From: a virus
Length of the DNA stretch: 64,000 nucleotides
Direction: 5' to 3' (one strand)
Virus record (IMG/VR): IMGVR_UViG_3300043571_000443
Span: 1-64,000 of that record
Under the pieces are notes generated by a model, which was given only the letters and a program-made list of their open reading frames with translations, was not told where the DNA came from and did no database searches. The position numbers and the translations under genes are program-made. How positions within the stretch are numbered: position 1 is the first letter of the stretch; each line of letters starts with the position of its first letter. Below are positions 1 through 64,000 of this stretch, in pieces.

Positions 1-2
1 CG

Positions 3-65
3 GATCGCTCCTACCGCAGCACTGTGATCGAGGCTGCTTTGCGAGAGTATTTGGATCCAAAATAG
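3..65 (+). CDS. C-terminal end of a ribbon-helix-helix protein (partial)
   Basis: The reading frame is open from the left edge and stops at TAG 63-65. The 20 visible residues (DRSYRSTVIEAALREYLDPK) look like the second helix of a CopG/MetJ-type ribbon-helix-helix DNA-binding domain, with the usual TVIEAALREYL pattern. The rest of the gene lies outside the window. Such proteins are usually small repressors or antitoxins. A palindrome lies 120 bases downstream and could be its operator, which is inference. Confidence 0.55.
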   Translation, partial: DRSYRSTVIEAALREYLDPK

Positions 66-186
66 GCCGAAAAATGGCCTGGGGGAATTAATGCCTATTA
101 TCTTTTAGAGGTAAGGCGCTAAACCCTTGCGGTGTGCAGGTTTGAAAAGTTGCGGATAGAATTTCTTTTGAAAAAATGTTACACAG

Positions 187-205
187 GTGTACTTAAGTAG
201 TACAC
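187..205. promoter_or_regulatory. 19-bp inverted repeat, possible operator
   Basis: GTGTACT and AGTACAC form perfect 7-bp arms around TAAGT. The site sits directly beside the distal end of array A, in an otherwise featureless 66-210 gap. It is a typical dimeric repressor site by shape; the binding protein is unknown. Confidence 0.35.
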
Positions 206-210
206 TTAAA

Positions 211-622
211 CTCCCACGATGGTGGGGATACTTGGCGACGTAGGATTTACCCCCACGCTGGTGGGGCTAGCCGATCCTAGGCGATGGACTCCCACGGAGT
301 GGGACAGGCGGGATCTATCGGAAAAACCCCCACGGCGGTGGGGAGCGCTAGCTGAGCCAGGGCGACGGACTCCCACGCAGGCGGGCCAAGGGCTGTCAAG
401 ATAAACTCCCACTATGTGGGCTCATTTATGTAGGGAAAGACTCCCACCAGGGTGGGGATGGCTGGCTGGCCCGGGCAATGGCAGACAGACTCCCAGAGAA
501 ACCCCCAGAGAAACCCCCACGGGGGTGGGGATGGGGAGCTACCGCTGATCGACGGACCCCCACGGGGGGTGGGGCTAGGAAGAAAAAATGATCGGTTACC
601 GATCCACTCCCACCGAAGTGGG
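211..622 (-). CRISPR. CRISPR-like array A, hairpin repeats with short period
   Basis: About ten GC-rich hairpins of the form CCCAC-N3-6-GTGGG start near 211, 251, 290, 326, 370, 406, 441, 513, 556 and 606. Most steps are 35-50 bases; one step of 72 (441 to 513) contains a broken half unit near 490-510. Read on the minus strand each hairpin is followed by a short handle of the type GTGGATC, GTTTCTC or GTCCGTC, as in arrays B and C. The spacing is about half that of a normal array, so the units have hairpin-only repeats or decayed spacers. The leader is at 623-667. Open frames across this stretch are products of the repeats, not genes. Confidence 0.6.
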
Positions 623-667
623 ATCCACTTACCACCAAGTTGTCAAGGTTCCTGCCAACACTATACC
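623..667 (-). promoter_or_regulatory. leader of array A with extended -10 box
   Basis: On the minus strand TG-G-TATAGT (-10 at 660-665) is followed by GGCAGGA, then TTGACAACTTGGTGGTAA and the first hairpin. The same string, with few changes, precedes arrays B (6019 on) and C (15064 down), so it is a shared leader that transcribes into each array. No good -35 box is seen; the TG extension may compensate. Confidence 0.6.
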
Positions 668-673
668 ACAGAA

Positions 674-1495
674 CTACCCCGCCACGCTCCATTCCTTCCA
701 CGCCAGCGGGCTAGCCTGGTTGAGGATCATGCCCGACACCCTGGCAGGCCCAGCTAGCTCGAACTCGCCCAGGCCCTTGCTCAGGTGGCGCAGGCTGGCC
801 CGGCCAATGGCCCAGGGATCGGTCAAGGTGCATTTCACCCCAGCGGCCACGACAATGCCGCCGTTGAACGCCTGCAGTCGCCGCCATGGCCATAGGAGGT
901 ATTGCACTAGGTCTGGGTTGTCAGCATCGAGTGTCTCGCCGTAGTCGATGGGGCGCTTCCACCAGGGCACCCAGGACGATACCGGCACCGCGTTGAGCTC
1001 CAGGAAGTCTGCTAGGGTATCGCCCCACTTCCAGGCCACTAGCTGGCCCATGTGGCTGGGCTTAGGCCCGCTGATCGGCAGGCCCTTTACCTGTGCCTTG
1101 AGCCCGGGCCTATCGCAGAAGTAGGCGGTGATCAATGCCTTGATCAAGTCGGCCTCGCTCACCCGTCTGTCCAAGAAGTTACGGGGCACCAGGGCGGGGC
1201 CGGATCCATCCATCAGGTCCATGATGGCCTGCGGGCTACGGGTGGAGGCTTCCGGCAGGCCCGTTACTTGCAGGAACCCTGGCCAGCCAGGGCAACCCCA
1301 CAGCGGCATATCGCCCGGCAATGGTTGGTTTTCCATAGTGACACTAGCCATAGCCAGCAGCAGGCGTAGGAACGCCTGGCGGGTGAGGTGGCCTTCGCTG
1401 ATGTCGGTGTAGGCTTCAGGGCTGGCCAGTAGGTCGGCCAGGCTGGCGGTGCCTTGGGGGGTGGCAATGCAGGGGTAAGTAAAGATGTCGGCCAT
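674..1495 (-). CDS. cas8e: Compact Cas8e/Cse1-like large subunit
   Basis: The 273-residue product resembles the N-terminal part of Cse1 (CasA), the type I-E Cascade subunit that recognises the PAM and recruits Cas3. The signs are the Cse1-like opening, the helix HLTRQAFLRLLLAMA near residues 37-51 and the GCPGWPGFLQVTG stretch that follows. Typical Cse1 is about 500 residues, so this one is roughly half length. ATG 1495 is chosen because GGAG lies 6 bases upstream; the frame is open further up to 1738 but that would overlap the divergent gene. It is transcribed away from the other cas genes, which is not the usual operon order. The family call rests on motif and context, not on an alignment. 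Confidence 0.65.
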   Translation of the reverse strand: MADIFTYPCIATPQGTASLADLLASPEAYTDISEGHLTRQAFLRLLLAMASVTMENQPLPGDMPLWGCPGWPGFLQVTGLPEASTRSPQAIMDLMDGSGPALVPRNFLDRRVSEADLIKALITAYFCDRPGLKAQVKGLPISGPKPSHMGQLVAWKWGDTLADFLELNAVPVSSWVPWWKRPIDYGETLDADNPDLVQYLLWPWRRLQAFNGGIVVAAGVKCTLTDPWAIGRASLRHLSKGLGEFELAGPARVSGMILNQASPLAWKEWSVAG

Positions 1496-1565
1496 GTGGT
1501 TCTCCAGATAACGAAAAAGTGTTACTATCCAATTGTAAGCCATTAGTCGGGTTACGAGGAACCAC

Positions 1566-2210
1566 ATGAATTTTCCCCACGACATAATTAGGGACGCCTG
1601 GGCGGTGCGCCATGGTGGCCGCACTGAGGTACCCGTAGGCCAGGACAGGATTGACGTAGTGGTGTCGGGTACCCAGTACGACACGCTGGTGGAGGTAAAG
1701 CCCGCCCACCAGGTGCGCGAGGCCATCGGCCAGGGCAACAGTTATCAACGACGCTGGGCCCGGCCCAGTAAAAAGCACCTAGTGCTATTTCACGATACTG
1801 GTCTGCCGGCTAAGTCCACGCTGGAGCGACTGCGGACCCACCAGGACTCTGGTGAACTGTCCAGCTTTACCTGGGAGATAGTGCCAGCGCTGCCCAGACC
1901 TAGCTACCACATTGCCGGGGTGCCGATCAGTTTGGAGCGGCCTGTCAAAGATATTTGCGATCAGGTGGGCCGGATCAAGCGGGACTTTCAGAGCGGATCC
2001 ATTGCCGCCGAGGATCAGGCTTTTCTACACCACCTGATCATTGGCGGCCAACGTCAGGCCCGGGGTGCCCAGCTAGTCCAGGGCCGCCTAGGCGTCGAGC
2101 TGCAGGTGGTGCGGTTCGATAGCAACACCTTTACCCTGTCCAGCCAGACTGCTGCGGTGGACTGGCTGCGGCAAGCCAATTACAGAACCGTTTACGGAGG
2201 ATCACGATAA
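1566..2210 (+). CDS. PD-(D/E)XK-type nuclease in the I-E-like cas operon
   Basis: The 214-residue protein has the core of a PD-(D/E)XK nuclease in its N-terminal third: Asp30 in RIDVVV, Glu43-Val-Lys45 in LVEVK, and a Gln/Tyr motif (GQGNSYQ, residues 55-61). This fold cuts DNA with divalent metal ions. The C-terminal half is not recognised. The start has GAGG 8 bases upstream and the stop overlaps the Cas6e start (TAATG), so the two are translationally coupled. It holds a place where I-E operons have no such gene, and Cas3 is missing from the window. A role as the effector nuclease is inference; it could also be an unrelated passenger. Confidence 0.6.
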   Translation: MNFPHDIIRDAWAVRHGGRTEVPVGQDRIDVVVSGTQYDTLVEVKPAHQVREAIGQGNSYQRRWARPSKKHLVLFHDTGLPAKSTLERLRTHQDSGELSSFTWEIVPALPRPSYHIAGVPISLERPVKDICDQVGRIKRDFQSGSIAAEDQAFLHHLIIGGQRQARGAQLVQGRLGVELQVVRFDSNTFTLSSQTAAVDWLRQANYRTVYGGSR

Positions 2211-2821
2211 TGCTATACCTTTCTCGTTTTGCAAGGCCAGAAGGCCATGGTAGTTTGCACCGCTATGTGATGGCGGGCTTTCCTGACGATCTGGGCCCAG
2301 ACCCCCGCAGCCAAGTCGGGGCATTGTTCCGGGTTGACGGCGGATCCATCCTGGTGCAGTCGGTAGAAAAGCCCAAGTGGCCTAAAGCCTATGAGGCCCA
2401 GGTAAAGCTCGAGTTTAAGCCTAGCCTGCTCAAGGTTGGGGAGCGTTACCGCTTCCGCTTGGGGCTCAACTCCGTGGCCCAAAGCAACCGGGATGGCCGA
2501 TGCCGTCGTTACCCGGTGCCTGCCGTTGACTGGCTGGCGGCCAGGGAGGATCGGCTAGGTGCTACCTTCGAGGTGCGCCAGGTGCGGGTGCAAAAACACC
2601 ATGATCATGTTCGGCGGGAGCACTATACCCGCAGCTTCCCCATCGAGGTATCGGTGGTGGACGGCTACCTGACGGTGACCCATAGCCAGCGGCTGGCTGA
2701 TGCCATGGTCAACGGCATTGGCCGGGAGAAGGCTTATGGTTGCGGGCTGCTGTCCTTGCTGCCGGTGGCGGTGGTGACTCCTGCGGCTGAGCCTGCACTG
2801 GTGGGAGTGGTTCAAGCATAA
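2210..2821 (+). CDS. cas6e: Cas6e (CasE) CRISPR RNA endonuclease
   Basis: Cas6e cuts the CRISPR precursor at the base of each repeat hairpin and stays bound in Cascade. The 203-residue product has the usual family length (about 200). It shows a conserved His17 in LHRYVM, matching the catalytic histidine region, and the C-terminal glycine-rich loop GIGREKAYGCGLL (about residues 169-181), which is diagnostic of Cas6e. It overlaps the nuclease gene by one base. Two of the hairpins it would be expected to cut lie immediately after its own stop codon. Confidence 0.92.
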   Translation: MLYLSRFARPEGHGSLHRYVMAGFPDDLGPDPRSQVGALFRVDGGSILVQSVEKPKWPKAYEAQVKLEFKPSLLKVGERYRFRLGLNSVAQSNRDGRCRRYPVPAVDWLAAREDRLGATFEVRQVRVQKHHDHVRREHYTRSFPIEVSVVDGYLTVTHSQRLADAMVNGIGREKAYGCGLLSLLPVAVVTPAAEPALVGVVQA

Positions 2822-2825
2822 TAAC

Positions 2826-2885
2826 TGGCCCACTCCGGTGGGGGTGGATCGACAACCAAAAAGGCCCCACAGGCGTGGGGGTGGC
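2826..2885 (+). repeat. Two CRISPR-like hairpins between cas6e and cas7e
   Basis: Two hairpins (CCCACTCCGGTGGG and CCCCACAGGCGTGGGGG), about 35 bases apart, each followed by GTGGATC or GTGGCCA on the plus strand. They therefore lie in the sense orientation of the cas transcript. The 3-prime handle resembles that of I-E repeats known from Thermus and actinobacteria (GTGGACC-type). Cleavage here would split the cas mRNA. Confidence 0.6.
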
Positions 2886-2916
2886 CACCAGGCCCAGTCC
2901 TTAAGGGAGGAACCTT

Positions 2917-4170
2917 ATGTTTATCGAACTGCACCTGATCCATGCCTTGCCGCCCAGCAATGCCAACCGGGACAAGTCCGGGGCACCCAAAAAGATCCAA
3001 TACGGCGGTAGCTGGCGAGCCCGGCTATCCAGCCAGTCCCAGAAACGGGCCGCCCGGCAACACTATGGGGAATGGATGGCCGTTGACCGCAAGGCTTTGG
3101 CTTTCCGTAGCCGTCGCCATGATCAGGCACTGGCCAGCCGCCTATCCTGCTGCTGCACTGGCTTTTTGGGCGGTGACGCTGATAACTTGATGGTGGCCCG
3201 GTTCTTGTTGGGCTTGTTCAACCTCAAAGACGACAACCTGATCCCGGCCATGCTGGAGGATAGCAGCAACCTGCTATTCCTGTCCGAGCATGAGCTGGAC
3301 ACCATTGCCCTCCTGGCCGCCGACCATTCGGTGCTACTGGGAGATATGCTGGAGCGGGCCGGGCGTTACCGGGAGGCTTTGGCGCTCGAGCCCAAAAAGG
3401 CCCCAGCACCTGAAAAGCCTAGCGCCAGGGATTTGCAGGGCATTCGCAAAGCCTTGGGCAAGCTAGGCCAGCAAGTACCAGGGGATGTCGCACTGTTTGG
3501 CCGGATGATGGCCAGCCTGACTGAGGCCAGCGTCGATGGCTGCACCCAGGTGGCGGATGCGATCTCGGTTAATTCCTTTGGTATCACCAATGTCAAGGGC
3601 ATGGGCCAAGTGATCGGCGAGCTGGACTTTTTCACCGCCGAAGACGATATTGAGCCGATGGACGAAGAGTCTAAGTCTGGCGCTGGCCACCTGGGGGAGC
3701 TGCCCATTATCTCGCCGGTTTATTACCGGTATGCCAATGTCAATGTGACTGAGCTGGCCCGCTTGATCGGCGACCCCGAGCTAGCCCAGCAGTTTGCCAA
3801 AGGGTTCATTACGGCATTTTGCGCCACCTTGCCCACTGGGTATATTCGCAGTCGGGGCCACCTAACCCAGCCAGACTATGTGCAGGTGCAGGTGACAGCG
3901 GCTCAGCCGTATAGCTTGGTAGGTGCTTTTCATGTGCCGATCAACAGTTGTGTTGGCGATGAAGACTTTTTGGTTCAGAGTATCCCGCATCAAGCCGCCG
4001 ACGCTTTGCGTCAGTACCAGGACCGACTAGCCAGCATGTACGGCGATAAGTCGCTTTATAAGTCCGAAGTTACCACCCATCCTGGCTGGTTTGGAATGCC
4101 TTTGGACGAAGCCATCGACGGGGCCCTAGCGGTAGTCATGGGCGCTGGCAAGGAGGTGGCCTATGCCTAA
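2917..4170 (+). CDS. cas7e: Cas7e (CasC/Cse4) Cascade backbone
   Basis: The backbone RAMP protein of type I-E Cascade, which polymerises along the crRNA spacer. The N-terminus MFIELHLIHALPPSNANRD followed by GAPKKIQYGG and WRARLSSQSQKRAAR is the standard Cas7e signature, where the protein contacts the guide RNA. VNSFGITNVKG near residue 208 is also typical. The product is 417 residues, somewhat longer than the common 350-390. A strong Shine-Dalgarno (GGGAGGA) precedes ATG 2917. It overlaps cas5e by 8 bases. Confidence 0.93.
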   Translation: MFIELHLIHALPPSNANRDKSGAPKKIQYGGSWRARLSSQSQKRAARQHYGEWMAVDRKALAFRSRRHDQALASRLSCCCTGFLGGDADNLMVARFLLGLFNLKDDNLIPAMLEDSSNLLFLSEHELDTIALLAADHSVLLGDMLERAGRYREALALEPKKAPAPEKPSARDLQGIRKALGKLGQQVPGDVALFGRMMASLTEASVDGCTQVADAISVNSFGITNVKGMGQVIGELDFFTAEDDIEPMDEESKSGAGHLGELPIISPVYYRYANVNVTELARLIGDPELAQQFAKGFITAFCATLPTGYIRSRGHLTQPDYVQVQVTAAQPYSLVGAFHVPINSCVGDEDFLVQSIPHQAADALRQYQDRLASMYGDKSLYKSEVTTHPGWFGMPLDEAIDGALAVVMGAGKEVAYA

Positions 4171-4609
4171 GCTAGTTTTAAGGCTAGCGGGCCCCATGGC
4201 CGCCTATGGTACCGGGCCACGGCTGCAGCAACGACTGACCGAAGAGGCGCCAACCGAGTCGGCGATCCGTGGGATGCTCTGTGCTGCACTGGGCATTCGC
4301 CGGGGTGAGCCAGCGCCAGCCCTCGACGGGCTGCAGGTAGAGGTAGGCGAGACTACCCATGGCGGCATCCTGGAGGACTTTCACACCATCCGCGATGCAG
4401 TTACCTACGACGGAGCGCCAGGCCGCAATGCCATCACCACCCGGCACTACCTAAGCGATTTCAGCTCCACCGTTACCCTGCGGGGTGACTTGCAGCAGAT
4501 CCGCGCCATTGCCAAGGCGCTGGCCCGGCCTAAGTTCCAGCTATACCTGGGGCGGCGTAACTGTGTTCCGACTGGCCCGATCTGGGCTGTTGCCCGGGAA
4601 GAGGCTTAG
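4163..4609 (+). CDS. cas5e: Cas5e (CasD), short form
   Basis: Cas5e caps the 5-prime handle of the crRNA in Cascade. The start LVLRLAGPMAAYGTGPR, then TESAIRGMLCAALGIRRGE, matches the conserved beginning of Cas5e. The product is 148 residues against the usual 210-240, ending soon after the RHYLSDF segment, so the thumb and C-terminal parts are reduced. The start overlaps the cas7e stop. The same size reduction is seen in the Cas8e-like protein, which points to a miniaturised complex. Confidence 0.85.
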   Translation: MPKLVLRLAGPMAAYGTGPRLQQRLTEEAPTESAIRGMLCAALGIRRGEPAPALDGLQVEVGETTHGGILEDFHTIRDAVTYDGAPGRNAITTRHYLSDFSSTVTLRGDLQQIRAIAKALARPKFQLYLGRRNCVPTGPIWAVAREEA

Positions 4610-4610
4610 G

Positions 4611-4866
4611 CCCGTTCCCCCACTGCGGTGGGCGTGGATCCGTATTGCTAATGCAGCCCCATTCTGATGGGGGTGGATCGCCGGGGAAAAATATCCCACA
4701 CTGGTGGGAGTGGATCCAAAATTCACAACGCCTCACGCTGGTGGGGGTGCCTCACTCCACAAAAAAGCCCACTTGGTGGGAGTGGATCAGTAAATAAATA
4801 GGCCCCACCTCGTGGGCGTGGATCCTATGTCAGTATCCCCTACTTCCCACCTGGTGGGAGTGTGCC
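4611..4866 (+). CRISPR. Short-period CRISPR-like array E downstream of cas5e
   Basis: Seven hairpins in sense orientation, each a CCCAC/GTGGG stem followed by the handle GTGGATC (twice degenerate: GTGCCTC, GTGTGCC). Handles begin at 4634, 4673, 4710, 4747, 4782, 4818 and 4860, so the period is 35-42. With a repeat of about 24 bases the variable part is only 11-18 bases, too short for an ordinary spacer. The variable parts differ from each other. No leader of the A/B/C type precedes it, so it is probably transcribed with the cas operon. Confidence 0.6.
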
Positions 4867-4899
4867 AGTCAGTTGTGCCACTAATATACCCCTAGCATA

Positions 4900-4929
4900 T
4901 TGACAGGCCCAATCTACCCCGGCTATAGT
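4900..4929 (+). promoter_or_regulatory. Promoter of the 4985 operon
   Basis: TTGACA at 4900-4905 and TATAGT at 4924-4929 with an 18-base spacer. An AATATACCCC sequence just upstream resembles the GGGGTATATT element found in other early promoters of this window. Confidence 0.7.
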
Positions 4930-4984
4930 GATGACATGCCGCACCGCTACAGCGGCCATCCACCACTACACAAGGATTAACGCC

Positions 4985-5449
4985 ATGAACACCGCCACTT
5001 TTACCACTCGCCACAATGGTTCTTTTGTCGCCTCCGCCTGGGAGTGCTGGTACGGAGCCTCTGACCGGGCCTGCCAGGTCACCGCCTGGGCCTGGGGCTT
5101 GTATGCTGAAGCCTTCTTTTCTGAAGCCGCCATGGCCCGCTATCGCTGGGCTGGCCAGATGATCGCCTGCCTATCCATGCTGGCCTACCTGGCTGGCAAG
5201 CTAACCCGGCTATGGCTACAGCCCAGGGTTGATGCCTGGGTAGATAGCTGCCAAGCCCCTGAGCCCGCCCAGGAGGCCCCAGAGCCAGCCCCGGCACCGG
5301 TAGCTAGCCCAGCGTTCCAACCCCAGCCCGAAGCCACCCCGCTGGCCGCCCTGGGCATCCGGGAATTACGCAAGCTGGGCACTGCTCGGGGCGTCAAGGG
5401 TGCTGCCCGGATGAAGAAGTCAGAGATACTGGCCAGCCTAGCCGCCTAG
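4985..5449 (+). CDS. Membrane protein with C-terminal SAP-like motif
   Basis: The 154-residue product has one likely membrane helix around residues 60-80 (ACLSMLAYLAGKL), a Pro/Glu/Ala-rich linker, and a C-terminal segment IRELRKLGTARGVKG followed by KKSEILASLA, which fits a SAP helix-extended-helix nucleic-acid-binding motif. ATG 4985 is chosen because AAGGA lies upstream and an upstream in-frame ATG (4928) overlaps the promoter. First gene of a small early operon. A membrane-anchored DNA-binding role is inference. Confidence 0.6.
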   Translation: MNTATFTTRHNGSFVASAWECWYGASDRACQVTAWAWGLYAEAFFSEAAMARYRWAGQMIACLSMLAYLAGKLTRLWLQPRVDAWVDSCQAPEPAQEAPEPAPAPVASPAFQPQPEATPLAALGIRELRKLGTARGVKGAARMKKSEILASLAA

Positions 5450-5512
5450 GCCACCGCTGCCACCCCACAGCGCAGCGAGGGGACCAACCACTTACACCGA
5501 GAGGATCACGCC

Positions 5513-5752
5513 ATGAAACGAGACAACCCCTACCAAAGAGATCAGCGGGACATTTACATCGACGCTACCCGCATGGGCATTACCCAAATGGCCCTAGACG
5601 CCCTCTGGCGGGCTGCTTCTGAGGCCAATCTGCTGGCCCCGGACGAGGCTAGCTACGAGCACTTCACCACCGCCCGCATCCTCGCCCTCCTGGATGGGCT
5701 GGGCTGGGAGCGATGCAAGGACGCTTGGCTGGATTCTGGCCTGGGGATTTAG
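5513..5752 (+). CDS. Hypothetical small early protein
   Basis: 79 residues, soluble, mostly helical, no family recognised. It has the conserved early-gene leader: CACTTACA at 5489-5496, then GAGAGGA and ATG. Lies between the SAP-like protein and another small gene in the same direction. Confidence 0.6.
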   Translation: MKRDNPYQRDQRDIYIDATRMGITQMALDALWRAASEANLLAPDEASYEHFTTARILALLDGLGWERCKDAWLDSGLGI

Positions 5753-5754
5753 AG

Positions 5755-5949
5755 ATGGACAGAAACACCTGGCACATAGTCACGGCTTCCAGTACGCCTG
5801 ATCTTCGCGTTGGGGACCGGATCCAGGTCGTGGACAACCACCCAACGCTGCCACCGTTCTTGATGGTGAGCAACGCAGGGGCCTGGGAGCTAGACGAAAT
5901 AGACTTAAGCGCAGTGCTGGCCAAAGTCACGCTTGAACCCCTAGCCTAG
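5755..5949 (+). CDS. Hypothetical small protein
   Basis: 64 residues from ATG 5755, two bases after the previous stop, so probably co-translated. The sequence (HIVTASSTPDLRVGDRIQVV) looks like a small beta-barrel with a VGDRI turn, but no family is recognised. A terminator follows. Confidence 0.5.
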   Translation: MDRNTWHIVTASSTPDLRVGDRIQVVDNHPTLPPFLMVSNAGAWELDEIDLSAVLAKVTLEPLA

Positions 5950-5959
5950 CCTGCCTGCC

Positions 5960-5985
5960 ACCCCTGGCCCTGGCCGGGGGTTTTG
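5960..5985 (+). terminator. Rho-independent terminator
   Basis: CCCCTGGCC / GGCCGGGGG stem followed by TTTT. Ends the 4985-5949 operon. Confidence 0.7.
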
Positions 5986-6011
5986 CTTTGGCTGCGCCAT
6001 TTGGCTAGAGT

Positions 6012-6051
6012 TGTGTGCTATAGTGGTGGCAGGACATTGAAAATTTGGTGG
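6012..6051 (+). promoter_or_regulatory. Leader of array B with extended -10 box
   Basis: TG-C-TATAGT with the -10 at 6019-6024, then GGCAGGACATTGAAAATTTG and the first, fused repeat. Nearly identical in order to leaders A and C. It reads rightwards into array B. Confidence 0.65.
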
Positions 6052-6443
6052 TAGGTGACGGTGGACCCACTTCGGTGGGGGTTTCTCGAGCGGCAAATCC
6101 CACTTGGTAAACCAGTTGATTGCCTCGCAAACACCTCCCCACTTCGGTGGGGGTTTCTCCGTGATGGCTGATCGCAATGTCACCAACCGGGCCGTCGCAA
6201 ACACCTCCCCACCCCGGTGGGGGTTTCTCCCTGGTCTGGTTGGTCGACGACTCGGTAACCACCGCCCTCGCAAACACCTCCCCACTCCGGTGGGGGTTTC
6301 TCCGTGGTAGTGGAGCTGATTAAATTCTGGCTACAGCACTCGCAAACACCTCCCCACTCCGGTGGGGGTTTCTCGGTTAGGGCCAGTTTGCTAGCCTGAC
6401 CCGTCACCTCGCAAACACCTCCCCACTTTGGTGGGGGTGAGTC
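6052..6443 (+). CRISPR. CRISPR array B, 36-nt repeats
   Basis: Repeats of 36 bases beginning CTCGCAAACACCTCCCCAC and ending GGTGGGGGTTTCTC at 6124-6159, 6194-6229, 6267-6302, 6339-6374 and 6408-6443; the last has a mutated end. A leader-fused half repeat ends at 6087. Spacers are unique: 6088-6123, 6160-6193, 6230-6266, 6303-6338 and 6375-6407 (36, 34, 37, 36, 33 bases). The stem is CCCCAC/GTGGGG, in most copies with a TTCG or TCCG loop; C-UUCG-G is an unusually stable RNA tetraloop. Two solitary hairpins follow near 6484-6500 and 6527-6545. Which Cas6 processes it is unknown. Confidence 0.9.
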
Positions 6444-6583
6444 TTGCCCCTATCGCTCCAGCGTGAAACTGGGCTTGGCATTCCCCACTCTAGTGGGCGT
6501 TCCTCCAGCCCGTACCTATCCTATACCCCACCATCGTGGGAGTTTCCGCCCTGGCTTTGCCGGGCTTTGTGCGTTTTAGGCGC

Positions 6584-7471
6584 TTAAATATCCACATAGT
6601 CCGAGCTAAACACCCCATTAAAATGAGCATACCTGTCCATTGTGAAGCTTGGCTTGGCGTGGCCTAATTGCTGTGCAATGCTCCACCAGTCGGATCCATG
6701 GGCGGCTGCGGTGACAGCATGGGCATGGCGCAGCCAGTGGGGGCTAGCCTGGGGCTTGCCGATCCTGGCCATGGCGACTTTCACCCATTGCCACGCGATC
6801 AGGTAGGGCACCGGGAATATTTCGTCCTGGTCCAGCGCATCCTCTGGCCGGGCCTGGATCAGCGCATCGTAGACAGCCTTGGAGCAACCGATCTCGCGGG
6901 CCTTGTCGCCCTTGCCGTGGTGGATAGCCAGGAACACCCGCTGGCCTCGTAGGTGCAAGTCACACCACCGCACCGCTAGCGCCTCGCTGGCCCGAACGCC
7001 AGTAGCAAATAGGAAGCGCAGGAATAGCTGGGCCTCCAGGCTAGGTTCCTTGGCAATGGCCCGACGCATCTCGCCTTCGGTTAGGATCCGCTCCGCCATG
7101 ACTGGCCTGGGCTTGCCTAGCCGGTAGACAGCGTGGGGGACATTGAATTGCAGGTAACGAATGGAGCTGCCGAACTTCCACAGCGACTTGATAGCCGCCT
7201 TGTGCAGGTTGCAGGTAGCATCGCTCCAGCGCTTCGGGAACGTGGCCTCATAGTCGATCAGCATGGCCGCTGTGACCATGGCTAGCTGGTGGCAGTCGTG
7301 GTGGGCTAGCCAAGCCCGTAGCCGGGTGATAGCGCGACGGTAGGCTTTCTGGGTGCCAGCACTTCGGGAACGACTGATCCACATCTCGATCAGGTGGTCG
7401 TCGCTACTGGCCTGCTGCAGGGCAAGGCTAGCAGTCTGGGAGGGCTGGGAGGTGACGGTAATAGTATCCAT
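6584..7471 (-). CDS. Tyrosine recombinase (phage integrase)
   Basis: A full-length tyrosine recombinase of 295 residues: an N-terminal SAM-like core-binding domain (residues about 15-95), then the catalytic domain. The catalytic residues can be read: Arg in ATGVRASEAL, Lys in HHGKGDKARE, HWLRHAH (HxxR), His in QLGHAKPSF and the nucleophile Tyr in MDRYAHF. It would integrate or excise the element, or resolve dimers. Start at ATG 7471 chosen over the longer frame to 7585, which would run into the promoter of the divergent sigma gene. It sits next to array B; no att site could be identified. Confidence 0.88.
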   Translation of the reverse strand: MDTITVTSQPSQTASLALQQASSDDHLIEMWISRSRSAGTQKAYRRAITRLRAWLAHHDCHQLAMVTAAMLIDYEATFPKRWSDATCNLHKAAIKSLWKFGSSIRYLQFNVPHAVYRLGKPRPVMAERILTEGEMRRAIAKEPSLEAQLFLRFLFATGVRASEALAVRWCDLHLRGQRVFLAIHHGKGDKAREIGCSKAVYDALIQARPEDALDQDEIFPVPYLIAWQWVKVAMARIGKPQASPHWLRHAHAVTAAAHGSDWWSIAQQLGHAKPSFTMDRYAHFNGVFSSDYVDI

Positions 7472-7501
7472 GGCTTCAGGGTGCCCACAACTGGATCCAG
7501 C

Positions 7502-7528
7502 TTGACAAGTTAGCCGGTATAGTATAGG
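7502..7528 (+). promoter_or_regulatory. Possible promoter of the sigma factor gene
   Basis: TTGACA at 7502-7507 followed by overlapping TATAGT (7518) and TATAGG (7523). Spacing (10 or 15) is shorter than ideal, so the assignment is tentative. Confidence 0.35.
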
Positions 7529-7561
7529 GGAACACTGACTATATCGGCTGGTGGGGGTGGC

Positions 7562-8152
7562 ATGAGCCGGGAAATACGGATCCAAACACAGGAGTTATTT
7601 GCGCGGCTTAGAACCCAACTAAAAGCCGCTGACTATAGGCGTACCCGCGACACCCTGATCCTGATCAACCTGGGGCTGGTGGAGAAGATAGCTGGCCGCT
7701 ATGCCCAGGACGGCGTGGAAGTATTCGAGGATCTGGTGCAGGTGGGAGTGATCGGCCTGATCAAGGCAGTGGACCGCTACAACCCAGCCAAGGGCACCGC
7801 CTTCAGTAGCTACGCCGTGCCCTACATCCGGGGTGAGATATTGCACCATCGCCGGGACCGGGCTGTGACGCTGAAGATACCCCGTAGCTGGTCGGACCGG
7901 TTCACCTTGCTACGGCAGCTCTATGACGAGCGGGCCAGCCATGCCGCCATGGCCAGCGCTACCCGGATCCCGATAGACCAGATCCCGCAGGCGCTCAATG
8001 CGTTGCTACGGCCAGACTGCCTAAGCCTGGATGCACCGCTAGCGGCTGGCTTAACCGACTGCTGGGAGCTACCCGATAGCAGGCCACCGCCAGAGCCAGA
8101 CTGGGAGCCAGAGCCATCCTACGAGGTGAGCTGCTGGGGGCTGGCGCAATAA
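7562..8152 (+). CDS. Phage-encoded sigma factor, SigF/SigB (group 3)-like
   Basis: Sigma region 2 is clear: INLGLVEKIAGRYA, DLVQVGVIGLIKAVDRYNP and FSSYAVPYIRGEILHH (residues about 35-98), the core-binding and -10-recognition helices. A region 3-like helical part follows (to about residue 150). The C-terminus is proline- and glutamate-rich and no region 4 helix-turn-helix is visible, so -35 recognition may be lost or supplied by another protein. 196 residues against 230-260 for full group 3 sigmas. A natural candidate to direct late transcription, possibly from the TGGGCACCCTA motif found before structural genes; this link is inference. Confidence 0.8.
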   Translation: MSREIRIQTQELFARLRTQLKAADYRRTRDTLILINLGLVEKIAGRYAQDGVEVFEDLVQVGVIGLIKAVDRYNPAKGTAFSSYAVPYIRGEILHHRRDRAVTLKIPRSWSDRFTLLRQLYDERASHAAMASATRIPIDQIPQALNALLRPDCLSLDAPLAAGLTDCWELPDSRPPPEPDWEPEPSYEVSCWGLAQ

Positions 8153-8174
8153 AAAACCCCTCCTGGGGGAGGGG
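8151..8174 (-). terminator. Terminator, mainly for the minus strand
   Basis: CCCCTCC/GGAGGGG stem with AAAAAA on its left, giving a strong U-tract when read on the minus strand. It ends the 8198 gene and may also stop the sigma transcript weakly. Confidence 0.7.
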
Positions 8175-8197
8175 TTGGAGTGTAGGGTGGCGGTGGC

Positions 8198-8380
8198 CTA
8201 GCCTAGCTGTAGCTGCATGTTGTGGAGTAGGGCGGCTACTTGGTGGTCAGTGAGGTCGTAGCGGGTCTTGGCCTGGCCAACCCAGTAAGCTGGGTCTGCT
8301 TGCCAGGGCTGGCGGGTGAGCCAGCGGGCGGCGTTCCGAAAGGTGGGGGTAGCGGCAGGGGTGGTGGTGAAGGTGGTCAT
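8198..8380 (-). CDS. Hypothetical small early protein
   Basis: 60 residues; a threonine-rich start and a helical C-terminus (YDLTDHQVAALLHNMQL). Not recognised. It has its own promoter (8491-8520), the CACTTACA/GAGGA leader (8395-8402 on the opposite strand) and its own terminator, so it is a monocistronic early gene. Confidence 0.6.
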   Translation of the reverse strand: MTTFTTTPAATPTFRNAARWLTRQPWQADPAYWVGQAKTRYDLTDHQVAALLHNMQLQLG

Positions 8381-8490
8381 CAGTCGGTCCTCGGTGTAAG
8401 TGGTTGGTGGGTGGGAGGAGGTTGGCTTGTCCTGGCGCTCATCACACTGTCGGTTTCCCGACTCGGCTGTTATCCGCCTCCCATGTCCCT

Positions 8491-8520
8491 AATATACCCC
8501 CACTATATCGGGCTTGTCAA
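8491..8520 (-). promoter_or_regulatory. Early promoter with GGGGG operator-like spacer
   Basis: On the minus strand TTGACA (8515-8520) and TATATT (8491-8496) with an 18-base spacer containing CGATATAGTGGGGG. The spacer resembles those of the promoters at 52315, 52941 and 54993. Confidence 0.65.
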
Positions 8521-8607
8521 TATACCCCAGGTAAATTAGTGGCACAGTAGCTGGCACAGGCCAAGAATTGATCGGAATGATCAATAACTCAGTCAATAAC
8601 TGGCTAT

Positions 8608-8636
8608 AAAAAACCCCAGCCATGGCCGGGGTGTTT
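8608..8636 (-). terminator. Terminator of the clamp/SSB operon
   Basis: CCCC...GGGG stem around AGCCATGGCC with AAAAAA on the left, a U-tract on the minus strand. Lies downstream of 8689-11029. Confidence 0.65.
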
Positions 8637-8660
8637 AACTCTCAAACGTGCCCGTAAGCA

Positions 8661-8680
8661 CTCCCACGGTGGTGGGGCGG
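8661..8680 (-). repeat. Solitary CRISPR-like hairpin
   Basis: CTCCCACGGTGGTGGGG, the same hairpin as in the arrays, with the handle GTGCTTAC on the minus strand. It lies in sense orientation between the last gene of the clamp operon and its terminator. Confidence 0.45.
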
Positions 8681-8688
8681 CGGTAAAG

Positions 8689-8883
8689 CTAGAACGGCGT
8701 GCCGAGGCAGTCCAAGTCGGCGGGGTCGTCCAGGTTCAGGCTGATCAGCCCGTCAATATCGGCATTTAGCCGGATCCAGACTGTGCTGCCTACCACGGAC
8801 TGCACGGTAGCCTGCATCCAGGGTTTATCGCTGGCTAGGCGGAACGATACGGGGTAGCCGGGGTGTAGGGATAGTCTGCTCAT
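8689..8883 (-). CDS. Hypothetical small protein after SSB
   Basis: 64 residues, beta-rich (YPVSFRLASDKPWMQATVQS), possibly a small OB or SH3-like barrel; not recognised. Its ATG overlaps the ssb stop (TAATG), so it is coupled to SSB. Acts presumably with the replication genes upstream. Confidence 0.6.
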   Translation of the reverse strand: MSRLSLHPGYPVSFRLASDKPWMQATVQSVVGSTVWIRLNADIDGLISLNLDDPADLDCLGTPF

Positions 8884-9311
8884 TAGAAGGGGATGTCCTC
8901 GTAGGTGGGCTGGCTGGGCTGGGCTGGCTGGTCCTGGCTGGGGCGCTCGGTCGATACGGCTGCAGCCGGGGAGTTCCTGACGACTTTGGCCATTTTCCAG
9001 GCCTTGACGATCAGCTTGGAGCGACGCTTGCCGGTCTCCCGGTCCTGCCAGCTTTCTTCGTCGATCTGGCCTTCGGTAATGGCTACCCGATCACCCTTAA
9101 GTAGATTGTCGCCAGCCCATTCAGCGGCACGGCCAAAGCACTTGACGGTGATCCAGGCGGAACGGACCTCGCCGGACTGGTCCTTGCCAGCATAGACAGC
9201 GATCCGCATTTCGCAGATCTTGCCGCCGCTGGCGGTAAACCGTAGCTCGGGGTCGGCCCCAAGGTTGCCGACACATTGGACTGAATTATAGGCGTAGGGT
9301 TCTGCAGGCAT
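8883..9311 (-). CDS. ssb: Single-stranded DNA-binding protein
   Basis: SSB coats single-stranded DNA during replication and repair. The OB-fold is plain: YNSVQCVGNLGADPELRFTA, GKICEMRIAVYAG, AWITVKCFGRAAEWAGDNL, KGDRVAITEGQI (residues 7-85). The 142-residue length is normal, and the acidic C-terminal tail TYEDIPF is the partner-binding tip conserved in bacterial SSBs. Leader CACTTACAGAGGAG precedes ATG 9311. Co-directional with the clamp gene upstream. Confidence 0.95.
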   Translation of the reverse strand: MPAEPYAYNSVQCVGNLGADPELRFTASGGKICEMRIAVYAGKDQSGEVRSAWITVKCFGRAAEWAGDNLLKGDRVAITEGQIDEESWQDRETGKRRSKLIVKAWKMAKVVRNSPAAAVSTERPSQDQPAQPSQPTYEDIPF

Positions 9312-9339
9312 GGTTTTGTCTCCTCTGTAAGTGTGTGGT

Positions 9340-10479
9340 CTATGCTGGTTCCCTGATCTGTATTGGCATCACCAAGTACACCTGGCTGCTGCCGGGGGCG
9401 GTGATCGTGGCTGGGCTGGTGGGGGTGTTGGTGTGCAGGATCACTTGCTCACTGCCGAATGCCTTGAGGCCATCCAGCAGGTAGTCGCCGTTAAAGGCCA
9501 TGGGATTCTTAGCTTTGCCCAGCACGTCCTCACCCTGGCCTTCGCTGGCCTCGCAGCCAACCAGCTCCCGCCCGCTGCTGCCCTCTACGTCAGCCTCCAG
9601 CACTAGCTGGCCCTGGTCCCAGCGGTGCCTGACGATGCCAGTCTTGAGGCTGACTTGGTTGGCCACCACCATGATCCGGCTTAGCGCATCGATCCAGTCT
9701 TGCCGGTTGATCATGGTCTCCACCGCAAAGGATTGGGGGATGAGTCGGCGATACTCTGGATACTGGCCCTCCAGCAGCCGGGTGGTAAATACCAGATCGC
9801 CCAGATCAAAGGTGGCGATGGTATTGTCCAGCGTTATCGTTGCTATCCCCTCAGCCTTGCCTAGGTGCTTGCCCAGGGCCTCCAGGCCACGACTAGGCAG
9901 TGTGACAGGGGTAAAGGCTTCAACGCCCTCCTGGACCACGGGGAACACGCTGAGGCGATGGCCATCGGTGGAAGCAACCTCCAGGTCATCGGCAACGGGC
10001 TGCAGGTGAATGCCACAAAGGATCTGCTTACTCTCGTCATCGCTAGCGGTGACCAAGGTGGACTCCAGGGCCCTGGCCAAGGTGCTAGCCTCCAGGGTAA
10101 GCTGCTGGCCCTCTGCCCGTTCGATCAGCGGGTAGTCCTCCCCGGGCTGGCCAGATAGGGAATACTTGCCGCCTAGGGTGTTGATGGTGGCTTGGCTGGT
10201 TTCCGTATCCCAGGTGAGATGCAGAATGCCTTCCATCCGCCCCACCATATCGGTGAATAGCTTGGCCGGTAGCAGGATCTCGCCCTCTACGGCAATGCTG
10301 GCCCTGGTCTTGGCGGTAATGGTTACCGCTCCCAGGTCACTGCCTGTCACCGCCAGGGTATCCCCCTCAGCCTTGAGCAGCAGGTTAGCCAGGACAGGGT
10401 TGCTGGGCCTGTTTGGCACCGCCCGGTTAGGCAGGGCCATGCTGTTGGCTAGGTCTTTGGCATCAATCGTTAGTTCCAT
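9340..10479 (-). CDS. dnaN: DNA polymerase III beta subunit (sliding clamp)
   Basis: 379 residues, the full bacterial clamp length. All three repeats are visible: the start MELTIDAKDLANSMALPNRAV with LLLKAEGDTLAVTGSDL, a middle ILCGIHLQPVADDLEVASTDGHRLSVF and a C-terminal NGDYLLDGLKAFG with VYLVMPIQ. That last part forms the hydrophobic peptide-binding groove of a beta clamp. GGAGAA precedes ATG 10479; the longer frame to 10506 is rejected. A bacterial-type clamp on a phage suggests it uses host Pol III or a clamp-binding polymerase encoded elsewhere. Overlaps the methyltransferase gene by 17 bases. Confidence 0.95.
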   Translation of the reverse strand: MELTIDAKDLANSMALPNRAVPNRPSNPVLANLLLKAEGDTLAVTGSDLGAVTITAKTRASIAVEGEILLPAKLFTDMVGRMEGILHLTWDTETSQATINTLGGKYSLSGQPGEDYPLIERAEGQQLTLEASTLARALESTLVTASDDESKQILCGIHLQPVADDLEVASTDGHRLSVFPVVQEGVEAFTPVTLPSRGLEALGKHLGKAEGIATITLDNTIATFDLGDLVFTTRLLEGQYPEYRRLIPQSFAVETMINRQDWIDALSRIMVVANQVSLKTGIVRHRWDQGQLVLEADVEGSSGRELVGCEASEGQGEDVLGKAKNPMAFNGDYLLDGLKAFGSEQVILHTNTPTSPATITAPGSSQVYLVMPIQIREPA

Positions 10480-11029
10480 GGGTTCTCCAGTTAGTACAAA
10501 ATTCAATCTCTGTTCCCTGGCTATTGCCGAAGCGGTGCCAGATAAACCAGGCGCTAGTCACCGAGTCGCGGATACCATCGTTGATGCTGTGGTAGTTAAA
10601 CACGATCAGTTTGGCCGGTGGGTGTTCTGCCAGCCATCTAGCCCGGTTTTCGCAGGGCTCCAGGTAGCTGAGGCGCAACAACATGGCCATGCCCACTCGG
10701 CAATTCTGGAAGGCCAGGGGCAGGATCGCTGGGGCCTGGTTGTAGGGTGGGTTGGTGATCACCCAGTCGTAGCAGGCCATCCGGGCCCAGGCTTGTGGAT
10801 CCGTGGCGTCCATGGTCAGTGCAGCGGGCTTGGTTTCGTCAATGTCGGCGGTATCCACCAGGCGGAACAAGCCAGACTCCTTCAGTACGTCGCTGATCGC
10901 ACCCTCGCCATTGCAGGGTTCCAGCACGGTGGCCTGGTTGCGCCAGGGGACAAAGCGATGGCTATCCAGCAAGGCCCAGGTGAGCAGGCCGGGGGTGGGA
11001 TAGAAGTCGAGGGGTTGGCGGGCAAGCAT
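10463..11029 (-). CDS. DNA adenine methyltransferase-like protein (NPPY)
   Basis: 188 residues with a SAM-binding motif (VLEPCNGEGAISDVL, about residue 36) and the catalytic motif YDWVITNPPYNQ (about residue 87), as in N6-adenine or N4-cytosine methyltransferases. A short protein with no visible target recognition domain. AAGGACAACC leader and a CACTTAAG element precede the start. No restriction enzyme is adjacent, so it is an orphan methylase, perhaps protecting phage DNA or marking promoters. Confidence 0.75.
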   Translation of the reverse strand: MLARQPLDFYPTPGLLTWALLDSHRFVPWRNQATVLEPCNGEGAISDVLKESGLFRLVDTADIDETKPAALTMDATDPQAWARMACYDWVITNPPYNQAPAILPLAFQNCRVGMAMLLRLSYLEPCENRARWLAEHPPAKLIVFNYHSINDGIRDSVTSAWFIWHRFGNSQGTEIEFCTNWRTHGTND

Positions 11030-11104
11030 GGCGGTTGTCCTTAAGTGTGTGGCTGATGGCTGGCGGCTTATGATTGGGTTTCAATACGGCAAAACACCGC
11101 CATT

Positions 11105-11308
11105 CTAGCCATTGCGCTGAGCCCGTTCGGCGGCGGCTAGCGTTGTTAGATCAGTTCCTAGGGCCGCTGCCAGATCCTCCATAGCCGCAGGGCTCAGGTG
11201 AGGGAATGATCTGCCAGCATCCCAATTACGGACGGTAGACACGGAGACATCTAGTTTCCGCGCCAATTGCTCCTGAGTGAGGCCGGAGGCCACCCTTAGG
11301 GATTTCAT
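11105..11308 (-). CDS. Xre/Cro-type helix-turn-helix repressor
   Basis: 67 residues with a single HTH_3 domain: MKSLRVASGLTQEQLARKLDVSVSTVRNWDAGRSFPHL. ATG 11308 is chosen because AGGAG lies 7 bases upstream; the frame extends to 11338. It faces the early operon starting at 11588, so it likely controls that divergent region, the usual place for a lysogeny or early-gene switch. Confidence 0.85.
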   Translation of the reverse strand: MKSLRVASGLTQEQLARKLDVSVSTVRNWDAGRSFPHLSPAAMEDLAAALGTDLTTLAAAERAQRNG

Positions 11309-11434
11309 AGTTATCTCCTCTTGGCTGGACATTCCCAATTATCACGCAGATCTCCCAAATCAGGGTAACACAATACCTGATGCTTTCTTGGGATACCTAT
11401 AAGCGATAGCTATTAGAATATTGCTATTAATGAG

Positions 11435-11464
11435 TTGACAGATACCAAGCCCAGGCCCTACTAT
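11435..11464 (+). promoter_or_regulatory. Promoter of the 11588 early operon
   Basis: TTGACA at 11435-11440 and TACTAT at 11459-11464, 18-base spacer. Upstream, at about 11405-11430, two near copies of the form GATAGCTATTAG and TTGCTATTAATG could bind the divergent repressor. Confidence 0.6.
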
Positions 11465-11587
11465 TGAAATATCGACAGCAACCCACAGCCGCTAGCTAAT
11501 AGCCGGGTTCTGTCAGTCCAGAGAAAAGGGGTCCGTCGCGCCAACGACTCGCCCCAAGTTCAATCCACTTACAAAGGATCTTCCCTA

Positions 11588-11914
11588 ATGATACGCCAAA
11601 TTTCCGTAACCGTCCTGGCCGCTTCCCTTTCCCTGTCTGCCCTGCCCACTATGCCCTCCGCGACTGCCGTGGCCTCGCGTGGGGACGGCTACTGCCCATC
11701 GGAGCGCTACAGCTCCGATCCCGACTGTGCCCGCGAAGGCGCTCAACAGTTGAACAAGTCTAGCCGCGACGAGTATCCTCGCTGCCGCAATTGGAGAGCG
11801 GGCCAGCCCCGCCCCGCTGGCTGTCGCCGCAGCGCTGCCGTGCTAGCCAGCGCCGAAAGCGACAAGCGGGATCAATGGCCAGATCGCACCCCTCAGCCTG
11901 GCCACCTGGGCTAG
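11588..11914 (+). CDS. Small secreted protein
   Basis: 108 residues with a clear signal peptide (MIRQISVTVLAASLSLSAL, cleavage probably after a following Ala), then a Cys- and Arg-rich mature part with four cysteines. No family recognised. The leader CACTTACAAAGGA precedes the start, marking it as an early gene. An exported early phage protein might act in the envelope, for example in exclusion; this is inference. Confidence 0.55.
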   Translation: MIRQISVTVLAASLSLSALPTMPSATAVASRGDGYCPSERYSSDPDCAREGAQQLNKSSRDEYPRCRNWRAGQPRPAGCRRSAAVLASAESDKRDQWPDRTPQPGHLG

Positions 11915-11985
11915 AGTCCCCTGGGGCTGGCCCTCGCTGGCCCCAACTTGTTCCGCCACATCCACACCACTTACAGAGAACCACC

Positions 11986-12270
11986 ATGTATCCCACTACC
12001 ATCGAACGCTACGAGCCCACCGTCCTGGACCTAGTCCAAGAGCCGATCAGCGACGATCCCCGAGTGAAAATTTACGTCGCCCAGGTCATCTACCCTTCCG
12101 GGGAATGGTTTAACCTTCATGTCCGGGTCATCCCTGGCCGTGGTGAAGTGTTCCTAGCCACTCAGCTAGCTGGGATCTTTGTTGATGAAGTCCCTGGGGC
12201 CAGGATAGGCGATGTGTCCTGCCCCGCTGATGTGCGGGCCGAAGTGTTTTCTGACGACGACGAATTCTAA
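11986..12270 (+). CDS. Hypothetical early protein
   Basis: 94 residues, acidic (ends DDDEF), soluble, no family recognised. The C-terminal FSDDDEF resembles the acidic tips of SSB-like proteins but no OB-fold is evident. Leader CACTTACAGAGAA precedes ATG 11986. Confidence 0.55.
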   Translation: MYPTTIERYEPTVLDLVQEPISDDPRVKIYVAQVIYPSGEWFNLHVRVIPGRGEVFLATQLAGIFVDEVPGARIGDVSCPADVRAEVFSDDDEF

Positions 12271-12309
12271 ACCACGCTGGGGCCTCCGGGCCCCTTAGGA
12301 GAACCACCC

Positions 12310-12786
12310 ATGGCCGCAACTTTACTGACTGCTACCGTCGAGACCATTGGCAAGCCTAAGACCAGCAAGTACGAAGGCAAGCCCGACTACCGCCCGGTGG
12401 CCTTCAAGCTGCCGGATGGTAGCGAAGTTTGGCGCAACTACAACGTTGGATCGCCTGAACTAGCTTGGCTGCAACGTGGCCAGGCTTACCAAGTAGTCCT
12501 TGACGGCGACAGCGTGACTCCAGTGCAGCCGGAGCAAGCCACTAGCCAGCCACAGGCCCAGCCTAGCCAGCCTGCTACTGGCTATCAGTCAGCGCCCAGG
12601 CTAGACCAGATGGCCAGGGAGGAAAAGGCTGAAATTATCAGCTACATCACCTCCCTGGCTGGCCTCTACGCCTACGCCTACCAACAGGCCCAGGCTACGC
12701 TGACGCCCCATGGCGCACCCCTGGAGGCGATCCAGGCGGCTGCATCTACCACATTCATCCAGGCTGCTAGGCGCTTTCAACTGTGA
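12310..12786 (+). CDS. Hypothetical protein with possible OB-like domain
   Basis: 158 residues. The N-terminal 75 are beta-rich (ATVETIGKPKTSKYEG, VAFKLPDGSEVWRNYNVGS, AYQVVLDGDSV), compatible with a small beta barrel; then a Gln/Pro/Ser linker; then a helical C-terminal domain. No family recognised. AGGAGAACC precedes ATG. It heads a run of tightly packed small genes to 13281. Confidence 0.6.
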   Translation: MAATLLTATVETIGKPKTSKYEGKPDYRPVAFKLPDGSEVWRNYNVGSPELAWLQRGQAYQVVLDGDSVTPVQPEQATSQPQAQPSQPATGYQSAPRLDQMAREEKAEIISYITSLAGLYAYAYQQAQATLTPHGAPLEAIQAAASTTFIQAARRFQL

Positions 12787-12962
12787 GCGCCACCATCGCC
12801 CGGCTGCGCCCCTGCCTGGCTGGGCGGCTATCCATTTTCCTGCACACACGGGCCCAGCACCTGCGCCAGATCATTGCTAGGCACCCTAAGGATAGGGCTG
12901 CACAGCAAGAGCTAGAGCTAGTGCTAGCCCAGATCAAGTACCTGCCTTTTATCGAGGAATAA
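12783..12962 (+). CDS. Hypothetical small protein, GTG start
   Basis: 59 residues, helical, starting at a GTG that overlaps the previous stop (GTGA). It ends TAA two bases before the next ATG. The tight fit between two genes supports it; function unknown. Confidence 0.55.
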   Translation: MSATIARLRPCLAGRLSIFLHTRAQHLRQIIARHPKDRAAQQELELVLAQIKYLPFIEE

Positions 12963-12964
12963 GC

Positions 12965-13174
12965 ATGAACCTGCTACCCGCTGACCCGACCCGCGCCGAA
13001 ATCCTGTCCTGCGCCATCGCCTACCTAGCCTACTGGCGGGGTGAGCTGGAGTCTGCGCTAGATGCAGCCAATGTGCTGCACAACAACATCAATGCCCTCC
13101 AGGGCGACTTAGCCGCTGCCCTGTTTGCTGAAATGGCCAAGGTGAACCAGGCCCGGCTGGAGGAAGAACCATGA
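12965..13174 (+). CDS. Hypothetical helical protein
   Basis: 69 residues, almost entirely helical, acidic C-terminus; likely a small coiled-coil. The stop overlaps the next start (ATGA). Function unknown. Confidence 0.55.
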   Translation: MNLLPADPTRAEILSCAIAYLAYWRGELESALDAANVLHNNINALQGDLAAALFAEMAKVNQARLEEEP

Positions 13175-13281
13175 AACGACGCAAGTCTTTGGCCGACAAC
13201 GTGGCCGCTGAACTACGCCGGGAACTACGGCAACAGCAGCAAGGCCAGGAAACACAGCAAAGCCAGCAACAGGGCTGGTAG
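13171..13281 (+). CDS. Gln-rich basic micro-protein
   Basis: 36 residues, basic N-terminus (MKRRKSLADNVAAELRRELR) then a glutamine-rich tail ending GW. Start overlaps the previous stop (ATGA). Too short to assign; context is the only support. Confidence 0.4.
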   Translation: MKRRKSLADNVAAELRRELRQQQQGQETQQSQQQGW

Positions 13282-13318
13282 GAAACCCTGCAGCAACAAC
13301 TAGACGAGGTGTATTGAT

Positions 13319-13507
13319 ATGGCAACCTATGTTTTTCAGTGGGAAAAAGTTTATTCCCGGGGGATGGTAGAAGGCAGCTCCACTATCCAGATCACCAGCG
13401 GAGACATCCGCATGGGTATCACTGCGGCTCAATTGCAGATCGCTCAGATCCATGCAGTGTCTCCGAACCAAGTCCACATCCGCGACATCCAGCGGATCCA
13501 TGTTTAA
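13319..13507 (+). CDS. Hypothetical small protein
   Basis: 62 residues, beta-strand pattern (YVFQWEKVYSRGMVEGSSTIQI), with GAGG ahead of ATG 13319. Not recognised. Confidence 0.5.
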   Translation: MATYVFQWEKVYSRGMVEGSSTIQITSGDIRMGITAAQLQIAQIHAVSPNQVHIRDIQRIHV

Positions 13508-13550
13508 CACCCTGGGGGGAGACTAACCAGGCCACTTACAGAGGAAGACT

Positions 13551-13697
13551 ATGAACACCATCCAACCCGCCGATCTGCCCGTGCCCGCCAGCCAAGGCAT
13601 TGCCAGCCCAGTCGATGCAGCCCTGTTTGCGGTGACTGGTGCCGTTGTGATTGCCATTGCCGCAGCGGAAAACCGGGAGAAAGGCAAGAAAAAGTAA
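13551..13697 (+). CDS. Small membrane protein
   Basis: 48 residues with one membrane helix (DAALFAVTGAVVIAIAAA) and a lysine-rich C-terminus. It has the CACTTACAGAGGA leader (13533-13545) and a terminator right after it. A holin-like or exclusion role is possible but unproven. Confidence 0.6.
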   Translation: MNTIQPADLPVPASQGIASPVDAALFAVTGAVVIAIAAAENREKGKKK

Positions 13698-13716
13698 GTC
13701 TTTTGCTGCCACCCAA

Positions 13717-13739
13717 GCCCCGGGCTGGCCGGGGTTTTA
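13717..13739 (+). terminator. Rho-independent terminator
   Basis: CCCCGG/CCGGGG stem followed by TTTT. Ends the 11588-13697 early operon. Confidence 0.8.
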
Positions 13740-13755
13740 TCTTGACTCTGGCGAG

Positions 13756-13817
13756 TCCCCACCCTGGTGGGAGTGTTTCAATTTGCAGTTTGCTATCCCA
13801 CTTTGGTGGGAGCAAAA
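13756..13817 (+). repeat. Two CRISPR-like hairpins between terminators
   Basis: CCCCACCCTGGTGGG and CCCACTTTGGTGGG, 41 bases apart, with handles GTGTTTC and GCAAAA on the plus strand. CAATTTGC (13780) and GCAAATTG (near 13830) flank the second hairpin as an inverted repeat. The pair is isolated by terminators on both sides. Confidence 0.45.
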
Positions 13818-13867
13818 CCCAAACGTAAGCAAATTGCGGTAGACTGGATTTGTTAGATGCACTTCAG

Positions 13868-13889
13868 CCCCGGCCACCCGGGGTTTTTT
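13868..13889 (+). terminator. Rho-independent terminator
   Basis: CCCCGG-CCAC-CCGGGG stem followed by TTTTTT. Confidence 0.8.
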
Positions 13890-13909
13890 GTTGTGGGCAT
13901 CCTGGATCC

Positions 13910-14533
13910 ATGGCAACCAAGAAACCCACACCAAAGCTACGATCCAAGCACGCCCCCAAGCCAGCTCCTGGTGCTAGGCGGGGTAACCGGCAGGTGGTAA
14001 AGACTTCCGGCCAGCCTGCTACGCCAGCCTGCAAGGAGCGGGCCTTTGAGCTGTACTGCGAGCTGGGGCCACAATGGGCCGAAATATCTAGGCGACTGAA
14101 GGGCGAAGGCTTTGACCGCTGTGGCAATACGACGATCAGCGGCTGGGCCAAGGCAGGCGACTGGCACGCCAGGAAGCTAGCTATGACTGAAGCGCCAGGC
14201 GAGGCGGCAAAGGTGCCCCACAAGACCAAGGCAGCACCGCCCCCACCGCCAGCGACAGACCTGGGCAGCTACCGCACCAAGAAAACCAACCTGGAGCATG
14301 TCAGGACGGCCATTGAGCAGGTGGTGCAGTCCATCTGTGATGCACGGGCCACCAGCGACCTGCGGGCCATTGGTAGCCTAGCAACGGCGTTGGTAAAGCT
14401 GATTGAACTTGAGGGGAAATTAAGCCCCGCCACGGCAGCCGAACTAGCGGCTAGGGCCGTAGAGCTGGGTATGGATCCAGAACAATTTGTGGCGGCATTG
14501 GCAGAGCAATGGCGGATCGCCAAAGCTGGGTAA
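13910..14533 (+). CDS. Small terminase subunit candidate
   Basis: 207 residues. The N-terminus is basic and low-complexity; residues about 40-85 (CKERAFELYCELGPQWAEISRRLKGEG...TTISGWAKAGDW) look like the helix-turn-helix DNA-binding part of TerS proteins. A proline stretch, a coiled helical oligomerisation region and an acidic C-terminus follow. TerS selects phage DNA for packaging with TerL. The TerL gene is 10 kb away, which is unusual but seen when modules have been inserted between. Start ATG 13910 has no strong ribosome site. Another HTH protein is possible. Confidence 0.5.
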   Translation: MATKKPTPKLRSKHAPKPAPGARRGNRQVVKTSGQPATPACKERAFELYCELGPQWAEISRRLKGEGFDRCGNTTISGWAKAGDWHARKLAMTEAPGEAAKVPHKTKAAPPPPPATDLGSYRTKKTNLEHVRTAIEQVVQSICDARATSDLRAIGSLATALVKLIELEGKLSPATAAELAARAVELGMDPEQFVAALAEQWRIAKAG

Positions 14534-14534
14534 G

Positions 14535-15031
14535 CGCTCCCACGGGGTGGGGTTGCTCAGGGCAAAGAATAACTCCCACGATGGTGGGGTGATCTAGCGA
14601 CCGGAGCGACTCCCACCGAAGTGGGGCTGGGCTGCTGGGTTTGGAAAAACCCCCACCGAAGTGGAGAGGCGTTTGCGAACAGGCCGGGGAGGGGCCGGGG
14701 GCCGGGGCATGGTGGGGAGAAACCCCCACCGAAGTGGGGAGGTGGTTGCGAGTTGTCAAGGCTGACTTTGAAGCTGGCGTGGCGGTCGAGAAACCCCCAC
14801 CGCAGTGGGGAGGTGCTTGCGAGTGTGCTTAGCAGAGCCCTTGATGCCAGCCTAGGCGACGAGAAACCCCCACCGAAGTGGGGTGTGCTTTGCGAGAACC
14901 CGCTGATCGAGGGCTTGACGCTTCGAGACTGGGAGAAACCCCCACCGAAGCGGGGAGGTCTTTGCGAGCAGTTAGGACAAATTGACTCGAAGACGGAAAA
15001 ACCCCCACCGGAGTGGGATCCACCACTGTCA
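14535..15031 (-). CRISPR. CRISPR array C, mixed full and short period
   Basis: Full 36-nt repeats (plus-strand sense GAGAAACCCCCACCGAAG ... TTTGCGAG, the reverse complement of array B) at 14644-14679, 14717-14752, 14788-14823, 14861-14896 and 14933-14968. A leader-fused repeat lies at about 14996-15031. Spacers: 14680-14716, 14753-14787, 14824-14860, 14897-14932, 14969-14995 (37, 35, 37, 36, 27 bases). Beyond 14644 the array changes to bare hairpins centred near 14545, 14580 and 14617, period about 36. The leader is on the right, so the array is transcribed on the minus strand and the short-period part is the distal, older end. Confidence 0.88.
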
Positions 15032-15066
15032 CCACAAATTGTCAATGTCCTGCCTACCACTATAGC
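15032..15066 (-). promoter_or_regulatory. Leader of array C with extended -10 box
   Basis: On the minus strand TG-C-TATAGT (-10 at 15059-15064), GGCAGGACATTGACAATTTG, then the fused first repeat. Matches leaders A and B. The same bases read on the plus strand give TTGTCA/TATAGC, so a weak promoter towards 15118 is also possible. Confidence 0.65.
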
Positions 15067-15117
15067 ACACATCCACCAACCTGGGCACCCTATAAAAAAT
15101 TCTCTGAGGGATCCACC

Positions 15118-15270
15118 ATGAGCGAGGACATCAAGCGCCAAGTTCAAGCCATTGCACTGGAGATTGCCCGCCGCGAGGTCTTTGAACACGAGCTCCGCTT
15201 CACTCTGTCCGGTGCCCTGCTGGGCGCTGTCGCGGTGCTGTCCTGGCTGGTAGCCACGGGGCGGTTCTAG
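15118..15270 (+). CDS. Small membrane protein
   Basis: 50 residues: a charged helix (SEDIKRQVQAIALEIARREV) then one membrane helix (ALLGAVAVLSWLVATG). TGGGCACCCTATAAAA lies 20-35 bases upstream and GAGGGATCC next to the start. A holin or other lysis-membrane protein is possible; unproven. Confidence 0.55.
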   Translation: MSEDIKRQVQAIALEIARREVFEHELRFTLSGALLGAVAVLSWLVATGRF

Positions 15271-15272
15271 GG

Positions 15273-15707
15273 CTACGACACCTTGATCTCGCCATCCTGG
15301 GAACCGGCATAGCCCTCTTTGGCCAGCAGGAACCGGCCATCATAGCCATCCCCCACAAAAGCCCGCACAGCTTCGTAACCGACTGGCTGGATATACCAGA
15401 CATAGGCAAAGTTCTTGGCCTCAGCGGTGCCTAGCAGGGTGCCTAGCTGGGCCGCTGTCACCTGGAGTAGGCCAGCCTGGCTGCTAGCGGTATTGGTGCT
15501 GCGGGTAATGCCAGAGCCTATGCTGAGCGACAGCGCTGGCGTAGTGCTGATCGGCTTAAACTTTTTGTCCAGCTCGAAAAACCGTACCGATATACTGGCA
15601 TTGGTGTAGTTGGTGGCAGTATCCGCACTAGGGCGGGTGAATCGCCAGGTTAGCCCGGCTAGGCCAGCTCCCACCAGCACCGTCTTTCCGTTCAAAGCAT
15701 CAGTCAC
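15273..15707 (-). CDS. Tail-fibre-module protein
   Basis: About 144 residues, beta-rich with many Ser/Thr, as in receptor-binding tips. The GTG at 15707 overlaps the upstream stop (GTGACTGA), so it is preferred over the ORF start at 15749. Last gene of the minus-strand fibre module; it could be the distal tip or a fibre chaperone. No family recognised. Confidence 0.55.
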   Translation of the reverse strand: MTDALNGKTVLVGAGLAGLTWRFTRPSADTATNYTNASISVRFFELDKKFKPISTTPALSLSIGSGITRSTNTASSQAGLLQVTAAQLGTLLGTAEAKNFAYVWYIQPVGYEAVRAFVGDGYDGRFLLAKEGYAGSQDGEIKVS

Positions 15708-15987
15708 AGTCGCAGTCCTCCAGGCTAAGTGTGGGTGCAATGGATCCAATATTCAACCCTGCGATAATGGCCGCTACCGCTAGGGCTGGGGCCAGGGTGG
15801 TCAGATCCAGGCTAGGAATAGTGCTAGCCAGTTCCAGGCTAGGATGCTGGGCTAGCAGGTCCAGGGCAGGGGCAAGGCTATCCAGGTGGATGCAGGGGAT
15901 GCACTTGAGCAGGCGTAGCCCCAGGATCAGGCCAGGGTGCAGGCCAAGGGGATAGAGGGTGCCGGTTAGGCCGAGGGGGTAGATCAT
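15700..15987 (-). CDS. Leu/Pro-repeat protein of the fibre module
   Basis: 95 residues built of short Leu-Pro-Ala repeats (LAPALDLLAQHPSLEL, TLAPALAVAAIIAGL, IAPTLSLEDCDCD) and ending Asp-Cys-Asp-Cys-Asp. The regular hydrophobic spacing suggests a small repeat solenoid or amphipathic rods; not a known family. ATG overlaps the upstream stop (ATGA) and its stop overlaps the next GTG, so it is part of the fibre operon. Confidence 0.5.
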   Translation of the reverse strand: MIYPLGLTGTLYPLGLHPGLILGLRLLKCIPCIHLDSLAPALDLLAQHPSLELASTIPSLDLTTLAPALAVAAIIAGLNIGSIAPTLSLEDCDCD

Positions 15988-16403
15988 GGCAATGGCACCC
16001 GGTCGACGGCAGACTGGGCGTCGATGGCAGGGTTGCCCTGATCGTCTTGTAGGGCAAATACTTTCCGCACGGTGCCATCCGGGTTGTATTGGGTGGCAGT
16101 GCTATTGGGGTAGTCGATCTTGAAGCGCCCCAGGGTAAAGGCTTGGGCCAGGGCCAGGGTGCTAGCAATGTCCGGGTTCACAGCACCCACCACATCGACC
16201 CCAAGCGGCACGGCCCCAGCGTTGGCAAACCAGCGCACCTCGCCGCCTGCATCAGGTAGCTCCACTACCGCCCGCCAGATGCCGCCGCCCAGGTGGGTAG
16301 GATTTTGCAAAGCACCCAGGGTGGTGCCGTCGAATAGGCGATACTGCACCCCGCTGGTATAGCGAGAGCCCAGGATCGCAGCACTGGTGATAGTTTGGGT
16401 CAT
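15984..16403 (-). CDS. Tail/baseplate-associated hypothetical protein
   Basis: 139 residues, beta-rich N-terminal domain (YRLFDGTTLGALQNPTHLGG, WRAVVELPDAGGEVRWF) and a C-terminal part with DGTVRKVFALQDDQGNP. Resembles small beta-sandwich proteins in phage fibre modules. Its stop and start overlap both neighbours. Function not assigned. Confidence 0.5.
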   Translation of the reverse strand: MTQTITSAAILGSRYTSGVQYRLFDGTTLGALQNPTHLGGGIWRAVVELPDAGGEVRWFANAGAVPLGVDVVGAVNPDIASTLALAQAFTLGRFKIDYPNSTATQYNPDGTVRKVFALQDDQGNPAIDAQSAVDRVPLP

Positions 16404-16702
16404 TAGGCGACTCCTATGGCAGTAATAGCGCCATCGGTGCGGGTAATGGTCTTGGTACGCACTACCGCAGGGCTGCGGGTGTAGTCAGTCTCGGTGATGC
16501 TGGTAATGGCGCCATTGGTGCGGGTGATGTCTTTGCGGTATAGCTCCGCCCCGCCATTGCTGACATAGATGCTAATCCGCGTAATAGCGCCATTGGTGCG
16601 AGTAATGGTCTTGTAGAACGGTTCAGGCCGCAAGGAGACCAAGGGCAGGACGCTGGTGGTTTCCAGGTTGCCCGAACCGTTTAGCTGGATTGCCTTTGCC
16701 AT
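16403..16702 (-). CDS. Repeat protein with TRTNGAIT motifs
   Basis: 99 residues with three near-identical motifs, KTITRTNGAITRI, KDITRTNGAITSI and KTITRTDGAITAI, 31-40 residues apart. Such beta-strand repeats suit a trimeric fibre segment. Same operon as the large fibre. Confidence 0.55.
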   Translation of the reverse strand: MAKAIQLNGSGNLETTSVLPLVSLRPEPFYKTITRTNGAITRISIYVSNGGAELYRKDITRTNGAITSITETDYTRSPAVVRTKTITRTDGAITAIGVA

Positions 16703-16706
16703 GGCG

Positions 16707-17228
16707 CTACACCACTGTCAAGGTGATAGGTGGGTCATTTTCAAACACAATTGACGTGGCTGAAATCGCATTGCCAAGTCGTTGTAGGATGACGTTCGCG
16801 CCAGGGGTGGCAGGGGCGGTAGACGAGAAGGCCCCTGCCGCTGTGGCGCTCAAGAATACCGTGCCCACTGTGGCACCGGTGACGGCGGTATTGCGCCCAG
16901 ATAGGTACACCGTGGCATTAGCGGGAGAGGTCACCCCCGTCAGCACATAGCCAAAAGCTTGTCGTCCGTTACTTGCATCTGCTTTCCTGGCGGTTGGAGT
17001 GCCGGAGTTGTCAAAGATATTCACAAAGTCGCCAGCCGTCAGGTTTTCACTGGTGGGCAAGAGTACCGTCTGAAGCTCAACCCCAGGGGGCAAGAAGGTG
17101 GTATCCAGCAGACCCGAGCTATTGGTAGCGATCAGCTTGTTGGCGTCGCCTGCCCCAGCACTGCTGCTAGGCGCTTCGGTTAGGGTAGTGGTGCCGCTTA
17201 CAACGGTCAAAAACTTTTTCGTAGTCAT
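16707..17228 (-). CDS. Tail fibre / spike-associated protein
   Basis: 173 residues, Ser/Thr/Ala/Gly-rich beta protein (SSSAGAGDANKLIATNSSGLLD, FGYVLTGVTSPANATVYLSG). The pattern DANKLIATNSSGLLD is common at the head of phage fibre or spike domains that form beta-rich trimers. Unassigned beyond that. Confidence 0.5.
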   Translation of the reverse strand: MTTKKFLTVVSGTTTLTEAPSSSAGAGDANKLIATNSSGLLDTTFLPPGVELQTVLLPTSENLTAGDFVNIFDNSGTPTARKADASNGRQAFGYVLTGVTSPANATVYLSGRNTAVTGATVGTVFLSATAAGAFSSTAPATPGANVILQRLGNAISATSIVFENDPPITLTVV

Positions 17229-17232
17229 GGGG

Positions 17233-17631
17233 TCAGATTCCTAAGAGAATGGGAACAGGTTGAAGAAGATTGATCGTCGTGGCTGAGACTGGCTGGGCTA
17301 GCACTAGCAGGATGCCCGTTGCCGGTGGCGTCTGGGTAAGCTGGCCATTGGTGCCCAAAAATATCGGGCTACCTCTGATCCAATTCCACACCGCATCGCT
17401 GATCTCGCCCAGTCGGTAGGCCACGCCTTCGGCGTCCTGGGGAACTGCATAGGGCAAGATGCCAGCGACTCGGTAGGCATGGCTGGGGGTGCTGCTATCT
17501 GCATAGGCAAACTGGCCAGCGTTGTCGAGAATCACCACCCTGAGGGCCGATAGGTTGATGCTGGCGGTAGCGGTGGTGACCGCATCACCGAGGTCAGGGA
17601 GTAATGAGACTGCCTTGTAAATAACGCCCAT
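17233..17631 (-). CDS. Fibre-module hypothetical protein
   Basis: 132 residues, beta-rich with AYRVAGILPYAVPQD and LGTNGQLTQTPPATG. Similar in style to the preceding gene; both may be small decorating or tip proteins. Not recognised. Confidence 0.45.
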   Translation of the reverse strand: MGVIYKAVSLLPDLGDAVTTATASINLSALRVVILDNAGQFAYADSSTPSHAYRVAGILPYAVPQDAEGVAYRLGEISDAVWNWIRGSPIFLGTNGQLTQTPPATGILLVLAQPVSATTINLLQPVPILLGI

Positions 17632-17639
17632 AGCTCCTC

Positions 17640-20600
17640 CTATAGCACCAATGCGGTAAGATCGCTGAGCTGGCTATCCAGATTGGCGCTAGCCAGCCCT
17701 ACAGCTTGCCGGATCTCAGGACTGGTCAGACCTGTTGTTGCGCCAGTACCAAACACATCAGCGTTTAGGTTGATCGCATAGCTACTGGCGGCAATCCCGG
17801 TACTGCTGCCGGGGAACGTAATACTCCCGCCTGCAATGCTGAGGGGTGTCGTGCTGTTGGTATTTTCAACCTCTACCCGCCCCGCCTGGTAACTGGTGAA
17901 CGACAGCGCCTCTAGGGTGTCAAAGCTAGCCAGCCGAATGCCTGCTTCTGTGCTGCGCACCCAGCACCACCAAAGAAAAATATTCTGAATCAACTCAACG
18001 CCGTCAGTATCATTGGAATTGATCTGAAGAGTGCCCACACCCTCTAGGGCAATGGCAAACTGAGATAGGCCAGAGCCCGTATTAGCCGGGGTTAGTACGC
18101 CATATTTATTGCTTTGGATCTGGGTGCTGGCAACAATGGCTTCGTGGATAGGCTCTAAGACGGTTGGGCCGATAGCTGCACCCACGGTAATACCGCCTGT
18201 GATACTCCACACTAGCAGGCTGTCTCGGGTATCTAGGAAGCTGCCAGAGGTCGCTGTTCCGCCAGACTCCGCCCAGTAGGTGGCCTTAAGCCGTACCAGG
18301 GCACCATTGGGCAGGCTTAAGTTTTGGGCAAGGCCGCTGCCGCCAGACACCACGACATTGAACAGTTCAGTCTCAGCGGCTAGAGTAAAGTCACCACTGC
18401 CCTGGCTGGTAAAGTCTACCGGGGTGCTGGGAATATTGGCGATGCTAGCGAAAAGTTTACCGTCGCTCCAGTAATAGAAGCCACCATCCTTAAGGACATT
18501 ACTGGTGGTCGTGGGCAAGGTTGCGCCGCTATTGAGGCTAAAGCGTACCTGGGTCCAAGGGGCAGCGGTGGCAAAGGCCGCAGGACGCCCCTGGCTATCA
18601 TTGCCCAGGGTGATCGCATCGGTGGTGGTATTGATAGCGGTGCTGGCTACGGTGAAGCTTTGCACCCTGGCCGCATAGGCTCTGGATCCATCGGCAAAAT
18701 TAGGTGCAGTGAATCGGATCTGGGAAACAATGATGATCTTGGTAGGGTCGTAGATTAGCCCAGGGTCGCTGTAGGGAATGGTGAGGGTGAACGGTCCAAC
18801 ATTGTTAGCCGCCACCACATTCGCCCCCGTCTGGAGGATCAGATTGCTGCCAATGGTGGTGTTCTGGCTGATCGCCAGGGTAGCTCCGGAAGAGACGGTA
18901 AAATTATCGTTATAGGTAGCTTTACTGCTAAGCGTCAGAGTGGTGCCAGCGGCCATGGTAAAGCGATAGGTGCCGGTAATACCTGCCGTGGCCCCAGACA
19001 AGGTAAATCCTTCGTTAAATGTGCCCTCGGCGTCGTCGGTAGCTGTGTAGGCGTAGGGGTAAAATTCACCATTGGCATAGCCGGTGCTGCCGTCGCTATT
19101 GCGCAAGCTGATCAAGCTAGCGCCAATCACCAAAATAGAGAGTGCCTGGAATGCGGTGATCGCAGTAAATAGAGTCAGCGCACCATTGGCGGAGGTTTTG
19201 GTGATGGCCGGGGCAGTGGTATAGCTTTGGGTCAGCAGGTCAATGACCGTATTGAAGCGGTTGAGTTGATTTAGCCTAGCGATCCGGCTGTTATTGCCAG
19301 AGATGAAACTGTTGGCCGCATCGGTGCTGTTGTAGCTCAGCGCTAGGGGTGCGGTATAGGAGGGAATCTGGAAGCTGGATAGGTACTCCGGCAACGTATA
19401 TTGCCTGCTAGTGGGGGCGACCTGAGTGCCCTTCACGTTGACAGTCGCCGTGCCGTCAAAGGCGTCTAGGTTCAGCTCATAAGCATTAACGCCAGCGGTG
19501 GTCACAAAAGCGATCACGGTGCGGTTAGCCACGGTGTTATGGTAGAGCGCACCTAAAAGTGAGTCGGTAGCAGTAGTATTGTGCAGCCAATAAAACAATG
19601 CTGCGCTGGTGGGCACCGCATAGCCGCTGGAGTGCGCAATGGTTTGGCCGTTGATAGTAATGGTGCCGGTGCCATCAAAAATGTTGTCAGCAAAGCGGTA
19701 GAGCAGGTTAATGGTGTCCCCCGCTACCAGCAGGACTAAATCAGAACCCGCCTTTGTAAAACTTAGATGACGGGGCGTAGAAGCACTTAGCCCATTGGTG
19801 GTGAAGGTGGCCTTTACTGCTGGAGCGCTTGATACTGTTGCAGCATCAAAGGCGTAGAGAAATAGCTGATTAGTGGTGCTGGTGGCGATCAAATAGCTAG
19901 TGCCAGCTTTGTAATAAAAATCTAGGTCTCTAGCCGTAACATTGACTGAAAATACAGGGGTGGCGATGTTGTAATAGCCAATAGTAGTTTCGGCGTTGGG
20001 CGCAATGCTTGTCCCATTGACGGTCACCGAGCTGGTGCCATTGAAATTGGCAAGTATTAAATTACGATAAAACGTAGCGGTACTGGTATTGCGAATCGAG
20101 GCAAAGCCATTAGCAAGGTCCGTTGATAGGCGGGCAGCGCTAGGAAAGGCTACACTGGCTAACCGCAATCGGGCACTAACAAATTTGTTGCCAGCCCCCC
20201 AGAACTGTAGCGCATCACCAACGGCGACAGCGTTGGTCAGCCCTGGCGCAAAGGTAACCCTAGCTCGGGTGCCTGCATCAACTAGGTTCGTCCGAGGATT
20301 AACCACCGATACATTGTTGCTGGCGAAATTCACCACATAGATCCGATCACTGGTCGGCGCATAGGCAATGGCGAAAGGCGAACTGCCAACGGTGATAGTG
20401 GCTACGACTGCATTACTGACAGGATTAACCACCGATACATTGCCTTCATTCGCCACATAGATCCGATCACTAGTTGGCGCATAGCCAACGGCGATAGGCC
20501 CAGTGCCAACGGTGATAGTGGCTACGACCGCATTACTGACAGGATTGATCACCGATACATTGTTGGCGGTAGAATTCGCTACATAGATCCGATCACTAGT

Positions 20601-21686
20601 TGGCGCATAGCCAACGGCGCGAGGCCCAGTGCCAACGGTGATAGTGGCTACGACTGCATTAGTGACAGGATCAACCACCGATACATTGTTAGCGCTGTTA
20701 TTCGCCACATAGATCCGATCACTAGTTGGCGCATAGCCAACGGCCCGAGGCGTAGTGCCAACGGTGATAGTGGCTACGACCGCATTAGTGACAGGATTAA
20801 TTACCGACACATTCTGGCCGCTTTGATTCGCCACATAGATCCGATCACTAGTTGGCGCATAGGCAACGGCGAAAGGCCCAGTGCCAACGGTGATAGTGGC
20901 TACGACCGCATTGGTATCAGGATTAACTACCGATACATTGTTGGTGGTAAGATTCGCCACATAGATCCGATCACTAGTTGGCGCATAGCCAACGGCGCGA
21001 GGCCCAGTGCCAACGGTGATAGTGGCTACGACCGCATTACTGACAGGATTGATCACCGATACATTGTTAGCGCTGTTATTCGCCACATAGATCCGATCAC
21101 TAGTTGGCGCATAGCTAACGGCGAAAGGCTGAGTGCCAACGGCGATGGTGCCGGACAGTGCAATAATGCTAGCCGCTGACAGGGTATGAGTCGTTGCACC
21201 ACCAGCCACCGTGAAGCTATCGCCTACCGTTGGCGCAGTCTGAAAGGTGCCATTGCCGTTGTTGAGGTCCAGCGTAGTGCTACCCGCCAATAGGTTAGCG
21301 GCAGTCGTCCCGGCATCTACCAAAATGACTGCACAGCCACCCACGACCGTTGATGGGTCAAAGGCATAGCACCAAATATTGCCCCGATCTCCAGCGGTTA
21401 GCAAATAGCCTACGCCGCCTGAAAAGAAAAATTGTAGGTCAGAGCTAGTCGTGTCATTGGTTTGCCTAAATTGACCTTGGCGATTTGCTTCAGTAAAAGT
21501 GCCGCCATTGCGAAAGTCGCCCCGCCAAAAAGAAACTAGGCTGCCAAGTCCTGCAAACACTAGGCTATTGTTCGGCGCTGCATCGTTAAACCAATACACT
21601 AAGCTTTGATTGGCAAGGATAGGATCAGCCGCATAGGTGGCATTCGCAGGGGTAACTTCAGCCGTCAGGGCGGTATTGACGCTCAT
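17640..21686 (-). CDS. Large tail fibre with YVTN-type beta-propeller
   Basis: 1348 residues. After about 170 residues there are seven 40-42-residue YVTN repeats (YAPTSDRIYVANNSANNVSV, NPVTNAVVATITVG), residues about 190-480, enough for one seven-bladed beta-propeller. The remaining C-terminal part is long, Ser/Thr/Gly-rich and beta-strand dominated. YVTN/NHL propellers occur in archaeal and bacterial surface proteins and bind proteins or glycans. Inferred role: receptor binding on the host surface. It overlaps the glycosyltransferase gene by 4 bases. No GGATCC occurs from 18.7 kb on through it, unlike neighbouring regions. Confidence 0.75.
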   Translation of the reverse strand: MSVNTALTAEVTPANATYAADPILANQSLVYWFNDAAPNNSLVFAGLGSLVSFWRGDFRNGGTFTEANRQGQFRQTNDTTSSDLQFFFSGGVGYLLTAGDRGNIWCYAFDPSTVVGGCAVILVDAGTTAANLLAGSTTLDLNNGNGTFQTAPTVGDSFTVAGGATTHTLSAASIIALSGTIAVGTQPFAVSYAPTSDRIYVANNSANNVSVINPVSNAVVATITVGTGPRAVGYAPTSDRIYVANLTTNNVSVVNPDTNAVVATITVGTGPFAVAYAPTSDRIYVANQSGQNVSVINPVTNAVVATITVGTTPRAVGYAPTSDRIYVANNSANNVSVVDPVTNAVVATITVGTGPRAVGYAPTSDRIYVANSTANNVSVINPVSNAVVATITVGTGPIAVGYAPTSDRIYVANEGNVSVVNPVSNAVVATITVGSSPFAIAYAPTSDRIYVVNFASNNVSVVNPRTNLVDAGTRARVTFAPGLTNAVAVGDALQFWGAGNKFVSARLRLASVAFPSAARLSTDLANGFASIRNTSTATFYRNLILANFNGTSSVTVNGTSIAPNAETTIGYYNIATPVFSVNVTARDLDFYYKAGTSYLIATSTTNQLFLYAFDAATVSSAPAVKATFTTNGLSASTPRHLSFTKAGSDLVLLVAGDTINLLYRFADNIFDGTGTITINGQTIAHSSGYAVPTSAALFYWLHNTTATDSLLGALYHNTVANRTVIAFVTTAGVNAYELNLDAFDGTATVNVKGTQVAPTSRQYTLPEYLSSFQIPSYTAPLALSYNSTDAANSFISGNNSRIARLNQLNRFNTVIDLLTQSYTTAPAITKTSANGALTLFTAITAFQALSILVIGASLISLRNSDGSTGYANGEFYPYAYTATDDAEGTFNEGFTLSGATAGITGTYRFTMAAGTTLTLSSKATYNDNFTVSSGATLAISQNTTIGSNLILQTGANVVAANNVGPFTLTIPYSDPGLIYDPTKIIIVSQIRFTAPNFADGSRAYAARVQSFTVASTAINTTTDAITLGNDSQGRPAAFATAAPWTQVRFSLNSGATLPTTTSNVLKDGGFYYWSDGKLFASIANIPSTPVDFTSQGSGDFTLAAETELFNVVVSGGSGLAQNLSLPNGALVRLKATYWAESGGTATSGSFLDTRDSLLVWSITGGITVGAAIGPTVLEPIHEAIVASTQIQSNKYGVLTPANTGSGLSQFAIALEGVGTLQINSNDTDGVELIQNIFLWWCWVRSTEAGIRLASFDTLEALSFTSYQAGRVEVENTNSTTPLSIAGGSITFPGSSTGIAASSYAINLNADVFGTGATTGLTSPEIRQAVGLASANLDSQLSDLTALVL
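20335..21120. repeat. Seven 120-126-bp tandem repeats coding for propeller blades
   Basis: The string ACATAGATCCGATCAC recurs at 20335, 20455, 20581, 20707, 20833, 20959 and 21085; the period is 126 bases (42 codons), once 120. The copies are highly similar at DNA level, so the array is young or homogenised by gene conversion. Confidence 0.9.
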
Positions 21687-22387
21687 GATGTCGCCTCACT
21701 TAGGTAATACTCTAAAGCCCCTTCTCCGCCCCAATAACGCCCAGTCGCTAGATCGTAGTGCCTACATTGCACCGCACGATGGATCATGATTGGAATATCA
21801 AGCTGGTGGCAGCGATGGCAAAACCAGCCATCCTCACCAATCGGTGTTTCTCCTAGGTTGGCCGTCGCCCATACAATCGGCATCTCTGGATCATCTGCCT
21901 GCATCTGGCGAAACACATCACAGTGAATCAGCAAACAAGCAAACCCTGTCACCCAATTGCAAGGCACAATCTCGTCAGCATAGGATAGGTCGGGATAGTA
22001 AAGCCGGTTGTTTTTACTGCAAATAGTGACTGGCAATAATGGATCTTGCTTGAGGGGCACCACTCCGCCAATCACCGGGTAGCCGTGCATCCTGGCGGCA
22101 TAGAAAAGCTGCGCCAGTCCATGGAAGGGCACCACCGTGTCATCATCAACAAACCATAGATACTCTGCATTGTCATCCAGTGCCTTCTGAATTAAGGCAG
22201 TGCGAGCCTCTACGGTATTAAGCCCATCAGTACTGCCATAGCGAATGATCGTGCCATAGGGCCACGCTAGCCCCTCCATCTGGGGCAAGTTCTGTAGCAA
22301 TGGCTGAGACGCATCGCGGCGCGGCTGGGCGATAAAAATGTTAGGCGCTAAATCTTGGATTGCTGTACCAAAAGGGTCTTTAGCCAC
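21683..22387 (-). CDS. Glycosyltransferase, GT-A fold
   Basis: 234 residues starting at GTG 22387. It has the GT-A nucleotide-sugar site: ALDDNAEYLWFVDDDTVV, with the Asp-x-Asp metal motif, near residue 80, and the acceptor-side GWFCHRCHQLDIPIMIH near residue 185. Encoded directly before the large fibre and overlapping it, so it may glycosylate the fibre, or host glycans. Confidence 0.65.
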   Translation of the reverse strand: MAKDPFGTAIQDLAPNIFIAQPRRDASQPLLQNLPQMEGLAWPYGTIIRYGSTDGLNTVEARTALIQKALDDNAEYLWFVDDDTVVPFHGLAQLFYAARMHGYPVIGGVVPLKQDPLLPVTICSKNNRLYYPDLSYADEIVPCNWVTGFACLLIHCDVFRQMQADDPEMPIVWATANLGETPIGEDGWFCHRCHQLDIPIMIHRAVQCRHYDLATGRYWGGEGALEYYLSEATS

Positions 22388-22860
22388 TAAAGTACCCCCA
22401 ATTTAGTCCACATCTAGTCCAGTCCTTGCACTGCTCCACCACAACCCCGCCATATTCGGGGCTTTCAAGGCTTGAATAGTTGCGGGGAGAGCAGTTAGTA
22501 CCCATGTTCTCGTCTATGGCCCTACTTTTCCTGTTCACTCCTCCATAGTGTGCCCAATGTGCCAGTTGCGATGTGCCAGTTACGCGACTAAGCAATTATC
22601 CTTAGCCTGTGCCAGTTGGTTGTGACAATCGGCCTATGTGCCAGTTGGGCAAGCCAAGCTAACCCGGTTTTCGTTCTCACTATTCCCAATGTGAGACACT
22701 GTAACGAGACTTCAAGGGTTTCAGGCTGTCTCACGCTGTCTTACGGGCTGAAAGCCAGTGCCAGCGGCTAGGATGGCGTAAACGCGTTATTTCTACCTTA
22801 TAAAATACAAATTAGTTAAGGTAAAATGGTTTTGAACTGGCACACTTACAAAGGATGATC
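22388..22860. other. Gene-free region with iteron-like repeats
   Basis: No convincing gene. TGTGCCAGTT occurs four times directly (22558, 22572, 22608, 22637) and once inverted (22835-22844). GTGAGACAC/GTCTCACGCTG-like elements lie near 22690-22735, and an AT-rich stretch at 22790-22835. Direct repeats next to an AT-rich segment are what replication origins look like, but repressor operators or recombinase arm sites are equally possible beside the 22865 recombinase. A short frame at 22380-22505 on the minus strand was not called. Confidence 0.4.
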
Positions 22861-22864
22861 ACCC

Positions 22865-23407
22865 ATGGCAGGACAAGCCAAAGTATTAACCCAAGACGAG
22901 ATAGACGCACTCCTGTACCATTGCTCCAGTCCTCGGGACCGGGCGCTGATCGGGTGCATGTTATTTTGTGGCCTGCGAGTAGCCGAAGCGGTGGCCCTCA
23001 GTCCGAGTGATATAAAAGGAGGGATGCTTGTACTACCCAAGGCTAAGACCAAGGGCAAGCTAGCCAGCCGGTCCATTCCGGTGCATCCTAGCCTGGCCAT
23101 GCTGCTGCGACAGTACGGCCCACCCCAGGGCGAGTACCTATTCCCTGGCCGCCATGGCCGGGGCCACCTGCACCCCGCTAGCGCCAGCCAAGTGATCCAA
23201 GATTGCCTTACCCTAGCTGGACTCTCCGGGCTGGGCATCACCACCCATAGCTTCAGGCGCACTGCCTTGACGAAGCTGAGTAATGCTGGAGTACCCCTGC
23301 GGGTGATCCAGCAGATCAGCGGCCATAAAAGCCTGGCCAGCCTGCAGTTGTACCTGCAAGTCACGCCAGACCAGGTGGAGTCGGCGGTGCTGGCGGCGTT
23401 TAGTTGA
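22865..23407 (+). CDS. Tyrosine recombinase, catalytic domain only
   Basis: 180 residues covering only the XerC/D-type catalytic domain. Catalytic residues: Arg in CGLRVAEAVAL, Lys in KTKGKLASRSIPV, HSFRRTALTKL (HxxR), GHKSLASLQLY with the final His and the Tyr nucleophile. The N-terminal core-binding domain is missing (full enzymes are about 300). Similar short integrases exist in phages and plasmids. Leader CACTTACAAAGGA precedes ATG 22865, with repeat-rich DNA upstream and hairpin repeats downstream. Confidence 0.82.
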   Translation: MAGQAKVLTQDEIDALLYHCSSPRDRALIGCMLFCGLRVAEAVALSPSDIKGGMLVLPKAKTKGKLASRSIPVHPSLAMLLRQYGPPQGEYLFPGRHGRGHLHPASASQVIQDCLTLAGLSGLGITTHSFRRTALTKLSNAGVPLRVIQQISGHKSLASLQLYLQVTPDQVESAVLAAFS

Positions 23408-23504
23408 CTCCCACCATTGTGGGACATACACCATCTGGCCGAAGCACCCCCACCATTGTGGGGCCTGCACCCTCTGGCCGAGCCACCCCCACCGCAGTGG
23501 GCAA
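23406..23504 (-). repeat. Three CRISPR-like hairpins (locus H)
   Basis: Three units of about 40 bases (CCCAC starts near 23410, 23449 and 23488) with handles GTGGGAGTC, GTGGGGGTGCTTC and GTGGGGGTGGCTC on the minus strand. Unlike a true array, the stretches between hairpins resemble each other (ACACCATCTGGCCGAAGC, GCACCCTCTGGCCGAGCC). One of them recurs at 62451-62490 with 4 differences over 40 bases. Confidence 0.55.
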
Positions 23505-23532
23505 GCTAAGGCTAGCATGAGGGGACTGCATT

Positions 23533-23712
23533 ATGAAAATCCAACTTGACTGGCTTGTATACCCGGCCCTATTCCTGGGCGGTGGCCTCTACGGCGGTTT
23601 CTGTGCCTGGCTGTGGCAGCGCACCCGCATCATTGTCATGGAGCGCCGCTACAACCGCATGTATCGAAGCTGGTTAAAGCAACGATGGGAACTACTCGAC
23701 AAGCATCGCTGA
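23533..23712 (+). CDS. Small membrane protein
   Basis: 59 residues: short N-terminus, one glycine-rich membrane helix (YPALFLGGGLYGGFCAWLW), then a basic cytoplasmic tail (RTRIIVMERRYNRMYR). A holin or similar lysis protein is possible. No strong Shine-Dalgarno. Confidence 0.5.
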   Translation: MKIQLDWLVYPALFLGGGLYGGFCAWLWQRTRIIVMERRYNRMYRSWLKQRWELLDKHR

Positions 23713-23828
23713 CCCGTCGCCAGCTAGCTGAGGCGGTGTCCCTGCTAGAACAGCACTGGCCAGCCCTGACGGCACAGCAGGCCCAGGCGCTACAGCGCAT
23801 TTTGGCGAAGCTGGGGCCACTACCGTGA
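23685..23828 (+). CDS. Hypothetical helical protein
   Basis: 47 residues (LTRRQLAEAVSLLEQHWPAL), helical, overlapping the previous gene by 28 bases and the opposite-strand 23692 gene almost wholly. One of the two overlapping calls may be wrong. Confidence 0.3.
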   Translation: MGTTRQASLTRRQLAEAVSLLEQHWPALTAQQAQALQRILAKLGPLP

Positions 23829-24003
23829 GCAGGCGTAGCCCGATCTGTTGCACCACCTCGGAGCGGCTCAGGCCGAGTTCCTTGGCAACCTGATCCAGGC
23901 CTTCCCAGGCCTCGTCAGTCATGCCCAAACTTCTTTCCTTTTTGCGGTGGCCCCAAAAAGCCTTGCGGGGCCGCAGGTTGGGGTAGATGATGTCTGGTGG
24001 CAT
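23692..24003 (-). CDS. Ribbon-helix-helix-like regulator
   Basis: 103 residues. Residues about 24-60 (RSLGMTDEAWEGLDQVAKEL, then GLSRSEVVQQIGLRLL) match a ribbon-helix-helix pattern: a short strand, then two helices. The C-terminal 40 residues are low-complexity Ala/Pro. TTGGAGAACC precedes ATG 24003, a good ribosome site. Probably a small transcription regulator. Confidence 0.55.
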   Translation of the reverse strand: MPPDIIYPNLRPRKAFWGHRKKERSLGMTDEAWEGLDQVAKELGLSRSEVVQQIGLRLLTVVAPASPKCAVAPGPAVPSGLASAVLAGTPPQLAGDGSAMLVE

Positions 24004-24056
24004 AAGGGTTCTCCAATTTACCCCTACTATACAGCATGGCCAGCGGAAAGGCTACC

Positions 24057-24620
24057 CTACAGCTTCCACACCCACAGCAGCAGTGCCGCTAGCCCGCCAC
24101 TGGTGACCAGCATGATCCATTGCACGAATAGCGGTTGCTTGGTCCACCAGGCCCAGATGGACTCCACCCATTCTGCCCACCATGGACGGGCACCCCGGGG
24201 TGCATCGCCGGTTACCTCAGTGTGGTGCTGCTCCTGCTTGACTGGCTCAGCCATTAGCTTTGTCCCGCTAGTGTCATCATCATCATGGGAAACCCGGTAG
24301 ACCAGCCCGCCTAGCCATAGTATGTCCTTCTCCATCAGGTCCACCCATAGGCCAGGCTTCAGCGCTCGACTGTTAATATAGGTGCCATTGGTGCTAAAGC
24401 CATCCTTCAGTTCCCACAGCCACACCCGATCCCCCGCCTGGGTAACATCGGTGGCCCGTAGCTCTGCGTGTCGCTTCGAGAGTCGTGAGTCTATAATGTG
24501 AATATCGCATTGTGGATCCCGGCCAATACTCCACAGTCCAGCGGGGGGCGGCCAGGATCCATCCAGCACCCAGTAGGGGTGTTGGCCATCGACTGGGTGT
24601 AGGCAAAGTTTGCGGGTCAT
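24057..24620 (-). CDS. FHA-domain protein with C-terminal membrane anchor
   Basis: 188 residues. The FHA phosphothreonine-binding fold is readable: SIGRDPQCDIHIIDSRLSKRHAEL near residues 30-50, and FSTNGTYINS near residue 75; the GR, SxxH and NG signatures are all present. The last 25 residues form a membrane helix (FVQWIMLVTSGGLAALLLWVW), so it would be tail-anchored, facing the cytoplasm. ATG 24620 is immediately preceded by TGGGCATTCTATAGCC, close to the structural-gene motif. FHA proteins are rare in phages; it may sense host Ser/Thr kinase signalling. Confidence 0.8.
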   Translation of the reverse strand: MTRKLCLHPVDGQHPYWVLDGSWPPPAGLWSIGRDPQCDIHIIDSRLSKRHAELRATDVTQAGDRVWLWELKDGFSTNGTYINSRALKPGLWVDLMEKDILWLGGLVYRVSHDDDDTSGTKLMAEPVKQEQHHTEVTGDAPRGARPWWAEWVESIWAWWTKQPLFVQWIMLVTSGGLAALLLWVWKL

Positions 24621-24679
24621 GGCTATAGAATGCCCAGCCCACCCATCCTGGGGAATGCTGAGAATGTTGTCAGTCCCTA

Positions 24680-24698
24680 CCCGGCCTAGGCCGGGTTT
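24680..24698 (+). terminator. Palindromic hairpin before the terminase gene
   Basis: CCCGGCCTAGGCCGGG is a perfect 16-bp palindrome followed by TTT, 8 bases before the terminase start. It may act as an attenuator or terminator upstream of the packaging operon. Confidence 0.45.
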
Positions 24699-24705
24699 CC
24701 TGCCA

Positions 24706-26016
24706 ATGGCCACCCTCGGCGCACTAGAGCTCAGAGCAGAATGGAAGAAATGGTTAGTCGCCAGCTATGCTGCGGTGCCCACCGACTCGGTGGACCTCGA
24801 CAAACTAGCCAGGAACCTGCTGCCCTGGGCCCAGCCATTGCTAGAGCCACGCCGGTACAAATGCCTATGGGGTGGCCGCGGATCGGGTAAGTCCACCGCT
24901 GCGGCTGATGCGCTGCTGATCGAAGGGGCCCGGCGTAAGTGTCGGGTGCTATGCGCCAGGGAATTTCAGGTGTCCATCAAGGACTCGGTTCACCATCTGC
25001 TAAAGCAACGCATTGAAGACCTGGGGCTGGAGTCCGTGTACTCTGTCCAGGAGGCCCAGATCCTTGGCCCACGTGGCACCCAGTTTATTTTCAAAGGGCT
25101 GCGCCATAACATTAGCTCCATCAAGTCGATCAGCGGCATCACCCATTGCTGGGTAGAAGAGGCCCAAACGATCAGCCAAAAAAGCTGGAATGATCTGGTG
25201 CCATCTATCCGGGCCCCAGGTTCTGAGATCTGGGTAACCTTTAATCCATATCAAAAGACGGATCCTATCTATCAAACCTTCCTGATCAACCCTGGCCAGC
25301 TGGGCGGTGGTAGCTACATCCAGCGGGTGAACTGGGATCTTAACCCGTACTTTCCGCCAGAGCTAGACGCTGAACGCCAAGCGATGCAGGCCACCGATCC
25401 TGATCTTTACCAACACATCTGGGAAGGAGAATGCCTGGAAAATGCAGACTCCCAGGTGCTATATGGCAAGTGGATTGTGGATGAGTTCAAGCCTGCCGCT
25501 GACTGGCAGGGGCCGTACTTTGGTGCTGACTGGGGCTTTGCTGCAGACCCGACCGCTGCGGTTAAGTGCTGGATCCATGGCAACCGGCTTTATGTGGAGC
25601 AAGAAAGCTATGCCCACCGGCTAGAGCTAGACGAAACAGCTAAGCGCTGGATTCGAGATATTCCAGGCATCGACGGCCATGTAGTGCGGGTGGACAATTC
25701 CAGGCCAGAAAGCATCAGCCATGTTAGCCGCCGCGGCATTCCCAGGCTGACAGCGGTGCGCAAGTGGCCGGGCAGTGTCGAAGACGGCATTGCCTACCTG
25801 CGCAACTTTGAGAAGGTTGTCATCCACCCTCGCTGCTCCAATATGGCAACTGAGGCCCGGCTGTACTCTTACAAAGTAGACAAGCTAAGCGGCGACATCC
25901 TGCCTCAGGTAATTGACGCCAACAACCACTTGATGGATGCGCTGCGCTATGCGCTGGGGCCCATGATCCAGCAACGGCAGACTGGCATGGCTCAGTCAGT
26001 GGCTGTATGGGGCTAG
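24706..26016 (+). CDS. terL: Terminase large subunit
   Basis: The DNA-packaging motor ATPase and nuclease. 436 residues from ATG 24706. Walker A GGRGSGKST at residues 56-64, Walker B region THCWVEEAQTIS, coupling motif WVTFNPYQKTDP, and the nuclease start FGADWGFAADPTA typical of the RNase H-like domain in PBSX-type terminases. Followed 15 bases later by the portal gene. The frame is open upstream to 24610, but those residues are not terminase-like. Confidence 0.93.
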   Translation: MATLGALELRAEWKKWLVASYAAVPTDSVDLDKLARNLLPWAQPLLEPRRYKCLWGGRGSGKSTAAADALLIEGARRKCRVLCAREFQVSIKDSVHHLLKQRIEDLGLESVYSVQEAQILGPRGTQFIFKGLRHNISSIKSISGITHCWVEEAQTISQKSWNDLVPSIRAPGSEIWVTFNPYQKTDPIYQTFLINPGQLGGGSYIQRVNWDLNPYFPPELDAERQAMQATDPDLYQHIWEGECLENADSQVLYGKWIVDEFKPAADWQGPYFGADWGFAADPTAAVKCWIHGNRLYVEQESYAHRLELDETAKRWIRDIPGIDGHVVRVDNSRPESISHVSRRGIPRLTAVRKWPGSVEDGIAYLRNFEKVVIHPRCSNMATEARLYSYKVDKLSGDILPQVIDANNHLMDALRYALGPMIQQRQTGMAQSVAVWG

Positions 26017-26030
26017 GGCACACTATCAGC

Positions 26031-27527
26031 ATGAATGATCCATCCCTCCCTAACTACCACGACCCTGCGTTAAAAAAGCTGCAGCCAGCGCTGAAGCTAT
26101 GCTTTGACGTATGGAATGGGCTCTATGGGCTCAAGGCTGACTACCTGCCCCAGGCTAGCCGGGAACCCCGGGCCGCCTACGATGATCGGGTGAACCGGGC
26201 CGTATTCAACAACAAATACCGGGCCCAGGTGGAAAGCATCAGCGGCTTGCTGACAGCCTTCGACGTTGAGGGCTACCCGGCCAGCTTCGAGCAAGCTGAA
26301 GCGGATGGCCTATACCTGGACGGTAATGGATCCGACTGGACTAGCTTTTTACGCCAAGCGGATGAACTAGCCCTGCGGGATGGGCTAGTGTATGTGCTGA
26401 CCAATAATGTGCAGCTGAGCCCGGAGGATGCCGCCACCCGCACCGCCGCCGACCGTCGCACCTACCCGCAATGGACGCTGGTAGATCGGCGTAATGTGAT
26501 CAACTGGCGGGGGGAGTTGCGTAATGGATCCATGGTGCTCACCCAGGTCACCCTTGTCATGCACCGGGATCAGACCGTTGGCAGCTATGGATCCATCAGT
26601 GAGCCCTATTACCATACTTTTCGGCTGCTTCCGGGTGATGGCGGTGTCAGCCTGACGGTGGCCCGCATCAGTGACCGTGGGGCGGTGGATATTGTGGACG
26701 AACGCACCGCACCAGTCCAACGGATCCCGCTCCAGGCCTACCCGGATGTGACCAACCCATTCCCCCATGACGGCGACCTGCAGCTACCGTACCTACTGAA
26801 AGCAGCCGAGCTAAACATTAAGCTATTCCGCCAAGAGTCTAGCCTAGATACAATCCAGTATCGGGTAAATGCGCCCACGGTCTATCGGGTAAGCAGCATG
26901 GACTTTACCCAGCGGCCACCGATCATTTTTGGACCCAACCATGTGATCGAGCTGATGCGGGACAGCAATACCACTGCTGCTGGCGAGGACTCGGTAGGGG
27001 TCATCGAGATTACTGGCCAGGGCATTGCTGAACTACGGGAAAGCTGCAACGAAACCCGCCGCGCCATCGACGAAGAAGGGGTAGGGTTCATTGGTGGTGG
27101 CAGTGTCCAGCGATCTGCAACAGAGGCCTACCTAGCCGCCAGCCGATCCAGTGCCAGCCTGAATGGCTATGCTAGGGCCAAAAGCCAGGCTGTCAAAGCG
27201 CTGGTGGCCGACTGGTGCCTATTTACTGGCGAAGACCCCAGTGACGTTGAAGTTGAGATGGATCAGTCTGTTCTGGAGATGCCGCTCGATGCCCAGGAGA
27301 TGGGCGCATTGCTAGGCCTATGGCAAGCAGGCGCTATCGACCATCAAACCTTGCTGGAGCTATTGCGGATGGGTCGCCAGCTGCCGCCTGGTGTCGATAT
27401 TGAAGAGATCATGGAGCGGGTAGCGGTGGAACGCGATGCCGCCATGCCGGGGGCGTCGGAGGTGATTAACGGGATCCTGATGCCAGCCAGCCAGCCCGGG
27501 CAACCTGAAGCTGTACCTGAAGACTGA
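26031..27527 (+). CDS. Portal protein
   Basis: 498 residues, the dodecameric ring through which DNA enters the capsid. Position directly after TerL and before the scaffold and capsid supports this, as do the start (YHDPALKKLQPALKLCFDVWNGL) and the middle (SSLDTIQYRVNAPTVYRVS), which resemble the DUF4055-type portal family. GGGCACACTA lies between the terL stop and ATG 26031. Confidence 0.8.
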   Translation: MNDPSLPNYHDPALKKLQPALKLCFDVWNGLYGLKADYLPQASREPRAAYDDRVNRAVFNNKYRAQVESISGLLTAFDVEGYPASFEQAEADGLYLDGNGSDWTSFLRQADELALRDGLVYVLTNNVQLSPEDAATRTAADRRTYPQWTLVDRRNVINWRGELRNGSMVLTQVTLVMHRDQTVGSYGSISEPYYHTFRLLPGDGGVSLTVARISDRGAVDIVDERTAPVQRIPLQAYPDVTNPFPHDGDLQLPYLLKAAELNIKLFRQESSLDTIQYRVNAPTVYRVSSMDFTQRPPIIFGPNHVIELMRDSNTTAAGEDSVGVIEITGQGIAELRESCNETRRAIDEEGVGFIGGGSVQRSATEAYLAASRSSASLNGYARAKSQAVKALVADWCLFTGEDPSDVEVEMDQSVLEMPLDAQEMGALLGLWQAGAIDHQTLLELLRMGRQLPPGVDIEEIMERVAVERDAAMPGASEVINGILMPASQPGQPEAVPED

Positions 27528-27532
27528 CAACT

Positions 27533-28768
27533 ATGCACATTCTTGTTTTGGCGGATGCTCCGCCGATGCCGGGCCTGACAACAGGCTTCGGCAGGGTAGC
27601 GGCGCACCTATGCCAGGCTCTGGTAGATGGCGGCCACAGCGTTACCCAAGTGGCGATCAACTACCTGCAGAAGGCCCAGCATTCCTACCCATGGCGGCTA
27701 CTTACCACCAAGGCCGCTGATCCCCTTGGCAATGATCAGCTGGTGGGCCTGATCAAGCGGTTCAAGCCCGATGCCGTGGTGGGCTTCAATGATATCTGGG
27801 TATGCAATCGGTGGTTTTCTATCCTATGGGCGACCTGCAAGAACTTGGGCATCACCCAGATCCCATTCTTTGGTTACTTCCCGGTGGACTGTGCAGGCTA
27901 TGAAGCCGAGCTAGCCCGGCTATTACCCCACTGGGCTGGGGTGGCCACCTACGCCCCCTTCGGGCTAGAGGTGCTGCGGGCCGCTGGCTACCAGGGCGAC
28001 TGCGCCATCATCCCCCATGGCATCGAGCCACCCCTCCAGCCTAGCCGTAGCCTATTGCCAGAGCCACTTAAAGACGCCTGGGTTGTACTGAGGACAGACA
28101 TCAACCGCCCCCGCAAGCGCTATGACCTAGCCATTCAAGCCTTCTGTGAATTTGCCCAGGGCAAGCCATTGCCGCCAGAACCGGGTGCCCCCATCCTCTG
28201 GCTACACTGCGCCGACTATGGTGATGACCTGCCTGTACGGGAGTACTATGAACGCACCCTAGCCAGGACCGGCTATGCGTTCGAGCAACGGCCATTACTG
28301 CGCAGCCATACTGCTGGCGATAACCATCATCCCTTCTGCAGTGATGCCGACCTAGCGGCCATCTATGCCAGTGCTAACTGCTACCTGCAGACCAGCGATG
28401 CCGAGGGCTGGGGCCTATGCCCGGTCGAGGCTAGCCAGTACGGCGCAACCGTCATTCTAGGCAACCACTCGGTCCACGCTGACCTATGGCCAGGGCGAGC
28501 ACTTATGGTGGATCCAATTGACTCGCGCTCAGAAACCTTTGGGCTGCTGCAGATTGACAAGGCTGGTCAGGTGCGCCAGGTTAGGACAGCGCTGGACTAT
28601 CCGGTTGTCTCCAGCCATGACTACGCCAGGGCCCTAGAGCAGGCCTACAGCAACCCCGATCTATGTCAGCAATATCAGCAACAGGCCCGGGAGCATTGGC
28701 AGTCTAGCTCGTTCCAGTGGCCAGTGATTGAGCAACAATTTAGGGATTGGATCGACGGGGCACCCTAA
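27533..28768 (+). CDS. Glycosyltransferase, GT-B fold (GT4-like)
   Basis: 411 residues. The N-terminus MHILVLADAPPMPGLTTGFGRVAAHLCQAL and the C-terminal SDAEGWGLCPVEASQYGA (Glu-x7-Glu motif) are characteristic of GT-B retaining glycosyltransferases. Set between portal and scaffold genes in the head operon, five bases after the portal stop, so it is expressed with virion genes. It probably glycosylates a virion protein; the sugar is unknown. Confidence 0.8.
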   Translation: MHILVLADAPPMPGLTTGFGRVAAHLCQALVDGGHSVTQVAINYLQKAQHSYPWRLLTTKAADPLGNDQLVGLIKRFKPDAVVGFNDIWVCNRWFSILWATCKNLGITQIPFFGYFPVDCAGYEAELARLLPHWAGVATYAPFGLEVLRAAGYQGDCAIIPHGIEPPLQPSRSLLPEPLKDAWVVLRTDINRPRKRYDLAIQAFCEFAQGKPLPPEPGAPILWLHCADYGDDLPVREYYERTLARTGYAFEQRPLLRSHTAGDNHHPFCSDADLAAIYASANCYLQTSDAEGWGLCPVEASQYGATVILGNHSVHADLWPGRALMVDPIDSRSETFGLLQIDKAGQVRQVRTALDYPVVSSHDYARALEQAYSNPDLCQQYQQQAREHWQSSSFQWPVIEQQFRDWIDGAP

Positions 28769-28790
28769 AGTCGTTGCATTGTTCACCGCC

Positions 28791-29186
28791 ATGGCCCTCA
28801 CCGCTGACGACCTTAACCGCATTGTCAAGTATCGCGCCTTTAGCCTAGGTGACGAAGCTGGAGGGCCGCTAACCTGGCAAAGCGTCATGCAGTTAGTACA
28901 AAACCAGATCAACTTTGTCAATGCCCAAGATACTAAGTTCGGCACTGACGTTGCTGGCTTGATCCAGGCTGACCTGGACCAGATGGATGCTGACGATGCC
29001 GCCCAGACCGCAGCAGCCGGCCAAGCAGGCCTAAAGCGAGTGGATGTGATTGAGTATTTTCAAAGTGGATCCACCGTTGGCTACAGCGCCAATATTGAAC
29101 GACTGCGGCTGCGGGTAGCGGCCATGCTCAGCCAGACCTACTCGCCGATGATGGCCGCTGGCACATCTGAACTAGGCCGGGGGTAG
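28791..29186 (+). CDS. Head-module hypothetical protein
   Basis: 131 residues, largely helical (TADDLNRIVKYRAFSLGDEA, then FVNAQDTKFGTDVAGLIQADLDQM). Lies between the portal/GT genes and the scaffold; could be a head completion or connector protein. GGGGCACCCTA lies 20 bases upstream. No family recognised. Confidence 0.55.
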   Translation: MALTADDLNRIVKYRAFSLGDEAGGPLTWQSVMQLVQNQINFVNAQDTKFGTDVAGLIQADLDQMDADDAAQTAAAGQAGLKRVDVIEYFQSGSTVGYSANIERLRLRVAAMLSQTYSPMMAAGTSELGRG

Positions 29187-29238
29187 GGCTGGGCACCCTA
29201 TTTTATGACCGGCGTGAAGCCAATATGCGTGATGCACC

Positions 29239-29973
29239 ATGATTGACGAACAACAACAACCGACCCCTGACGCACCCCAGGCGACTCCCCCTAATCCGCC
29301 AGCCAATAGCAGTCAGGATCCAAACAGCGAGACCGCCTATGCTACTTTGCAAAAGGAGCGGGAGGCCCGCAAGGAACTAGAGAAGAAAGCCAAGCAGCTT
29401 GAAACCCAACTGCAAGCCTTCAGCGGCATCGACCCTGGCAAGTACAAAGAAGCCATGGAGATCGCCGCTAAGCAGGCTGAGTGGGAACAACAACAGGCTG
29501 AACTACGGGCCCAGTTTGAGGCAGATGCCCAGGCCAAGTATGAGCCAGTGCTAGAGCAACAACGCCAGCAACTGGCAGCCGCCCAGCAGTCCTTGCTGGA
29601 CTTTCAGCGAGATACGGCCCTGGAGCAGGCGTTTTATGCCGCCGAAGGATTCCCGGGTGAATTTGAGCCTGCAGCATTAGCGCTGCGGGGCCGAGTGCGG
29701 GTGTCGGCCAATGGGCTGGAGGTGTTAGAGCCGGACGGCAAGACACCCGCCTATGTGGCCGACAAGGGCCAGAGCAGGCCCAAGACAGTCGCCGAGTTGA
29801 TCGACGAACTGAAGGGCACCACATCCTGGTTTGCCCGCCATTTCAAAGGTTCTGACCGGCCAGGCTTTGGTGTACTGGGTAGCCCGGGCCAGGGCCTGCC
29901 CGCCGAGGCGACTGGTAAGGATGTATGGGCTGCGGTGACAGCGCAACGCCAAAAACAATTTGGCGGTAGGTAG
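29239..29973 (+). CDS. Capsid scaffolding protein
   Basis: 244 residues: a proline-rich disordered start, a long charged coiled coil (residues about 35-130, KEREARKELEKKAKQLETQL), and a C-terminal globular part. This architecture and its place directly before the major capsid gene fit a phage scaffold. TGGGCACCCTA lies 40 bases upstream. Confidence 0.75.
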   Translation: MIDEQQQPTPDAPQATPPNPPANSSQDPNSETAYATLQKEREARKELEKKAKQLETQLQAFSGIDPGKYKEAMEIAAKQAEWEQQQAELRAQFEADAQAKYEPVLEQQRQQLAAAQQSLLDFQRDTALEQAFYAAEGFPGEFEPAALALRGRVRVSANGLEVLEPDGKTPAYVADKGQSRPKTVAELIDELKGTTSWFARHFKGSDRPGFGVLGSPGQGLPAEATGKDVWAAVTAQRQKQFGGR

Positions 29974-30059
29974 CCTGGGCACACTAGAACTATCGAGGCG
30001 TGATGCCTCATTAGCCTGCGTGATGCAGCACCACCACAAAAGCTTTTGAGGCATACCCC

Positions 30060-31001
30060 ATGGCATTAACATTAATCGAAGCAAGCAAGCTGACCCAAGA
30101 CCCGGTTACCCGGGCAGTCATCAATGAATTTTCTGCAGGCGAGATCCTTGGATCCATTCCTTTTGAAAATGAGGAAGGTTCTGGGGTTCACTACAACCGG
30201 GTGGATCAACTGCCTGGTGTTGGCTTCCGCGCCCTAAACGAAGCCTTTGACGAGTCCACCGGCGTCATCAACCCGCAGTCTGAAGCATTCCGGTTCTATG
30301 GCGGTGACATGGATGTTGACCGCGCTCTGGTTAACCTGAAGGGCCAACAGGCCCGGGTGGCCCATGAGCAACTGAAGATCGAAGCGCTGCGCCTTGGCTG
30401 GGAGTACCAGTTCATCAAGGGCGACTCCGCTGCTGATCCCCGTGGCTTTGATGGACTGCAAAAGCGGATCACTGGCAGCCAGTTGATCAGCAATGCGGAT
30501 GGCGGTGCAGCACTCAAGCTAACCAAGCTGGATGAACTGCTGAGCCAGGTCAAGTTTACTGGCGGCACCCCGTACCTGATGATGTCTCGCAAGATGAAGG
30601 ATCTGCTAACCGCAGCCTCTCGCGATACCACTAAGAGCGGGTTTATCCAGTATGAACAGGATACTTTTGGCCGCAAGCTACCCCAGTATGGCGGGGTACC
30701 TATCCTGACCGATGACATCAGCTCCCCCATCCTGCCCTTTACTGAGGCCAGCCCTGATGGCGCTGTATCGACCTGCACCAGCGTTTACTGTGTGGTCTTT
30801 GGCCCGCAGATGACCACTGGCATCCAGGGGCGCAATGATACGGCTAGCGGGTTCGGCATCAGCGCTCGGGACTTGGGCGAAGTCCAGGACAAGCCAGTAT
30901 TCCGTACTCGGGTGGACTGGAACTGCAGCTTTGCCATCTACAACGGCTACAGCGTAGCCCGGCTGTATGGCATCACCAATGCTGCTGTAGTGGCCTCCTA
31001 G
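30060..31001 (+). CDS. Major capsid protein (HK97-like)
   Basis: 313 residues. It begins MALTLIEASKL, with TRAVINEFSAGEILGSIPF and a P-domain-like middle (GWEYQFIKGDSAADPRGFDGL), as in the HK97-fold capsid proteins annotated as phage major capsid protein. It follows the scaffold and a TGGGCACACTA element. No N-terminal delta-domain is present, in keeping with a separate scaffold. Confidence 0.82.
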   Translation: MALTLIEASKLTQDPVTRAVINEFSAGEILGSIPFENEEGSGVHYNRVDQLPGVGFRALNEAFDESTGVINPQSEAFRFYGGDMDVDRALVNLKGQQARVAHEQLKIEALRLGWEYQFIKGDSAADPRGFDGLQKRITGSQLISNADGGAALKLTKLDELLSQVKFTGGTPYLMMSRKMKDLLTAASRDTTKSGFIQYEQDTFGRKLPQYGGVPILTDDISSPILPFTEASPDGAVSTCTSVYCVVFGPQMTTGIQGRNDTASGFGISARDLGEVQDKPVFRTRVDWNCSFAIYNGYSVARLYGITNAAVVAS

Positions 31002-31042
31002 GCTACACCGATAGTTACTAACCCTTACTGGACCTAACGACC

Positions 31043-31498
31043 ATGCCTAACCTATCTGGGGCTAACCCCTCTCTGACTACGCCTAACCTCAAGGTGCGGC
31101 GCCATGACCCAATTGACGAAAGCCTGAAGCTAGCCGCCTTCTCTGGCATCAGCGCTAGCAATACCGCTAGCACCGGCATCGCCCTTAAGGCCGAGAAGAT
31201 CGGCCCATACCTGGCGGTGGTTTGCTACAACGGCCACGAAGCTGATGGATCCAAGTATTGGACCGTCAATGTGACCGGTGCGGATAACTCCAGCTTCACC
31301 AACGAAGTGGCCCTGGGCAGTATTAAGTTACTGTCTGGTAGCAGTGCTCGTAAAGAGTACCTGGCGCTTGATGGTGCGGCTGTTGCTAGCCTGATGGCAG
31401 CCGCTGGCGAAGGGGAAGCGGTCTATGTGCGGGCTACCGCCACCAAGACCAGCACCCCCGGCAACCTGACCGGCCAGGTTTACCTGACCTCTGACTAG
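31043..31498 (+). CDS. Head decoration or stabilisation protein candidate
   Basis: 151 residues, beta-rich (TGIALKAEKIGPYLAVVCYN, FTNEVALGSIKLLSG), directly after the capsid gene and before a terminator. Position and composition fit a capsid decoration protein; not recognised by family. Confidence 0.5.
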   Translation: MPNLSGANPSLTTPNLKVRRHDPIDESLKLAAFSGISASNTASTGIALKAEKIGPYLAVVCYNGHEADGSKYWTVNVTGADNSSFTNEVALGSIKLLSGSSARKEYLALDGAAVASLMAAAGEGEAVYVRATATKTSTPGNLTGQVYLTSD

Positions 31499-31533
31499 CG
31501 TCTGTTAAGTTTCTCCTCCGTGGTTCTCCCTCG

Positions 31534-31557
31534 CCCCGGCTTAGGCTGGGGTTTTTT
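31534..31557 (+). terminator. Terminator of the head operon
   Basis: CCCCGGC-TTAG-GCTGGGG stem followed by TTTTTT. Confidence 0.85.
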
Positions 31558-31558
31558 C

Positions 31559-32872
31559 TTACCGCTTAAACCGCACCTCTACCACCTCATTCCCTTGAAT
31601 GATCACCCGCTCCACCAGTTCAGCATAGAGCTGTCGGCGCTCGGGCGCTTCCAATGTGCTCCAGTCCATCGTGGCTGCATCAATGGCCTGTTGCTGTAGC
31701 CGCTGGCTGCTGGCTAGCACCTGACCCTGGCTGCTACGCCTGGCCAGAATGTCGGCCTCGATAGCCGCTATCTCTTCAGCAATGGCGGAGCGGTGCGCCA
31801 GAGGCTTCAGGGCGGCTAGTTCTTGCTCTAGGGCAGCAATGGTAGGGTCAAAGGCTGTGTCGGCCTGCAGGCCATAGGCGATGGCCTCAGCATGATCGAT
31901 CAAGGCCTCCTGGATAGCGGCTTCGATCATGTCCTGGCGACAGGAACGGGTCTGGGGGCACCGTGGCCGGGTAGGGTATCCTCCGCCATTGGCAGCACAG
32001 ATAAAGTACCGGTTTTTTCCGCGAGAGTTGGGGCGGCACCGACAACCACAACTGCAGGACACAATCGGCGGCACCGCATGGATCCGGCCTTGGTTGTTGC
32101 CCCTCAGCTGACGGTTTAGGTCAATCCAGTACTCGATACGCTTGTACTCATCCTCGCTGATCAAGGCTGGGTGAGCATTGTAGCGCCATTCGTTAGTTTT
32201 GCGATAGTGCAGGTGACCGCGTAGGGTAGGGTTCTTTAGCCACGCCCGCCAGACTGTCCTGTTTCGACCAATGCCGTAGCGGTCTTGCATTAGATGGGTG
32301 AGCTGTAGCAGGTTGCCATGCTCCAGGTAGTAGCTAATGGCCTCCCTGGCCTTTTCCCAGTCTGGCCCCGGCTCGTAGCAGCTATTGTCAGCAGATCGTT
32401 GGTAGCCAAAAGGAGGTAGGCCACCCATCGGCCTGCCCTGTCGGCGTAGCTGCACGTTAGCCCGCTTCAGCCGTGCCGATAGCTCTTCAGAGTAGTAGTG
32501 GGCCATTAGCGACTTAACGCCGGTTGTAAGCAGCCCTGAGGCGGTCTGGAGTGTTATTTCCTGGCCGGTGGTAAGTTCTTTGACAATGACGCCAGCGGTC
32601 TCTAGCTGGGCCAAGCTTTCCATCGCCCAGACGGTATCTCTTGCCCAGCGAGTCCATTCCACCACCCAGACGGTTACCTGGTGCCGGTGCTGGCGTAGTT
32701 CAAGCGCCCGGTCAACTAGGCGTAGAAACTCGGGCCGGTCCCGACGGCGGCCAGACAATGACTCGGTAAATAGTTCGTCAAACTCTACCTGTTGTTGAAA
32801 TTGCTGGATCTGCAGGTCCAGGTTTTGGTCCTTGCTGCTGACCCGGCCATAGCATAGTTGATAGTGCGCCAT
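31559..32872 (-). CDS. Large serine recombinase (XisF-like)
   Basis: 437 residues. Resolvase catalytic domain with the serine nucleophile in YGRVSSKDQNLDLQIQQF (residues about 8-25) and FTESLSGRRRDRPEFLRLVD. Then a Recombinase domain (GRPMGGLPPFGYQRS onward) and a zinc ribbon (CSCGCRCRPNSRGK...CAANGG...C). A coiled C-terminus follows. It resembles the XisF family that excises elements from cyanobacterial genes, and phage serine integrases. It is inserted between the head and tail modules on the opposite strand to the head genes, so it may have its own mobility. Confidence 0.85.
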   Translation of the reverse strand: MAHYQLCYGRVSSKDQNLDLQIQQFQQQVEFDELFTESLSGRRRDRPEFLRLVDRALELRQHRHQVTVWVVEWTRWARDTVWAMESLAQLETAGVIVKELTTGQEITLQTASGLLTTGVKSLMAHYYSEELSARLKRANVQLRRQGRPMGGLPPFGYQRSADNSCYEPGPDWEKAREAISYYLEHGNLLQLTHLMQDRYGIGRNRTVWRAWLKNPTLRGHLHYRKTNEWRYNAHPALISEDEYKRIEYWIDLNRQLRGNNQGRIHAVPPIVSCSCGCRCRPNSRGKNRYFICAANGGGYPTRPRCPQTRSCRQDMIEAAIQEALIDHAEAIAYGLQADTAFDPTIAALEQELAALKPLAHRSAIAEEIAAIEADILARRSSQGQVLASSQRLQQQAIDAATMDWSTLEAPERRQLYAELVERVIIQGNEVVEVRFKR

Positions 32873-32976
32873 GGGTTACGCCCTCCCCCACGACTAGCCT
32901 ACTATGGCGCTACCAGCTAGGGGTGCCATGGCATAACACGCTTGCAGGATGTGTCATGGCGGTACTGGGGTGGGGG

Positions 32977-34071
32977 TCAAGCTGATCGCTCGATTACAGC
33001 AGATGTCCGCCAATAGTAACTTACCTGAGGATCCGCGCCTAGCGTCGTCAACGTCAAGGTGTTTGACTCTGTGTCTATAATTCCGAACCGGTTGCCGCCA
33101 TCCTTAAGATATGGAATGCAGTAGATCTTTGTACCTACAACAGCAGATGTCCGCCAATAGTAACTTACCTGAGGATCCGCGCCTAGCGTCGTCAACGTCA
33201 AGGTGTTTGACTCTGTGTCTATAATTCCGAACCGGTTGCCGCCATCCTTAAGATATGGAATGCAGTAGATCTTTGTACCTACAACAGCGGACGTTAACCA
33301 GCGATACTGTATTTCCGGATCAGCTCCTAAGTCTACTAACTCTAGCGTGTCTGACTCGGTATCTAGAATACCAAACCGATTACCTGCTATTGGGCCAAGC
33401 GAAGGATCGCCTACACTGCTAAAAGGAATGGAATAAATTTTCATTCCTACGATAGCAGATGTATTCCATGAATATATTATATTAGGATCAAGGCCTAATC
33501 TTGTTAACATCAATGTGTTTGACTGCACATTTATAATACCAAAATGATTACTTCCAATTAGCGCTACAGATGGAATGCAATAAATCTTTGTGCCTACACT
33601 AATACATGAAGACCAATTGTAAGTTACCTGAATATTCGCAGTTAGCGTGGTTAAGGTTAACAGATCTAATGCCGTGTCTATAATCCCAAACTGGGTTGTT
33701 CCACTTGTGCCAAAAGACGGAATGCAATAAACGCTTGTGCCTACAACAACAGATGCAAACCAGTTATAACTAACCTGAGAATTAACATTTAGTGTAGTCA
33801 ATGTTAATGAGTTTGATCCTGCATTTATAATCCCGAATTGATTATTTCCGCTTGTGGCGACAGATGGGACACAATATATCTTTGACCCTACGACAGCAGA
33901 TGTAGCCCACTGATAATCAATTTGCGTATCAACTCCTAATGTTTTTAGGCCCAAGACATTTGATTGTGCATTGATAAGACCAAACTGATTCCCTCCAGAG
34001 CCTTCAAAAGGAATGCAATAAATATCGAATTTCTCCCCCCCAAACCATACCCAGCCTAGCTGCCTACCCAT
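32977..34071 (-). CDS. Beta-propeller-like tail protein with tandem repeats
   Basis: 364 residues composed of about seven 48-residue repeats with the core GTKIYCIP...GNRFGIIDTESNTLTLTTLGA, alternating with the segment SYYWRTSAVV. These are likely beta-propeller blades. The last two complete copies are exact DNA duplicates. The reading frame ends abruptly after IERSA, so the gene may be truncated at its 3-prime end. Base composition is more AT-rich than its neighbours, which suggests transfer. Confidence 0.65.
   Translation of the reverse strand: MGRQLGWVWFGGEKFDIYCIPFEGSGGNQFGLINAQSNVLGLKTLGVDTQIDYQWATSAVVGSKIYCVPSVATSGNNQFGIINAGSNSLTLTTLNVNSQVSYNWFASVVVGTSVYCIPSFGTSGTTQFGIIDTALDLLTLTTLTANIQVTYNWSSCISVGTKIYCIPSVALIGSNHFGIINVQSNTLMLTRLGLDPNIIYSWNTSAIVGMKIYSIPFSSVGDPSLGPIAGNRFGILDTESDTLELVDLGADPEIQYRWLTSAVVGTKIYCIPYLKDGGNRFGIIDTESNTLTLTTLGADPQVSYYWRTSAVVGTKIYCIPYLKDGGNRFGIIDTESNTLTLTTLGADPQVSYYWRTSAVIERSA
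33001..33288. repeat. Exact 144-bp tandem duplication
   Basis: 33001-33144 and 33145-33288 appear identical (48 codons). This marks a very recent duplication of one propeller blade. Confidence 0.85.
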
Positions 34072-34073
34072 CC

Positions 34074-34949
34074 CTACTCCTCCTCCATGGCCAGGTCAAA
34101 GGCTGCTGACTGAAACTGCACCGTAAACGACAGCAGTTCAGGCCCGACGGTAACGCCGGTCAAGCCTAGCTTTAGCAAGCTCTTGGCCTCTAAAATCGTG
34201 GTGCCTAGGGTTACTGGCTGGTTCTGACCATTGGCGGTATCGACTAACAGCGTAGCCGTGATGGTGCGGTTTACCTGCTGGTTATTTTGGGTGACCGTCC
34301 AAGCTAATGTACTAGCCCCAGCGCCTTGGGTCACACTAGCCACAACGACTGGATCCGCATTGACCCGCAAGTGCAGCGCCATGATCTTACGCGGCTCATC
34401 GTTGTAGGTGATCAACGGGTATTGCTTAACTGCTGGCGTTTCAATGCCGCCGCTCAGCGAGTCCAGGCCAGAGGCGACCGGGATCCACTTGCCGCCTGTG
34501 TTAGCGCCTGACTGCTGCCAGTAGTACAGCGTCATGGTGTCGCGGTCTAGGTAGCGGTCAAACAAGTACCTAGCCGCCAGAGGTGTCTCGCCCTGGCTTT
34601 GGGTGTTGGGGTCGCCTTGCCATGCCTGGAAGCCTCGCTCCTCAGCGACCTGGGCTAGGCGTTCCCGTAGGTCGCGGATAGCCTGGGCATCGCCGCCAAA
34701 GCTGGCAGGCATACCACCAACTAGGCCATTGTTAGCTGGTACAGCCTGGCCGACCGGCACCCCGCCAGAGGTGACCGTTCCCTTGGGGCGGTAGCTACCG
34801 GCTGCGCCAACGGTGCGATAGTTGCCGCCACCGTCATAGATGGCTGTGCGCTGGGCCTGGTCAGCACTGGCCGACTGGCTAGCCTGCTGGCCCTCTAGGC
34901 GTTGTTGTTGGCTGTTCAGCACCCGGCTGGTGATGGGTTGGGTTGCCAT
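34074..34949 (-). CDS. Tail fibre/baseplate protein
   Basis: 291 residues. Ser/Gln/Ala-rich coiled N-terminus, a helix (QAIRDLRERLAQVAEERGFQ), and a C-terminal beta domain (TITATLLVDTANGQNQPVTLG). Lies between repeat and LamG-like genes in the fibre cluster. Family not recognised. Confidence 0.5.
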   Translation of the reverse strand: MATQPITSRVLNSQQQRLEGQQASQSASADQAQRTAIYDGGGNYRTVGAAGSYRPKGTVTSGGVPVGQAVPANNGLVGGMPASFGGDAQAIRDLRERLAQVAEERGFQAWQGDPNTQSQGETPLAARYLFDRYLDRDTMTLYYWQQSGANTGGKWIPVASGLDSLSGGIETPAVKQYPLITYNDEPRKIMALHLRVNADPVVVASVTQGAGASTLAWTVTQNNQQVNRTITATLLVDTANGQNQPVTLGTTILEAKSLLKLGLTGVTVGPELLSFTVQFQSAAFDLAMEEE

Positions 34950-34966
34950 GGCTAGTCAGGATAAGG

Positions 34967-35647
34967 TTAGCTAGTCGGTAATTCCGCCGTTGGGGCCGTA
35001 AAGTTTGCGGTGTATCGGGCAACACCTTTTGTTACCCTAAAATCGTCTATCCATGCGCCTCCAGAGGCTATAAGAGTATTAGCCTGGATCACGAATGGGT
35101 TATTGTTAATATTCCAGCTTGTGCTATTTGATGCAGACCCCAATGCGACGCCATTCTGAAAAACTCTCATGGTAGTGCCTTGCCTTGTTAAGGCAATGTG
35201 CGCCCAAGTATTAGCGCCAGCAGGCGTCCAGCTAAATTCAACTTCCCATGCTACGTTTTCCAAAAGTACGCCGATCCTTCTTCCACTAGATATTCTGCTC
35301 CCAAAAGCAAACACGTTGCCGGTCTTGCCGAAGCAAAACCTAAAATCAGAGGCAAGGGTTCCGCTATACCTAAGCCAAAACTCTATGGTAAAGTCCCCTG
35401 TACCCCAGTCAAACGCAGCATTGTAAGGGGTCTCAATCGCTCCGCCCGAGATGGATCCATTGCCATACCTAAACTGAGCTGTGGTAATTACAGGGCTGCC
35501 GCTAGAAACTGTCACGGTTCTATTGGCCGGCCCAGAATCCACAAAAGTAGTACTATTATTCGTGCCGTTGCCAAGCAAAAGCAACGAAACATTGTTGTAG
35601 AATGGATCCCTTTCACCCCCAAGCAACCCGACAGGAAACGTAAACAT
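34967..35647 (-). CDS. LamG/concanavalin-like receptor-binding protein
   Basis: 226 residues with a LamG-type jelly roll: VSLLLLGNGTNNSTTFVDSG, FDWGTGDFTIEFWLRY, TWAHIALTRQGTTMRVFQNG and WIDDFRVTKGVARYTANF. This domain is common in phage fibres and binds carbohydrates. The start overlaps the stop of the collagen-like fibre, so the two are coupled. Confidence 0.72.
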   Translation of the reverse strand: MFTFPVGLLGGERDPFYNNVSLLLLGNGTNNSTTFVDSGPANRTVTVSSGSPVITTAQFRYGNGSISGGAIETPYNAAFDWGTGDFTIEFWLRYSGTLASDFRFCFGKTGNVFAFGSRISSGRRIGVLLENVAWEVEFSWTPAGANTWAHIALTRQGTTMRVFQNGVALGSASNSTSWNINNNPFVIQANTLIASGGAWIDDFRVTKGVARYTANFTAPTAELPTS

Positions 35648-37128
35648 TACTTGAGATCCTTCATCAGGTTACACAATAAAACGGATCCATTGTAAACACA
35701 GCTTAAAACGTCAACCGCATTGGCGGTAGTCGTCAAGGCTGGGGCAGTCCCGCCAGGGAATTTGAATGCTGAGTTATAAGCCAACGTCCTAGATCCTGTA
35801 CCATCTTGGGTAACAATCCATAGGTAAGTGCCCCCTGATCCTAAGTTAGTTGGAGCGCCTAACGTTCTATTGCCGCCTAGCGTGACTGTAAAAACATTCC
35901 CTTGGCTGGCATCTGTGGCGATAGTGGCTGCATCTGTCAGGCTAACCGGAGCAACGACCTGAGCTGCCGTATAAGACTGGCTTCGGTTAGTAGCGGCTAC
36001 GGTGTAAGTTGCGCCGTCGCTTTCAAGCCGCCATTGCAGGCTATTGTTGACGTTGACTAAATCAATCTCGTCTGCACCTGTGCTAGTAATCCCCGCCTGC
36101 TCCGCTAGCACTAACGCCGATGCAGAAGAAACGCTCCCTGACGCCCCTTGAGCCGCTAAGACCTGCCAATAAGTTGCATTGGGTGGAGTGTTGCCGGTAG
36201 TCTGAGCGATGGCTACATAGCTTGTGCCGTCCAGGAATACGCTATCTCTAATCAGATAGGTCGTTGCATTGTTGTAGACTCCTTGAGGATTAAGGCTAGC
36301 CCCCTGTGGCCCGGTAGGCCCCTGCGGCCCCGTCGCTCCTGTTGCCCCAGTGGGACCGGTCGCGCCCTGTGGCCCTGTTGCACCTTGAGGACCGGCAGGC
36401 CCAGTAGCGCCGGTTGCTCCAGTCGCTCCAGTCGGCCCGGCAGGCCCAGTAGCACCAGCCGCCCCAGCCACCCCCCAGGTCAGCGTCACCCCGCCCGCCA
36501 GGGTGCCATTGCTAGCCACATGGGTCACTGCTAGGGTGCGGTCTGTGCCGTTGTCAGTGCTGCTGGTGACGGTGTAGTAAGCAAAGGCCAATGGATCCGA
36601 CTCGTCTAGGATCTGGATCGGGCTACCATTGGCGATGGTGCCAAGCAGGCTAGCGATAGCCGCCCCATTGCGGTCCGTCTCGCTGACATAAAGCTGGGTG
36701 GCACTGGCTGGGCTGGCATTGTTAAGCCGTAGCAGGCCAGCCCCAGGACCGCTGCTGGTGCTAGTGCTGAAGGTATAGCGGATGCCAAAGGCCCCGGCCC
36801 CCGCGTCGCCCCGGGGGATGGTGAAGTCTAGCACCGCCGCTGATGTGGTGCCGCTGTTGGTGACTGTGGCATTGCTGCCAGCGCTGCCAGTCGTGATCGC
36901 CCCAATGCTCACCGTTGCCGCCTGGCCGTCGGCGGCACTGCCCGACATTAGCGCCCCTGCAGTAGTGCCCGTAGTGCGGTACAGCTTACCTGCATTGGGT
37001 GCCGTCAAGCATTGCACCAGGATACCTGCCTCAGTTGGCACATAGCTAGACGGATCGCCGGTGAAAGTCACCACTTTCGAGCTATGGAGCTGGGCCCCAG
37101 TCAGGGTATTATGTTCAACCTCTGGCAT
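35647..37128 (-). CDS. Collagen-like tail fibre
   Basis: 493 residues. A Gly-X-Y collagen segment ([16 protein letters not shown] and onward, about residues 225-285) is flanked by beta-rich N- and C-terminal domains. Collagen triple helices make trimeric stalks in many phage fibres. The C-terminal [16 protein letters not shown] and [15 protein letters not shown] parts resemble common fibre tails. Confidence 0.8.
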
Positions 37129-37140
37129 ATCAGTCCCCGT

Positions 37141-37326
37141 TTATGCCTTAGTGTTCCCACTACTACGCCTGCGCTCTGGATCCCAGATGATCGTACAGTC
37201 CTTGAGTGCGTAGTTATACCACGCGCCATCCGGGCCATGGATGATCAGCCGCTGTCCCTGGATCTGGGCAAGGCCCCGTACAGCCGTGCCATCGGTCTTG
37301 GTGACAATTGCCTGTCTTGGTACCAT
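37141..37326 (-). CDS. Hypothetical small tail-module protein
   Basis: 61 residues (MVPRQAIVTKTDGTAVRGLA), beta-rich, adjacent to the endolysin (stop of one and start of the other abut). Not recognised. Confidence 0.5.
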   Translation of the reverse strand: MVPRQAIVTKTDGTAVRGLAQIQGQRLIIHGPDGAWYNYALKDCTIIWDPERRRSSGNTKA

Positions 37327-38079
37327 TTAGTTCACCCCTGGATAGGTCCATCGAGCCCGGTAGCCCCGGCCATCAATATGCACAAACCCCTGGCCCCGGG
37401 CTAGCCCACCTCGACTAGCCCACCATGGATCCAAACGATTATACACATTCACCAACGATACACCAGGGATGTGAAAGTCCACCGCATCGCCGACCATGTG
37501 CCGACTCTGACTGGCACCGCCTATCCTGCGGTTAGTCACTGGATCCCGGTACCAGGAGTTAACCACGACTGGTGCGCCGCCGAATAGGCCACGCACATTC
37601 TGCATTACCTCAGCGATCTTGATAATTTTGTAGACCACATCCGGGTTAGCAGGTTGCCGGTAGCTGCCAGCGCTGTCCACATGGAGCGCTTCACCCCAGG
37701 TAAAGCTCTGGCTTTTTAGGCCAATTGAGTCGGTGCTGTAGTAGTTGCCATTGAACCCTGGCAGGACGATGCCATAGCCTTTGGCGGTATCGCTGGGGGT
37801 ATCCTTGGGGTCATTGTCAGCGCCATGGCCTTGGGGGTCCAGGCAATGCTGAGCATAGATCCACCAGGTATTTTTGCGAGATGGGTGCAGGGTGGCCAGG
37901 TTAAAGCCGGTGGCATCGACCGTAAAGCAGATATGGCCATGCTCATGGCGATAGGCCAGGATCGGGATCACGGTGCCTTTTAGCACCTTGGGAATTTCGT
38001 CAGCCTCGAAGCTAGCCGCTGGCTCAGGCAACGGCTTCAGGTAGGTATCGACGGTAATGGTAAGGGTGGGGCGTTCCAT
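37327..38079 (-). CDS. Peptidase M15-type endolysin
   Basis: 250 residues. The C-terminal half has the M15A metallopeptidase motifs: VNSWYRDPVTNRRIGG, SRHMVGDAVDFHI (His and Asp zinc ligands) and QGFVHIDGRGYRARW (third ligand). These enzymes cut peptide crosslinks in peptidoglycan. The N-terminal half is not recognised and may bind the wall or the tail. Either the lysis enzyme or a virion-borne entry enzyme, given its place between fibres and baseplate. Confidence 0.82.
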   Translation of the reverse strand: MERPTLTITVDTYLKPLPEPAASFEADEIPKVLKGTVIPILAYRHEHGHICFTVDATGFNLATLHPSRKNTWWIYAQHCLDPQGHGADNDPKDTPSDTAKGYGIVLPGFNGNYYSTDSIGLKSQSFTWGEALHVDSAGSYRQPANPDVVYKIIKIAEVMQNVRGLFGGAPVVVNSWYRDPVTNRRIGGASQSRHMVGDAVDFHIPGVSLVNVYNRLDPWWASRGGLARGQGFVHIDGRGYRARWTYPGVN

Positions 38080-38192
38080 AGGTTCTCCTGGGTGATATAA
38101 CCTCGACGGCCACTACCAGAACGCCTACGGCCTGCATCCTGGATCCAAACGGCAGCAATGACGATAGTTAGTAGCAGGGCGATAGTACGCAT
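38037..38192 (-). CDS. Possible small membrane lysis protein
   Basis: 51 residues with an N-terminal hydrophobic segment (MRTIALLLTIVIAAVWIQD) and a basic tail, overlapping the endolysin start by 43 bases in another frame. TGGGCACCCTATAG lies just upstream. A spanin- or holin-like role is possible, but no ribosome site is seen. Confidence 0.35.
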   Translation of the reverse strand: MRTIALLLTIVIAAVWIQDAGRRRSGSGRRGYITQENLWNAPPLPLPSIPT

Positions 38193-38231
38193 GACTGGAC
38201 CGGGCTAGCTAGCTATAGGGTGCCCAGCCGG

Positions 38232-38260
38232 TTGACAGCCACTAGCCTACGGTTTATAGT
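38232..38260 (+). promoter_or_regulatory. Strong consensus promoter of a small RNA
   Basis: TTGACA 38232-38237, TATAGT 38255-38260, 17-base spacer. It points away from the endolysin gene, into a 60-base stretch that ends in a terminator. Confidence 0.75.
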
Positions 38261-38266
38261 TGGGTT

Positions 38267-38328
38267 GTGACCAAACGAACTCCTAACTCTCAGCCCTCAG
38301 CACCTTGGGAAATGCTGGGGGTTTTTTA
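38267..38328 (+). ncRNA. Candidate phage small RNA, about 60 nt
   Basis: A consensus promoter is followed, after about 27 bases, by a terminator: stem CCCTCAGCA (38294-38302) with TGCTGGGGG (38313-38321), then TTTTTT. No start codon with a useful frame lies between. It is therefore a short non-coding transcript, free of overlap with genes except the last bases of 38326-40254. Target unknown; candidates are mRNAs or a sponge for a host RNA. Confidence 0.6.
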
Positions 38329-40254
38329 TACTGTGGCAAACACTTGGATGCCGGAGGCCTCGACCGGCACAGCATTAGCCACCACGATGGTGCCAGTGAT
38401 GGGCTCTGGGTCAGGGGTGGGGTTGCCCACTGTCGGGGCTGGCGTGGTGCCCACCAGGATGCCAGACACCGCCACCTTGCAAGTATCCACCGTATGCTCC
38501 CAGGTGACACTATCGGCCCGGTAGTGCAAGATCCGCCCGGATGGCTCCACCACATTGAAGGGAAACAAGGGCGGTGCGGTCAGCAGTGCATCGGTGACCG
38601 GCAACTCGACGATAGCGGCCCTGTGGCGGCCTGCAATCAGCTTTAGGTGTAGCTGCGCCATGGTTTCACACTGGGCCTGACTGAAGCCATAGGGAAGGGT
38701 ATAGAGCCGCTTTCTGGTGCGGCCGCTGCCACCGCCAGGCTGGGTATAGTTGATGGTGGCCTGGTATTCAACATCCTCAGTAGAAACACCGCCATCCCAT
38801 AGCTCAGCTCGGGGTGGCTGGTTTTCGCCAGATGCGCTGGTGCTACTTGTGGCGGTGGTGACTGCAGCCCCAGCACCTACCTCAGGGCTGGAGTTTTTGA
38901 ACTTTTTAGGATACTTTTCCACCCTGGCCTTTTTCCAGGTATTGTCACCAACCTTGGTCCAGGTGTCGATCTCGCGCTTTACTTCAGTCAGGCTAGTGTC
39001 AGGTTCAACAATGCCGCTTAAGCGGTTTTCTTCGCTTTGATCAACCCAGTACTGGGCCTGTTGCTCGACTCGCTCCACCCGGGTAACAATCTCGTCATCG
39101 GTGTAGCTGTAAGTCGTGGTGGTGCGTTGTACCAAGTCTGCGACAGTTTTATTGCTGCTGCCTGCAAAGTAAGTATAGCGATCTTGGCGAATCTCTTCAA
39201 TTTCCTCAGTCAACCGACCTTGTTTAGTCAGGTCAAAGCGGCGCTCAAGCGTCGTTACCTTCCAGTTGCGGGGAGTACAAGGCCCCATGCCGACCGTCTC
39301 TAGCGGATCTTTGGCCACACCGGAGGGTGGTGCATCCAGCCTAGTGGTAGTGACATGGTACAAAATATTTCCCGTAGTAGACCAGTCGATCACCGTGTTG
39401 GTGCGGCCCACAATGCCAGTACCGGGGCACGACACATTGCCGACCTGGAATGGCTCTCTGTCCCCCTGCACCGTCACCACATCAACAATCGGCTTGGCGA
39501 TGGGTGTACTAACGGTGCCAGTACCCGCCACCTTGATCTGGTCCGGTGGGCTACCTTCGGTCTTTACAGCCTGGTAGGCGACATCGTTAGTACCCAGGGT
39601 GATGGTTGCTGTCGGGCTGGCGATGGCTAGGCTTAGCTGGCCAGCCACCACTGTTCCTGCCGTGTTCTGGTACAGGAACCGATAGTCATTGCTGTAGGCG
39701 ATCTCGCCTGCCTGCTGGACAAAGCTACCGCTAGCGCCTTTGCCCTCTGGCACCGTCAGCGCATAGGGCCATGTGCCTAGGCTGATCTGGCCGGATGGCA
39801 TCTCATTAGCAACTAACAGGTTAGTGGCCGCTGTGGCTGAGTTGAGCGCTGTTCCTGTCGTCACCCCAGTTTTTTCGTCGTCGTACTCAAAGGTATTGTG
39901 CCAGGCTAGCCGACAGCCTAGCTCCAACACAATGCCCTCCCCCGGCGCTGGAAACTCTGGCTCCTCCAGCAAGAACAAGCGCCCCATCGGGTGGACGACA
40001 TAGGCCCCTGCACTATTGGCTACCTCTACCCTGACGGGCTGGCCGGGCCGCCAACGGGTTGGGTTGTCGCGGGGGTCGATGCTTTCTGGGTTGGTGCTAA
40101 CTTTGAGAATTTCCAGCGTTGCCGATACGGTGATCAGCCCCGACTCTGACAGGCTATCCCACTGGGGCAAGAACTCGCCCGCCGATGTACTCCAGTCCTG
40201 CTGGTCAGCGCCAATAAATACCCGTATGCGTCGGCTGCGGATCAATGCAGGCAT
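38326..40254 (-). CDS. Tail/baseplate hub-like protein
   Basis: 642 residues. A beta-rich N-terminal domain (RVFIGADQQDWSTSAGEFLP, SLSESGLITVSATLEI) resembles baseplate hub domains that bind the tail tip. A middle and a C-terminal domain (GILVGTTPAPTVGNPTPDP) follow. Large protein downstream of the tape measure in the tail order; hub or tip attachment is the likely role. GGGCACCCTA lies 25 bases upstream. Confidence 0.55.
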   Translation of the reverse strand: MPALIRSRRIRVFIGADQQDWSTSAGEFLPQWDSLSESGLITVSATLEILKVSTNPESIDPRDNPTRWRPGQPVRVEVANSAGAYVVHPMGRLFLLEEPEFPAPGEGIVLELGCRLAWHNTFEYDDEKTGVTTGTALNSATAATNLLVANEMPSGQISLGTWPYALTVPEGKGASGSFVQQAGEIAYSNDYRFLYQNTAGTVVAGQLSLAIASPTATITLGTNDVAYQAVKTEGSPPDQIKVAGTGTVSTPIAKPIVDVVTVQGDREPFQVGNVSCPGTGIVGRTNTVIDWSTTGNILYHVTTTRLDAPPSGVAKDPLETVGMGPCTPRNWKVTTLERRFDLTKQGRLTEEIEEIRQDRYTYFAGSSNKTVADLVQRTTTTYSYTDDEIVTRVERVEQQAQYWVDQSEENRLSGIVEPDTSLTEVKREIDTWTKVGDNTWKKARVEKYPKKFKNSSPEVGAGAAVTTATSSTSASGENQPPRAELWDGGVSTEDVEYQATINYTQPGGGSGRTRKRLYTLPYGFSQAQCETMAQLHLKLIAGRHRAAIVELPVTDALLTAPPLFPFNVVEPSGRILHYRADSVTWEHTVDTCKVAVSGILVGTTPAPTVGNPTPDPEPITGTIVVANAVPVEASGIQVFATV

Positions 40255-40321
40255 GGTTGTTGTCCCTAGGTCACAGCCTTAGGGTGCCCTGGGCATTCTG
40301 GAAGCAGCATTTTGAGGGACT

Positions 40322-41071
40322 ATGACATACTGCGAAAAGACAGCCGAAGAGATCCGTGAATCGATGAATAGCCGCTATGACACCAATACGGCCTATTCGC
40401 TGCAGCTATTGTGGGATATTGCCCGCATGGAAGACCTTAACCAAAAGACAATGACCTACCTGGGCGATGACCCAGGGCGGATCCTGGAAGTATGCTGCGG
40501 TCAGGGCGGCTCTGCGCCATACTTGGATCCATTGGCTGACTATACGGGCATCGACATTAGCGATGTGGCTATCGCGCTAGCCCAGCAAGCATTTCCTGAA
40601 TTTAGCTACCAACAGGGTGATGTATGCCAGCTTGACTTTGAAGATGGCACCTTTAACACCGTCATCGCCAAGGAAGCCATCGAGCACCTGTTAGAGCCTG
40701 ACAGGGCGCTCAAGGAATGGCATCGGGTGCTAGCCCCAGGCGGGCTGCTAGTGCTAACTACCCCTAACCGCGACTCGCTCCACCTGCGTATCAATCGCGC
40801 TCTGGGCCACGGCGACTTTCTATGCTCCTACGATCATGTCAAAGAGTTTACCTTCAGCGAGATGACCGCCATGATGGAGTCTGCCGGGTTCAGCATAGAA
40901 GCTAGCTGCGGCTCATTCCTGATGCCCTACTGGGGGATCCCACATGTCGATGGGCCAGTGCGCTACCTGACCGATCAGGATCCATCTGTCGTTGAAATAC
41001 TGCAAGACTTAGGCGATAAAGTTGGCGCTGACTATGGCTTTTGCATGGTCATCAAAGCTCGACGGCGGTAA
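40322..41071 (+). CDS. Class I SAM-dependent methyltransferase
   Basis: 249 residues. Motif I RILEVCCGQGGSAPYLDPLA, the acidic loop YTGIDISD, motif VIAKEAIEHL and the motif APGGLLVLTTPNRDS are those of small-molecule or sugar methyltransferases (UbiG/Methyltransf_11 type). The only plus-strand gene within the tail module, so it is a moron-like insertion. It may act with the two phage glycosyltransferases in sugar modification; this is inference. Confidence 0.78.
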   Translation: MTYCEKTAEEIRESMNSRYDTNTAYSLQLLWDIARMEDLNQKTMTYLGDDPGRILEVCCGQGGSAPYLDPLADYTGIDISDVAIALAQQAFPEFSYQQGDVCQLDFEDGTFNTVIAKEAIEHLLEPDRALKEWHRVLAPGGLLVLTTPNRDSLHLRINRALGHGDFLCSYDHVKEFTFSEMTAMMESAGFSIEASCGSFLMPYWGIPHVDGPVRYLTDQDPSVVEILQDLGDKVGADYGFCMVIKARRR

Positions 41072-41567
41072 TCGTCGCCGCCCTGGCCCCGGCATCCTCC
41101 TCCGCCCACTGGCCAATATATTCACTCCAGGCATCCTCTAGCTGTAGCTGCACCGAAAACACGCCATAGCCTACCCGATAGCCTGGCCCCCAGGAGGGCG
41201 TTGTCTGGCTCAGCAAGGTGCGGTTGTTATAGGCTGGGTCTATGACTACTTGATCGACTTCATCAATCAGCCTGAGGGCATTCTGAGTGGACTTTTGGTA
41301 GATGGCCAGGGCCTCTAGGTGTTGGGCCTCGCTGGTGGTTAGCCAGGGCGTCAAGGTCCACAGGAATTTCGGTGCATAGGCAGGGCCGATGATCGGGGTG
41401 GTGCCCCAGTTGGTGGGCGTGCCCGTGGTGTCATAGCCGATAGCGGCCCGCTGGCTGAAGGATATACCTTCCTCGCCCCGGTACAAGGTTAGTACAGCCA
41501 GGCTGGCGGTGTTAAAGTTGGTGGTGCTATTGCCAGCAATGCCGATCCTGATTTCCCCTGCTGCCAT
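41052..41567 (-). CDS. Minor tail protein
   Basis: 171 residues, beta-rich (GEIRIGIAGNSTTNFNTASL), immediately after the tape-measure gene with overlapping stop/start. The position fits a distal tail protein. Converges with and overlaps the methyltransferase by 20 bases. Confidence 0.55.
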   Translation of the reverse strand: MAAGEIRIGIAGNSTTNFNTASLAVLTLYRGEEGISFSQRAAIGYDTTGTPTNWGTTPIIGPAYAPKFLWTLTPWLTTSEAQHLEALAIYQKSTQNALRLIDEVDQVVIDPAYNNRTLLSQTTPSWGPGYRVGYGVFSVQLQLEDAWSEYIGQWAEEDAGARAATITAVEL

Positions 41568-44500
41568 TACAGTACCCTCCCCCGGGCCAGCGCCCTGACT
41601 TGCTTGATCTGTAGTTCAACTGCATCACTGAGCGGGTTCTGAGTATTCAGGGTAAAGCTAGTGGGGGCCACTACCCGCCGCCCCTGCCGCACCTCTTGCA
41701 ACAGCTCCGATAGCTTAGCCTCGACGCCTGCTATAGACTGGGGCTTGATGGCCATAACGGGCTGACGGGCCATGATGGCCGCTGTTTCGCCTGCAGTATG
41801 CACCCAGCCCCGTCGGGTGGGGGTGATCAGCTCAGGGCCTTCTTCGCCTACCAGGTAGGGCTGGCCAGCCGCAACCGGGCCACCGTCGCGCCGGGCACCA
41901 ATGATCGAACTTAGTGAAGACCCCGACAAAGCGCCTTGAATAGTTGCAGCGGCTTGCTGGCCTCCTCGAACAATGCCTTGCTCTATTTCATTGCCTGCCT
42001 GCTGGCCACCACTCAGAAACGTTTGATTAGCCTGATCGGCGTCAATCAGCTGCAAAATGTCACCTCGCCCTACAGCGCCAAGCAACTCCCTTGCAATCTG
42101 GCTATCAGTGTTCTGCGCGAAATTGATCAAGTCCTTAAGTTGGCCGCCCTGGCTAAGAATCGATTGGAGCTGATTTGCAGCCTGCTCAAATTCTTGGCCT
42201 ACACCTTTGAATAGGCCAGCCTGCTGAGCCTCCCTAAAACGATCCCTGATCAACTGCAATTGCTTCAGTGATTCCCTGTTCTCTTGCTGCTGACTGGTCA
42301 AGGCCTGGGCCAGCAAGCTTGCTCGCTTGCGGTCTAGCTCGACGATTGATTCTTTCAGGCTTTTCTGACTTTGCAGTCCCGCATTTTGATCGCCAATACT
42401 GTCAGTAGCCGCATTAGATTGTTCAGCAGACTGATCAGCGTTTTGTTTTGACGCCTCAGCTTGCTTTTGATCCTCCTCGCTGATCTTTTCTTGAACGTCT
42501 AGCTCTTCATTTTTTGCCTTAAATAGCTGATCGGTTGTCTTGCCAGCTTCCCTAGATGCCGCAGCCGCCTCTTTGCGCAGCCTGACAATTTCCTGTAGCT
42601 GACCGATCTCTTGCTGAGTAGCGCCATTAGCCTGGGCTTTGGACACAGCGATCTCAGCTTCAGTCACCGCAATGTCAGCCAGGACCGTAGCCCGCTGCAC
42701 CTCAGCCTGGGCCAACTGAAACTCAAGGTCTAACTGTTGACGCTTAAATTCAAACTCCTGGGCGATAGCTTGCCGGTTCAATGCGTCAATTTCTTGCTGA
42801 ATGGCCTTTGCTTCAGCTGATCTACCCTCAGCCTCAGCCTGGGCTAGCTTTGTCTGCAGCCGTTCCTGCTCAAGAGTCAACAGCGCCGATTCAACGCCCT
42901 GCTGCTGGGCAAGTAAGGATTGTTCAGTGGAAATGGCCTCCGACCTAAGCCGGATCCGTTCAGATTCGATATTGCTCGACGCCTGGGCCGCGTTAAGCTG
43001 TTCATCTAATGCCTTAATTGCCGCTTCCTTGGCTTGCTCTTCTGCCTGTTTTTTCGCCTGCAGCACCTGCTGGGCTAGGGCAACCCGGTCATTGGCTAGG
43101 GTTAGCTCAACCTGGCGGATCTGGTCAGCGGTCTTCTGCGCGTCTTCACCCTCAGCCGGGGTCAGCTCCTTTAGCTGAGCCAGGAAGTCTTTGTTAGCAT
43201 CAATGCGGTCTTTCAGTGCTTGCTGCTCCGCCTGGGCTAGCTTGGCCGGATCCCCGCCTGCCTCCAGGATGGTAGCCCGGGTGTTGGCAGCGGCTAGCTC
43301 CAGGTCGGATAGGGCCTGCTGGTTAGCAGCAGTAAGCCCTTCAAGGCTCTTTTTCTGTTCCTCAGCCGAATCAGCCAACGCATCACTTACAGCCTGAGCG
43401 ATCTCTTTCTGCTTGTTAGCAATCGCCAGCCGTGCATCAGCAGAATCACGCTCGATAGACTCAATTTCTAGCTGAGCCTGCTGGACTTCTTTGGGATCCA
43501 AGATACCAGCCTCAATAGCTGTCTTTAGCTTGTCGGCATATACCCGATTTTGAGCTACCCGCTTGTTTAGTGCGTCAGCTTCAACCTGCAAAATGCGCGT
43601 CTGGGGCTCGCCTGCCTCGACAAGCTTAGCCTGGGCGTTGAGAGAATCTGTCTCAATTTTTTGTAAAGCCTTAGCGTTCTGAGTCACTAGATCCTGGTAA
43701 CTGTCCACCAAGTCAAAACGTCGCTGAAACTCTAGCTTTTCTTGCTCTAATGCTTTGATAGACGCATTGATCTGGGTGGTAAATTGCTGGTACGCATCGG
43801 CCCCAAGCGTGGCCGGATCCAAGCCTTCCTGCTGGCGTTGTAGCCCTAGCAGGGTGGCATTAATAGCTTCAAGCTGGGTTTGGGCTTGCTTTTGCGAACT
43901 GACGTACTGACCAGTGGCGTTAACCCCTGTCGTACCAAATTGTTCTGTTGATCGAATCACCTCATCGGTGGCAGTAAGTATATTTTCTAATGCTATCTTT
44001 TGGTCATTAAGCTGCTTTTCAGCATTGGTAGTATCGGGCAGTAAGTTAAGAGCTGCGTTTGCACCTGGCACCAAAAGAAGTGCCTGCTGCATACCAGGAA
44101 CAGACTTTATAATCCCGTCAATTCGTTCCCTAATCTGCACCAACTTTTCAGTAATTTTGTCAAGAAAGTCAGTCGGCGGGGGCTCTGCAGGGAACAACTC
44201 CAGTAAACCCTGCCGAGTGGCTGCAGCTTGGCTGCTGGTTCCTTGCAGTTCAAGCTGGACTTCTGCCAAGCTCTTACGAATGTCGTCAGCACCTTCATTA
44301 AGCGCTGCGCCGCCATCCTTGAACCGGCTCAAGGCGACTGACACCGAAGCTATTGCTCCAGCCAGCAATGCGAACTGTGCGCCAGCGCCAGCGGCCCCGG
44401 CAAAGCCCTGGATCGCAGTCCTGGCGGCAGCACCTTGGGCGGCCAAGTTCTGGGCCAATAGCAGGCCGGACCTGGATCCCGTGGCCTGGGCGGTAGCCAG

Positions 44501-46396
44501 CGCTCTTGTAGCTGCAGTTGAAGCGATAACGCTTCTGGTCATGGCGACAAGGCCGCCAGTAATCTGGGTAAATGTGCTGACTAAGTTCTGAGCCCGCACA
44601 GCAATCATCTGCACTACTAATGCTTGGAAGGCTACCTCTACCAGCTTGGTATTGGACAGCAAAGGCTGGAGTGCTTGAACTGCGCTATTGATGACTCCGA
44701 CCAATGCGCTCAGGGTGGGGGCAAGACTGGTAAACAAAGATCCAGCTGCACCAGCAAACGATGCGCCAATCCTGCCGACAGTACCAGCGATCTGTAGCAA
44801 GGAGGCCACAAACCGGCCAGCCGCCTCAGCGGCGCTAACGAACCTAGCGGCTAACTCGCTGATGATTTGTGGGTTGGTCTGCAGTGCCGTGGTGATTCGG
44901 TTTATCTGATCAGCGATGCCTTGGCTAAGTATCTTGGCAATGTCCGTAAACGCCGCTGCCAGCTGGGTGACAAACTCTGGATTGCCGCGCAATGTTTCAG
45001 CAAAACGCTCTCCAGCGTCTGAAATAGCGGTAAAACTGTCGCCCGCCTTAATAATTTCGTTAATTACATCTGTTAAAAATCGAATACTGCCCTCAAGGCC
45101 TATCTCAAAAGCTTTACCCAGCTGATTTCTAAGCGTGTCAATAGATCCACCAATAGTTCTTAAGCTACCATCCAACCCCTCCAGCAAAAGCTTGCCGGTC
45201 TTAACTGCAGCGCCTTCCCCTTGCTGGCTTAATACGGCAACCTCTTCGGTAATTTGCTGGATCCGCTCGATAGATGTGTTGGCAATCGTTTGGAAGGCCC
45301 GACCTCCTTCGATACCAAACAAGGCCTTAAGCACCAGGTCTTGATCTCCCTGACTTAGTGTTTCTAGGCCTGCCTGAATCTCAGGAACAACCTGCAAAAG
45401 ATCCCTAACTTCGCCATTACTATCCCTGACGCTGGCCGCCAAAAGGTTATAAGCTTGGGTAGCTTTCTTGTTTCCCTTGACCAGATCGCCATATTCACTG
45501 TTTGCGCCAGCCGAAGCGGTCTTTAGCCTGTCTAGCGCTGCAGCAAGGTTAGTCCCCGCCTGACTACCCTGGATGCCAGCATCACCCAATGCGCCCAAAA
45601 GGACAGCCGTTGTCGACACAGACTGATTAGCGGCAGCAGCAGCTGGGGCTACATATTTGAACGACTCTCCGAGGCCTGATACCGATGTATTGGTGGCGTT
45701 TGCTGTTGCCACCAGGGTATTAGCGACCTCCAGGCTTTGACTAGCCTGCAACCCATAGGCCCGCAGCGTCTTGGCCACAATATCACCGACTGTCGCCAGT
45801 GATTCTCCTGTAGCCTCTGAGGCCCTGGCAATGCCTTCAAGAGCGTCAGCTGTTTCTGTTGCACTAAAGCCCGCCCTAGTTAATTCAACAGCGGTCTTAG
45901 CGATTTCGATAGGTGTCTTACTCGTGACGATCCCCAGCCGCTCGATCTCGTTACCCAGCGCCTCAAACTGAGGAGTGCCAATGCTCTGGCTAATCGCGCC
46001 AGCCTGCTGCAATGCGCCTTGGAATTCTACAAAGCTAGAGATGGATCCACCGATGACATTACCAACGCCTCTGACGGCGCTGTTGAAGGCTTGAAACCCA
46101 ATCTGGGTTAGCTGTTGCCCAAAGCCCTGCAATAGCCCCTGGAATACCGCATCCAGCTTCCTAGCCTCGCCTGCTGTTGATCGGGTCTGGCCTTCGAGTT
46201 GCCGTAGTTCGTTGATCAGCTGGTCTACCTCAGCCCCGCTCAAATTATAGGCTGCGCCAAGGGCCTTGGCTGTACTGGCCGCCTTTGCATTCTGGTCCTG
46301 CAGTCGCTTTACCTGATCATCCAGGTTCTTGATTTCTTTGGCCGACTGAGCGCCGCCCTGGACACCGATCTTCACCCCAAGTCGTAAATCAGCCAC
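41567..46396 (-). CDS. Tape measure protein
   Basis: 1609 residues, the longest gene, mostly helical with long coiled coils, hydrophobic segments near residues 570-700, and a conserved TMP start (LKDRVKRLQ-like heptads; AYNLSGAEVDQLINELRQLE) with GALGDAGIQGSQAGTNL typical of phage tail tape measures. Its length implies a tail of about 240 nm by the 0.15 nm per residue rule. Ends GRRVVAPTSFTLNTQNPLSD. Confidence 0.92.
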   Translation of the reverse strand: MADLRLGVKIGVQGGAQSAKEIKNLDDQVKRLQDQNAKAASTAKALGAAYNLSGAEVDQLINELRQLEGQTRSTAGEARKLDAVFQGLLQGFGQQLTQIGFQAFNSAVRGVGNVIGGSISSFVEFQGALQQAGAISQSIGTPQFEALGNEIERLGIVTSKTPIEIAKTAVELTRAGFSATETADALEGIARASEATGESLATVGDIVAKTLRAYGLQASQSLEVANTLVATANATNTSVSGLGESFKYVAPAAAAANQSVSTTAVLLGALGDAGIQGSQAGTNLAAALDRLKTASAGANSEYGDLVKGNKKATQAYNLLAASVRDSNGEVRDLLQVVPEIQAGLETLSQGDQDLVLKALFGIEGGRAFQTIANTSIERIQQITEEVAVLSQQGEGAAVKTGKLLLEGLDGSLRTIGGSIDTLRNQLGKAFEIGLEGSIRFLTDVINEIIKAGDSFTAISDAGERFAETLRGNPEFVTQLAAAFTDIAKILSQGIADQINRITTALQTNPQIISELAARFVSAAEAAGRFVASLLQIAGTVGRIGASFAGAAGSLFTSLAPTLSALVGVINSAVQALQPLLSNTKLVEVAFQALVVQMIAVRAQNLVSTFTQITGGLVAMTRSVIASTAATRALATAQATGSRSGLLLAQNLAAQGAAARTAIQGFAGAAGAGAQFALLAGAIASVSVALSRFKDGGAALNEGADDIRKSLAEVQLELQGTSSQAAATRQGLLELFPAEPPPTDFLDKITEKLVQIRERIDGIIKSVPGMQQALLLVPGANAALNLLPDTTNAEKQLNDQKIALENILTATDEVIRSTEQFGTTGVNATGQYVSSQKQAQTQLEAINATLLGLQRQQEGLDPATLGADAYQQFTTQINASIKALEQEKLEFQRRFDLVDSYQDLVTQNAKALQKIETDSLNAQAKLVEAGEPQTRILQVEADALNKRVAQNRVYADKLKTAIEAGILDPKEVQQAQLEIESIERDSADARLAIANKQKEIAQAVSDALADSAEEQKKSLEGLTAANQQALSDLELAAANTRATILEAGGDPAKLAQAEQQALKDRIDANKDFLAQLKELTPAEGEDAQKTADQIRQVELTLANDRVALAQQVLQAKKQAEEQAKEAAIKALDEQLNAAQASSNIESERIRLRSEAISTEQSLLAQQQGVESALLTLEQERLQTKLAQAEAEGRSAEAKAIQQEIDALNRQAIAQEFEFKRQQLDLEFQLAQAEVQRATVLADIAVTEAEIAVSKAQANGATQQEIGQLQEIVRLRKEAAAASREAGKTTDQLFKAKNEELDVQEKISEEDQKQAEASKQNADQSAEQSNAATDSIGDQNAGLQSQKSLKESIVELDRKRASLLAQALTSQQQENRESLKQLQLIRDRFREAQQAGLFKGVGQEFEQAANQLQSILSQGGQLKDLINFAQNTDSQIARELLGAVGRGDILQLIDADQANQTFLSGGQQAGNEIEQGIVRGGQQAAATIQGALSGSSLSSIIGARRDGGPVAAGQPYLVGEEGPELITPTRRGWVHTAGETAAIMARQPVMAIKPQSIAGVEAKLSELLQEVRQGRRVVAPTSFTLNTQNPLSDAVELQIKQVRALARGRVL

Positions 46397-46997
46397 GGTT
46401 CAGCCCCCTTGCCTCTGCCATTTCTCGTTTCTTCTGGGTCAAGATTGCCTTGTCCTTTTCGTCCTGGCTGGCCATCGCCCAGGCCCTGGACTGCATCGCG
46501 GCTAGCAGATCCCTGGCGGGGGTACTATTGGCTAGCTCCACCGCATCGGCCATGTTGCCATCACAGACTGCCGCTAAGGCCGCTAGCAGCTCCACCCGGC
46601 TACTGACCGGCTCACCACCTAGCAAGGGTGGATGCTTGGCTGGGTAGGGGCTATTGAGGGCCACCAGGGGGGCTGGCGTTTCGCCATCGGCCGGGAACAA
46701 TAGCCAGCGCATCAGCATGGGCGATACCCAGTCAGGGTCGATGCCATTCAATTCCAAGCATCGGTCACAGTGTCGCCTAAAGGCTGGATGCTCCAGGTAT
46801 AGTTCACTCAACGTTTTGTCATCCGGGGCGCTGGCTAGCAATTCCCGCACCAGATCCAGCCGCTCCCAAAATTCATGCCAGCCCTGGGCATTGCAACCCC
46901 AGACCAGTTGATACCGGCCATGACGGTCCCGAAACTCAAGCGCTCCAGTCGTCAATAGCCGGTAGTCAAACCCGTCATCGTCACTAACCCAGGGCAT
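46389..46997 (-). CDS. Tail assembly chaperone candidate
   Basis: 202 residues, helical, between the major tail protein and the tape measure: the place of tail assembly chaperones. Residues 45-75 hold LELNGIDPDWVSPML. The stop overlaps the tape-measure start by 8 bases. No slippery frameshift site was seen, so a fused longer form is not supported. Confidence 0.6.
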   Translation of the reverse strand: MPWVSDDDGFDYRLLTTGALEFRDRHGRYQLVWGCNAQGWHEFWERLDLVRELLASAPDDKTLSELYLEHPAFRRHCDRCLELNGIDPDWVSPMLMRWLLFPADGETPAPLVALNSPYPAKHPPLLGGEPVSSRVELLAALAAVCDGNMADAVELANSTPARDLLAAMQSRAWAMASQDEKDKAILTQKKREMAEARGLNRG

Positions 46998-47007
46998 AGC
47001 CGCTTAC

Positions 47008-47784
47008 CTAGACTGTTGCCGTATCCAGGTTGAAGATACGGAATGGCTTATCCCAGCCCGCTGGCGTGGACATACCACAGACCACCTCAACCGTTGGCAC
47101 CCCGTCATCAATGGTGATGGTCGGGTCTTCGGAGATCGACGCTTCGGGGATGTAGATCTTGGTGCCACTGCTAAGCGTTGGCATAAAGATAGTGCCCCAA
47201 AACTCGAACGTACCCCAGCTCTTAGCGCCCGTAGGACCGCCATAGTCCTGAGCATTGTAGGTGGAGCTGGCATAGGCCAGGTAGGCCACGCTAGCGCCCG
47301 CCTGGGCTGCATTGAACGTCAGCGTCGTACCCGACACTGCAACGGTACCGGCACCAGAGCCGCCCACCGTTAGCGCCTGGCCAGCTTGGCCCCACGCGCC
47401 AGACTTGGTAATGACCACCGATACATTGGTAGCACTGATGCCTGCATCGGTGATAGTGTAAGGCCCGGTCGCGGGGACGGTGCCATACTTCAGGGTGGGG
47501 ATGGTGACAGCGCTGGCAGAGCGGGGAAACTGGTTTAGGGCAAAGCCCAGGGTGCCCCAGTCCACTTCGTTGTAGGACAGCGTAAAGCTATAGCTGGTGG
47601 AGCCCTTCACCCGGCTAGCGGTAACCAGGGTGCCTTCGCTGTTAAACTTTTGCGATTCTTTGGACTCAGATTCAGCCGTCAACTCGAAACTTAGTAGCCC
47701 CAGCACCATCATTCGTTGATCGTTTGCGCTGGTGCCAGAGAATGCCGTGGTGCGGATCCACGGATCGCCAATACCTTTGAACAT
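47008..47784 (-). CDS. Major tail protein
   Basis: 258 residues. Beta-rich tube protein followed by an Ig-like insert: IGDPWIRTTAFSGTSANDQR, TSYSFTLSYNEVDWGTLGFAL and an ALTVGGSGAGTVAVSGTTLTF domain. Position (before the chaperone and tape measure) and composition fit. GGGCACTC lies upstream near 47862. Confidence 0.78.
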   Translation of the reverse strand: MFKGIGDPWIRTTAFSGTSANDQRMMVLGLLSFELTAESESKESQKFNSEGTLVTASRVKGSTSYSFTLSYNEVDWGTLGFALNQFPRSASAVTIPTLKYGTVPATGPYTITDAGISATNVSVVITKSGAWGQAGQALTVGGSGAGTVAVSGTTLTFNAAQAGASVAYLAYASSTYNAQDYGGPTGAKSWGTFEFWGTIFMPTLSSGTKIYIPEASISEDPTITIDDGVPTVEVVCGMSTPAGWDKPFRIFNLDTATV

Positions 47785-47866
47785 GATTTTGCCTCTAAAG
47801 CTTTAGTGGGTTGCTGGCATCACGCCATCTTTAGGGGCATCACGCCCACTGGTTTAAGAGTGCCCA

Positions 47867-48289
47867 TCAGCCTGGCCGGTTCTGAACCACCATGGCAAAG
47901 CGTACATCCTGGCGGTAGTCTGGGTCATTGTCAGCCGGTGGGATAATTTCACTGCCGCCATACTGCAGGAATGTTCCCTGGCTAACCTGCCAGCCCGCTA
48001 GCCGTTGGTACAACAGATCGGCCACCTGGTCGCGTAGGCTAAGCTTACGCACCGATATACGACAGTTCAAGGTAATGGTTTGAGTAACGGCACCGGAGAC
48101 GCTGTTCCCTGCCCCCTGAACTGGGCTCCAGGCAATCCAGGCTAGCGTTACCGCATCATTGGCAACAAAGCCGCTCTCGCGCCTGCTATCGGGCAATCCT
48201 TGCACCGCTACGCCTAGGGCAGCGATGGGCGACAGCCGGGCCACCAGGACAGGGATCAGGGTCGTCGTTAGGCTGAATGGGGTGTTCAT
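47867..48289 (-). CDS. Tail terminator/completion protein candidate
   Basis: 140 residues. Small mixed alpha/beta protein (DQVADLLYQRLAGWQVSQGT) between the Phage_tail_S-like gene and the major tail protein, the usual place of tail terminator or completion proteins. ATG 48289 overlaps the upstream stop (TGATG). Confidence 0.5.
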   Translation of the reverse strand: MNTPFSLTTTLIPVLVARLSPIAALGVAVQGLPDSRRESGFVANDAVTLAWIAWSPVQGAGNSVSGAVTQTITLNCRISVRKLSLRDQVADLLYQRLAGWQVSQGTFLQYGGSEIIPPADNDPDYRQDVRFAMVVQNRPG

Positions 48290-48801
48290 CAAGACTCCAG
48301 GTATTTTCCAAAGGCATCGACAAAGAATGGGATCGCCTTGTCTTGGAACCCATCAAAAATATTACGCTCCGGTAGGCCGGGGTGATTGACCTGCTTAGCA
48401 CTACGCCAGCCGTCCTGGGTATAAAACCGCAGCCGGGCTGCACTTTGGGGCCGGATGACATAGGGCTGGGTGCCTAGAATCACCCATGGCGCATACTCCA
48501 GGTTAGTGCCCACCTGCACCTCGGTAGCGCTGGTGCGGGCAAAGGCTAGGCTAGCCAGTAGGCCGCCATCGCGGCGCAGAATACCCCGGGCCTTCTTGCG
48601 GTATTGCTTTTCGGCTACGGTGGAGGGTGCCAAGGGCGCTAGGGGCTTGCCGCCAATGGTCTGGCCACGGATGATGGCTTCCTTGGATAGGCGCTCGATA
48701 TAGGCCCCCGTGGCATTCAGCACCGGGCCTAGGTCGGAGATCTTAGCCGCATACTGGGCTAGGCTGATTCCCGTGGCAGTGTATTCAACAGAGACAGCCA
48801 T
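48289..48801 (-). CDS. Virion morphogenesis protein (Phage_tail_S-like)
   Basis: 170 residues. The segment SKEAIIRGQTIGGKPLAPLA, with KARGILRRDGGLLASLA and AYAPWV-like (NLEYAPWVILG), is like Phage_tail_S proteins (Mu gpG, P2 gpS) that complete the tail or the head-tail joint. GGGCACCCTA lies 25 bases upstream. Confidence 0.68.
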   Translation of the reverse strand: MAVSVEYTATGISLAQYAAKISDLGPVLNATGAYIERLSKEAIIRGQTIGGKPLAPLAPSTVAEKQYRKKARGILRRDGGLLASLAFARTSATEVQVGTNLEYAPWVILGTQPYVIRPQSAARLRFYTQDGWRSAKQVNHPGLPERNIFDGFQDKAIPFFVDAFGKYLES

Positions 48802-48841
48802 GACGGATCCAGAGCGCTGGATCTAGGGTGCCCTGGGGGTA

Positions 48842-49042
48842 TTACACTGAACGACTGCTACGGGCCTCAAAACGAATACCATTATCGCCGGGAAAAGGTT
48901 GGCGGTGATCGGCTACGCCTGTCAAAATTGCGCCAGGAATACCATTTGGGAACGCCTTACAGGACCATTTGCCAGGCTTGTTGCCAATCAAGTGCTTGCA
49001 TTGGTTGCATCCCGGGAAAGAGCTATAAGAATTCGTAGTCAT
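48842..49042 (-). CDS. Small phage zinc-finger-like protein
   Basis: 66 residues with CNQCKHL near residue 10 and a WSCKAFPNGIP segment, then HRQPFPGDNGIRFE. This pattern occurs in short proteins next to MuF genes in phages. Start ATG 49042 overlaps the MuF stop. Function unknown. Confidence 0.6.
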   Translation of the reverse strand: MTTNSYSSFPGCNQCKHLIGNKPGKWSCKAFPNGIPGAILTGVADHRQPFPGDNGIRFEARSSRSV

Positions 49043-50936
49043 CTTCCTCCGGCCACTGGCTAACATAGTCTACATTTTTTTCATCCCGATCTAACCTGCC
49101 CAATACTCTACCATTCGGGTTCTCTCTAACCCATTTTTCCTCATCATCATTAACTTTCTGTCTAGTTAACTCCCTCCTCCTCTCTCTGGCCTCAGCTGCG
49201 TCTTCATTTCTAACGGTGACGACCTGCTTGGTGTCAAACGCGATCCCATAGCCAAAGTCCTGCAAATAGACAGAATCGTAACCTTTGGCTCTCAAGAATT
49301 GGTTAAGGGCCACGCTATCAATAAGGTTGCTTTGATCCCCTGGAAAGTTCTTGCCTATGTTTGCCAGGTCTTTGGAATTAGTAATGTAAGGCTTTTTGGC
49401 CCTAATGTGAGATGTCAGAATACCTACATCTAGCTCAGTAGTAACTGCTCCGGCATATTGCTCGCCTATTCTTCTGTCAATTCCAAAGTAAACTCCCTGG
49501 CCGAAAATGCCTCGACTATTGCGCTCTGGCATTGCGCCTTCATTAGCAATACTATCAGTCACATCCTTGCGGTTGGCGTGATACCAAGCCATCTGGCCAA
49601 AATAACTATCTTTGAGATAGTCAGATGCTTCCTCGTCACTCATTCGGGCCTTCCAGCTCCGGTTGGCTTTGTCGTCAGCCATAGGAGCATTTATGGCTCT
49701 GTCGACACGGACAACTTGATCGCTCCAATCTGCCTGTTCTTTTCGATTGGCTTCGACCTTTGTAATTTGTGTTTTAGTCAGCTTTGCATCAGCAATTGCT
49801 TTCTTGCTCGGCACATAGCCAGCCTCAATGGCGTTAGCTATCTCTATCTTGTACGCATTGACTGATAACCCCGACTCTTTTCGATCCTTATTCCATGTAG
49901 CATCAGGACTAGACTGATCGGCAAGTAGCTGTTTCCGCAGAATGTGTGCTCTAAAATCTTTGGCGCTTAAATCTGGGATAGCATCAGGGTTCCAATCGAC
50001 TGCCTTAAGAACGGGCTCAGCCTTCGCAATCGCCTGCCCTGGCACCCAGCTAGGCTTAGCCGGGCTGACGCCTGCCTTCTTCTCCCAGTAGGTGGGCCCA
50101 TTGTCTGGCTGCAGGCCCTGGCGCTCCAGGTCGTCTAAGCCTTGCTTGCTGTAGTCTTCGTAAAATGCCGTGTCAATGTCGCTCAGCGACGCCGTTGGCA
50201 GGTAGGTGCAACGACAGCGGGGATGGGCCGGGATCGCTGGCGCTTCGCTGGTCTTCCAGGCTTTGGTGTTGCGGGCATAGCATAGGCTACAGGTGCCCTC
50301 AGCCGGGGTAGCAATCCATTGCACATAAGCGACGCCTGCCTGCTCGTAGCGACTCTTTGCCGCCCCATTGTAGGCGCTCATGGTTTCTGTCCTGGCAATG
50401 GTTTCCGCATTGCTCTTGAAGCTTACCCCCAGCGTCTTTAGCTGGCCTTCGATCTTGCGGGTGCCCCAGCCTTGGATTAAACCTTGCTCTACTACAGCGC
50501 TGATCTGGCTAGCTTGCTGGTTGGAATAGTTGACCAGGCGCTCTCTGAACCGCTCCGCTTGATTACGGACTGCGCCAATCGGGATGGTGGTAAATGGGGC
50601 CTGGAGGCCGATATAGTTCAAGCTATCGCCTGCCATCTGCTGGCCCAGGTCAACCGCCTGCTGGATTACGTCATAGCCTAGCTGCTCAATGGCTTGCTCA
50701 TTGCCAGGGTTAAGGAACTTCAACGCCTCGCCCATCTCCGCTGCAATCGCACCTTGGCGCACCAGGGTAGAAATGCTACCAGCCTGCTGCAGCCGTGGCA
50801 TGGCATCCCGCAGCTTAGCCACCATCGCTCGGTAGCTAACGTCATAGGCCGCTGCAATGCGCTTCAGCACATCCTGACTGGCCTTGTCTAGTTCGGCGTC
50901 GTAGCGGTCGGCAATGTTGACTAGCTGGCGGCTCAC
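49023..50936 (-). CDS. MuF head protein fused to ADP-ribosyltransferase-like domain
   Basis: 637 residues. Residues about 160-250 hold a Phage_Mu_F domain (NAETIARTETMSAYNGAAKS, then AEGTCSLCYARNTKAW and HPRCRCTYLP), which takes part in head morphogenesis. A helical linker follows. The C-terminal part (about 445-590) contains WYHANRKDVTDSIANEGAMP, GIFGQGVYFGIDRRIGEQYA and AKGYDSVYLQDFGYGIAFDT, which looks like an ADP-ribosyltransferase fold. MuF-toxin fusions are known; these may be injected with the DNA. The C-terminal part is more AT-rich, suggesting an acquired module. Confidence 0.72.
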   Translation of the reverse strand: MSRQLVNIADRYDAELDKASQDVLKRIAAAYDVSYRAMVAKLRDAMPRLQQAGSISTLVRQGAIAAEMGEALKFLNPGNEQAIEQLGYDVIQQAVDLGQQMAGDSLNYIGLQAPFTTIPIGAVRNQAERFRERLVNYSNQQASQISAVVEQGLIQGWGTRKIEGQLKTLGVSFKSNAETIARTETMSAYNGAAKSRYEQAGVAYVQWIATPAEGTCSLCYARNTKAWKTSEAPAIPAHPRCRCTYLPTASLSDIDTAFYEDYSKQGLDDLERQGLQPDNGPTYWEKKAGVSPAKPSWVPGQAIAKAEPVLKAVDWNPDAIPDLSAKDFRAHILRKQLLADQSSPDATWNKDRKESGLSVNAYKIEIANAIEAGYVPSKKAIADAKLTKTQITKVEANRKEQADWSDQVVRVDRAINAPMADDKANRSWKARMSDEEASDYLKDSYFGQMAWYHANRKDVTDSIANEGAMPERNSRGIFGQGVYFGIDRRIGEQYAGAVTTELDVGILTSHIRAKKPYITNSKDLANIGKNFPGDQSNLIDSVALNQFLRAKGYDSVYLQDFGYGIAFDTKQVVTVRNEDAAEARERRRELTRQKVNDDEEKWVRENPNGRVLGRLDRDEKNVDYVSQWPEEDDYEFL

Positions 50937-51427
50937 ACCACATCACCCCACTGCACCCGATAGCTAAATACCCCTGATAGCTTTTTGCCTAGCAGTTGAT
51001 CAGGGAGCTGGTACTGGCTAGCCAGGGTAGCGCCTAGCGTAAACTGGCCTTCGTGGTCGAGGTGGCGGCGGTTGCGCTCAACAAAGGCATTGAAGCTGGC
51101 TAAGCTTCCCCAAGTACGCAATAGGCCAGTGCTGGGGTTAATCAGCGTGAAATCCTGTGACAGTCGCCATAGGTAGGCGGGCATCGTCACCCCTGGCCGG
51201 ATCGTCGAGGCTGGCCGCTGGGGTGCCAGGAAGTAACCCTCTAGCGGGATCTCAGTCAGGGTACTGCCCGCCTCCTGCAGTAGCCGATCATTGCCGACCT
51301 TGATCCACGCTACGCCGACCTGGGTAGTCACCAACGACTCCGGCAGCCCGCTGGCGTTGGTGGTAGCCGTAGCTGGCACCGTCATTACCAAAGTAAGGCT
51401 AGCGTACTGGTCAAGGGGCGTCGGCAT
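50933..51427 (-). CDS. Head-tail connector candidate
   Basis: 164 residues, beta-rich, beginning MPTPLDQYASLTLVM; overlaps the MuF start by 4 bases. Place in the module between head and tail genes suggests a connector or stopper. No family recognised. Confidence 0.45.
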   Translation of the reverse strand: MPTPLDQYASLTLVMTVPATATTNASGLPESLVTTQVGVAWIKVGNDRLLQEAGSTLTEIPLEGYFLAPQRPASTIRPGVTMPAYLWRLSQDFTLINPSTGLLRTWGSLASFNAFVERNRRHLDHEGQFTLGATLASQYQLPDQLLGKKLSGVFSYRVQWGDVV

Positions 51428-51767
51428 CCCAGGCCTCCACCACCGCTGGATCGGTGCTATAGGGCCTTGCCAGCACCCTAGGGCATTGCTCCCAGATAGC
51501 AGCTAGGGACGGGTAGCCACCCTCTGGCCGGGCCTCCAGGATCAGCTTGGCCGCACCCTTGCCGATGGTGGGCAGGACGCTGATCTCATCAGCCGTAGCT
51601 GCTGCATTGATCAGGGCCAAAGCTTGGGGCATGGCAGCTGGGCTAGGCGCTGGCAATGGGGCCGGGCTTGACGGCGGCTCAGTAGTCATGCCATGGAGTC
51701 GGATCCAAGCAGGCGCGTCAATGTCTGGAATGGTGATGGACTGGCCATCAGGGTAATAAAGCAACAT
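51411..51767 (-). CDS. Helix-hairpin-helix-containing small protein
   Basis: 118 residues. Residues about 48-90 (ALALINAAATADEISVLPTI, GKGAAKLILEA) match the helix-hairpin-helix of ComEA-like DNA-binding domains. The N-terminal half is a beta strand plus Pro/Ser linker. Perhaps a DNA-contacting head-joining protein. Confidence 0.6.
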   Translation of the reverse strand: MLLYYPDGQSITIPDIDAPAWIRLHGMTTEPPSSPAPLPAPSPAAMPQALALINAAATADEISVLPTIGKGAAKLILEARPEGGYPSLAAIWEQCPRVLARPYSTDPAVVEAWDADAP

Positions 51768-51770
51768 AGT

Positions 51771-51953
51771 TTAGTGCCACAACTGCATCAGGCCACGGAC
51801 AGCGACCACGACCCAGCCAGCGCTGATCACCGAGGCCCATGCGGTGGATACCCAGGAGCGATGGCGGCGACGGATAGCGACCCGGGTGGCCCCGGCAAAC
51901 AGGAGGCAGGCTGTCATCGCAGCCAGGCCCAGGACAATGTAGACAATAGCCAT
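51771..51953 (-). CDS. Small two-helix membrane protein
   Basis: 60 residues with two membrane helices (YIVLGLAAMTACLLFAGA and WASVISAGWVVVAVRGLM) separated by a basic loop RRRHRS. A class II holin-like topology. TGGGCACCCTA lies 25 bases upstream. Confidence 0.6.
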   Translation of the reverse strand: MAIVYIVLGLAAMTACLLFAGATRVAIRRRHRSWVSTAWASVISAGWVVVAVRGLMQLWH

Positions 51954-51991
51954 AGCAGATCCCCATCGTTTTGCTTAGGGTGCCCAGGCAA

Positions 51992-52016
51992 TAAAAAACC
52001 CCGGGCTGGCCGGGGT
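51992..52016 (-). terminator. Terminator of the 52037 gene
   Basis: CCCC/GGGG stem with AAAAAA on the left; U-tract on the minus strand. Confidence 0.75.
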
Positions 52017-52036
52017 GGAAGTAGCGTGGAGTCAGG

Positions 52037-52282
52037 CTACTCTGGCTTATAAAAACATTTGCCAACGGCGCCCCATACCGAGTGAGTGGTGATGTTTTTA
52101 TGCGGAATGATAACACGACTACCATCGAAGATGATGATCAAGTCATCCTTCCGATAGCTGCAACCATCACGATCACCATACAAAAATTGCTGAACTGTGC
52201 CGCCCATGTACTCAGGCGCAAACATGAATAACGCCTGATTTACCTCGGCCCCAAAAGACTGACACATAGTAGGCGTAGACAT
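52037..52282 (-). CDS. Hypothetical early protein with conserved promoter
   Basis: 81 residues, beta-rich, with three cysteines (TMCQSFG, RDGCSYRKDD, GKCFYKPE). Unrecognised. The promoter 52315-52343, the CACTTACG/GAGGA leader and its own terminator make it a monocistronic early unit like 8198 and 53005. Confidence 0.55.
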   Translation of the reverse strand: MSTPTMCQSFGAEVNQALFMFAPEYMGGTVQQFLYGDRDGCSYRKDDLIIIFDGSRVIIPHKNITTHSVWGAVGKCFYKPE

Positions 52283-52314
52283 AACTCAATCCTCGTAAGT
52301 GGTTCGATACCTTC

Positions 52315-52343
52315 ACTATACCCCCCCTGTATCGAACCGTCAA
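52315..52343 (-). promoter_or_regulatory. Early promoter-operator
   Basis: TTGACG (52338-52343), 17-base spacer with GTTCGATACAGGGGGGG, TATAGT (52315-52320), then GAAGGTATCGAA. Member of the shared promoter-operator family. Confidence 0.75.
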
Positions 52344-52353
52344 CAGCCTGCAA

Positions 52354-52377
52354 CAAAAAACCCCGGACTGGCCGGGG
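52354..52377 (-). terminator. Terminator of the 52398 gene
   Basis: CCCCGG...CCGGGG stem with AAAAAA on its left, reading on the minus strand. Confidence 0.75.
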
Positions 52378-52397
52378 CAATGCAACAGCCTAGCAGA

Positions 52398-52856
52398 TCA
52401 GACCCTGGCCGCCCAGTGGCGCTCTAGCAGGTCGTCTGCCGTCCTGGCTAAGTTAATTCGGGCACCGTCGTTGATAGCCTCAGAGATAGCGCCAATGTGG
52501 TATGCCGCCATCTTCGAGTAGTATTTCAGCGCCCCAGTCAGGCAGGACATCCACAGCGGCAATTTCTCCCAGGTGGGGCGCTGACTATTGTAAAACTGGC
52601 TGAACCCGCTGATCGGCTCTTGCAACGCCTTGCGGCACTGGGCCAGGCTACTGCCTTGCTGGCTGGCCAGGACCACCAGGGCCTCCATGCAAGCCACATA
52701 CCGGCTAGCCATGGTATCAACAGGCTCACCGCTGACTAGGCCATCGTTCACCAGCTGGATAGCCCGTTGCAGGTCACCCAGGGCATCAGTACTAGCTGGC
52801 CGGATAGCCAGGATGGCTGGCTCTAGATCGGCGAGTCGGGCGAGAGTCTTAGTCAT
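52398..52856 (-). CDS. Hypothetical helical protein
   Basis: 152 residues, all-helical (LADLEPAILAIRPASTDALG; ALKYYSKMAAYHIGAISEAI). No family recognised. Last gene of the structural half on this strand; it could be early or late. Confidence 0.5.
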   Translation of the reverse strand: MTKTLARLADLEPAILAIRPASTDALGDLQRAIQLVNDGLVSGEPVDTMASRYVACMEALVVLASQQGSSLAQCRKALQEPISGFSQFYNSQRPTWEKLPLWMSCLTGALKYYSKMAAYHIGAISEAINDGARINLARTADDLLERHWAARV

Positions 52857-52940
52857 GGGTGGATCCGGTAAACGTCCCCACTAGCCTAGCAGAAACCCGA
52901 ACAAAAGCCTATGGCCGGAAGGAAAAAGCCTAAAGCGGGG

Positions 52941-52969
52941 TTGACGGTTCGATATGCAGGGGGTATATT
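52941..52969 (+). promoter_or_regulatory. Early promoter-operator
   Basis: TTGACG (52941-52946), 17-base spacer with GTTCGATATGCAGGGGG, TATATT (52964-52969), then GAAGGTATCGAA. Nearly identical to that at 54993-55021. Confidence 0.78.
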
Positions 52970-53004
52970 GAAGGTATCGAACCACTTACACCGAGGACCG
53001 ACCC

Positions 53005-53208
53005 ATGCCCAAGTTCATTTCCATCCAAGACGGCGCTTACCTGCTCAACCTGGCCCATATCGTCAGCATCGAGGTAAATAAAGGATCCCTGGAAGTTACC
53101 TGCAATGATGGCCAAGGGGCCTACACCATAGATGACCCTGACGAGATGGGGACACTGATGGACGCGATCCAAATCGTGGATTCAAGCGAAGAAGGGATGC
53201 AAATGTAA
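53005..53208 (+). CDS. Small early protein
   Basis: 67 residues (MPKFISIQDGAYLLNLAHIV then SIEVNKGSLEVTC), a beta-rich protein with an acidic end; the pattern of strands suggests a small barrel. Unrecognised. Leader CACTTACACCGAGGA and a strong early promoter precede it. Confidence 0.6.
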   Translation: MPKFISIQDGAYLLNLAHIVSIEVNKGSLEVTCNDGQGAYTIDDPDEMGTLMDAIQIVDSSEEGMQM

Positions 53209-53236
53209 CCCACCCTCCCCACCGCTTCCCCGCAGA

Positions 53237-53259
53237 CCCCCGGCCTAGCTGGGGGTTTT
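53237..53259 (+). terminator. Terminator of the 53005 gene
   Basis: CCCCCGGC/GCTGGGGG stem followed by TTTT; it overlaps the 3-prime end of csf1 on the other strand. Confidence 0.7.
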
Positions 53260-53919
53260 GCTTTGGGCCACATAGCTGAGCAGGTCCATTAACCGGCTGC
53301 CCCGCACTGGCGCGATCTGGTCCTCCAGTGGCTGATACTGGCTGATCGCCCGCATCAGCCTGTCGCTGTGGTACAAACCGCTATCGATCTCCGTCTTGCT
53401 AAACCCCAGCGCCATTAGCCCCTCATAGGCAGCTAGAAGGCCCGTGAAGCGTTCCCGGCCTATCCACAGGGTATCTAGCTCGAACTGCACCGGGAAATGG
53501 TCTCTGCTATGGCCATCCTGGGCCCAGGGCAGCACATGTTTCTGGCCAGACTCAGCAATGACAATCGTAAACGGTGGCTCCGGTGGCTCCAGTAGCCAGC
53601 CACGGATCTGAGCTCGGGTGGGCAAGTCCGAGACTACCGGAAAGATGTCTTTGCCGATGGCCTTGGCCTCACCGATCGCAGGCGACAGCAGCACATCGCC
53701 CTGGTACAACCGGCTCAGGGACCGGCCCCATAGCTTACTCCACTTGTCCTTGCCCTGATTCCAGTACCACAGCAGCTTCTCATGGCCGTCGATGGCACCA
53801 TAGCACCGCCCGCATAGCTGGTCGGAGTCTGGGCAACGGGCCATGCTGTGGCCGGTGAAAGTGTCCTTGAGCGCCAAGGGGAAGCTGGCGGGCTTGCCGC
53901 ATAGGTAGCACTCAGCCAT
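53245..53919 (-). CDS. csf1: Csf1-like type IV large subunit
   Basis: 224 residues. Csf1 stands in for Cas8 in type IV CRISPR complexes. An N-terminal zinc-finger is readable (Cys4, Cys7 in CYLCGKP; Cys29; Cys36, Cys39 in QLCGRCYG), as is usual in Csf1. A helical middle (KDKWSKLWGRSLSRLYQGD) and a C-terminal helical domain follow. ATG 53919 is preferred to 53988 because GGAGG lies 9 bases upstream and it overlaps the cysH stop by 8 bases. Sits at the end of the CysH operon, apart from Csf2 and Csf3. Confidence 0.68.
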   Translation of the reverse strand: MAECYLCGKPASFPLALKDTFTGHSMARCPDSDQLCGRCYGAIDGHEKLLWYWNQGKDKWSKLWGRSLSRLYQGDVLLSPAIGEAKAIGKDIFPVVSDLPTRAQIRGWLLEPPEPPFTIVIAESGQKHVLPWAQDGHSRDHFPVQFELDTLWIGRERFTGLLAAYEGLMALGFSKTEIDSGLYHSDRLMRAISQYQPLEDQIAPVRGSRLMDLLSYVAQSKTPS

Positions 53920-54655
53920 GGTCTGCAACCTCCGGAAAGTGTTTACAAAATTCAGCCCAAAATTCTGGATGGTAGCGCCGCAGGTCACTGAGTCGCCCCC
54001 AGTTTACGCCAGTAGTCCCGATGGGTGGCCCATTGCGCACCGTCAGCCGGTCCCGGTCGTACATGGCAGGGTAGGGCAGTCGGTGGGCGTCGATATAGCA
54101 CCAAATATCCTGGGTGCTCCAAAAGCCGACCGGCGAACATACCCACAGGCCATCCTTACGCTGGTATAGCTCGCCCTTGCCCTTCAGGTACATAGCGCGG
54201 CCCCGAGACTCTTTGCGTAGCCCCCAGGCATAGCCTCGCACGCCATGGGCCTCCTGGTAGTCATCCAGCGGGCCATACATTAGCGCTGCATTAATGCGCT
54301 TGTCCAGGCCGGTCGCCATGGTGCCATCCAAGGGAATGCCATAGTCCTGGTACAGCTTCAGTAGGCTGCGGGGTGGGCATAGCTCGATGATGTTCCAGCC
54401 CTGGCCCTGCAGGTGGTGCAATAGCTCGATGCAGTCCGGCCATTCTGCCAACGGCCCTTGGTTTACCCAGGCAAAAGGGCAGTCCGGCCATACCTGGCGG
54501 ATTAAGTGAGCCATTACCAAGCTATCCTTGCCGCCACTGACTGAGCCATAGGCGTAGCGATCTGTGGCCTCCAGCCAGCGGCCAATAACAGAAAGCGCCC
54601 GGTCAACCTTGCGGGTCAACCAGGGCGCTCGTGAGCCGGTGCCGGTGTTAAGCAA
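53912..54655 (-). CDS. cysH: CysH-like PP-loop protein of the type IV module
   Basis: 247 residues. The PP-loop SGGKDS is at residues 40-45, in the PAPS-reductase/ATP-pyrophosphatase fold; GLRKESRGRAMYLKGKGEL and CSPVGFWSTQDIWCYID further on are also CysH-like. CysH-like genes are the standing partner of type IV-B CRISPR loci (established in surveys of type IV), with unknown function. It overlaps csf1 by 8 bases and its ATG overlaps the small gene upstream, so it is tightly coupled to the complex. Confidence 0.85.
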   Translation of the reverse strand: MLNTGTGSRAPWLTRKVDRALSVIGRWLEATDRYAYGSVSGGKDSLVMAHLIRQVWPDCPFAWVNQGPLAEWPDCIELLHHLQGQGWNIIELCPPRSLLKLYQDYGIPLDGTMATGLDKRINAALMYGPLDDYQEAHGVRGYAWGLRKESRGRAMYLKGKGELYQRKDGLWVCSPVGFWSTQDIWCYIDAHRLPYPAMYDRDRLTVRNGPPIGTTGVNWGRLSDLRRYHPEFWAEFCKHFPEVADHG

Positions 54656-54956
54656 GCTGCATCCGCTCGCTCATTGCATCCGCAAACCATTCGCGGATCT
54701 TGTCTTCGGCATTGTCATAAAAGCGAGTGTTGGAGTCGTCATCCCACTCTTCGTCGTTGAGGTGGGGGACGGTAAGAATGAGTCCGGGGCTATCGTACAG
54801 GTTCCCAACAGAACCCTTGTCCAGGGATCGGTAGGTGCCATCCTCAAACAGCTCAACAACGTAAGCACCGCCGCCCCAGGATGCCTTTGTGGAAGAATCA
54901 ACGGTGGCCTCGAAGTCGATGGCCATGAAGTTATCGAAAGCCTTTTGAATAGTCAT
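54648..54956 (-). CDS. Acidic small protein leading the cysH-csf1 operon
   Basis: 102 residues, acidic, with a helical C-terminus (YDNAEDKIREWFADAMSERM) and a beta N-terminus. Unrecognised. Leader CACTTATGAGGA and an early promoter-operator (54993-55021) directly upstream make it the first gene of the cysH-csf1 unit, expressed with early phage genes. A regulator or co-factor of the type IV complex is possible; there is no direct evidence. Confidence 0.6.
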   Translation of the reverse strand: MTIQKAFDNFMAIDFEATVDSSTKASWGGGAYVVELFEDGTYRSLDKGSVGNLYDSPGLILTVPHLNDEEWDDDSNTRFYDNAEDKIREWFADAMSERMQLA

Positions 54957-54992
54957 CAGTCAGTCCTCATAAGTGGTTTGTTCCATGCCTTC

Positions 54993-55021
54993 AATATACC
55001 CCCTGCATATCGAACTGTCAA
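54993..55021 (-). promoter_or_regulatory. Early promoter-operator of the cysH-csf1 unit
   Basis: TTGACA (55016-55021), 17-base spacer GTTCGATATGCAGGGGG, TATATT (54993-54998), then GAAGG. The spacer equals that of the promoter at 52941. It places cysH and csf1 under early phage control, separate from csf2/csf3. Confidence 0.8.
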
Positions 55022-55626
55022 CACTTTTCGACAAAATAGCCACAGCCTAGGCGCTGTCTACCTCCTAGCCCTTGCCGCTGGAGAGTCAGCGACGCATCCG
55101 GCGATAGGTCGGCAAAGCTTACCCCGTAGCCCACCACGGCAGCATCCTTGATCCGCAGGGTTTTGCGCTCCCCCAGTACCGGCATAGACTGTACCCCCAA
55201 CCGTTCCAGCGCCTTGCCTAGGGCTATCCCGAACTCAAAAGGTGACACCTGGTCCTGGTACTGGGCTTTGATGGTCACCAGCCTTGCCTCCAGGCTAGGA
55301 CATGGCTGCAGGGATGCACCCGTGAAGGTGCCTAGCTGCACCAGCGCCTTACCCACCCGCAATACTTGCCCGTCCAGGCTACCGAATAGCTCCAGGTTGG
55401 CCAGCTCAGTCCGCACCCCTAGCCAGCTTTCGCTACCCAGTTGCACCCAGCCCTGGCGGTCCGGGATACCGTTGATCGTCTTCAGCGACCAGGCCAGCTC
55501 CTTTAGCCCCGGCAGGCGTTCCACCAGAGCGCTATAAAGCCGGTAGCCATGGTCGGCGGGTATCCTATCGCCCTGCACCGGCCAAGCTAGCTGTATCCAG
55601 GTAGGCGGTGTGGACGGGCATGGCAC
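55018..55626 (-). CDS. cas6: Cas6 of the type IV module (Cmx6-like)
   Basis: 202 residues from GTG 55626. It looks like the Cas6 family called Cmx6 (I-MYXAN): AWPVQGDRIPADHGYRLYSA, LPGLKELAWSLKTINGIPD, the core GRVLR-like LDGQVLRVGKALVQLGTF, and the C-terminal glycine-rich loop LGGRQRLGCGYFVEKC. Cas6 cuts CRISPR RNA. IV-B systems reported so far usually lack a Cas6, so its presence beside csf3 is unusual. The frame is open to 55776, but this would overlap csf3 by over 200 bases; no ATG lies nearer, so the start is uncertain. Confidence 0.72.
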   Translation of the reverse strand: MPCPSTPPTWIQLAWPVQGDRIPADHGYRLYSALVERLPGLKELAWSLKTINGIPDRQGWVQLGSESWLGVRTELANLELFGSLDGQVLRVGKALVQLGTFTGASLQPCPSLEARLVTIKAQYQDQVSPFEFGIALGKALERLGVQSMPVLGERKTLRIKDAAVVGYGVSFADLSPDASLTLQRQGLGGRQRLGCGYFVEKC

Positions 55627-56293
55627 AGCGGGCTTTGTTGGCTGATAGCCAGGCGGGGGGTCGCCAGCCCCAGTCGCGGATGGCAATATCAATCGGTCGG
55701 TCCCGGGGCAGGTGGACGGCGGGGATGGGTCGCATAAGTTCACCGTTTGGCCCCCATAGGTGCCAGTCTTGGTCATGGTCCTCTACCTCCCAGTTGGTAA
55801 CTTGCCCGTAGCCATGGGCGCGTTTCTTGCCTAGCCCAGTACAGCCTTGCAATAATGCCGCGATGCCTTCCCGGTCGCCCTGGCAGTACCAGGTGATTGT
55901 CGGTGCCAGCCGCACAAACAAGGGCAGGTCGTAGGCTTTCTCCGCCCCCTGACTGGTATCCCACTTTGCCTTGCGCTTCCCCCAGGCCGGTGGTGGGCTA
56001 TCGATCCCAGGTGCCCAGCGCTTCCTAAATTTGCTAACCGACTCATTGCGGTAGGTGTAGCACGGACTAGAGGTTTGCCAGTACCAATCCTCGCCCAGCC
56101 AACCCTTAGCCAGTGGCATGTGTTCATCCACTACCGGGCGGCTAGCTTCTACGTCCTGGGCGCTAGGGTTGGGGGCCGCCATGCCCCGGGCATCGAGGAT
56201 CAACCACTCCAGCAGGCTAGCCAGATCAGGACTCCAGTCATCAAAGACGGCAATGCCCGACGATAGCCGGGCGGTGACTCGCAGGTTAGCCAT
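55565..56293 (-). CDS. csf3: Csf3 (Cas5-like) of type IV complex
   Basis: 242 residues. Csf3 plays the role of Cas5, binding the crRNA handle. The start NLRVTARLSSGIAVFDDWSP, with LASLLEWLI, is the common Csf3 opening, and LQGCTGLGKKRAHGYGQVTN holds the glycine-rich loop near residue 155. Overlaps csf2 by 8 bases and runs on into the cas6 frame. Regarded as a firm member of the type IV family by motif and context. Confidence 0.82.
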   Translation of the reverse strand: MANLRVTARLSSGIAVFDDWSPDLASLLEWLILDARGMAAPNPSAQDVEASRPVVDEHMPLAKGWLGEDWYWQTSSPCYTYRNESVSKFRKRWAPGIDSPPPAWGKRKAKWDTSQGAEKAYDLPLFVRLAPTITWYCQGDREGIAALLQGCTGLGKKRAHGYGQVTNWEVEDHDQDWHLWGPNGELMRPIPAVHLPRDRPIDIAIRDWGWRPPAWLSANKARCAMPVHTAYLDTASLAGAGR

Positions 56294-57449
56294 TGAGCAA
56301 ACCCTTCAGCTCGCTGGACTCCTGGGCCTGGGCTAGAAATTCCTGGTAGACGCTCAGGTAGTCCTGATAGGCATGGTGGGCCTCCTGAGCGGCGCTGGAT
56401 AGCGTCTGGCTGCCAGTAGCTAGCGATAGGAAATGGCCGCGCTCCTGGCCACGCTGATACCAAAATTCTAGCGACACCAACCCATTGCCGCGGTTAGCCT
56501 TGCCGCCGATATAGGGACTTTCGGCAAAGCGCAGTAGGGTATCGACTACCCAGCCAGTCTCGATGGCGGTGGTGTGCAGATCCCAGCGGCTATAGAGCCT
56601 GGAACCCGCCATGATCAGCCGGTCGCTGGCGATCATCTGGTCAGACTTTTTGGCCTTATCCTCACCCTTAGCCTTTGACTTGGCCTCACCCAATAGGCTC
56701 ATCTGGCCTTCCTCCGTACCGCCTGGGAGGAACTTTTGCAACGCTGGATCGTGGGTACTATCGCGGCGGGTGGTTTGGTCTACCGTCAGGTACTGGGTCC
56801 AGTTGCGCAGCATCTTGCGCAGGTAGGGCAGGTGGTCTGCCTTGGCCTGGCGGTAGACTTCAACCTGCTCAGCCGTAGGTGGCTCAAACGGATTAGCTGT
56901 TAGCCTGTCTTTGTACTCCAGTAGTTCCTGCAGCCTGGGCAGTACATCTGGCGGCAATAGGCCGGGAAATTCCCGGTAGATCAGCTCCGCCGACTCGTAG
57001 CACAGCAGATACGCACTACCCACCGCCAGTCGGCCATGGACCATCTGGGCATTCTTCACCCCAAATACCCCGGCAGGCTTGGCCGTACCCAGCACCGACA
57101 GCCAGGGCATCAACTGCCGGATGCGGGTGTCCAGGTCCATATCGTTGGCGGTGCTGCCATCAATGCGGCCGCCAGCAAATAGGGTGTGGTGAACATCTGG
57201 CGATACCTGCAGGGCCAGCGCATCCAGCACACTAGCCATGCCACGGCGGCGTAGGATACCATTCCGCAGCGCATTGCCAGAATAGACAAAGCAGGAGACC
57301 GGGTTCCCCTCCAGGTCCAGCAGCTTGGCCGTCTTGAGGTTACTGACATTGCCTGCTACCTCGCCAATGTGGGACAGCGGGCTTTGCAGGGTCACCTGGC
57401 AGTGCAAGGTGATCCGCTGCCGATCATGGATATCGTAAGCTTCAAACAT
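56286..57449 (-). CDS. csf2: Csf2 (Cas7-like backbone) of type IV complex
   Basis: 387 residues. Csf2 forms the helical backbone that holds the guide. It begins ITLHCQVTLQSPLSHIGEVA with VYSGNALRNGILRRRGM: the pattern (sP...GNAlR...lRR) is that of Csf2 and other Cas7 homologues. A helical insert rich in Lys/Glu lies near residues 240-280, then YIGGKANRGNGLVSLEF near residue 330. Overlaps its neighbours by 8 bases on both sides, so csf2-csf3 are tightly coupled. Confidence 0.85.
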   Translation of the reverse strand: MFEAYDIHDRQRITLHCQVTLQSPLSHIGEVAGNVSNLKTAKLLDLEGNPVSCFVYSGNALRNGILRRRGMASVLDALALQVSPDVHHTLFAGGRIDGSTANDMDLDTRIRQLMPWLSVLGTAKPAGVFGVKNAQMVHGRLAVGSAYLLCYESAELIYREFPGLLPPDVLPRLQELLEYKDRLTANPFEPPTAEQVEVYRQAKADHLPYLRKMLRNWTQYLTVDQTTRRDSTHDPALQKFLPGGTEEGQMSLLGEAKSKAKGEDKAKKSDQMIASDRLIMAGSRLYSRWDLHTTAIETGWVVDTLLRFAESPYIGGKANRGNGLVSLEFWYQRGQERGHFLSLATGSQTLSSAAQEAHHAYQDYLSVYQEFLAQAQESSELKGLLNG

Positions 57450-57957
57450 CGGTGGTTACCTCTACGTCGATAGCATCGTCTGGCGCATCCTGGCCTAGCG
57501 CCCGGTCTTCCTCAAAGCGCAGGCGGCACAGCACCTGAATGATAGCCGCCCGGGTCCGGCATAGCTCAAGCACATCCCACTCGGTAAAGCCGTCCTTGGC
57601 GATCTGCTGCAGCAAGTCCCGCCAGCCGACAAAGACTAGCGCCTCATCCTGGGTCAGCTCCTGGATCTCGCTCAGGTCAGCGTTTACCCGTAGGATGCGC
57701 TGCTCTGGCTGCACGATGCCGGTCAGTACCGCTGGCCGTAGGTGGCTGATCAAGGCATTGACCAGGCGTTGTAGGTAGTCCTCCAGCGTGGTGGATACCT
57801 CAGCGCTATTCTGGATAGTGGACTCCAGAAAAGTCCAGGTCTTGGTGCCCATGGCTGGACTTTTGGCCCGGTCGCGGCACTTGAACACCCAATAGCTAAG
57901 GGCTGCCGCTAGCCCATAGGCGCTATCGGAGGCATTGGAAAAACCGAATTGACTCAT
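57442..57957 (-). CDS. Cas11-like small subunit of the type IV module
   Basis: 171 residues from ATG 57957, almost wholly helical, no cysteine motif. In IV-B systems a Cas11-type small subunit is encoded beside csf2. The position here (first gene, 8-base overlap with csf2) and the helical composition fit; the sequence by itself does not prove it. A TATAAT box at 57977-57982 leaves a very short leader. The open frame reaches 58005. Confidence 0.55.
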   Translation of the reverse strand: MSQFGFSNASDSAYGLAAALSYWVFKCRDRAKSPAMGTKTWTFLESTIQNSAEVSTTLEDYLQRLVNALISHLRPAVLTGIVQPEQRILRVNADLSEIQELTQDEALVFVGWRDLLQQIAKDGFTEWDVLELCRTRAAIIQVLCRLRFEEDRALGQDAPDDAIDVEVTTDV

Positions 57958-57976
57958 AATGCTTGACAAAACTGCC

Positions 57977-57982
57977 ATTATA
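57977..57982 (-). promoter_or_regulatory. TATAAT box of the csf2-csf3 unit
   Basis: A perfect TATAAT read on the minus strand, 20 bases before the Cas11-like start. No matching -35 at the usual spacing. Confidence 0.4.
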
Positions 57983-58071
57983 GTATCACAACCCTGGCCA
58001 GCCACGACAAAGCCCGCCAGGTGGCCAGCGGGCTGGGGTGGGGGAGTGGGGTGGAGGGGGAGTGTCCTCTT

Positions 58072-58359
58072 TTACTCAAATACGACTCGCCGCATCTCCT
58101 CTTGCACACCAAGCATTAGTTCTAAAGCTTGGTCAAATGTTCGATTTACTCTGCCCATGCGCTGACGGACATCTGGCTCAACTTCAGACCCCAAGGCCCT
58201 TTTTGCCAATAAATCGAAGATAGCTTCTTCCAAAAGCGCTTGAACGCTAGTATTCTCCTGAGAAGCTATTTCCCGCAGCTTGACGGAGACCTCTGGATCA
58301 AAGCGACCAGCTATCATCTTTTTGTTTCGTCTAGCTTTGTTGGCATCAACATCAAGCAT
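58072..58359 (-). CDS. Ribbon-helix-helix protein at end of HerA operon
   Basis: 95 residues. NKKMIAGRFDPEVSVKLREI followed by ASQENTSVQALLEEAIFDLL is a classic ribbon-helix-helix DNA-binding fold, as in CopG and partition-site repressors. A helical tail follows. ATG 58359 overlaps the methyltransferase stop by 8 bases. Possibly autoregulates the operon; similar in kind to the partial gene at 3-65. Confidence 0.7.
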   Translation of the reverse strand: MLDVDANKARRNKKMIAGRFDPEVSVKLREIASQENTSVQALLEEAIFDLLAKRALGSEVEPDVRQRMGRVNRTFDQALELMLGVQEEMRRVVFE

Positions 58360-59599
58360 GAAATACAGCTCCATCAGAAACAAAAGTTAGAATTTCGGTC
58401 ATGTCAGTCAACATCACCCTGTTCTTTTTGGCCATGTTATTCATCCTTGCCATGTTGGGATTTTGGGCCTGCTGAATGCGCCTAGAGGCATAGGCCTTGT
58501 CGTAGAGCGAGTAACCCGCTTGCGTGAAAACACTTTCAACAATGCAAGTAACCGGCAGGATCTTTTTTGTAGAAACATCCCGATAGTTGGGAGTCATGAC
58601 AGTGCAAAGCCCTTTGCCCTTTTGAGCCGCTGCACAATTCCTGGCTATGCCTGCCATCGATCTTGCCCACAAGTCAAATTCCATATTGGCTATATCGTCA
58701 GACCGATCCGAGTACTGGTTGACCACCATGCCATAGTAGGGAATGTCCATCACGATGTAATCAACGTCAGCCACGGGTAGACCTAGCCTAAGGTCGTTCT
58801 GCTGAATCTGATCTGCATAGCGACCCCGGGGGGAAAGGTCGAAGCATCGCAAGTCAATGTCCCATTGGTCGCCAACCATCCATTGAGCCCGGTTTTCCCA
58901 GACGTTTATAATCTGGCCGCTACCCGCCATCGGTGCGACTACCTTAGCGCCCGGAAAGGTGTAATACCAAAGGCAATTTGCGTAAATATCCCCTGGGATA
59001 TAGCCATGGGAATGATCATTCTCCGGCAGCCGATCAAAAGCAACTTGAGAAAAGTTCCAGTTGTCAGTAGGCTTTATGATCGGGCTAAACTCAGGCTCTT
59101 TGCCGGTGCGCGGGTTCAGGTACAAAGGGATATTGTTCTCTATCTTGTACTGCTTGACCACGTTGGTGACAACGGCTGCAGTTGGCTTTGCCTCTGACGT
59201 AAGCACAGCCTCAAGCACCTCTGCCTTTTGCTCTTGACTTAGACCAGATGTAGCTATCGGACGAACAGAGCCTTCAGATAAGCCCAGCTTATCAATATTG
59301 GCTTGAATGATTACAGGATCGGCGTTTTTGGTGACAATTGGCACCGAGTTAACTGTGTCTGCGAACGCAATTGATCTGTTGACATAGTTGCTGCCTAAGT
59401 TCCATCTTTCTTGGCAATAGGCTTCAAAGGTTGTAAACCCCAGGTCTTGATAATGCCGATCGTCCCGGATCTCCTTTAAGGCCATGGCAAGAATATACAG
59501 CTTGCCGATTGCTTCCCCAATGTGATCCTCAAGCTGCTTTAGCCGGTCTTGCTTGCTTAAGCCTGCCCCTGGCGGCAGTTGAGCAAAAGTCATACTCAT
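58352..59599 (-). CDS. DNA methyltransferase with helical N-terminal domain
   Basis: 415 residues. The SAM motif VVAPMAGSGQ (about residue 232) and the catalytic VDYIVMDIPYYGM (a D-x-P-Y form, about residue 288) mark an amino (N4/N6) DNA methyltransferase of the beta order. The first 80 residues are helical (KLYILAMALKEIRDDRHYQD, then YCQERWNLGSNYVNRSI), resembling domains in phage and plasmid ParB-like or DUF3102 proteins. Overlaps herA by 4 bases. AT-richer than the phage average. Confidence 0.75.
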   Translation of the reverse strand: MSMTFAQLPPGAGLSKQDRLKQLEDHIGEAIGKLYILAMALKEIRDDRHYQDLGFTTFEAYCQERWNLGSNYVNRSIAFADTVNSVPIVTKNADPVIIQANIDKLGLSEGSVRPIATSGLSQEQKAEVLEAVLTSEAKPTAAVVTNVVKQYKIENNIPLYLNPRTGKEPEFSPIIKPTDNWNFSQVAFDRLPENDHSHGYIPGDIYANCLWYYTFPGAKVVAPMAGSGQIINVWENRAQWMVGDQWDIDLRCFDLSPRGRYADQIQQNDLRLGLPVADVDYIVMDIPYYGMVVNQYSDRSDDIANMEFDLWARSMAGIARNCAAAQKGKGLCTVMTPNYRDVSTKKILPVTCIVESVFTQAGYSLYDKAYASRRIQQAQNPNMARMNNMAKKNRVMLTDMTEILTFVSDGAVFHA

Positions 59600-61233
59600 T
59601 CTGCGTAGTCCTCCGGGTTCTGCTCTTTGCTGATCAGAAACGGAGAAGGAAGCATTCTGGCCTTGACGTAAGTAGGGGAACCGTAAACCCTTACAAAGGC
59701 ATCGCCAGGACAGAACGTTGTAGTTTGACCTGCTGCATAATCATTACCTTCTAGGGCTTTGATCGCCATCGGTTTAGCGCCATGCCTCATGATGATCCGA
59801 GTGTTGCAGTAGTTCACAATGTTGTCAGGTATCTCGGTAAATGCCTGGACACAGAAGAACGAACCTACGTGCTTAGACCTGCCTTTCCGGGTGATCTCCT
59901 CAAAAGCTTTGACAGCAATTTTCCTTAAAGACTCCCCGCCATTAAAGATGTCCTGAGCCTCGTCGATGATATTGGCGATCCATGCCTCGATCTTGCCGCT
60001 GGCCCTTCCCTTAAGCTGGAAGTTAAGGAGAGTCACGGTAAACATTGCATATTCAGACGAAGAGCAATTGGTGACGTTGATGACATTAATCCTTCCAGCT
60101 TGAAACACCTCAGAATTTTCAAGGAAGTTAGAGTAGTTCTTTTTCTGGATCTTGAGAATACTGGAAGATCCCGCATTGTCCCTATCAATCCACTTTGGTA
60201 CCCGGCAAGGCAGCTTATAAGCAGTCGCCAAGATAGCTTGGTGGACATTAGCCCCCTTGAAAATCCCTCGACCCATCTCAGTAAGCTCTCTACCTCCGTT
60301 CTTTTCCCTGGTTACAGTATTGTTGAACCATTCCATGAAGTCCTGGAGAGACCAATATTGATCTTTGTGGTCTTCCGCATAGGCATCAAACAGCAAGCCA
60401 AAAACAGCCCGCTGCTTGTCGTCGCTATCTCCCGGGAACAGGCAAGTTTCCAGAAGAAACTCTCGGTTAACCTCCGAAAAAGGAATGCTGATCACGTTTT
60501 CGCCTGGCTTAGGATCGCCAAGTGTCCACATCTGGACAACCTCTTCAGGAAATCCAGCCGGATCTGGCCCAAAATCGTTAGGACTCGTCAAATCCTGATA
60601 GTCAGGCTTATGATCGAGCATAAATACACAGTGGCCGGGATAGGTGCCATTAGCTTCAAACCCATTCAGAACAGATACTATTCGGCCGACTGTCTCCGTT
60701 TTACCGCTGCCAATGGTACCCGCAACTATCGCATTATGGTCAATGACCCGTTTATTAAGCGCTACAGGAATTTCAGTGCCGTCAATATGCCCGATGACGT
60801 TAGAAGCCTTGGCCTTAGGAAGCCTGAGAGCAACTGTTACATTTAACTCGCAGGCCTTTACCGCCTTCAATCCGTCCTTTGGACGGTAAAGTATAGGGGA
60901 AGCAACGCCGTCCACAATCATCCCAATAGGTTCCGTCACATACATCTGGACAGTGCTGCCAAGAAAACTTTGCTCTAGCTTTCCAGCGGCTACTCTGCTC
61001 ATGGCTGCTGTTAATCTAGGATCTTTCCGGTCCAGTCCACCCAACGGCAAGTTCCTGTTAGGTTCTTTAACGACTAAAACCCAAGTGTCCTTGTCGCTAG
61101 AGATCTGCAGAAAAGTGTTGACAGGAATAAAAACATTGGACTTTTTGTCAAAAGACAATAGTTTTATGACTGCAGCATCAGTACCTTCTTCGTCAGACCA
61201 AACAATCAATGCGTTTAATGGATCAGAAGACAT
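59596..61233 (-). CDS. herA: HerA-family DNA-translocating ATPase
   Basis: 545 residues. An N-terminal beta-barrel-like region (to about 150) is followed by a RecA-like ATPase with Walker A GTIGSGKT (residues 172-179) and Walker B ANIIDEAQD (about 424-432), and the C-terminal motif FVRVYGSPTYVKA. HerA forms hexamers that pump DNA, usually with the NurA nuclease, which is the next gene upstream. Roles: end resection, or anti-phage defence, as known for HerA-nuclease pairs. Confidence 0.8.
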   Translation of the reverse strand: MSSDPLNALIVWSDEEGTDAAVIKLLSFDKKSNVFIPVNTFLQISSDKDTWVLVVKEPNRNLPLGGLDRKDPRLTAAMSRVAAGKLEQSFLGSTVQMYVTEPIGMIVDGVASPILYRPKDGLKAVKACELNVTVALRLPKAKASNVIGHIDGTEIPVALNKRVIDHNAIVAGTIGSGKTETVGRIVSVLNGFEANGTYPGHCVFMLDHKPDYQDLTSPNDFGPDPAGFPEEVVQMWTLGDPKPGENVISIPFSEVNREFLLETCLFPGDSDDKQRAVFGLLFDAYAEDHKDQYWSLQDFMEWFNNTVTREKNGGRELTEMGRGIFKGANVHQAILATAYKLPCRVPKWIDRDNAGSSSILKIQKKNYSNFLENSEVFQAGRINVINVTNCSSSEYAMFTVTLLNFQLKGRASGKIEAWIANIIDEAQDIFNGGESLRKIAVKAFEEITRKGRSKHVGSFFCVQAFTEIPDNIVNYCNTRIIMRHGAKPMAIKALEGNDYAAGQTTTFCPGDAFVRVYGSPTYVKARMLPSPFLISKEQNPEDYAE

Positions 61234-61235
61234 GG

Positions 61236-62342
61236 TTATTTCCCTCTAAAATCGTCACTGTCAATCAAATCGAAAGCCTGGCCAGGGTTATGTTCCATCA
61301 CCACTGACTCAAGCCTGGCCTGCACACTACTCCTGTCATGGCAGCCATCTAGAAAAGCATCTACATGGTCAAGCAAGAAAGGAATCTCGTGTCCAGGCGT
61401 ATCAGAACGCTCCCCGTACATCATTGCCAACGCCCAATGCAGCTGATCAATGCGACACTCGAAACCGAAATACTTAGACTGCCCTGTAGTTGGATTACCT
61501 GGACGATACACACCCCTGCAATATTTGGCGGGCACCCGCTCCATCCATGCAGCCTTGTTCTTAGACGAAGCCCAGGTTTTATTCCTTTTCTGAAGCAGAG
61601 TCCGGCAATCCGTTATGATGTAAGCCTCTCCATCTTTAAGCACCTGCCCAGAAATCTGCTCCTCAGGAGAAGAGGCAGATAAATTCTTGATCACACCAAC
61701 CACACGCTTGCCAGACTTCAAGATTTTTTCTGTCAGCTTTTCCCCATCTGGCTGAGTAATCAAATTCTGAGTAAGGATGGGGCCGTCTACAATAACCGAC
61801 TGGCTAGAACAGTTAAGAGCCAGCTCCCTCTCTTTGTACTCTCGGAACGTGTTAGGCCACGACCTGTCTTGAATGGTCAACGACTCAATCAACTGATCAA
61901 AGGAAAAACCTTTTTTGCCAGCTAAAGCTGGGGTCGCCTGCGCTCTAAACACTTGAGGGTCAGACATGCTAGTGGTGTACCCTATGCCAGCGACAATAAC
62001 CTCATAAAACTGCCCAACCAAAGTCTGAATCAAGGGACTGTCGGTCGCATCTATTGCAAAAAGATCGTCCCTATACTGCTGAATTTCAGGATCGTAGTAG
62101 TCAAACCAATCTTGCAGGTTGCAAAGAAATCCAACATCAGGCAAAGAATCCTTAGAAGATTCGTTCCACTGATCTGGGGTCATAAAGCAACCCTCGACAA
62201 AATGCCTCATCTCTGCCAATGCAGGCTGCGACCTTTCAAACAAATCCAGTACTTCTGCGGTCTGATAATGCAACGGATCGTTGTAAACGTCGTCAGTAAT
62301 GTCTTTGCAGCCTGCAAGAATCTTTGAAAACTCAGACGCCAT
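61236..62342 (-). CDS. NurA-like nuclease
   Basis: 368 residues. The NurA pattern is visible: LFAIDATDSP with Asp98, SVIVDGPILTQNLI near residue 193, KRVVGVIKNLSAS, and PFLLDHVDAFLDG near the C-terminus. NurA is a 5-prime to 3-prime nuclease working with HerA. The gene lies 2 bases before herA. The family call is from motifs and context, so the paired system is likely but the nuclease is moderately uncertain. Confidence 0.62.
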   Translation of the reverse strand: MASEFSKILAGCKDITDDVYNDPLHYQTAEVLDLFERSQPALAEMRHFVEGCFMTPDQWNESSKDSLPDVGFLCNLQDWFDYYDPEIQQYRDDLFAIDATDSPLIQTLVGQFYEVIVAGIGYTTSMSDPQVFRAQATPALAGKKGFSFDQLIESLTIQDRSWPNTFREYKERELALNCSSQSVIVDGPILTQNLITQPDGEKLTEKILKSGKRVVGVIKNLSASSPEEQISGQVLKDGEAYIITDCRTLLQKRNKTWASSKNKAAWMERVPAKYCRGVYRPGNPTTGQSKYFGFECRIDQLHWALAMMYGERSDTPGHEIPFLLDHVDAFLDGCHDRSSVQARLESVVMEHNPGQAFDLIDSDDFRGK

Positions 62343-62435
62343 CTATAAAACTCCAGTCTGCGTACTGTCAACAAAGTCATGCTAACACAACTAAGCTTAA
62401 AGTTGGCGGCTATTATTTGGATTTTATAACTTTTG

Positions 62436-62695
62436 GGTTCCCCCACCCCTGTGGGGCCTGCACCATCTGGTTGAACCACCCCCACCGCAGCGGGGCAGTT
62501 AACGCCCTTCAGCAGGACACACCCCCACCCCGTGGGGCCTCTGAAAAGCTACCGATCCACCCCCACCATCATGGGACACCATAACCCTGTAGGAGTCACC
62601 CCCACCCGGTGGGGCACAGGAGCTAAACCGATCAACTCCCACCGCAGTGGGGCCTTTATCCCGAGTGACTCACCCCCACCAGCGTGGGGCCTGGC
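62436..62695 (-). CRISPR. Short-period CRISPR-like array I
   Basis: About seven hairpins at roughly 40-base steps, with minus-strand handles such as GTGGGGGTGAGTC, GTGGGAGTTGATC and GTGGGGGTGGATC. It lies in sense orientation between the gene ending at 62696 and the NurA operon. The unit at 62451-62490 is a near copy of one at 23458-23497, including the inter-hairpin stretch. Confidence 0.55.
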
Positions 62696-62893
62696 CTACG
62701 CCGCGTCCTGCTGCTCTCCCTCCTCCATTACCACCACGGGCTCTAGCACCTGCCGGGCCAGGGCCTGCATGGCTGGCGGGGCGTCTGGCTGGGCTAGCAC
62801 CAGGGCGGCTAGCTCCTTGGCCGCAGCCTGGGCGGCTTTGGTGCGGGCAATGCCCTTGCGGAAAATAGCCTTCGACTGTGCAGTTAGTTGCAT
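62696..62893 (-). CDS. Hypothetical helical protein
   Basis: 65 residues (KAAQAAAKELAALVLAQPDA), helical, alanine-rich, acidic tail. Stop is at the edge of array I. Unrecognised. Confidence 0.5.
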   Translation of the reverse strand: MQLTAQSKAIFRKGIARTKAAQAAAKELAALVLAQPDAPPAMQALARQVLEPVVVMEEGEQQDAA

Positions 62894-62895
62894 GG

Positions 62896-63123
62896 CTACT
62901 TCCCTCCCAGGCTAAAGGGCGAGGTCCGCCTGTCCTCAGCCAGTATCCGCAGGCTCAATGCCAACGATACCCCTGGCTCTGACCTGGGCATCAGCGCTGC
63001 CACAGCTTGCAGGTTCTCCGGGCTGGCCTGCTCTAGCAGGTAGCCGATAGCGACTTCCACCAGCTTGCTGGTTTCTTCAGGGTTGGCGGTGCAATAGGCC
63101 GCCAGTTGTCGGGCTAAGTTCAT
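62896..63123 (-). CDS. Hypothetical small protein
   Basis: 75 residues, helical (KLVEVAIGYLLEQASPENLQ). Its start overlaps the upstream stop by 4 bases. Unrecognised. Confidence 0.5.
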   Translation of the reverse strand: MNLARQLAAYCTANPEETSKLVEVAIGYLLEQASPENLQAVAALMPRSEPGVSLALSLRILAEDRRTSPFSLGGK

Positions 63124-63356
63124 GGTCGTGGCTCTTGATCAGGGCAAGTATCGTCAGTTGGTGGGCCGTAGGGGCGCACCGCACAGGGCAGATAAAACCG
63201 GCTGCTAAGGTTGTGGTACTGGCAGCCCAGACAAACGTCTGGGGCTATAGCTTTCCGGCAGTGGCCTACGGTGCTAGGCATGGCCAGCGCCCGGCCATTG
63301 TTGCGGTGGCGTTGCATCCGGCGCAGTAGGCCGATCAGGCGATAGGCTTCACTCAT
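63120..63356 (-). CDS. Cysteine-containing small protein
   Basis: 78 residues. A helical start (SEAYRLIGLLRRMQRHRNNG) followed by CRKAIAPDVCLGCQYHNLS and FYLPCAVRP: four cysteines of the type that bind zinc. ATG 63356 overlaps the previous stop by 8 bases. Confidence 0.55.
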   Translation of the reverse strand: MSEAYRLIGLLRRMQRHRNNGRALAMPSTVGHCRKAIAPDVCLGCQYHNLSSRFYLPCAVRPYGPPTDDTCPDQEPRP

Positions 63357-63504
63357 GGCACGCCTCCCAGTCGGCGCATTGGTTCCAGATGGCTGGCCCG
63401 CCAGGGTAAAGGCCACAGTACAGCGCCACCCCGAATTCTTTCTTGCCGTGGTAGTGGCGGCAGCTATAGCAAGCCGCTGGCCTTGGCACTAGCTCGACGG
63501 TCAT
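63349..63504 (-). CDS. Small zinc-ribbon-like protein
   Basis: 51 residues: CYSCRHYHGKKEFGVALYCG, then NQCADWEAC, with two Cys pairs, as in small phage zinc-binding proteins. ATG 63504 is chosen over the longer frame to 63570. Confidence 0.55.
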   Translation of the reverse strand: MTVELVPRPAACYSCRHYHGKKEFGVALYCGLYPGGPAIWNQCADWEACHE

Positions 63505-63524
63505 GGGTAGCAAGTCCTGGTTCC

Positions 63525-63839
63525 TCACACCGCCACCTCCTGACGGCAGTTGTAGACCGGACTGCGCCAATAGGCTGGCGGCGCATAGCCAGCTTGGGAC
63601 TCGAACACTAGCCGCCCGCTAAAAGACAGCTCGTAAAACAGCGTGTACTGCTCTAGCGGCCAGGGCCAGGGCTTGCCGGGGGGAACCAGCATGTCGCCCC
63701 ACTTACGCCACAGCCAGACAGCGGCAGCAGCCGCTGGATCCGGCTCTTCGCTAAAGTCAGGGATCTGGCACTCGAAGCTTTGAGACATTCCAGGCTCAGT
63801 GGCAACAACCACATGCACTGGCAGAAAAGGTAATGGCAT
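63525..63839 (-). CDS. Hypothetical small early protein
   Basis: 104 residues (MPLPFLPVHVVVATEPGMSQ; AVWLWRKWGDMLVPPGKPWP), Trp- and Pro-rich C-terminal half. Shine-Dalgarno GGAG lies 7 bases before ATG 63839. Unrecognised. Confidence 0.55.
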   Translation of the reverse strand: MPLPFLPVHVVVATEPGMSQSFECQIPDFSEEPDPAAAAAVWLWRKWGDMLVPPGKPWPWPLEQYTLFYELSFSGRLVFESQAGYAPPAYWRSPVYNCRQEVAV

Positions 63840-63841
63840 GA

Positions 63842-64000
63842 TTAATCTCCACAAAAACAAGATTGTCGATTGTCGTCAAAAACGTCTAACACTGGCTGGC
63901 GCAGGATTTCGGCCAATGGACGGGTGCCAAAACTAGCCCCAACCCGCTCTTCCTGTGCTAGCCACCATTGCAAGTTTTCGGGTTCCAACACGGCTTGGCG
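63842..64000 (-). CDS. C-terminal end of an unknown protein (partial)
   Basis: 52 codons open from the right edge to TAA 63842-63844. The visible part (ENLQWWLAQEERVGASFGTR and then a DDNRQSCFCGD end) has a final Cys-Phe-Cys. The rest is outside the window. Confidence 0.5.
   Translation of the reverse strand, partial: RQAVLEPENLQWWLAQEERVGASFGTRPLAEILRQPVLDVFDDNRQSCFCGD

Follow-up and report, generated by a model that had tools for sequence, protein, structure and literature searches.

The half-period hairpin arrays of this phage, chief among them array D, are conserved and not decayed, and therefore probably give rise to miniature guide RNAs that would silence DNA by binding it and would not destroy it; we propose, with a probability of about 0.6, that they encode working short crRNAs for silencing by a Cascade without Cas3. 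This proposal builds on the anatomy of the units, their conservation, the classes of guide length, the gradient from the leader to the distal end and the gene content, all of which are visible in the sequence itself.

The window analysed is the first 64 kb of an IMG/VR virus record (IMGVR_UViG_3300043571_000443; 74,186 bases in total) and codes for phage terminase, portal, minor head and tail fibre proteins together with two integrases, a sigma factor and a DnaN clamp. As two Leptolyngbya phages are among the nearest terminases in INPHARED, and as Acaryochloris provides the top plasmid Cas7e match by bit score among the matches listed, the host is likely to be a cyanobacterium; the repeat pattern and Cas7e were each searched against genome contigs to find it, and gave no match. 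Related IMG/VR records are G001 (72.8 kb), G004 (77.5 kb), G003 (43 kb) and G002 (29 kb), along with the smaller G006 (18 kb), G015 and G016 (5 kb each) and five further fragments. The same array architecture occurs in twelve other viral records of this phage family, and tandem short units sought elsewhere in IMG/VR were found only in that family. An Rfam search matched no family.

Table 1. Hairpin arrays, leaders, cas genes and associated features of the window (nucleotide positions); the three leaders were read from the sequence.
Feature	Position	Strand	Details
Array A	213..622	-	ten hairpins; guides from leader to distal end 26, 20, 50, 13, 13, 20, 16, 16, 16 nt
Array A leader	623..665	-	TATAGTGTTGGCAGGAACCTTGACAACTTGGTGGTAAG; resembles B and C leaders
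273-aa protein	674..1495	-	divergent from cas operon; 90% conserved
Candidate target of the 2829-2879 guide	1508..1521	+	divergent cas promoter; AG PAM; 10/11 pairing positions
SfsA-like (PD-(D/E)XK-type) protein	1566..2210	+	head of cas operon; E 0.0024, below cut-off
cas6e	2210..2821	+	PADLOC E 5e-30, Pfam; His17 at catalytic position conserved
Single mini-crRNA unit	2829..2879	+	between cas6e and cas7e; guide ACAACCAAAAAGGC; candidate cas-regulating RNA
cas7e	2917..4170	+	417 aa; PADLOC E 3e-69, Pfam
cas5e	4163..4609	+	148 aa; PADLOC E 9e-41, Pfam; without C-terminal part of other Cas5e
Array D	4619..4858	+	seven hairpins, six short guides; leaderless; directly 3' of cas5e
Array B leader	6010..6065	+	
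Array B	6066..6540	+	long-period CRISPR, eight hairpins; last guides 39 nt, then 20 nt
Solitary hairpin of the same kind	8663..8676	-	
Single short unit	13758..13810	+	no leader in window
Array C	14539..15017	-	five long units (guides 40-50 nt), then three short (17, 14, 14 nt), leader-distal
Array C leader	15018..15075	-	
Array H	23410..23501	-	three hairpins, two 16-nt guides; conserved in G001, G002, G004, G006
Array I	62442..62688	-	seven hairpins, guides 14-20 nt

Array architecture and conservation of the units

The window contains 40 copies of the motif CCCACNNNNGTGGG when one mismatch at most is allowed, whereas shuffled sequences contain 4.35 +- 2.1, and CCCAC-N3/4-GTGGG hairpins recur every 35-44 nt in arrays D, A, H and I and at the leader-distal end of C, which bears out the half-period spacing that the initial annotation had noticed at 4611-4866, in A, H and I and at the far end of C. 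In array D the C-arms lie at 4619, 4658, 4695, 4732, 4768, 4804 and 4846, giving periods of 39, 37, 37, 36, 36 and 42, and guides of 16, 14, 14, 13, 14 and 20 nt each follow an 8-nt handle; the gap from handle to hairpin, previously put at 11-18 bases, is thereby corrected to 13-20 nt in D and 13-26 nt in A. Array A does belong to the short-period class to which it had been assigned, but it is mixed, with one 73-nt unit among the short ones, and it has a CRISPR leader of the form TATAGTG...TTGACAACTTGGTGGTAAG common to arrays A, B and C. B, like C, has the long periods attributed to it, here measured at 62-73, except that its last unit measures 43 nt, and C switches from long to short within a single array, as had been described, its last three intervals being 40, 37 and 37. 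The short units (35-44 nt) and the long ones (about 62-79 nt) both depart from the type I-E period of ~61 nt with 32-33-nt spacers. The locus of array I holds 4-11 hairpins in nine records of the phage family.

Each unit runs in the order stem (CCCAC-N3/4-GTGGG), one base, 8-nt handle (GTnnnTCN), guide and next stem. This register is independently supported by the Acaryochloris type I-E repeat, GTTGT-CCCCAC-GCAT-GTGGGG-GTGGTCCG, in which the same stem is followed by a handle of 8 nt; a repeat with a 6-bp stem and an 8-nt 3' handle is present in the phage in the layout of the Acaryochloris CCCCACGCATGTGGGG-GTGGTCCG. In a handle-blind search GTnnnTC followed 187 of 188 unique non-terminal hairpins and only 3 of 38 terminal ones (Fisher 2e-36), and since the chance rate of the handle is only 1/256 this count is decisive even with array orientation set by the handle majority. 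Terminal hairpins have no need of a handle because no guide follows them, and its confinement to non-terminal hairpins is therefore a signature of selection on handle-guide-hairpin units. Variants of the stem are compatible with G.U pairing on the RNA strand in 36 cases, as against one mirror transition (p=5.5e-10), and across 36 clusters of units with identical guide positions 1-9 the fixed GT and TC are invariant while nnn, N and the loop vary freely.

Conservation of hairpin and strand as RNA would also suit a role in mRNA processing or 3'-end formation, in which Cas6e hairpins cut or protect phage transcripts and the guides are mere spacers, as would the location of most leaderless arrays between co-directional genes (D, the 2829 unit, I, and those at 70609 and 73536 of the record). 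Yet array H is antisense to both flanking genes, which led us to abandon the view that the hairpins always run in the direction of the genes, and such processing needs neither conserved guides nor a GTnnnTC found solely before a further hairpin; we regard it as distinctly improbable.

Guide lengths, ageing and sharing

Unique guides fall into classes of 13-17 nt (84 segments, with modes at 14 and 16), 20-22 nt (21) and 25-26 nt (5), the remainder comprising a single guide of 9 nt, a single one of 33 nt and then those of 37-56 nt. The empty intervals of 18-19, 23-24 and 27-32 nt are consistent with steps of 6, and 16 of 18 independent guides of 18-36 nt have a length of 14+6n or one nucleotide more (p=1.7e-6), although the modes at 14 and 16 nt do not share one 6-nt phase. 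One homologous guide measures 20 nt in four phages, whereas its counterpart in G015 is shorter by exactly 6 nt (CAGCCCGTACCTATC and CAGCCCGTACCTATCCTATAC). Steps of about 6 nt would fit the footprint of one Cas7. Because spacer and stem are separated by five additional bases in the E. coli crRNA, the phage guides may be loaded by only two Cas7e. Cascades engineered to carry shortened crRNAs likewise change in 6-nt steps, and in type I-F1, with 6 nt covered per Cas7, a stable Cascade requires a spacer of at least about 14 nt (PMC7296934); those complexes are engineered, whereas the phage arrays are natural.

From leader to tail, mixed arrays are mostly ordered long, intermediate, short, as seen in G004 (50, 48, 44, 20, 20, 21, 22, 21, 16, 13, 9, 20, 15, 16), G002 (41, 54, 43, 49, 56, 50, 48, 25, 16, 16, 14, 14) and array C of the window (40, 49, 50, 48, 50, 17, 14, 14). 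The order is broken in G016, by one 40-nt guide late in an array of G001 and by a 50-nt guide in third place in array A of the window. In G004 (11 hairpins) and G002 (8), the 13.7-kb locus comprises a leader, long units and then short units, whereas the window keeps one short unit there and no leader; taken with the gradient, this indicates that the seed-proximal part of old guides survives.

Short guides are also more often shared: 74 of 106 recur in another of the four main phages as against 11 of 60 long ones (per-genome Fisher p of 0.003, 0.05, 2e-5 and 5e-4), and all six guides of array D have homologues in G002. In type I-E, the bases that Cas7 flips out of the duplex of guide and target are every sixth one, starting with 6 and 12. 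These positions take 11 of 34 substitutions among homologous guides, 4.7 being expected (p=0.003), in 21 hand-curated clusters from closely related phages.

Three options had been put forward for the short units: decay, very short guides and a decoy. Decay, by which they would be functionless remnants of old CRISPR units cut by random deletion, finds some encouragement in their mostly leader-distal position and in a few units that have lost hairpins (e.g. around window position 529). It is contradicted because the handle is kept in 187/188 units, guide lengths are discrete and sharing between phages is commoner for short guides than for long ones; moreover, the stem changes are RNA-compatible, and relatives retain D, H and I, the short arrays that have no leader. 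We consider it highly improbable, and the same handle, length classes and sharing make very short guides the best supported of the three.

As a decoy in the manner of Racr, the units would be bound by host Cas6e and Cas7e and would disarm the host type I-E system, the guide sequence being irrelevant. Phage RNA anti-CRISPRs that mimic repeats exist, I-E ones included (PMC10651486), the cyanobacterial I-E repeat has the same stem, and the many copies per genome suit titration. Racr RNAs resemble the units described here in being phage RNAs with a CRISPR-repeat hairpin, but they derive from solitary repeats and lack the 5' handle, as shown by the RacrIF1 product (PMC10651486), whereas the phage units stand in tandem with handle and guide conserved. 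Further, the guides are conserved between phages with variation preferentially at positions 6 and 12, and the phage's own Cas6e, Cas7e and Cas5e would be titrated too. A dedicated decoy, which leaves the handle, guide conservation and the 6/12 preference unexplained, is thus unlikely; decoy action is possible as a side effect of the short units.

Cas proteins and candidate targets

Type I-E features of the phage are Cas7e, Cas5e and Cas6e. Cas1 (PF01867), the Cas3 HD domain (PF18019), Cse1/Cas8e (PF09481) and Cas11e/Cse2 (PF09485) were absent in five records in searches whose controls worked. The cas genes are present in all four records that cover the cas locus, the records without them being fragments; the counter-case named in the initial annotation, the same hairpins in relatives devoid of cas genes, thus did not turn up. 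The large subunit is needed for PAM reading, and the 273-aa protein may be a candidate truncated Cas8e/Cse1 large subunit, as suggested by a weak collinear alignment to Cas8e (198 columns, E 0.0019, probability 14%); its AlphaFold pLDDT of 32 renders the fold prediction unusable.

On the minus strand, window 53245-58005 contains a type IV-B-like operon coding for Csf1, a CysH-like PAPS reductase, Csf3, Csf2 and Cas11, to which is added a MYXAN-type Cas6 (PF09559); the operon occurs in G000 and G003. To our knowledge, type IV-B is described as having no processing enzyme. The guides might serve this complex (csf1, csf2, csf3, cas11, cysH-like and a cas6) instead of the I-E proteins, a reading favored by its genes in those two records and by reports of IV-B complexes with no known RNA source (PMC8175902). 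It appears very improbable given that G001 and G004 bear the same short arrays and yielded neither the PF09559 Cas6 sought in them nor type IV gene matches, and that I-E genes occur in every record covering the cas locus.

The long spacers are probably directed against related phages, or once were, since 7 of 70 agree with genes of the phage family in no fewer than 23 of their first 30 bases, as against 0-2 in block-shuffled controls; the integrase and the gene next to array C are among the genes matched. The 39-nt guide of array B (window 6422-6483; also in G001, G004 and G015) resembles the 3' coding end of the adjacent integrase, with mismatches mostly at positions divisible by 3 or 6. For the short guides, searches of the phage and its relatives (full guide; 1-5/7-11 seed; family-wide; intergenic with PAM; whole genome with PAM) gave no self-targets above composition, the cas promoter excepted. 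An excess of self-targets over shuffles (99 against 63; 183 against 114) was rejected as compositional because reverse-complemented guides behave alike (96 against 99), and an excess at NAG PAMs (19 against 7.3) consisted mostly of repeated orthologous matches.

The exception involves the unit between cas6e and cas7e, whose guide ACAACCAAAAAGGC matches CAG followed by ATAACGAAAAAG, the single mismatch among the pairing positions falling at seed position 2. The match is found in all three phages with that locus, the flipped position 6 being G or A, and a post hoc test gave p=0.0018, or 1e-4 with the AG PAM; it is the one candidate of CreA/CreR type, with seed match and PAM at a promoter, the other guides giving none. 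An Acaryochloris plasmid carries what looks like a clean natural parallel: a degenerate hairpin, the handle GTGGTCCG, a guide beginning GTAGCATTGGC and a hairpin lie between cas3 and cas8e, and AAG followed by GTAGCATTGGC stands 47 bases upstream of the first hairpin, so that the first 11 guide nucleotides match exactly. This CreR-like mini-crRNA maps to 6276-6342 of L165 (Acaryochloris marina plasmid pREC1, NZ_AP026076.1), between cas3 and casA, and has a second near match, AAG followed by GTAGCATTTGC, downstream.

Proposed mechanism and relation to known systems

Each short unit comprises the 8-nt 5' handle GTnnnTCN, a 13-21-nt guide and a Cas6e hairpin, and we infer that the units are transcribed and that the phage's own Cas6e would cut the array RNA 3' of each hairpin to give RNAs of ~37-45 nt. 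Such an RNA would load Cas5e on its handle, Cas6e on its hairpin and a few Cas7e in between, and the small Cascade, having no Cas3, would not destroy DNA but might bind by an ~11-nt seed beside a PAM and block transcription. Full-length new spacers would enter at the leader, and older units would be shortened at the 3' end of the guide in roughly Cas7-sized 6-nt steps down to the seed and then kept. More tentatively, we suggest that this constitutes a natural short-guide system, in which the phage may turn spacers in 6-nt steps into seed-only guides for a two- or three-Cas7e Cas3-less Cascade, with a genome-wide library repressing host or rival-phage genes.

The closest precedents are the CreA/CreR RNAs, crRNA-like molecules known in types I-B, I-E and V-A (PMC13131331), which guide Cascade to repress toxin or cas promoters. 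They share with the phage units the succession of hairpin, handle, short guide and hairpin and, as we would expect on the phage side, an ~11-nt seed and silencing without cleavage; furthermore, one phage unit lies inside the cas operon with a partial match to the cas promoter. They differ in being single units beside their target, whereas the phage has tandem arrays with up to ten short guides at many loci and mostly without self-targets. In type I-B, spacers of 16-24 nt repress without interference (PMC10989794). Phage and virus CRISPR mini-arrays are comparable as phage-borne repeats, several long spacers here resembling related-phage genes, but they have only one or two spacers, of full length, and rely on the Cas proteins of the host (PMC11656645), in contrast to the half-length guides and own Cas6e, Cas7e and Cas5e of this phage. 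Type IV-A and CAST systems likewise place RNA-guided binding without Cas3, as predicted here, on a mobile element, although with other proteins and full-length spacers.

Thus crRNA-guided silencing by a Cas3-less Cascade is of a known kind, short silencing crRNAs being familiar as single regulatory RNAs and engineered tools, whereas natural tandem half-length arrays on a phage, with ~6-nt steps, appear to be new; no natural arrays of half-length guides were met in the literature searched, which was covered in part. If the short-crRNA reading holds, tandem arrays, steps of about one Cas7 and ageing from leader to tail would represent a new way in which a virus naturally employs Cascade, would show what evolution retains of a spacer when cleavage is not needed (an 11-nt seed), would offer a compact multiplex repressor and would make the role of Cas3-less phage Cascades directly testable.

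Some further features of the record were noted. Over the whole record GGATCC is over-represented (TGGATCCA 24 times), there is avoidance of CGATCG, GGCGCC and GCCGGC, and HIP1 (GCGATCGC) does not occur. A HerA/FtsK-like ATPase with similarity to MADS mad8 is encoded at window 59596-61233 (minus strand), and the record also has matches to mad2 and BrxP-type models. A tandem repeat of 126 nt in ~7 copies lies at window 20295-21150 inside a 1348-aa open frame, and two 144-nt tandem copies, 100% identical, occupy 32996-33288 inside a 364-aa open frame, representing either a recent duplication or an assembly artefact.

Follow-up and report, generated by a model that had tools for sequence, protein, structure and literature searches.

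The operon at 53245-58005 on the minus strand of the window (the whole 64,000-nucleotide stretch of phage DNA that we analysed) belongs to a type IV-B-like lineage with its own Cas6, and is the cargo of a temperate-looking tailed phage of cyanobacterial type. Since type IV-B systems have been described without a crRNA-processing enzyme (PMC8175902, PMC7937560), and reviews give them neither Cas6 nor arrays (PMC8175902) and neither an adaptation module nor an array (PMC11656645), this lineage is a new variant. Our search found no paper since 2022 on a phage-encoded type IV-B system with Cas6, and a mention of Cas6 in Pinilla-Redondo 2020 is possible. Because the Cas6 is both present and under selection, we file the operon as a IV-B-like variant and not as classical IV-B. 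Its features, in order of coordinates, are these:

53245..53988, minus strand: csf1 (Cas8-like large subunit); NCBIfam TIGR03114 6.6e-10, PADLOC type IV Cas8 2.9e-27
53912..54655, minus strand: cysH-like PP-loop ATPase with the PAPS-reductase fold; Pfam PF01507 (PAPS_reduct) 1.5e-10
54648..54956, minus strand: 102-aa ORF between cas6 and cysH; homologues 91-98%
54993..55021, minus strand: sigma-70-type promoter TTGACA-N17-TATATT, preceding orf102-cysH-csf1
55018..55626, minus strand: cas6 (Cmx6 family, ~202 aa); PF09559 5e-47, TIGR02807 cmx6 6.7e-46
55565..56293, minus strand: csf3 (Cas5-like); TIGR03116 7e-14, PADLOC Csf3_0_IV 2.2e-42
56286..57449, minus strand: csf2 (Cas7-like); TIGR03115 3.2e-9, PADLOC Csf2_0_IV 4.9e-40
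57442..58005, minus strand: cas11-like small subunit; PADLOC typeIV_Cas11 1.9e-5, position conserved in relatives

Open reading frames and family profile matches placed all seven proteins where the earlier note had put them, on the minus strand, and profile searches confirmed the type IV-B-like content of csf1, cas11, csf2, csf3 and cysH. Csf1, Csf2 and Csf3 score best against type IV models in both NCBIfam and PADLOC, with NCBIfam scores below the curated cut-offs, which marks the operon proteins as divergent. An assignment of Csf2 and Csf3 to type I or III was rejected, as the Cas7 and Cas5 families of those types were absent or far weaker. The Csf1 product has two CxxC pairs close to its N-terminus and a pN/pS of 0.10-0.12, and its true start, read from relatives, is probably near 53919; that of the cas11-like gene is probably at 57957-57978. 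Homologues of the 102-aa ORF occur in the relatives L006, L008 and L009 and were not seen in L007, and profile searches gave no convincing family match for it. The IV-A mark, DinG helicase (PF13307), is absent from the phage record, and Cas10, the IV-C mark, has no match among the operon proteins, Csf1 being present instead. Cas1 (PF01867) is absent in nine records, so this is not a complete adaptive CRISPR-Cas system, and family searches recognised no effector nuclease in the operon. The Csf2 tree holds a cyanobacterial/phage group (93/93) with long branches to Rhodococcus, Rhodovastum and IV-A.

Is the Cas6 frame a genuine gene? Its scores far exceed the curated cut-offs (160.8 vs 26.7 bits and 156.7 vs 98.85 bits), and over 55018-55566, outside the overlap with csf3, its pN/pS against three relatives is 0.02-0.17; this amounts to purifying selection and rules out an overlapping non-coding artefact. 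The longer open reading frame, reaching 55776, begins about 50 codons too early: its first ~50-60 residues overlap csf3, show no consistent constraint and are probably not coding, and the start is most likely the GTG at 55626. Cas6 is retained beside the operon in four contexts, namely the window's phage group, a second phage, a Spirulinaceae genome and a Gloeobacter plasmid, and it adjoins the operon in L010, L004 and the Spirulinaceae genome. The Cas6 proteins of the first three contexts form a clade of their own, separate from host I-B Cas6 at 100/100, which fits the Csf2 tree, where a matching clade unites the window with L008, L010 and L078 (89/81). Judged from these two trees, Cas6 has been co-inherited with its Csf2 lineage. 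The next-nearest Cas6 proteins outside the clade, 31-39% identical, come from cyanobacterial plasmids with full I-B (MYXAN) systems. This Cas6 is a putative pre-crRNA endonuclease. Its co-evolution with Csf2 in a IV-B-like lineage suggests that processed guides are used by some IV-B complexes at least, and the window operon offers a concrete complex in which to seek them.

Every complete relative that we saw carries CysH. In alignment the window protein keeps SGGKDS and G-x-R-x-x-E-S-like motifs, and neither the alignment nor the predicted structure contains the C-terminal catalytic cysteine motif; its AF2 model (pLDDT 82, with input rows from phages only) finds its best Foldseek match in CysH 6vpu (2.5e-8). 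That the cysH-csf1 part has its own phage-type promoter, as proposed earlier, is borne out by the motif itself, one of three near-identical copies (52343, minus; 52941, plus; 55021, minus; 3 observed vs 0.03 expected), with a palindromic operator-like flank (GTTCGATA..TATCGAAC) and kept before orf102-cysH-csf1 in L006-L009.

Carriage by a phage also stands. The record is a complete 74-kb tailed-phage genome with a 127-bp terminal repeat (DTR) and genes for terminase (TerL), portal, capsid and integrase, and the operon occupies a variable cargo slot whose contents are swapped between sister phages. Two such sisters, G020 and G021, are syntenic with it and share genes mostly at about 75-100% protein identity; both lack the csf genes and the Cmx6-type Cas6. 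Many further phage contigs carry the same IV-B-like core, in most cases with no Cas6. A Csf2 scan of phage records gave no matches, as did a first scan of bacterial genomes, and a second yielded one Spirulinaceae contig, the only one among 386 cyanobacterial genomes.

What might such a complex do? We tentatively favour the reading that this cargo operon encodes a IV-B-like Csf ribonucleoprotein, together with a Cas6 dedicated to it and the customary partner CysH, and that the complex receives guides in trans and silences its targets. A Csf2 filament, Cas11, Csf3 and Csf1 would assemble as the ribonucleoprotein, while Cas6 would cut repeat-hairpin RNA supplied in trans and pass the product to Csf3/Csf2. 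Host I-B-type arrays, whose systems have the most closely related Cas6 beyond the clade, might be the source of that RNA, as might the hairpin units of the phage itself, alone or in addition. Once loaded, the complex would bind matching nucleic acid, where CysH, as an ATP-pyrophosphatase-type enzyme with no sulfur-transfer cysteine, may act chemically in an adenylation-like manner. As the operon has no recognised effector nuclease, and the record neither DinG nor Cas1, rival elements or host defence genes would on balance be silenced and not cut. The operon bears on two questions of the field, which RNA type IV-B complexes carry and why CysH is associated with them.

The earlier note had instead seen a complete guide-making type IV complex with nearby arrays, perhaps used against competing elements. 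The arrays are real, since the exact hairpin CCCACN4GTGGG occurs 33 times in the window vs 0.09 expected, but all are outside the operon, to which they are not specific. They and the accompanying genes are as follows:

677..4609: I-E-like effector gene set; PF08798 1.5e-31, PF09344 4.9e-69, PF09704 1.5e-28, with TIGR01907/01869/01868 matches above cut-offs
677-1498, minus strand: ~272-aa ORF beside the I-E-like genes
1566-2210: 214-aa ORF in the set
2210-2821: cas6e
2917-4170: cas7e
4163-4609: cas5e
6066..6540, plus strand: long-unit (about 70 nt) CRISPR-like array, repeat CTCGCAAACACCTCCCCACNNNNGTGGGGGTTTCTC
14538..15018, minus strand: second long-unit array, ending in short units
62441..62690, minus strand: short-unit hairpin array of 7 units, 37-43 nt apart, at the cargo-slot edge

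That operon and arrays form one complete type IV system is quite unlikely. The arrays and the Cas6 do share one genome, and the short array, also present in G001 and L006-L009, is next to the slot, some 4.4 kb upstream of the operon and on its strand. Yet G020 and G021 retain the arrays, the slot-edge one included, together with the I-E Cas6e, and have neither the operon nor its Cas6, which leaves a complete system with its own arrays unsupported and rules the arrays out as operon-specific parts. Such hairpins are also absent from the Cas6-less IV-B phages, from phage L010 and from the Gloeobacter plasmid that has Cas6. Instead the arrays track the I-E-like genes, all complete array-bearing phages having a separate Cas6e/Cas7e/Cas5e set, and on this distribution they probably belong, the short one near the operon too, to the phage's second, I-E-derived system. 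No Cas3 was recognised for that Cascade; the ~272-aa ORF (predicted structure pLDDT 29) can only be guessed, from position alone, to be Cas8e. The strangest by-product of the analysis is the short-unit arrays: many hairpin units are short and non-canonical (about 15 nt of guide) and lie scattered across intergenic regions. None of the 27 long spacers compared had a match in 50,697 phage records; in the compared loci, apart from array positions that the loci share, spacers hit only short stretches at chance level, with no informative target. With low probability, the I-E-derived Cascade and the IV-B-like complex both draw on the same dozens of hairpin RNAs encoded by the phage, and these would then be regulatory or silencing guides and not acquired immune memory.

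An already published idea for IV-B (PMC8175902) would make Csf and Cas6 a guide sponge that captures and locks host pre-crRNA, an anti-CRISPR and not a targeting system. Phage carriage in a cargo slot, the lack of a recognised effector nuclease, Cas1 or in-operon array, and a Cas6 from the family that serves complete host I-B systems on cyanobacterial plasmids agree with it, but CysH is left unexplained and the distinctness of the Cas6 clade from host I-B Cas6 suggests that the substrate may differ; we consider a sponge unlikely. Could the complex be independent of guides altogether? When the IV-B complex of Mycobacterium sp. JS623 was purified, the RNA bound to it was heterogeneous and non-CRISPR even with crRNAs and Cas6 co-expressed (PMC7937560). 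Cas6 is missing from most phage IV-B loci, and all complete relatives seen have CysH. On this reading the complex would assemble on non-specific RNA and CysH would do the work, with Cas6 as a passenger or regulator. We count the first two of these points, and the spacers without a found target, against our own proposal of a guided complex. Strong purifying selection on Cas6, and its tracking of Csf2 over long divergence, nevertheless make a guide-independent complex improbable.

Among known systems, the plasmid IV-B loci of JS623 and Rhodococcus/Rhodovastum resemble the window operon in csf2, csf3, a Cas11-like gene and CysH (PMC7937560), in residing on a mobile element and in lacking a recognised nuclease, but have no Cas6 and no phage, and their Csf2 aligns over just part of its length, at no more than 27-34% identity. 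The Fuxiviridae IV-B operon is likewise virus-borne with CysH, although its virus is archaeal and has a mini-array of two repeats, and Cas6 is not mentioned in its description (PMC10848311). Gloeobacter morelensis plasmid pGMOR1 (NZ_CP063846.1) has the order cas11-csf2-cas6-csf3-cysH-csf1 and a 55% identical Csf2; it differs in being a plasmid, in a Cas6 of another branch and in a second CysH type with cupin, and no CRISPR array was recognised beside its operon in the stretches examined. Type IV-A (Methylobacter plasmid; solved structure 8rc2) shares the Csf2-type backbone and a Cas6-type maturase, but has DinG, which the window phage does not, and lacks Cas11 and CysH. The Cas6 family itself is shared with cyanobacterial I-B (MYXAN) and the I-B2 CAST-type Cas6 8fcj; those I-B systems are full, with cas3/cas8/cas1/cas2, whereas the window Cas6 stands beside csf genes. 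Finally, an Actinomyces plasmid carries IV-B with an inactive Cas12b3 and a mini-array (PMC12669027, Extended Data Fig. 7), and so resembles our phage in placing IV-B beside a different array-bearing system on one element, although the partner is Cas12b3 there, I-E-like in the window phage and C2c8-like in the Cas6-less phages; this repeated proximity of IV-B to another array-bearing CRISPR system bears on where its guides originate.

We found that the operon carried in the window encodes divergent members of type IV CRISPR families together with a Cas6 and a CysH:

53245-58005, minus strand: IV-B-like operon, in transcription order cas11, csf2, csf3, cas6, a 102-aa ORF (orf102), cysH and csf1

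In profile searches Csf1, Csf2 and Csf3 matched NCBIfam type IV models (6.6e-10, 3.2e-9 and 7e-14, scores below the curated cut-offs and thus indicative of divergent family members) as well as PADLOC type IV models (2.9e-27, 4.9e-40 and 2.2e-42), and Cas11 matched a type IV Cas11 model at 1.9e-5. Type I/III families scored no better for any of the four, which bears out the earlier note's placement of Csf2 and Csf3 in type IV. Cas6 matched PF09559 at 5e-47 and exceeded the cut-off of the Cmx6 equivalog; CysH belongs to the PAPS-reductase family (1.5e-10).

The called cas6 ORF and csf3 share a 212-nt overlap. When the window was compared with three close relatives, the stretch read in the Cas6 frame alone (55018-55566) gave pN/pS values of 0.02-0.17, whereas the overlapped part gave 0.43-1.24 in that frame, without consistent constraint, and csf3 taken whole was constrained (0.11-0.13). 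This purifying pattern outside the overlap led us to reject an overlapping-frame artefact and indicates that cas6 is a gene under selection, the Cas6 claimed previously being genuine. Because consistent constraint is confined to the region outside the overlap, and the Pfam domain begins at ORF residue 61, the true start is probably GTG 55626, giving 202 aa.

Four contigs (L006-L009) encode operon proteins 94-99% identical to those of the window. A different phage, L010, in which TerL was found, has a Csf2 with 80% identity and the order cas11-csf2-cas6-cysH-cupin-csf3-csf1, with a Mom-family DNA modification gene (6090-6803; PF25680, 2.2e-45) just downstream, and Gloeobacter morelensis plasmid pGMOR1 has cas11-csf2-cas6-csf3-cysH-cupin-csf1. 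In a Spirulinaceae genome the operon, which includes a divergent cas6, is spread over two contigs sharing a 224-nt overlap at 99%; this genome was the only one of 386 cyanobacterial genomes searched to contain a Csf2 of this family, which suggests that the family resides mainly on mobile elements. In the Csf2 tree the window, L008, L010 and Spirulinaceae cluster (support 89/81) within a cyanobacterial/phage group (93/93), links to Rhodococcus, Rhodovastum and IV-A being long, unsure branches. The same four form a Cas6 clade (100/100) apart from full I-B Cas6, and this agreement indicates that Cas6 has been retained with that Csf2 lineage across a long divergence. The Gloeobacter Cas6 groups with full I-B Cas6 on a long branch, possibly a second capture.

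A wider scan yielded 18 further contigs (L011-L028, several near-duplicates and L028 truncated; Csf2 segments 57-75%) and one distant relative, L029. Every complete contig had the csf genes together with CysH, and Cas6 was not found in the 17 records searched over their full length. In L011 (1372-8662) a complete cas11-csf2 has a fragment of both upstream, with csf3 present three times, cysH twice and csf1 twice in tandem, an arrangement that resembles a stack of alternative sets; in L028 (9478-10428) csf2 is reduced to ~51 residues with part of csf1 directly after, a deletion remnant of the operon. Nine of 15 Cas6-less IV-B phage records (one with a truncated Csf2) carry a C2c8-like type V effector ~1-6 kb downstream of the operon, including the following:

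L018, 17737-19605: C2c8-like effector
L024, 14188-16056: C2c8-like effector
L024, 19086-20849: C2c8-like effector
L021, 16339-18210: C2c8-like effector, assigned by sequence resemblance

Arrays of 37-nt repeats lie near the effector in several of these phages, and some repeats terminate in GGGATTGAAAC, in which they resemble the cyanobacterial repeat type DR5 described from cyanophage N-1 (PMC4916379). On an Actinomyces plasmid, IV-B is next to an inactive Cas12b3 and a mini-array (PMC12669027).

Alignment of the phage CysH proteins revealed that S-G-G-K-D-S or S-W-G-K/T-D-S is kept, as are G-x-R-x-x-E-S-like and L-P-Y-like stretches; the C-terminal cysteine motif, a feature of the CysH enzyme, was not found in them. 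The AlphaFold model (pLDDT 82) had CysH 6vpu as its closest match (Foldseek 2.5e-8), followed by FAD synthase and tRNA thiolases. Motifs and predicted model fit the published interpretation that CasCysH is an ATP alpha-hydrolase (PMC8175902, where the CysH enzyme motif is also given). A small cupin gene adjoins the SWGKDS-type CysH in L010 (3869-4237) and on the plasmid (L004, 17384-17779); the window operon, whose CysH is of the SGGKDS type, has none. A second CysH-resembling gene with an SGGKTS motif lies outside the operon (record 63842-64690; L003 3842-4690); it had no Pfam match, is 97% identical in sister phages G020 and G021, and was not found in the related phage G001. The element TTGACR-17-TATAKT with a GTTCGATA..TATCGAAC palindrome occurs at 52343(-), 52941(+) and 55021(-), the last, behind cas6, being kept in L006-L009. 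It is a fair inference that a repressor-controlled phage promoter drives orf102-cysH-csf1, in keeping with the phage-type promoter proposed earlier for cysH-csf1.

Carriage by a phage, also proposed, was confirmed: the 74,186-bp record encodes terminase, portal, major head protein and a tyrosine integrase, and its 127-bp direct terminal repeat led us to take it as complete. Leptolyngbya phages (49%) among the closest terminases, and the cyanobacterial relatives of the operon, point to a cyanobacterial host. The operon occupies a cargo slot (window 52037-62893), bordered on one side by a short array, whose content differs in each sister phage: IV-B, HerA-like and unknown genes in the window phage, IV-B and a 555-aa gene of no known kind in G001, and, for both G020 and G021, a BRO-N-like gene accompanied by unknown ORFs of large size.

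Which genes, then, do the phage's hairpin arrays serve? Exact CCCACN4GTGGG hairpins number 33 in the window (0.09 expected); with mismatches allowed there are ~10 intergenic clusters in the genome and 274 candidate units across ten related records. A 7-nt handle, GTnnnTC, follows 215 of the 274, its fixed letters being so by construction since the pattern was part of the filter. A CTCGCAAACACCT-like ending is found in 50 of 72 long units (60-79 nt) and 0 of 132 short ones (35-45 nt), in which roughly 13-20 nt remain past the handle. The short-unit arrays are degenerate, with CCCAC-N3/4-GTGGG and the handle recurring every 35-45 nt, and are dispersed between genes, among them an I-E-like set:

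677-4609: I-E-like genes cas6e, cas7e, cas5e, a 214-aa ORF and a ~272-aa ORF
212-660: short-unit array
2829-2880: short-unit array
4619-4860: short-unit array
13758-13811: short-unit array
14538-14650: short-unit array
23410-23501: short-unit array
62441-62690: short-unit array
G001, 36850-37236: short-unit array

Several guide parts are common to sister phages, and in G001 one short unit is tandemly repeated with an identical spacer, unlike Cas1-Cas2 acquisition; these arrays resemble short guides of a non-canonical kind that would serve the I-E-like complex. The 214-aa ORF has a weak SfsA-domain match, and the ~272-aa ORF, in the cas8e position on the opposite strand, is without family match or usable structure model. 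Profile searches of this phage found no Cas1 and recognised no Cas3. The set is partly conserved in the related phage G024 and conserved in G020 and G021, which are syntenic with the window phage (mostly about 75-100% identical across shared genes) and keep both array kinds, including the short array at the slot edge, but have neither the IV-B-like operon nor a Cmx6 Cas6.

The genes, the selection on them, their co-inheritance and their cargo slot are matters of observation. On the best-supported reading, this cargo operon specifies a complex of IV-B-like type together with a dedicated Cas6. That Cas6 most likely charges the complex with guides delivered in trans, CysH would act at the target of the loaded complex, and the role would lie in contests with rivals or with the defences of the host; cleavage, loading, targeting and chemistry are what we infer. 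The earlier note had instead made the arrays the type IV system's own, and a self-contained system using them is a rival to guides in trans. That G020 and G021 keep arrays and I-E genes without the operon argues that the arrays are not specific to it, although its Cas6 may also use them. Other rivals are a guide sponge and a guide-free complex; in JS623, where one plasmid bears IV-B and I-E, the IV-B complex was without crRNA enrichment (PMC7937560). Classical IV-B is without Cas6, whereas the window operon has one, and it is in this presence, where absence is expected, that it departs from the classical form.
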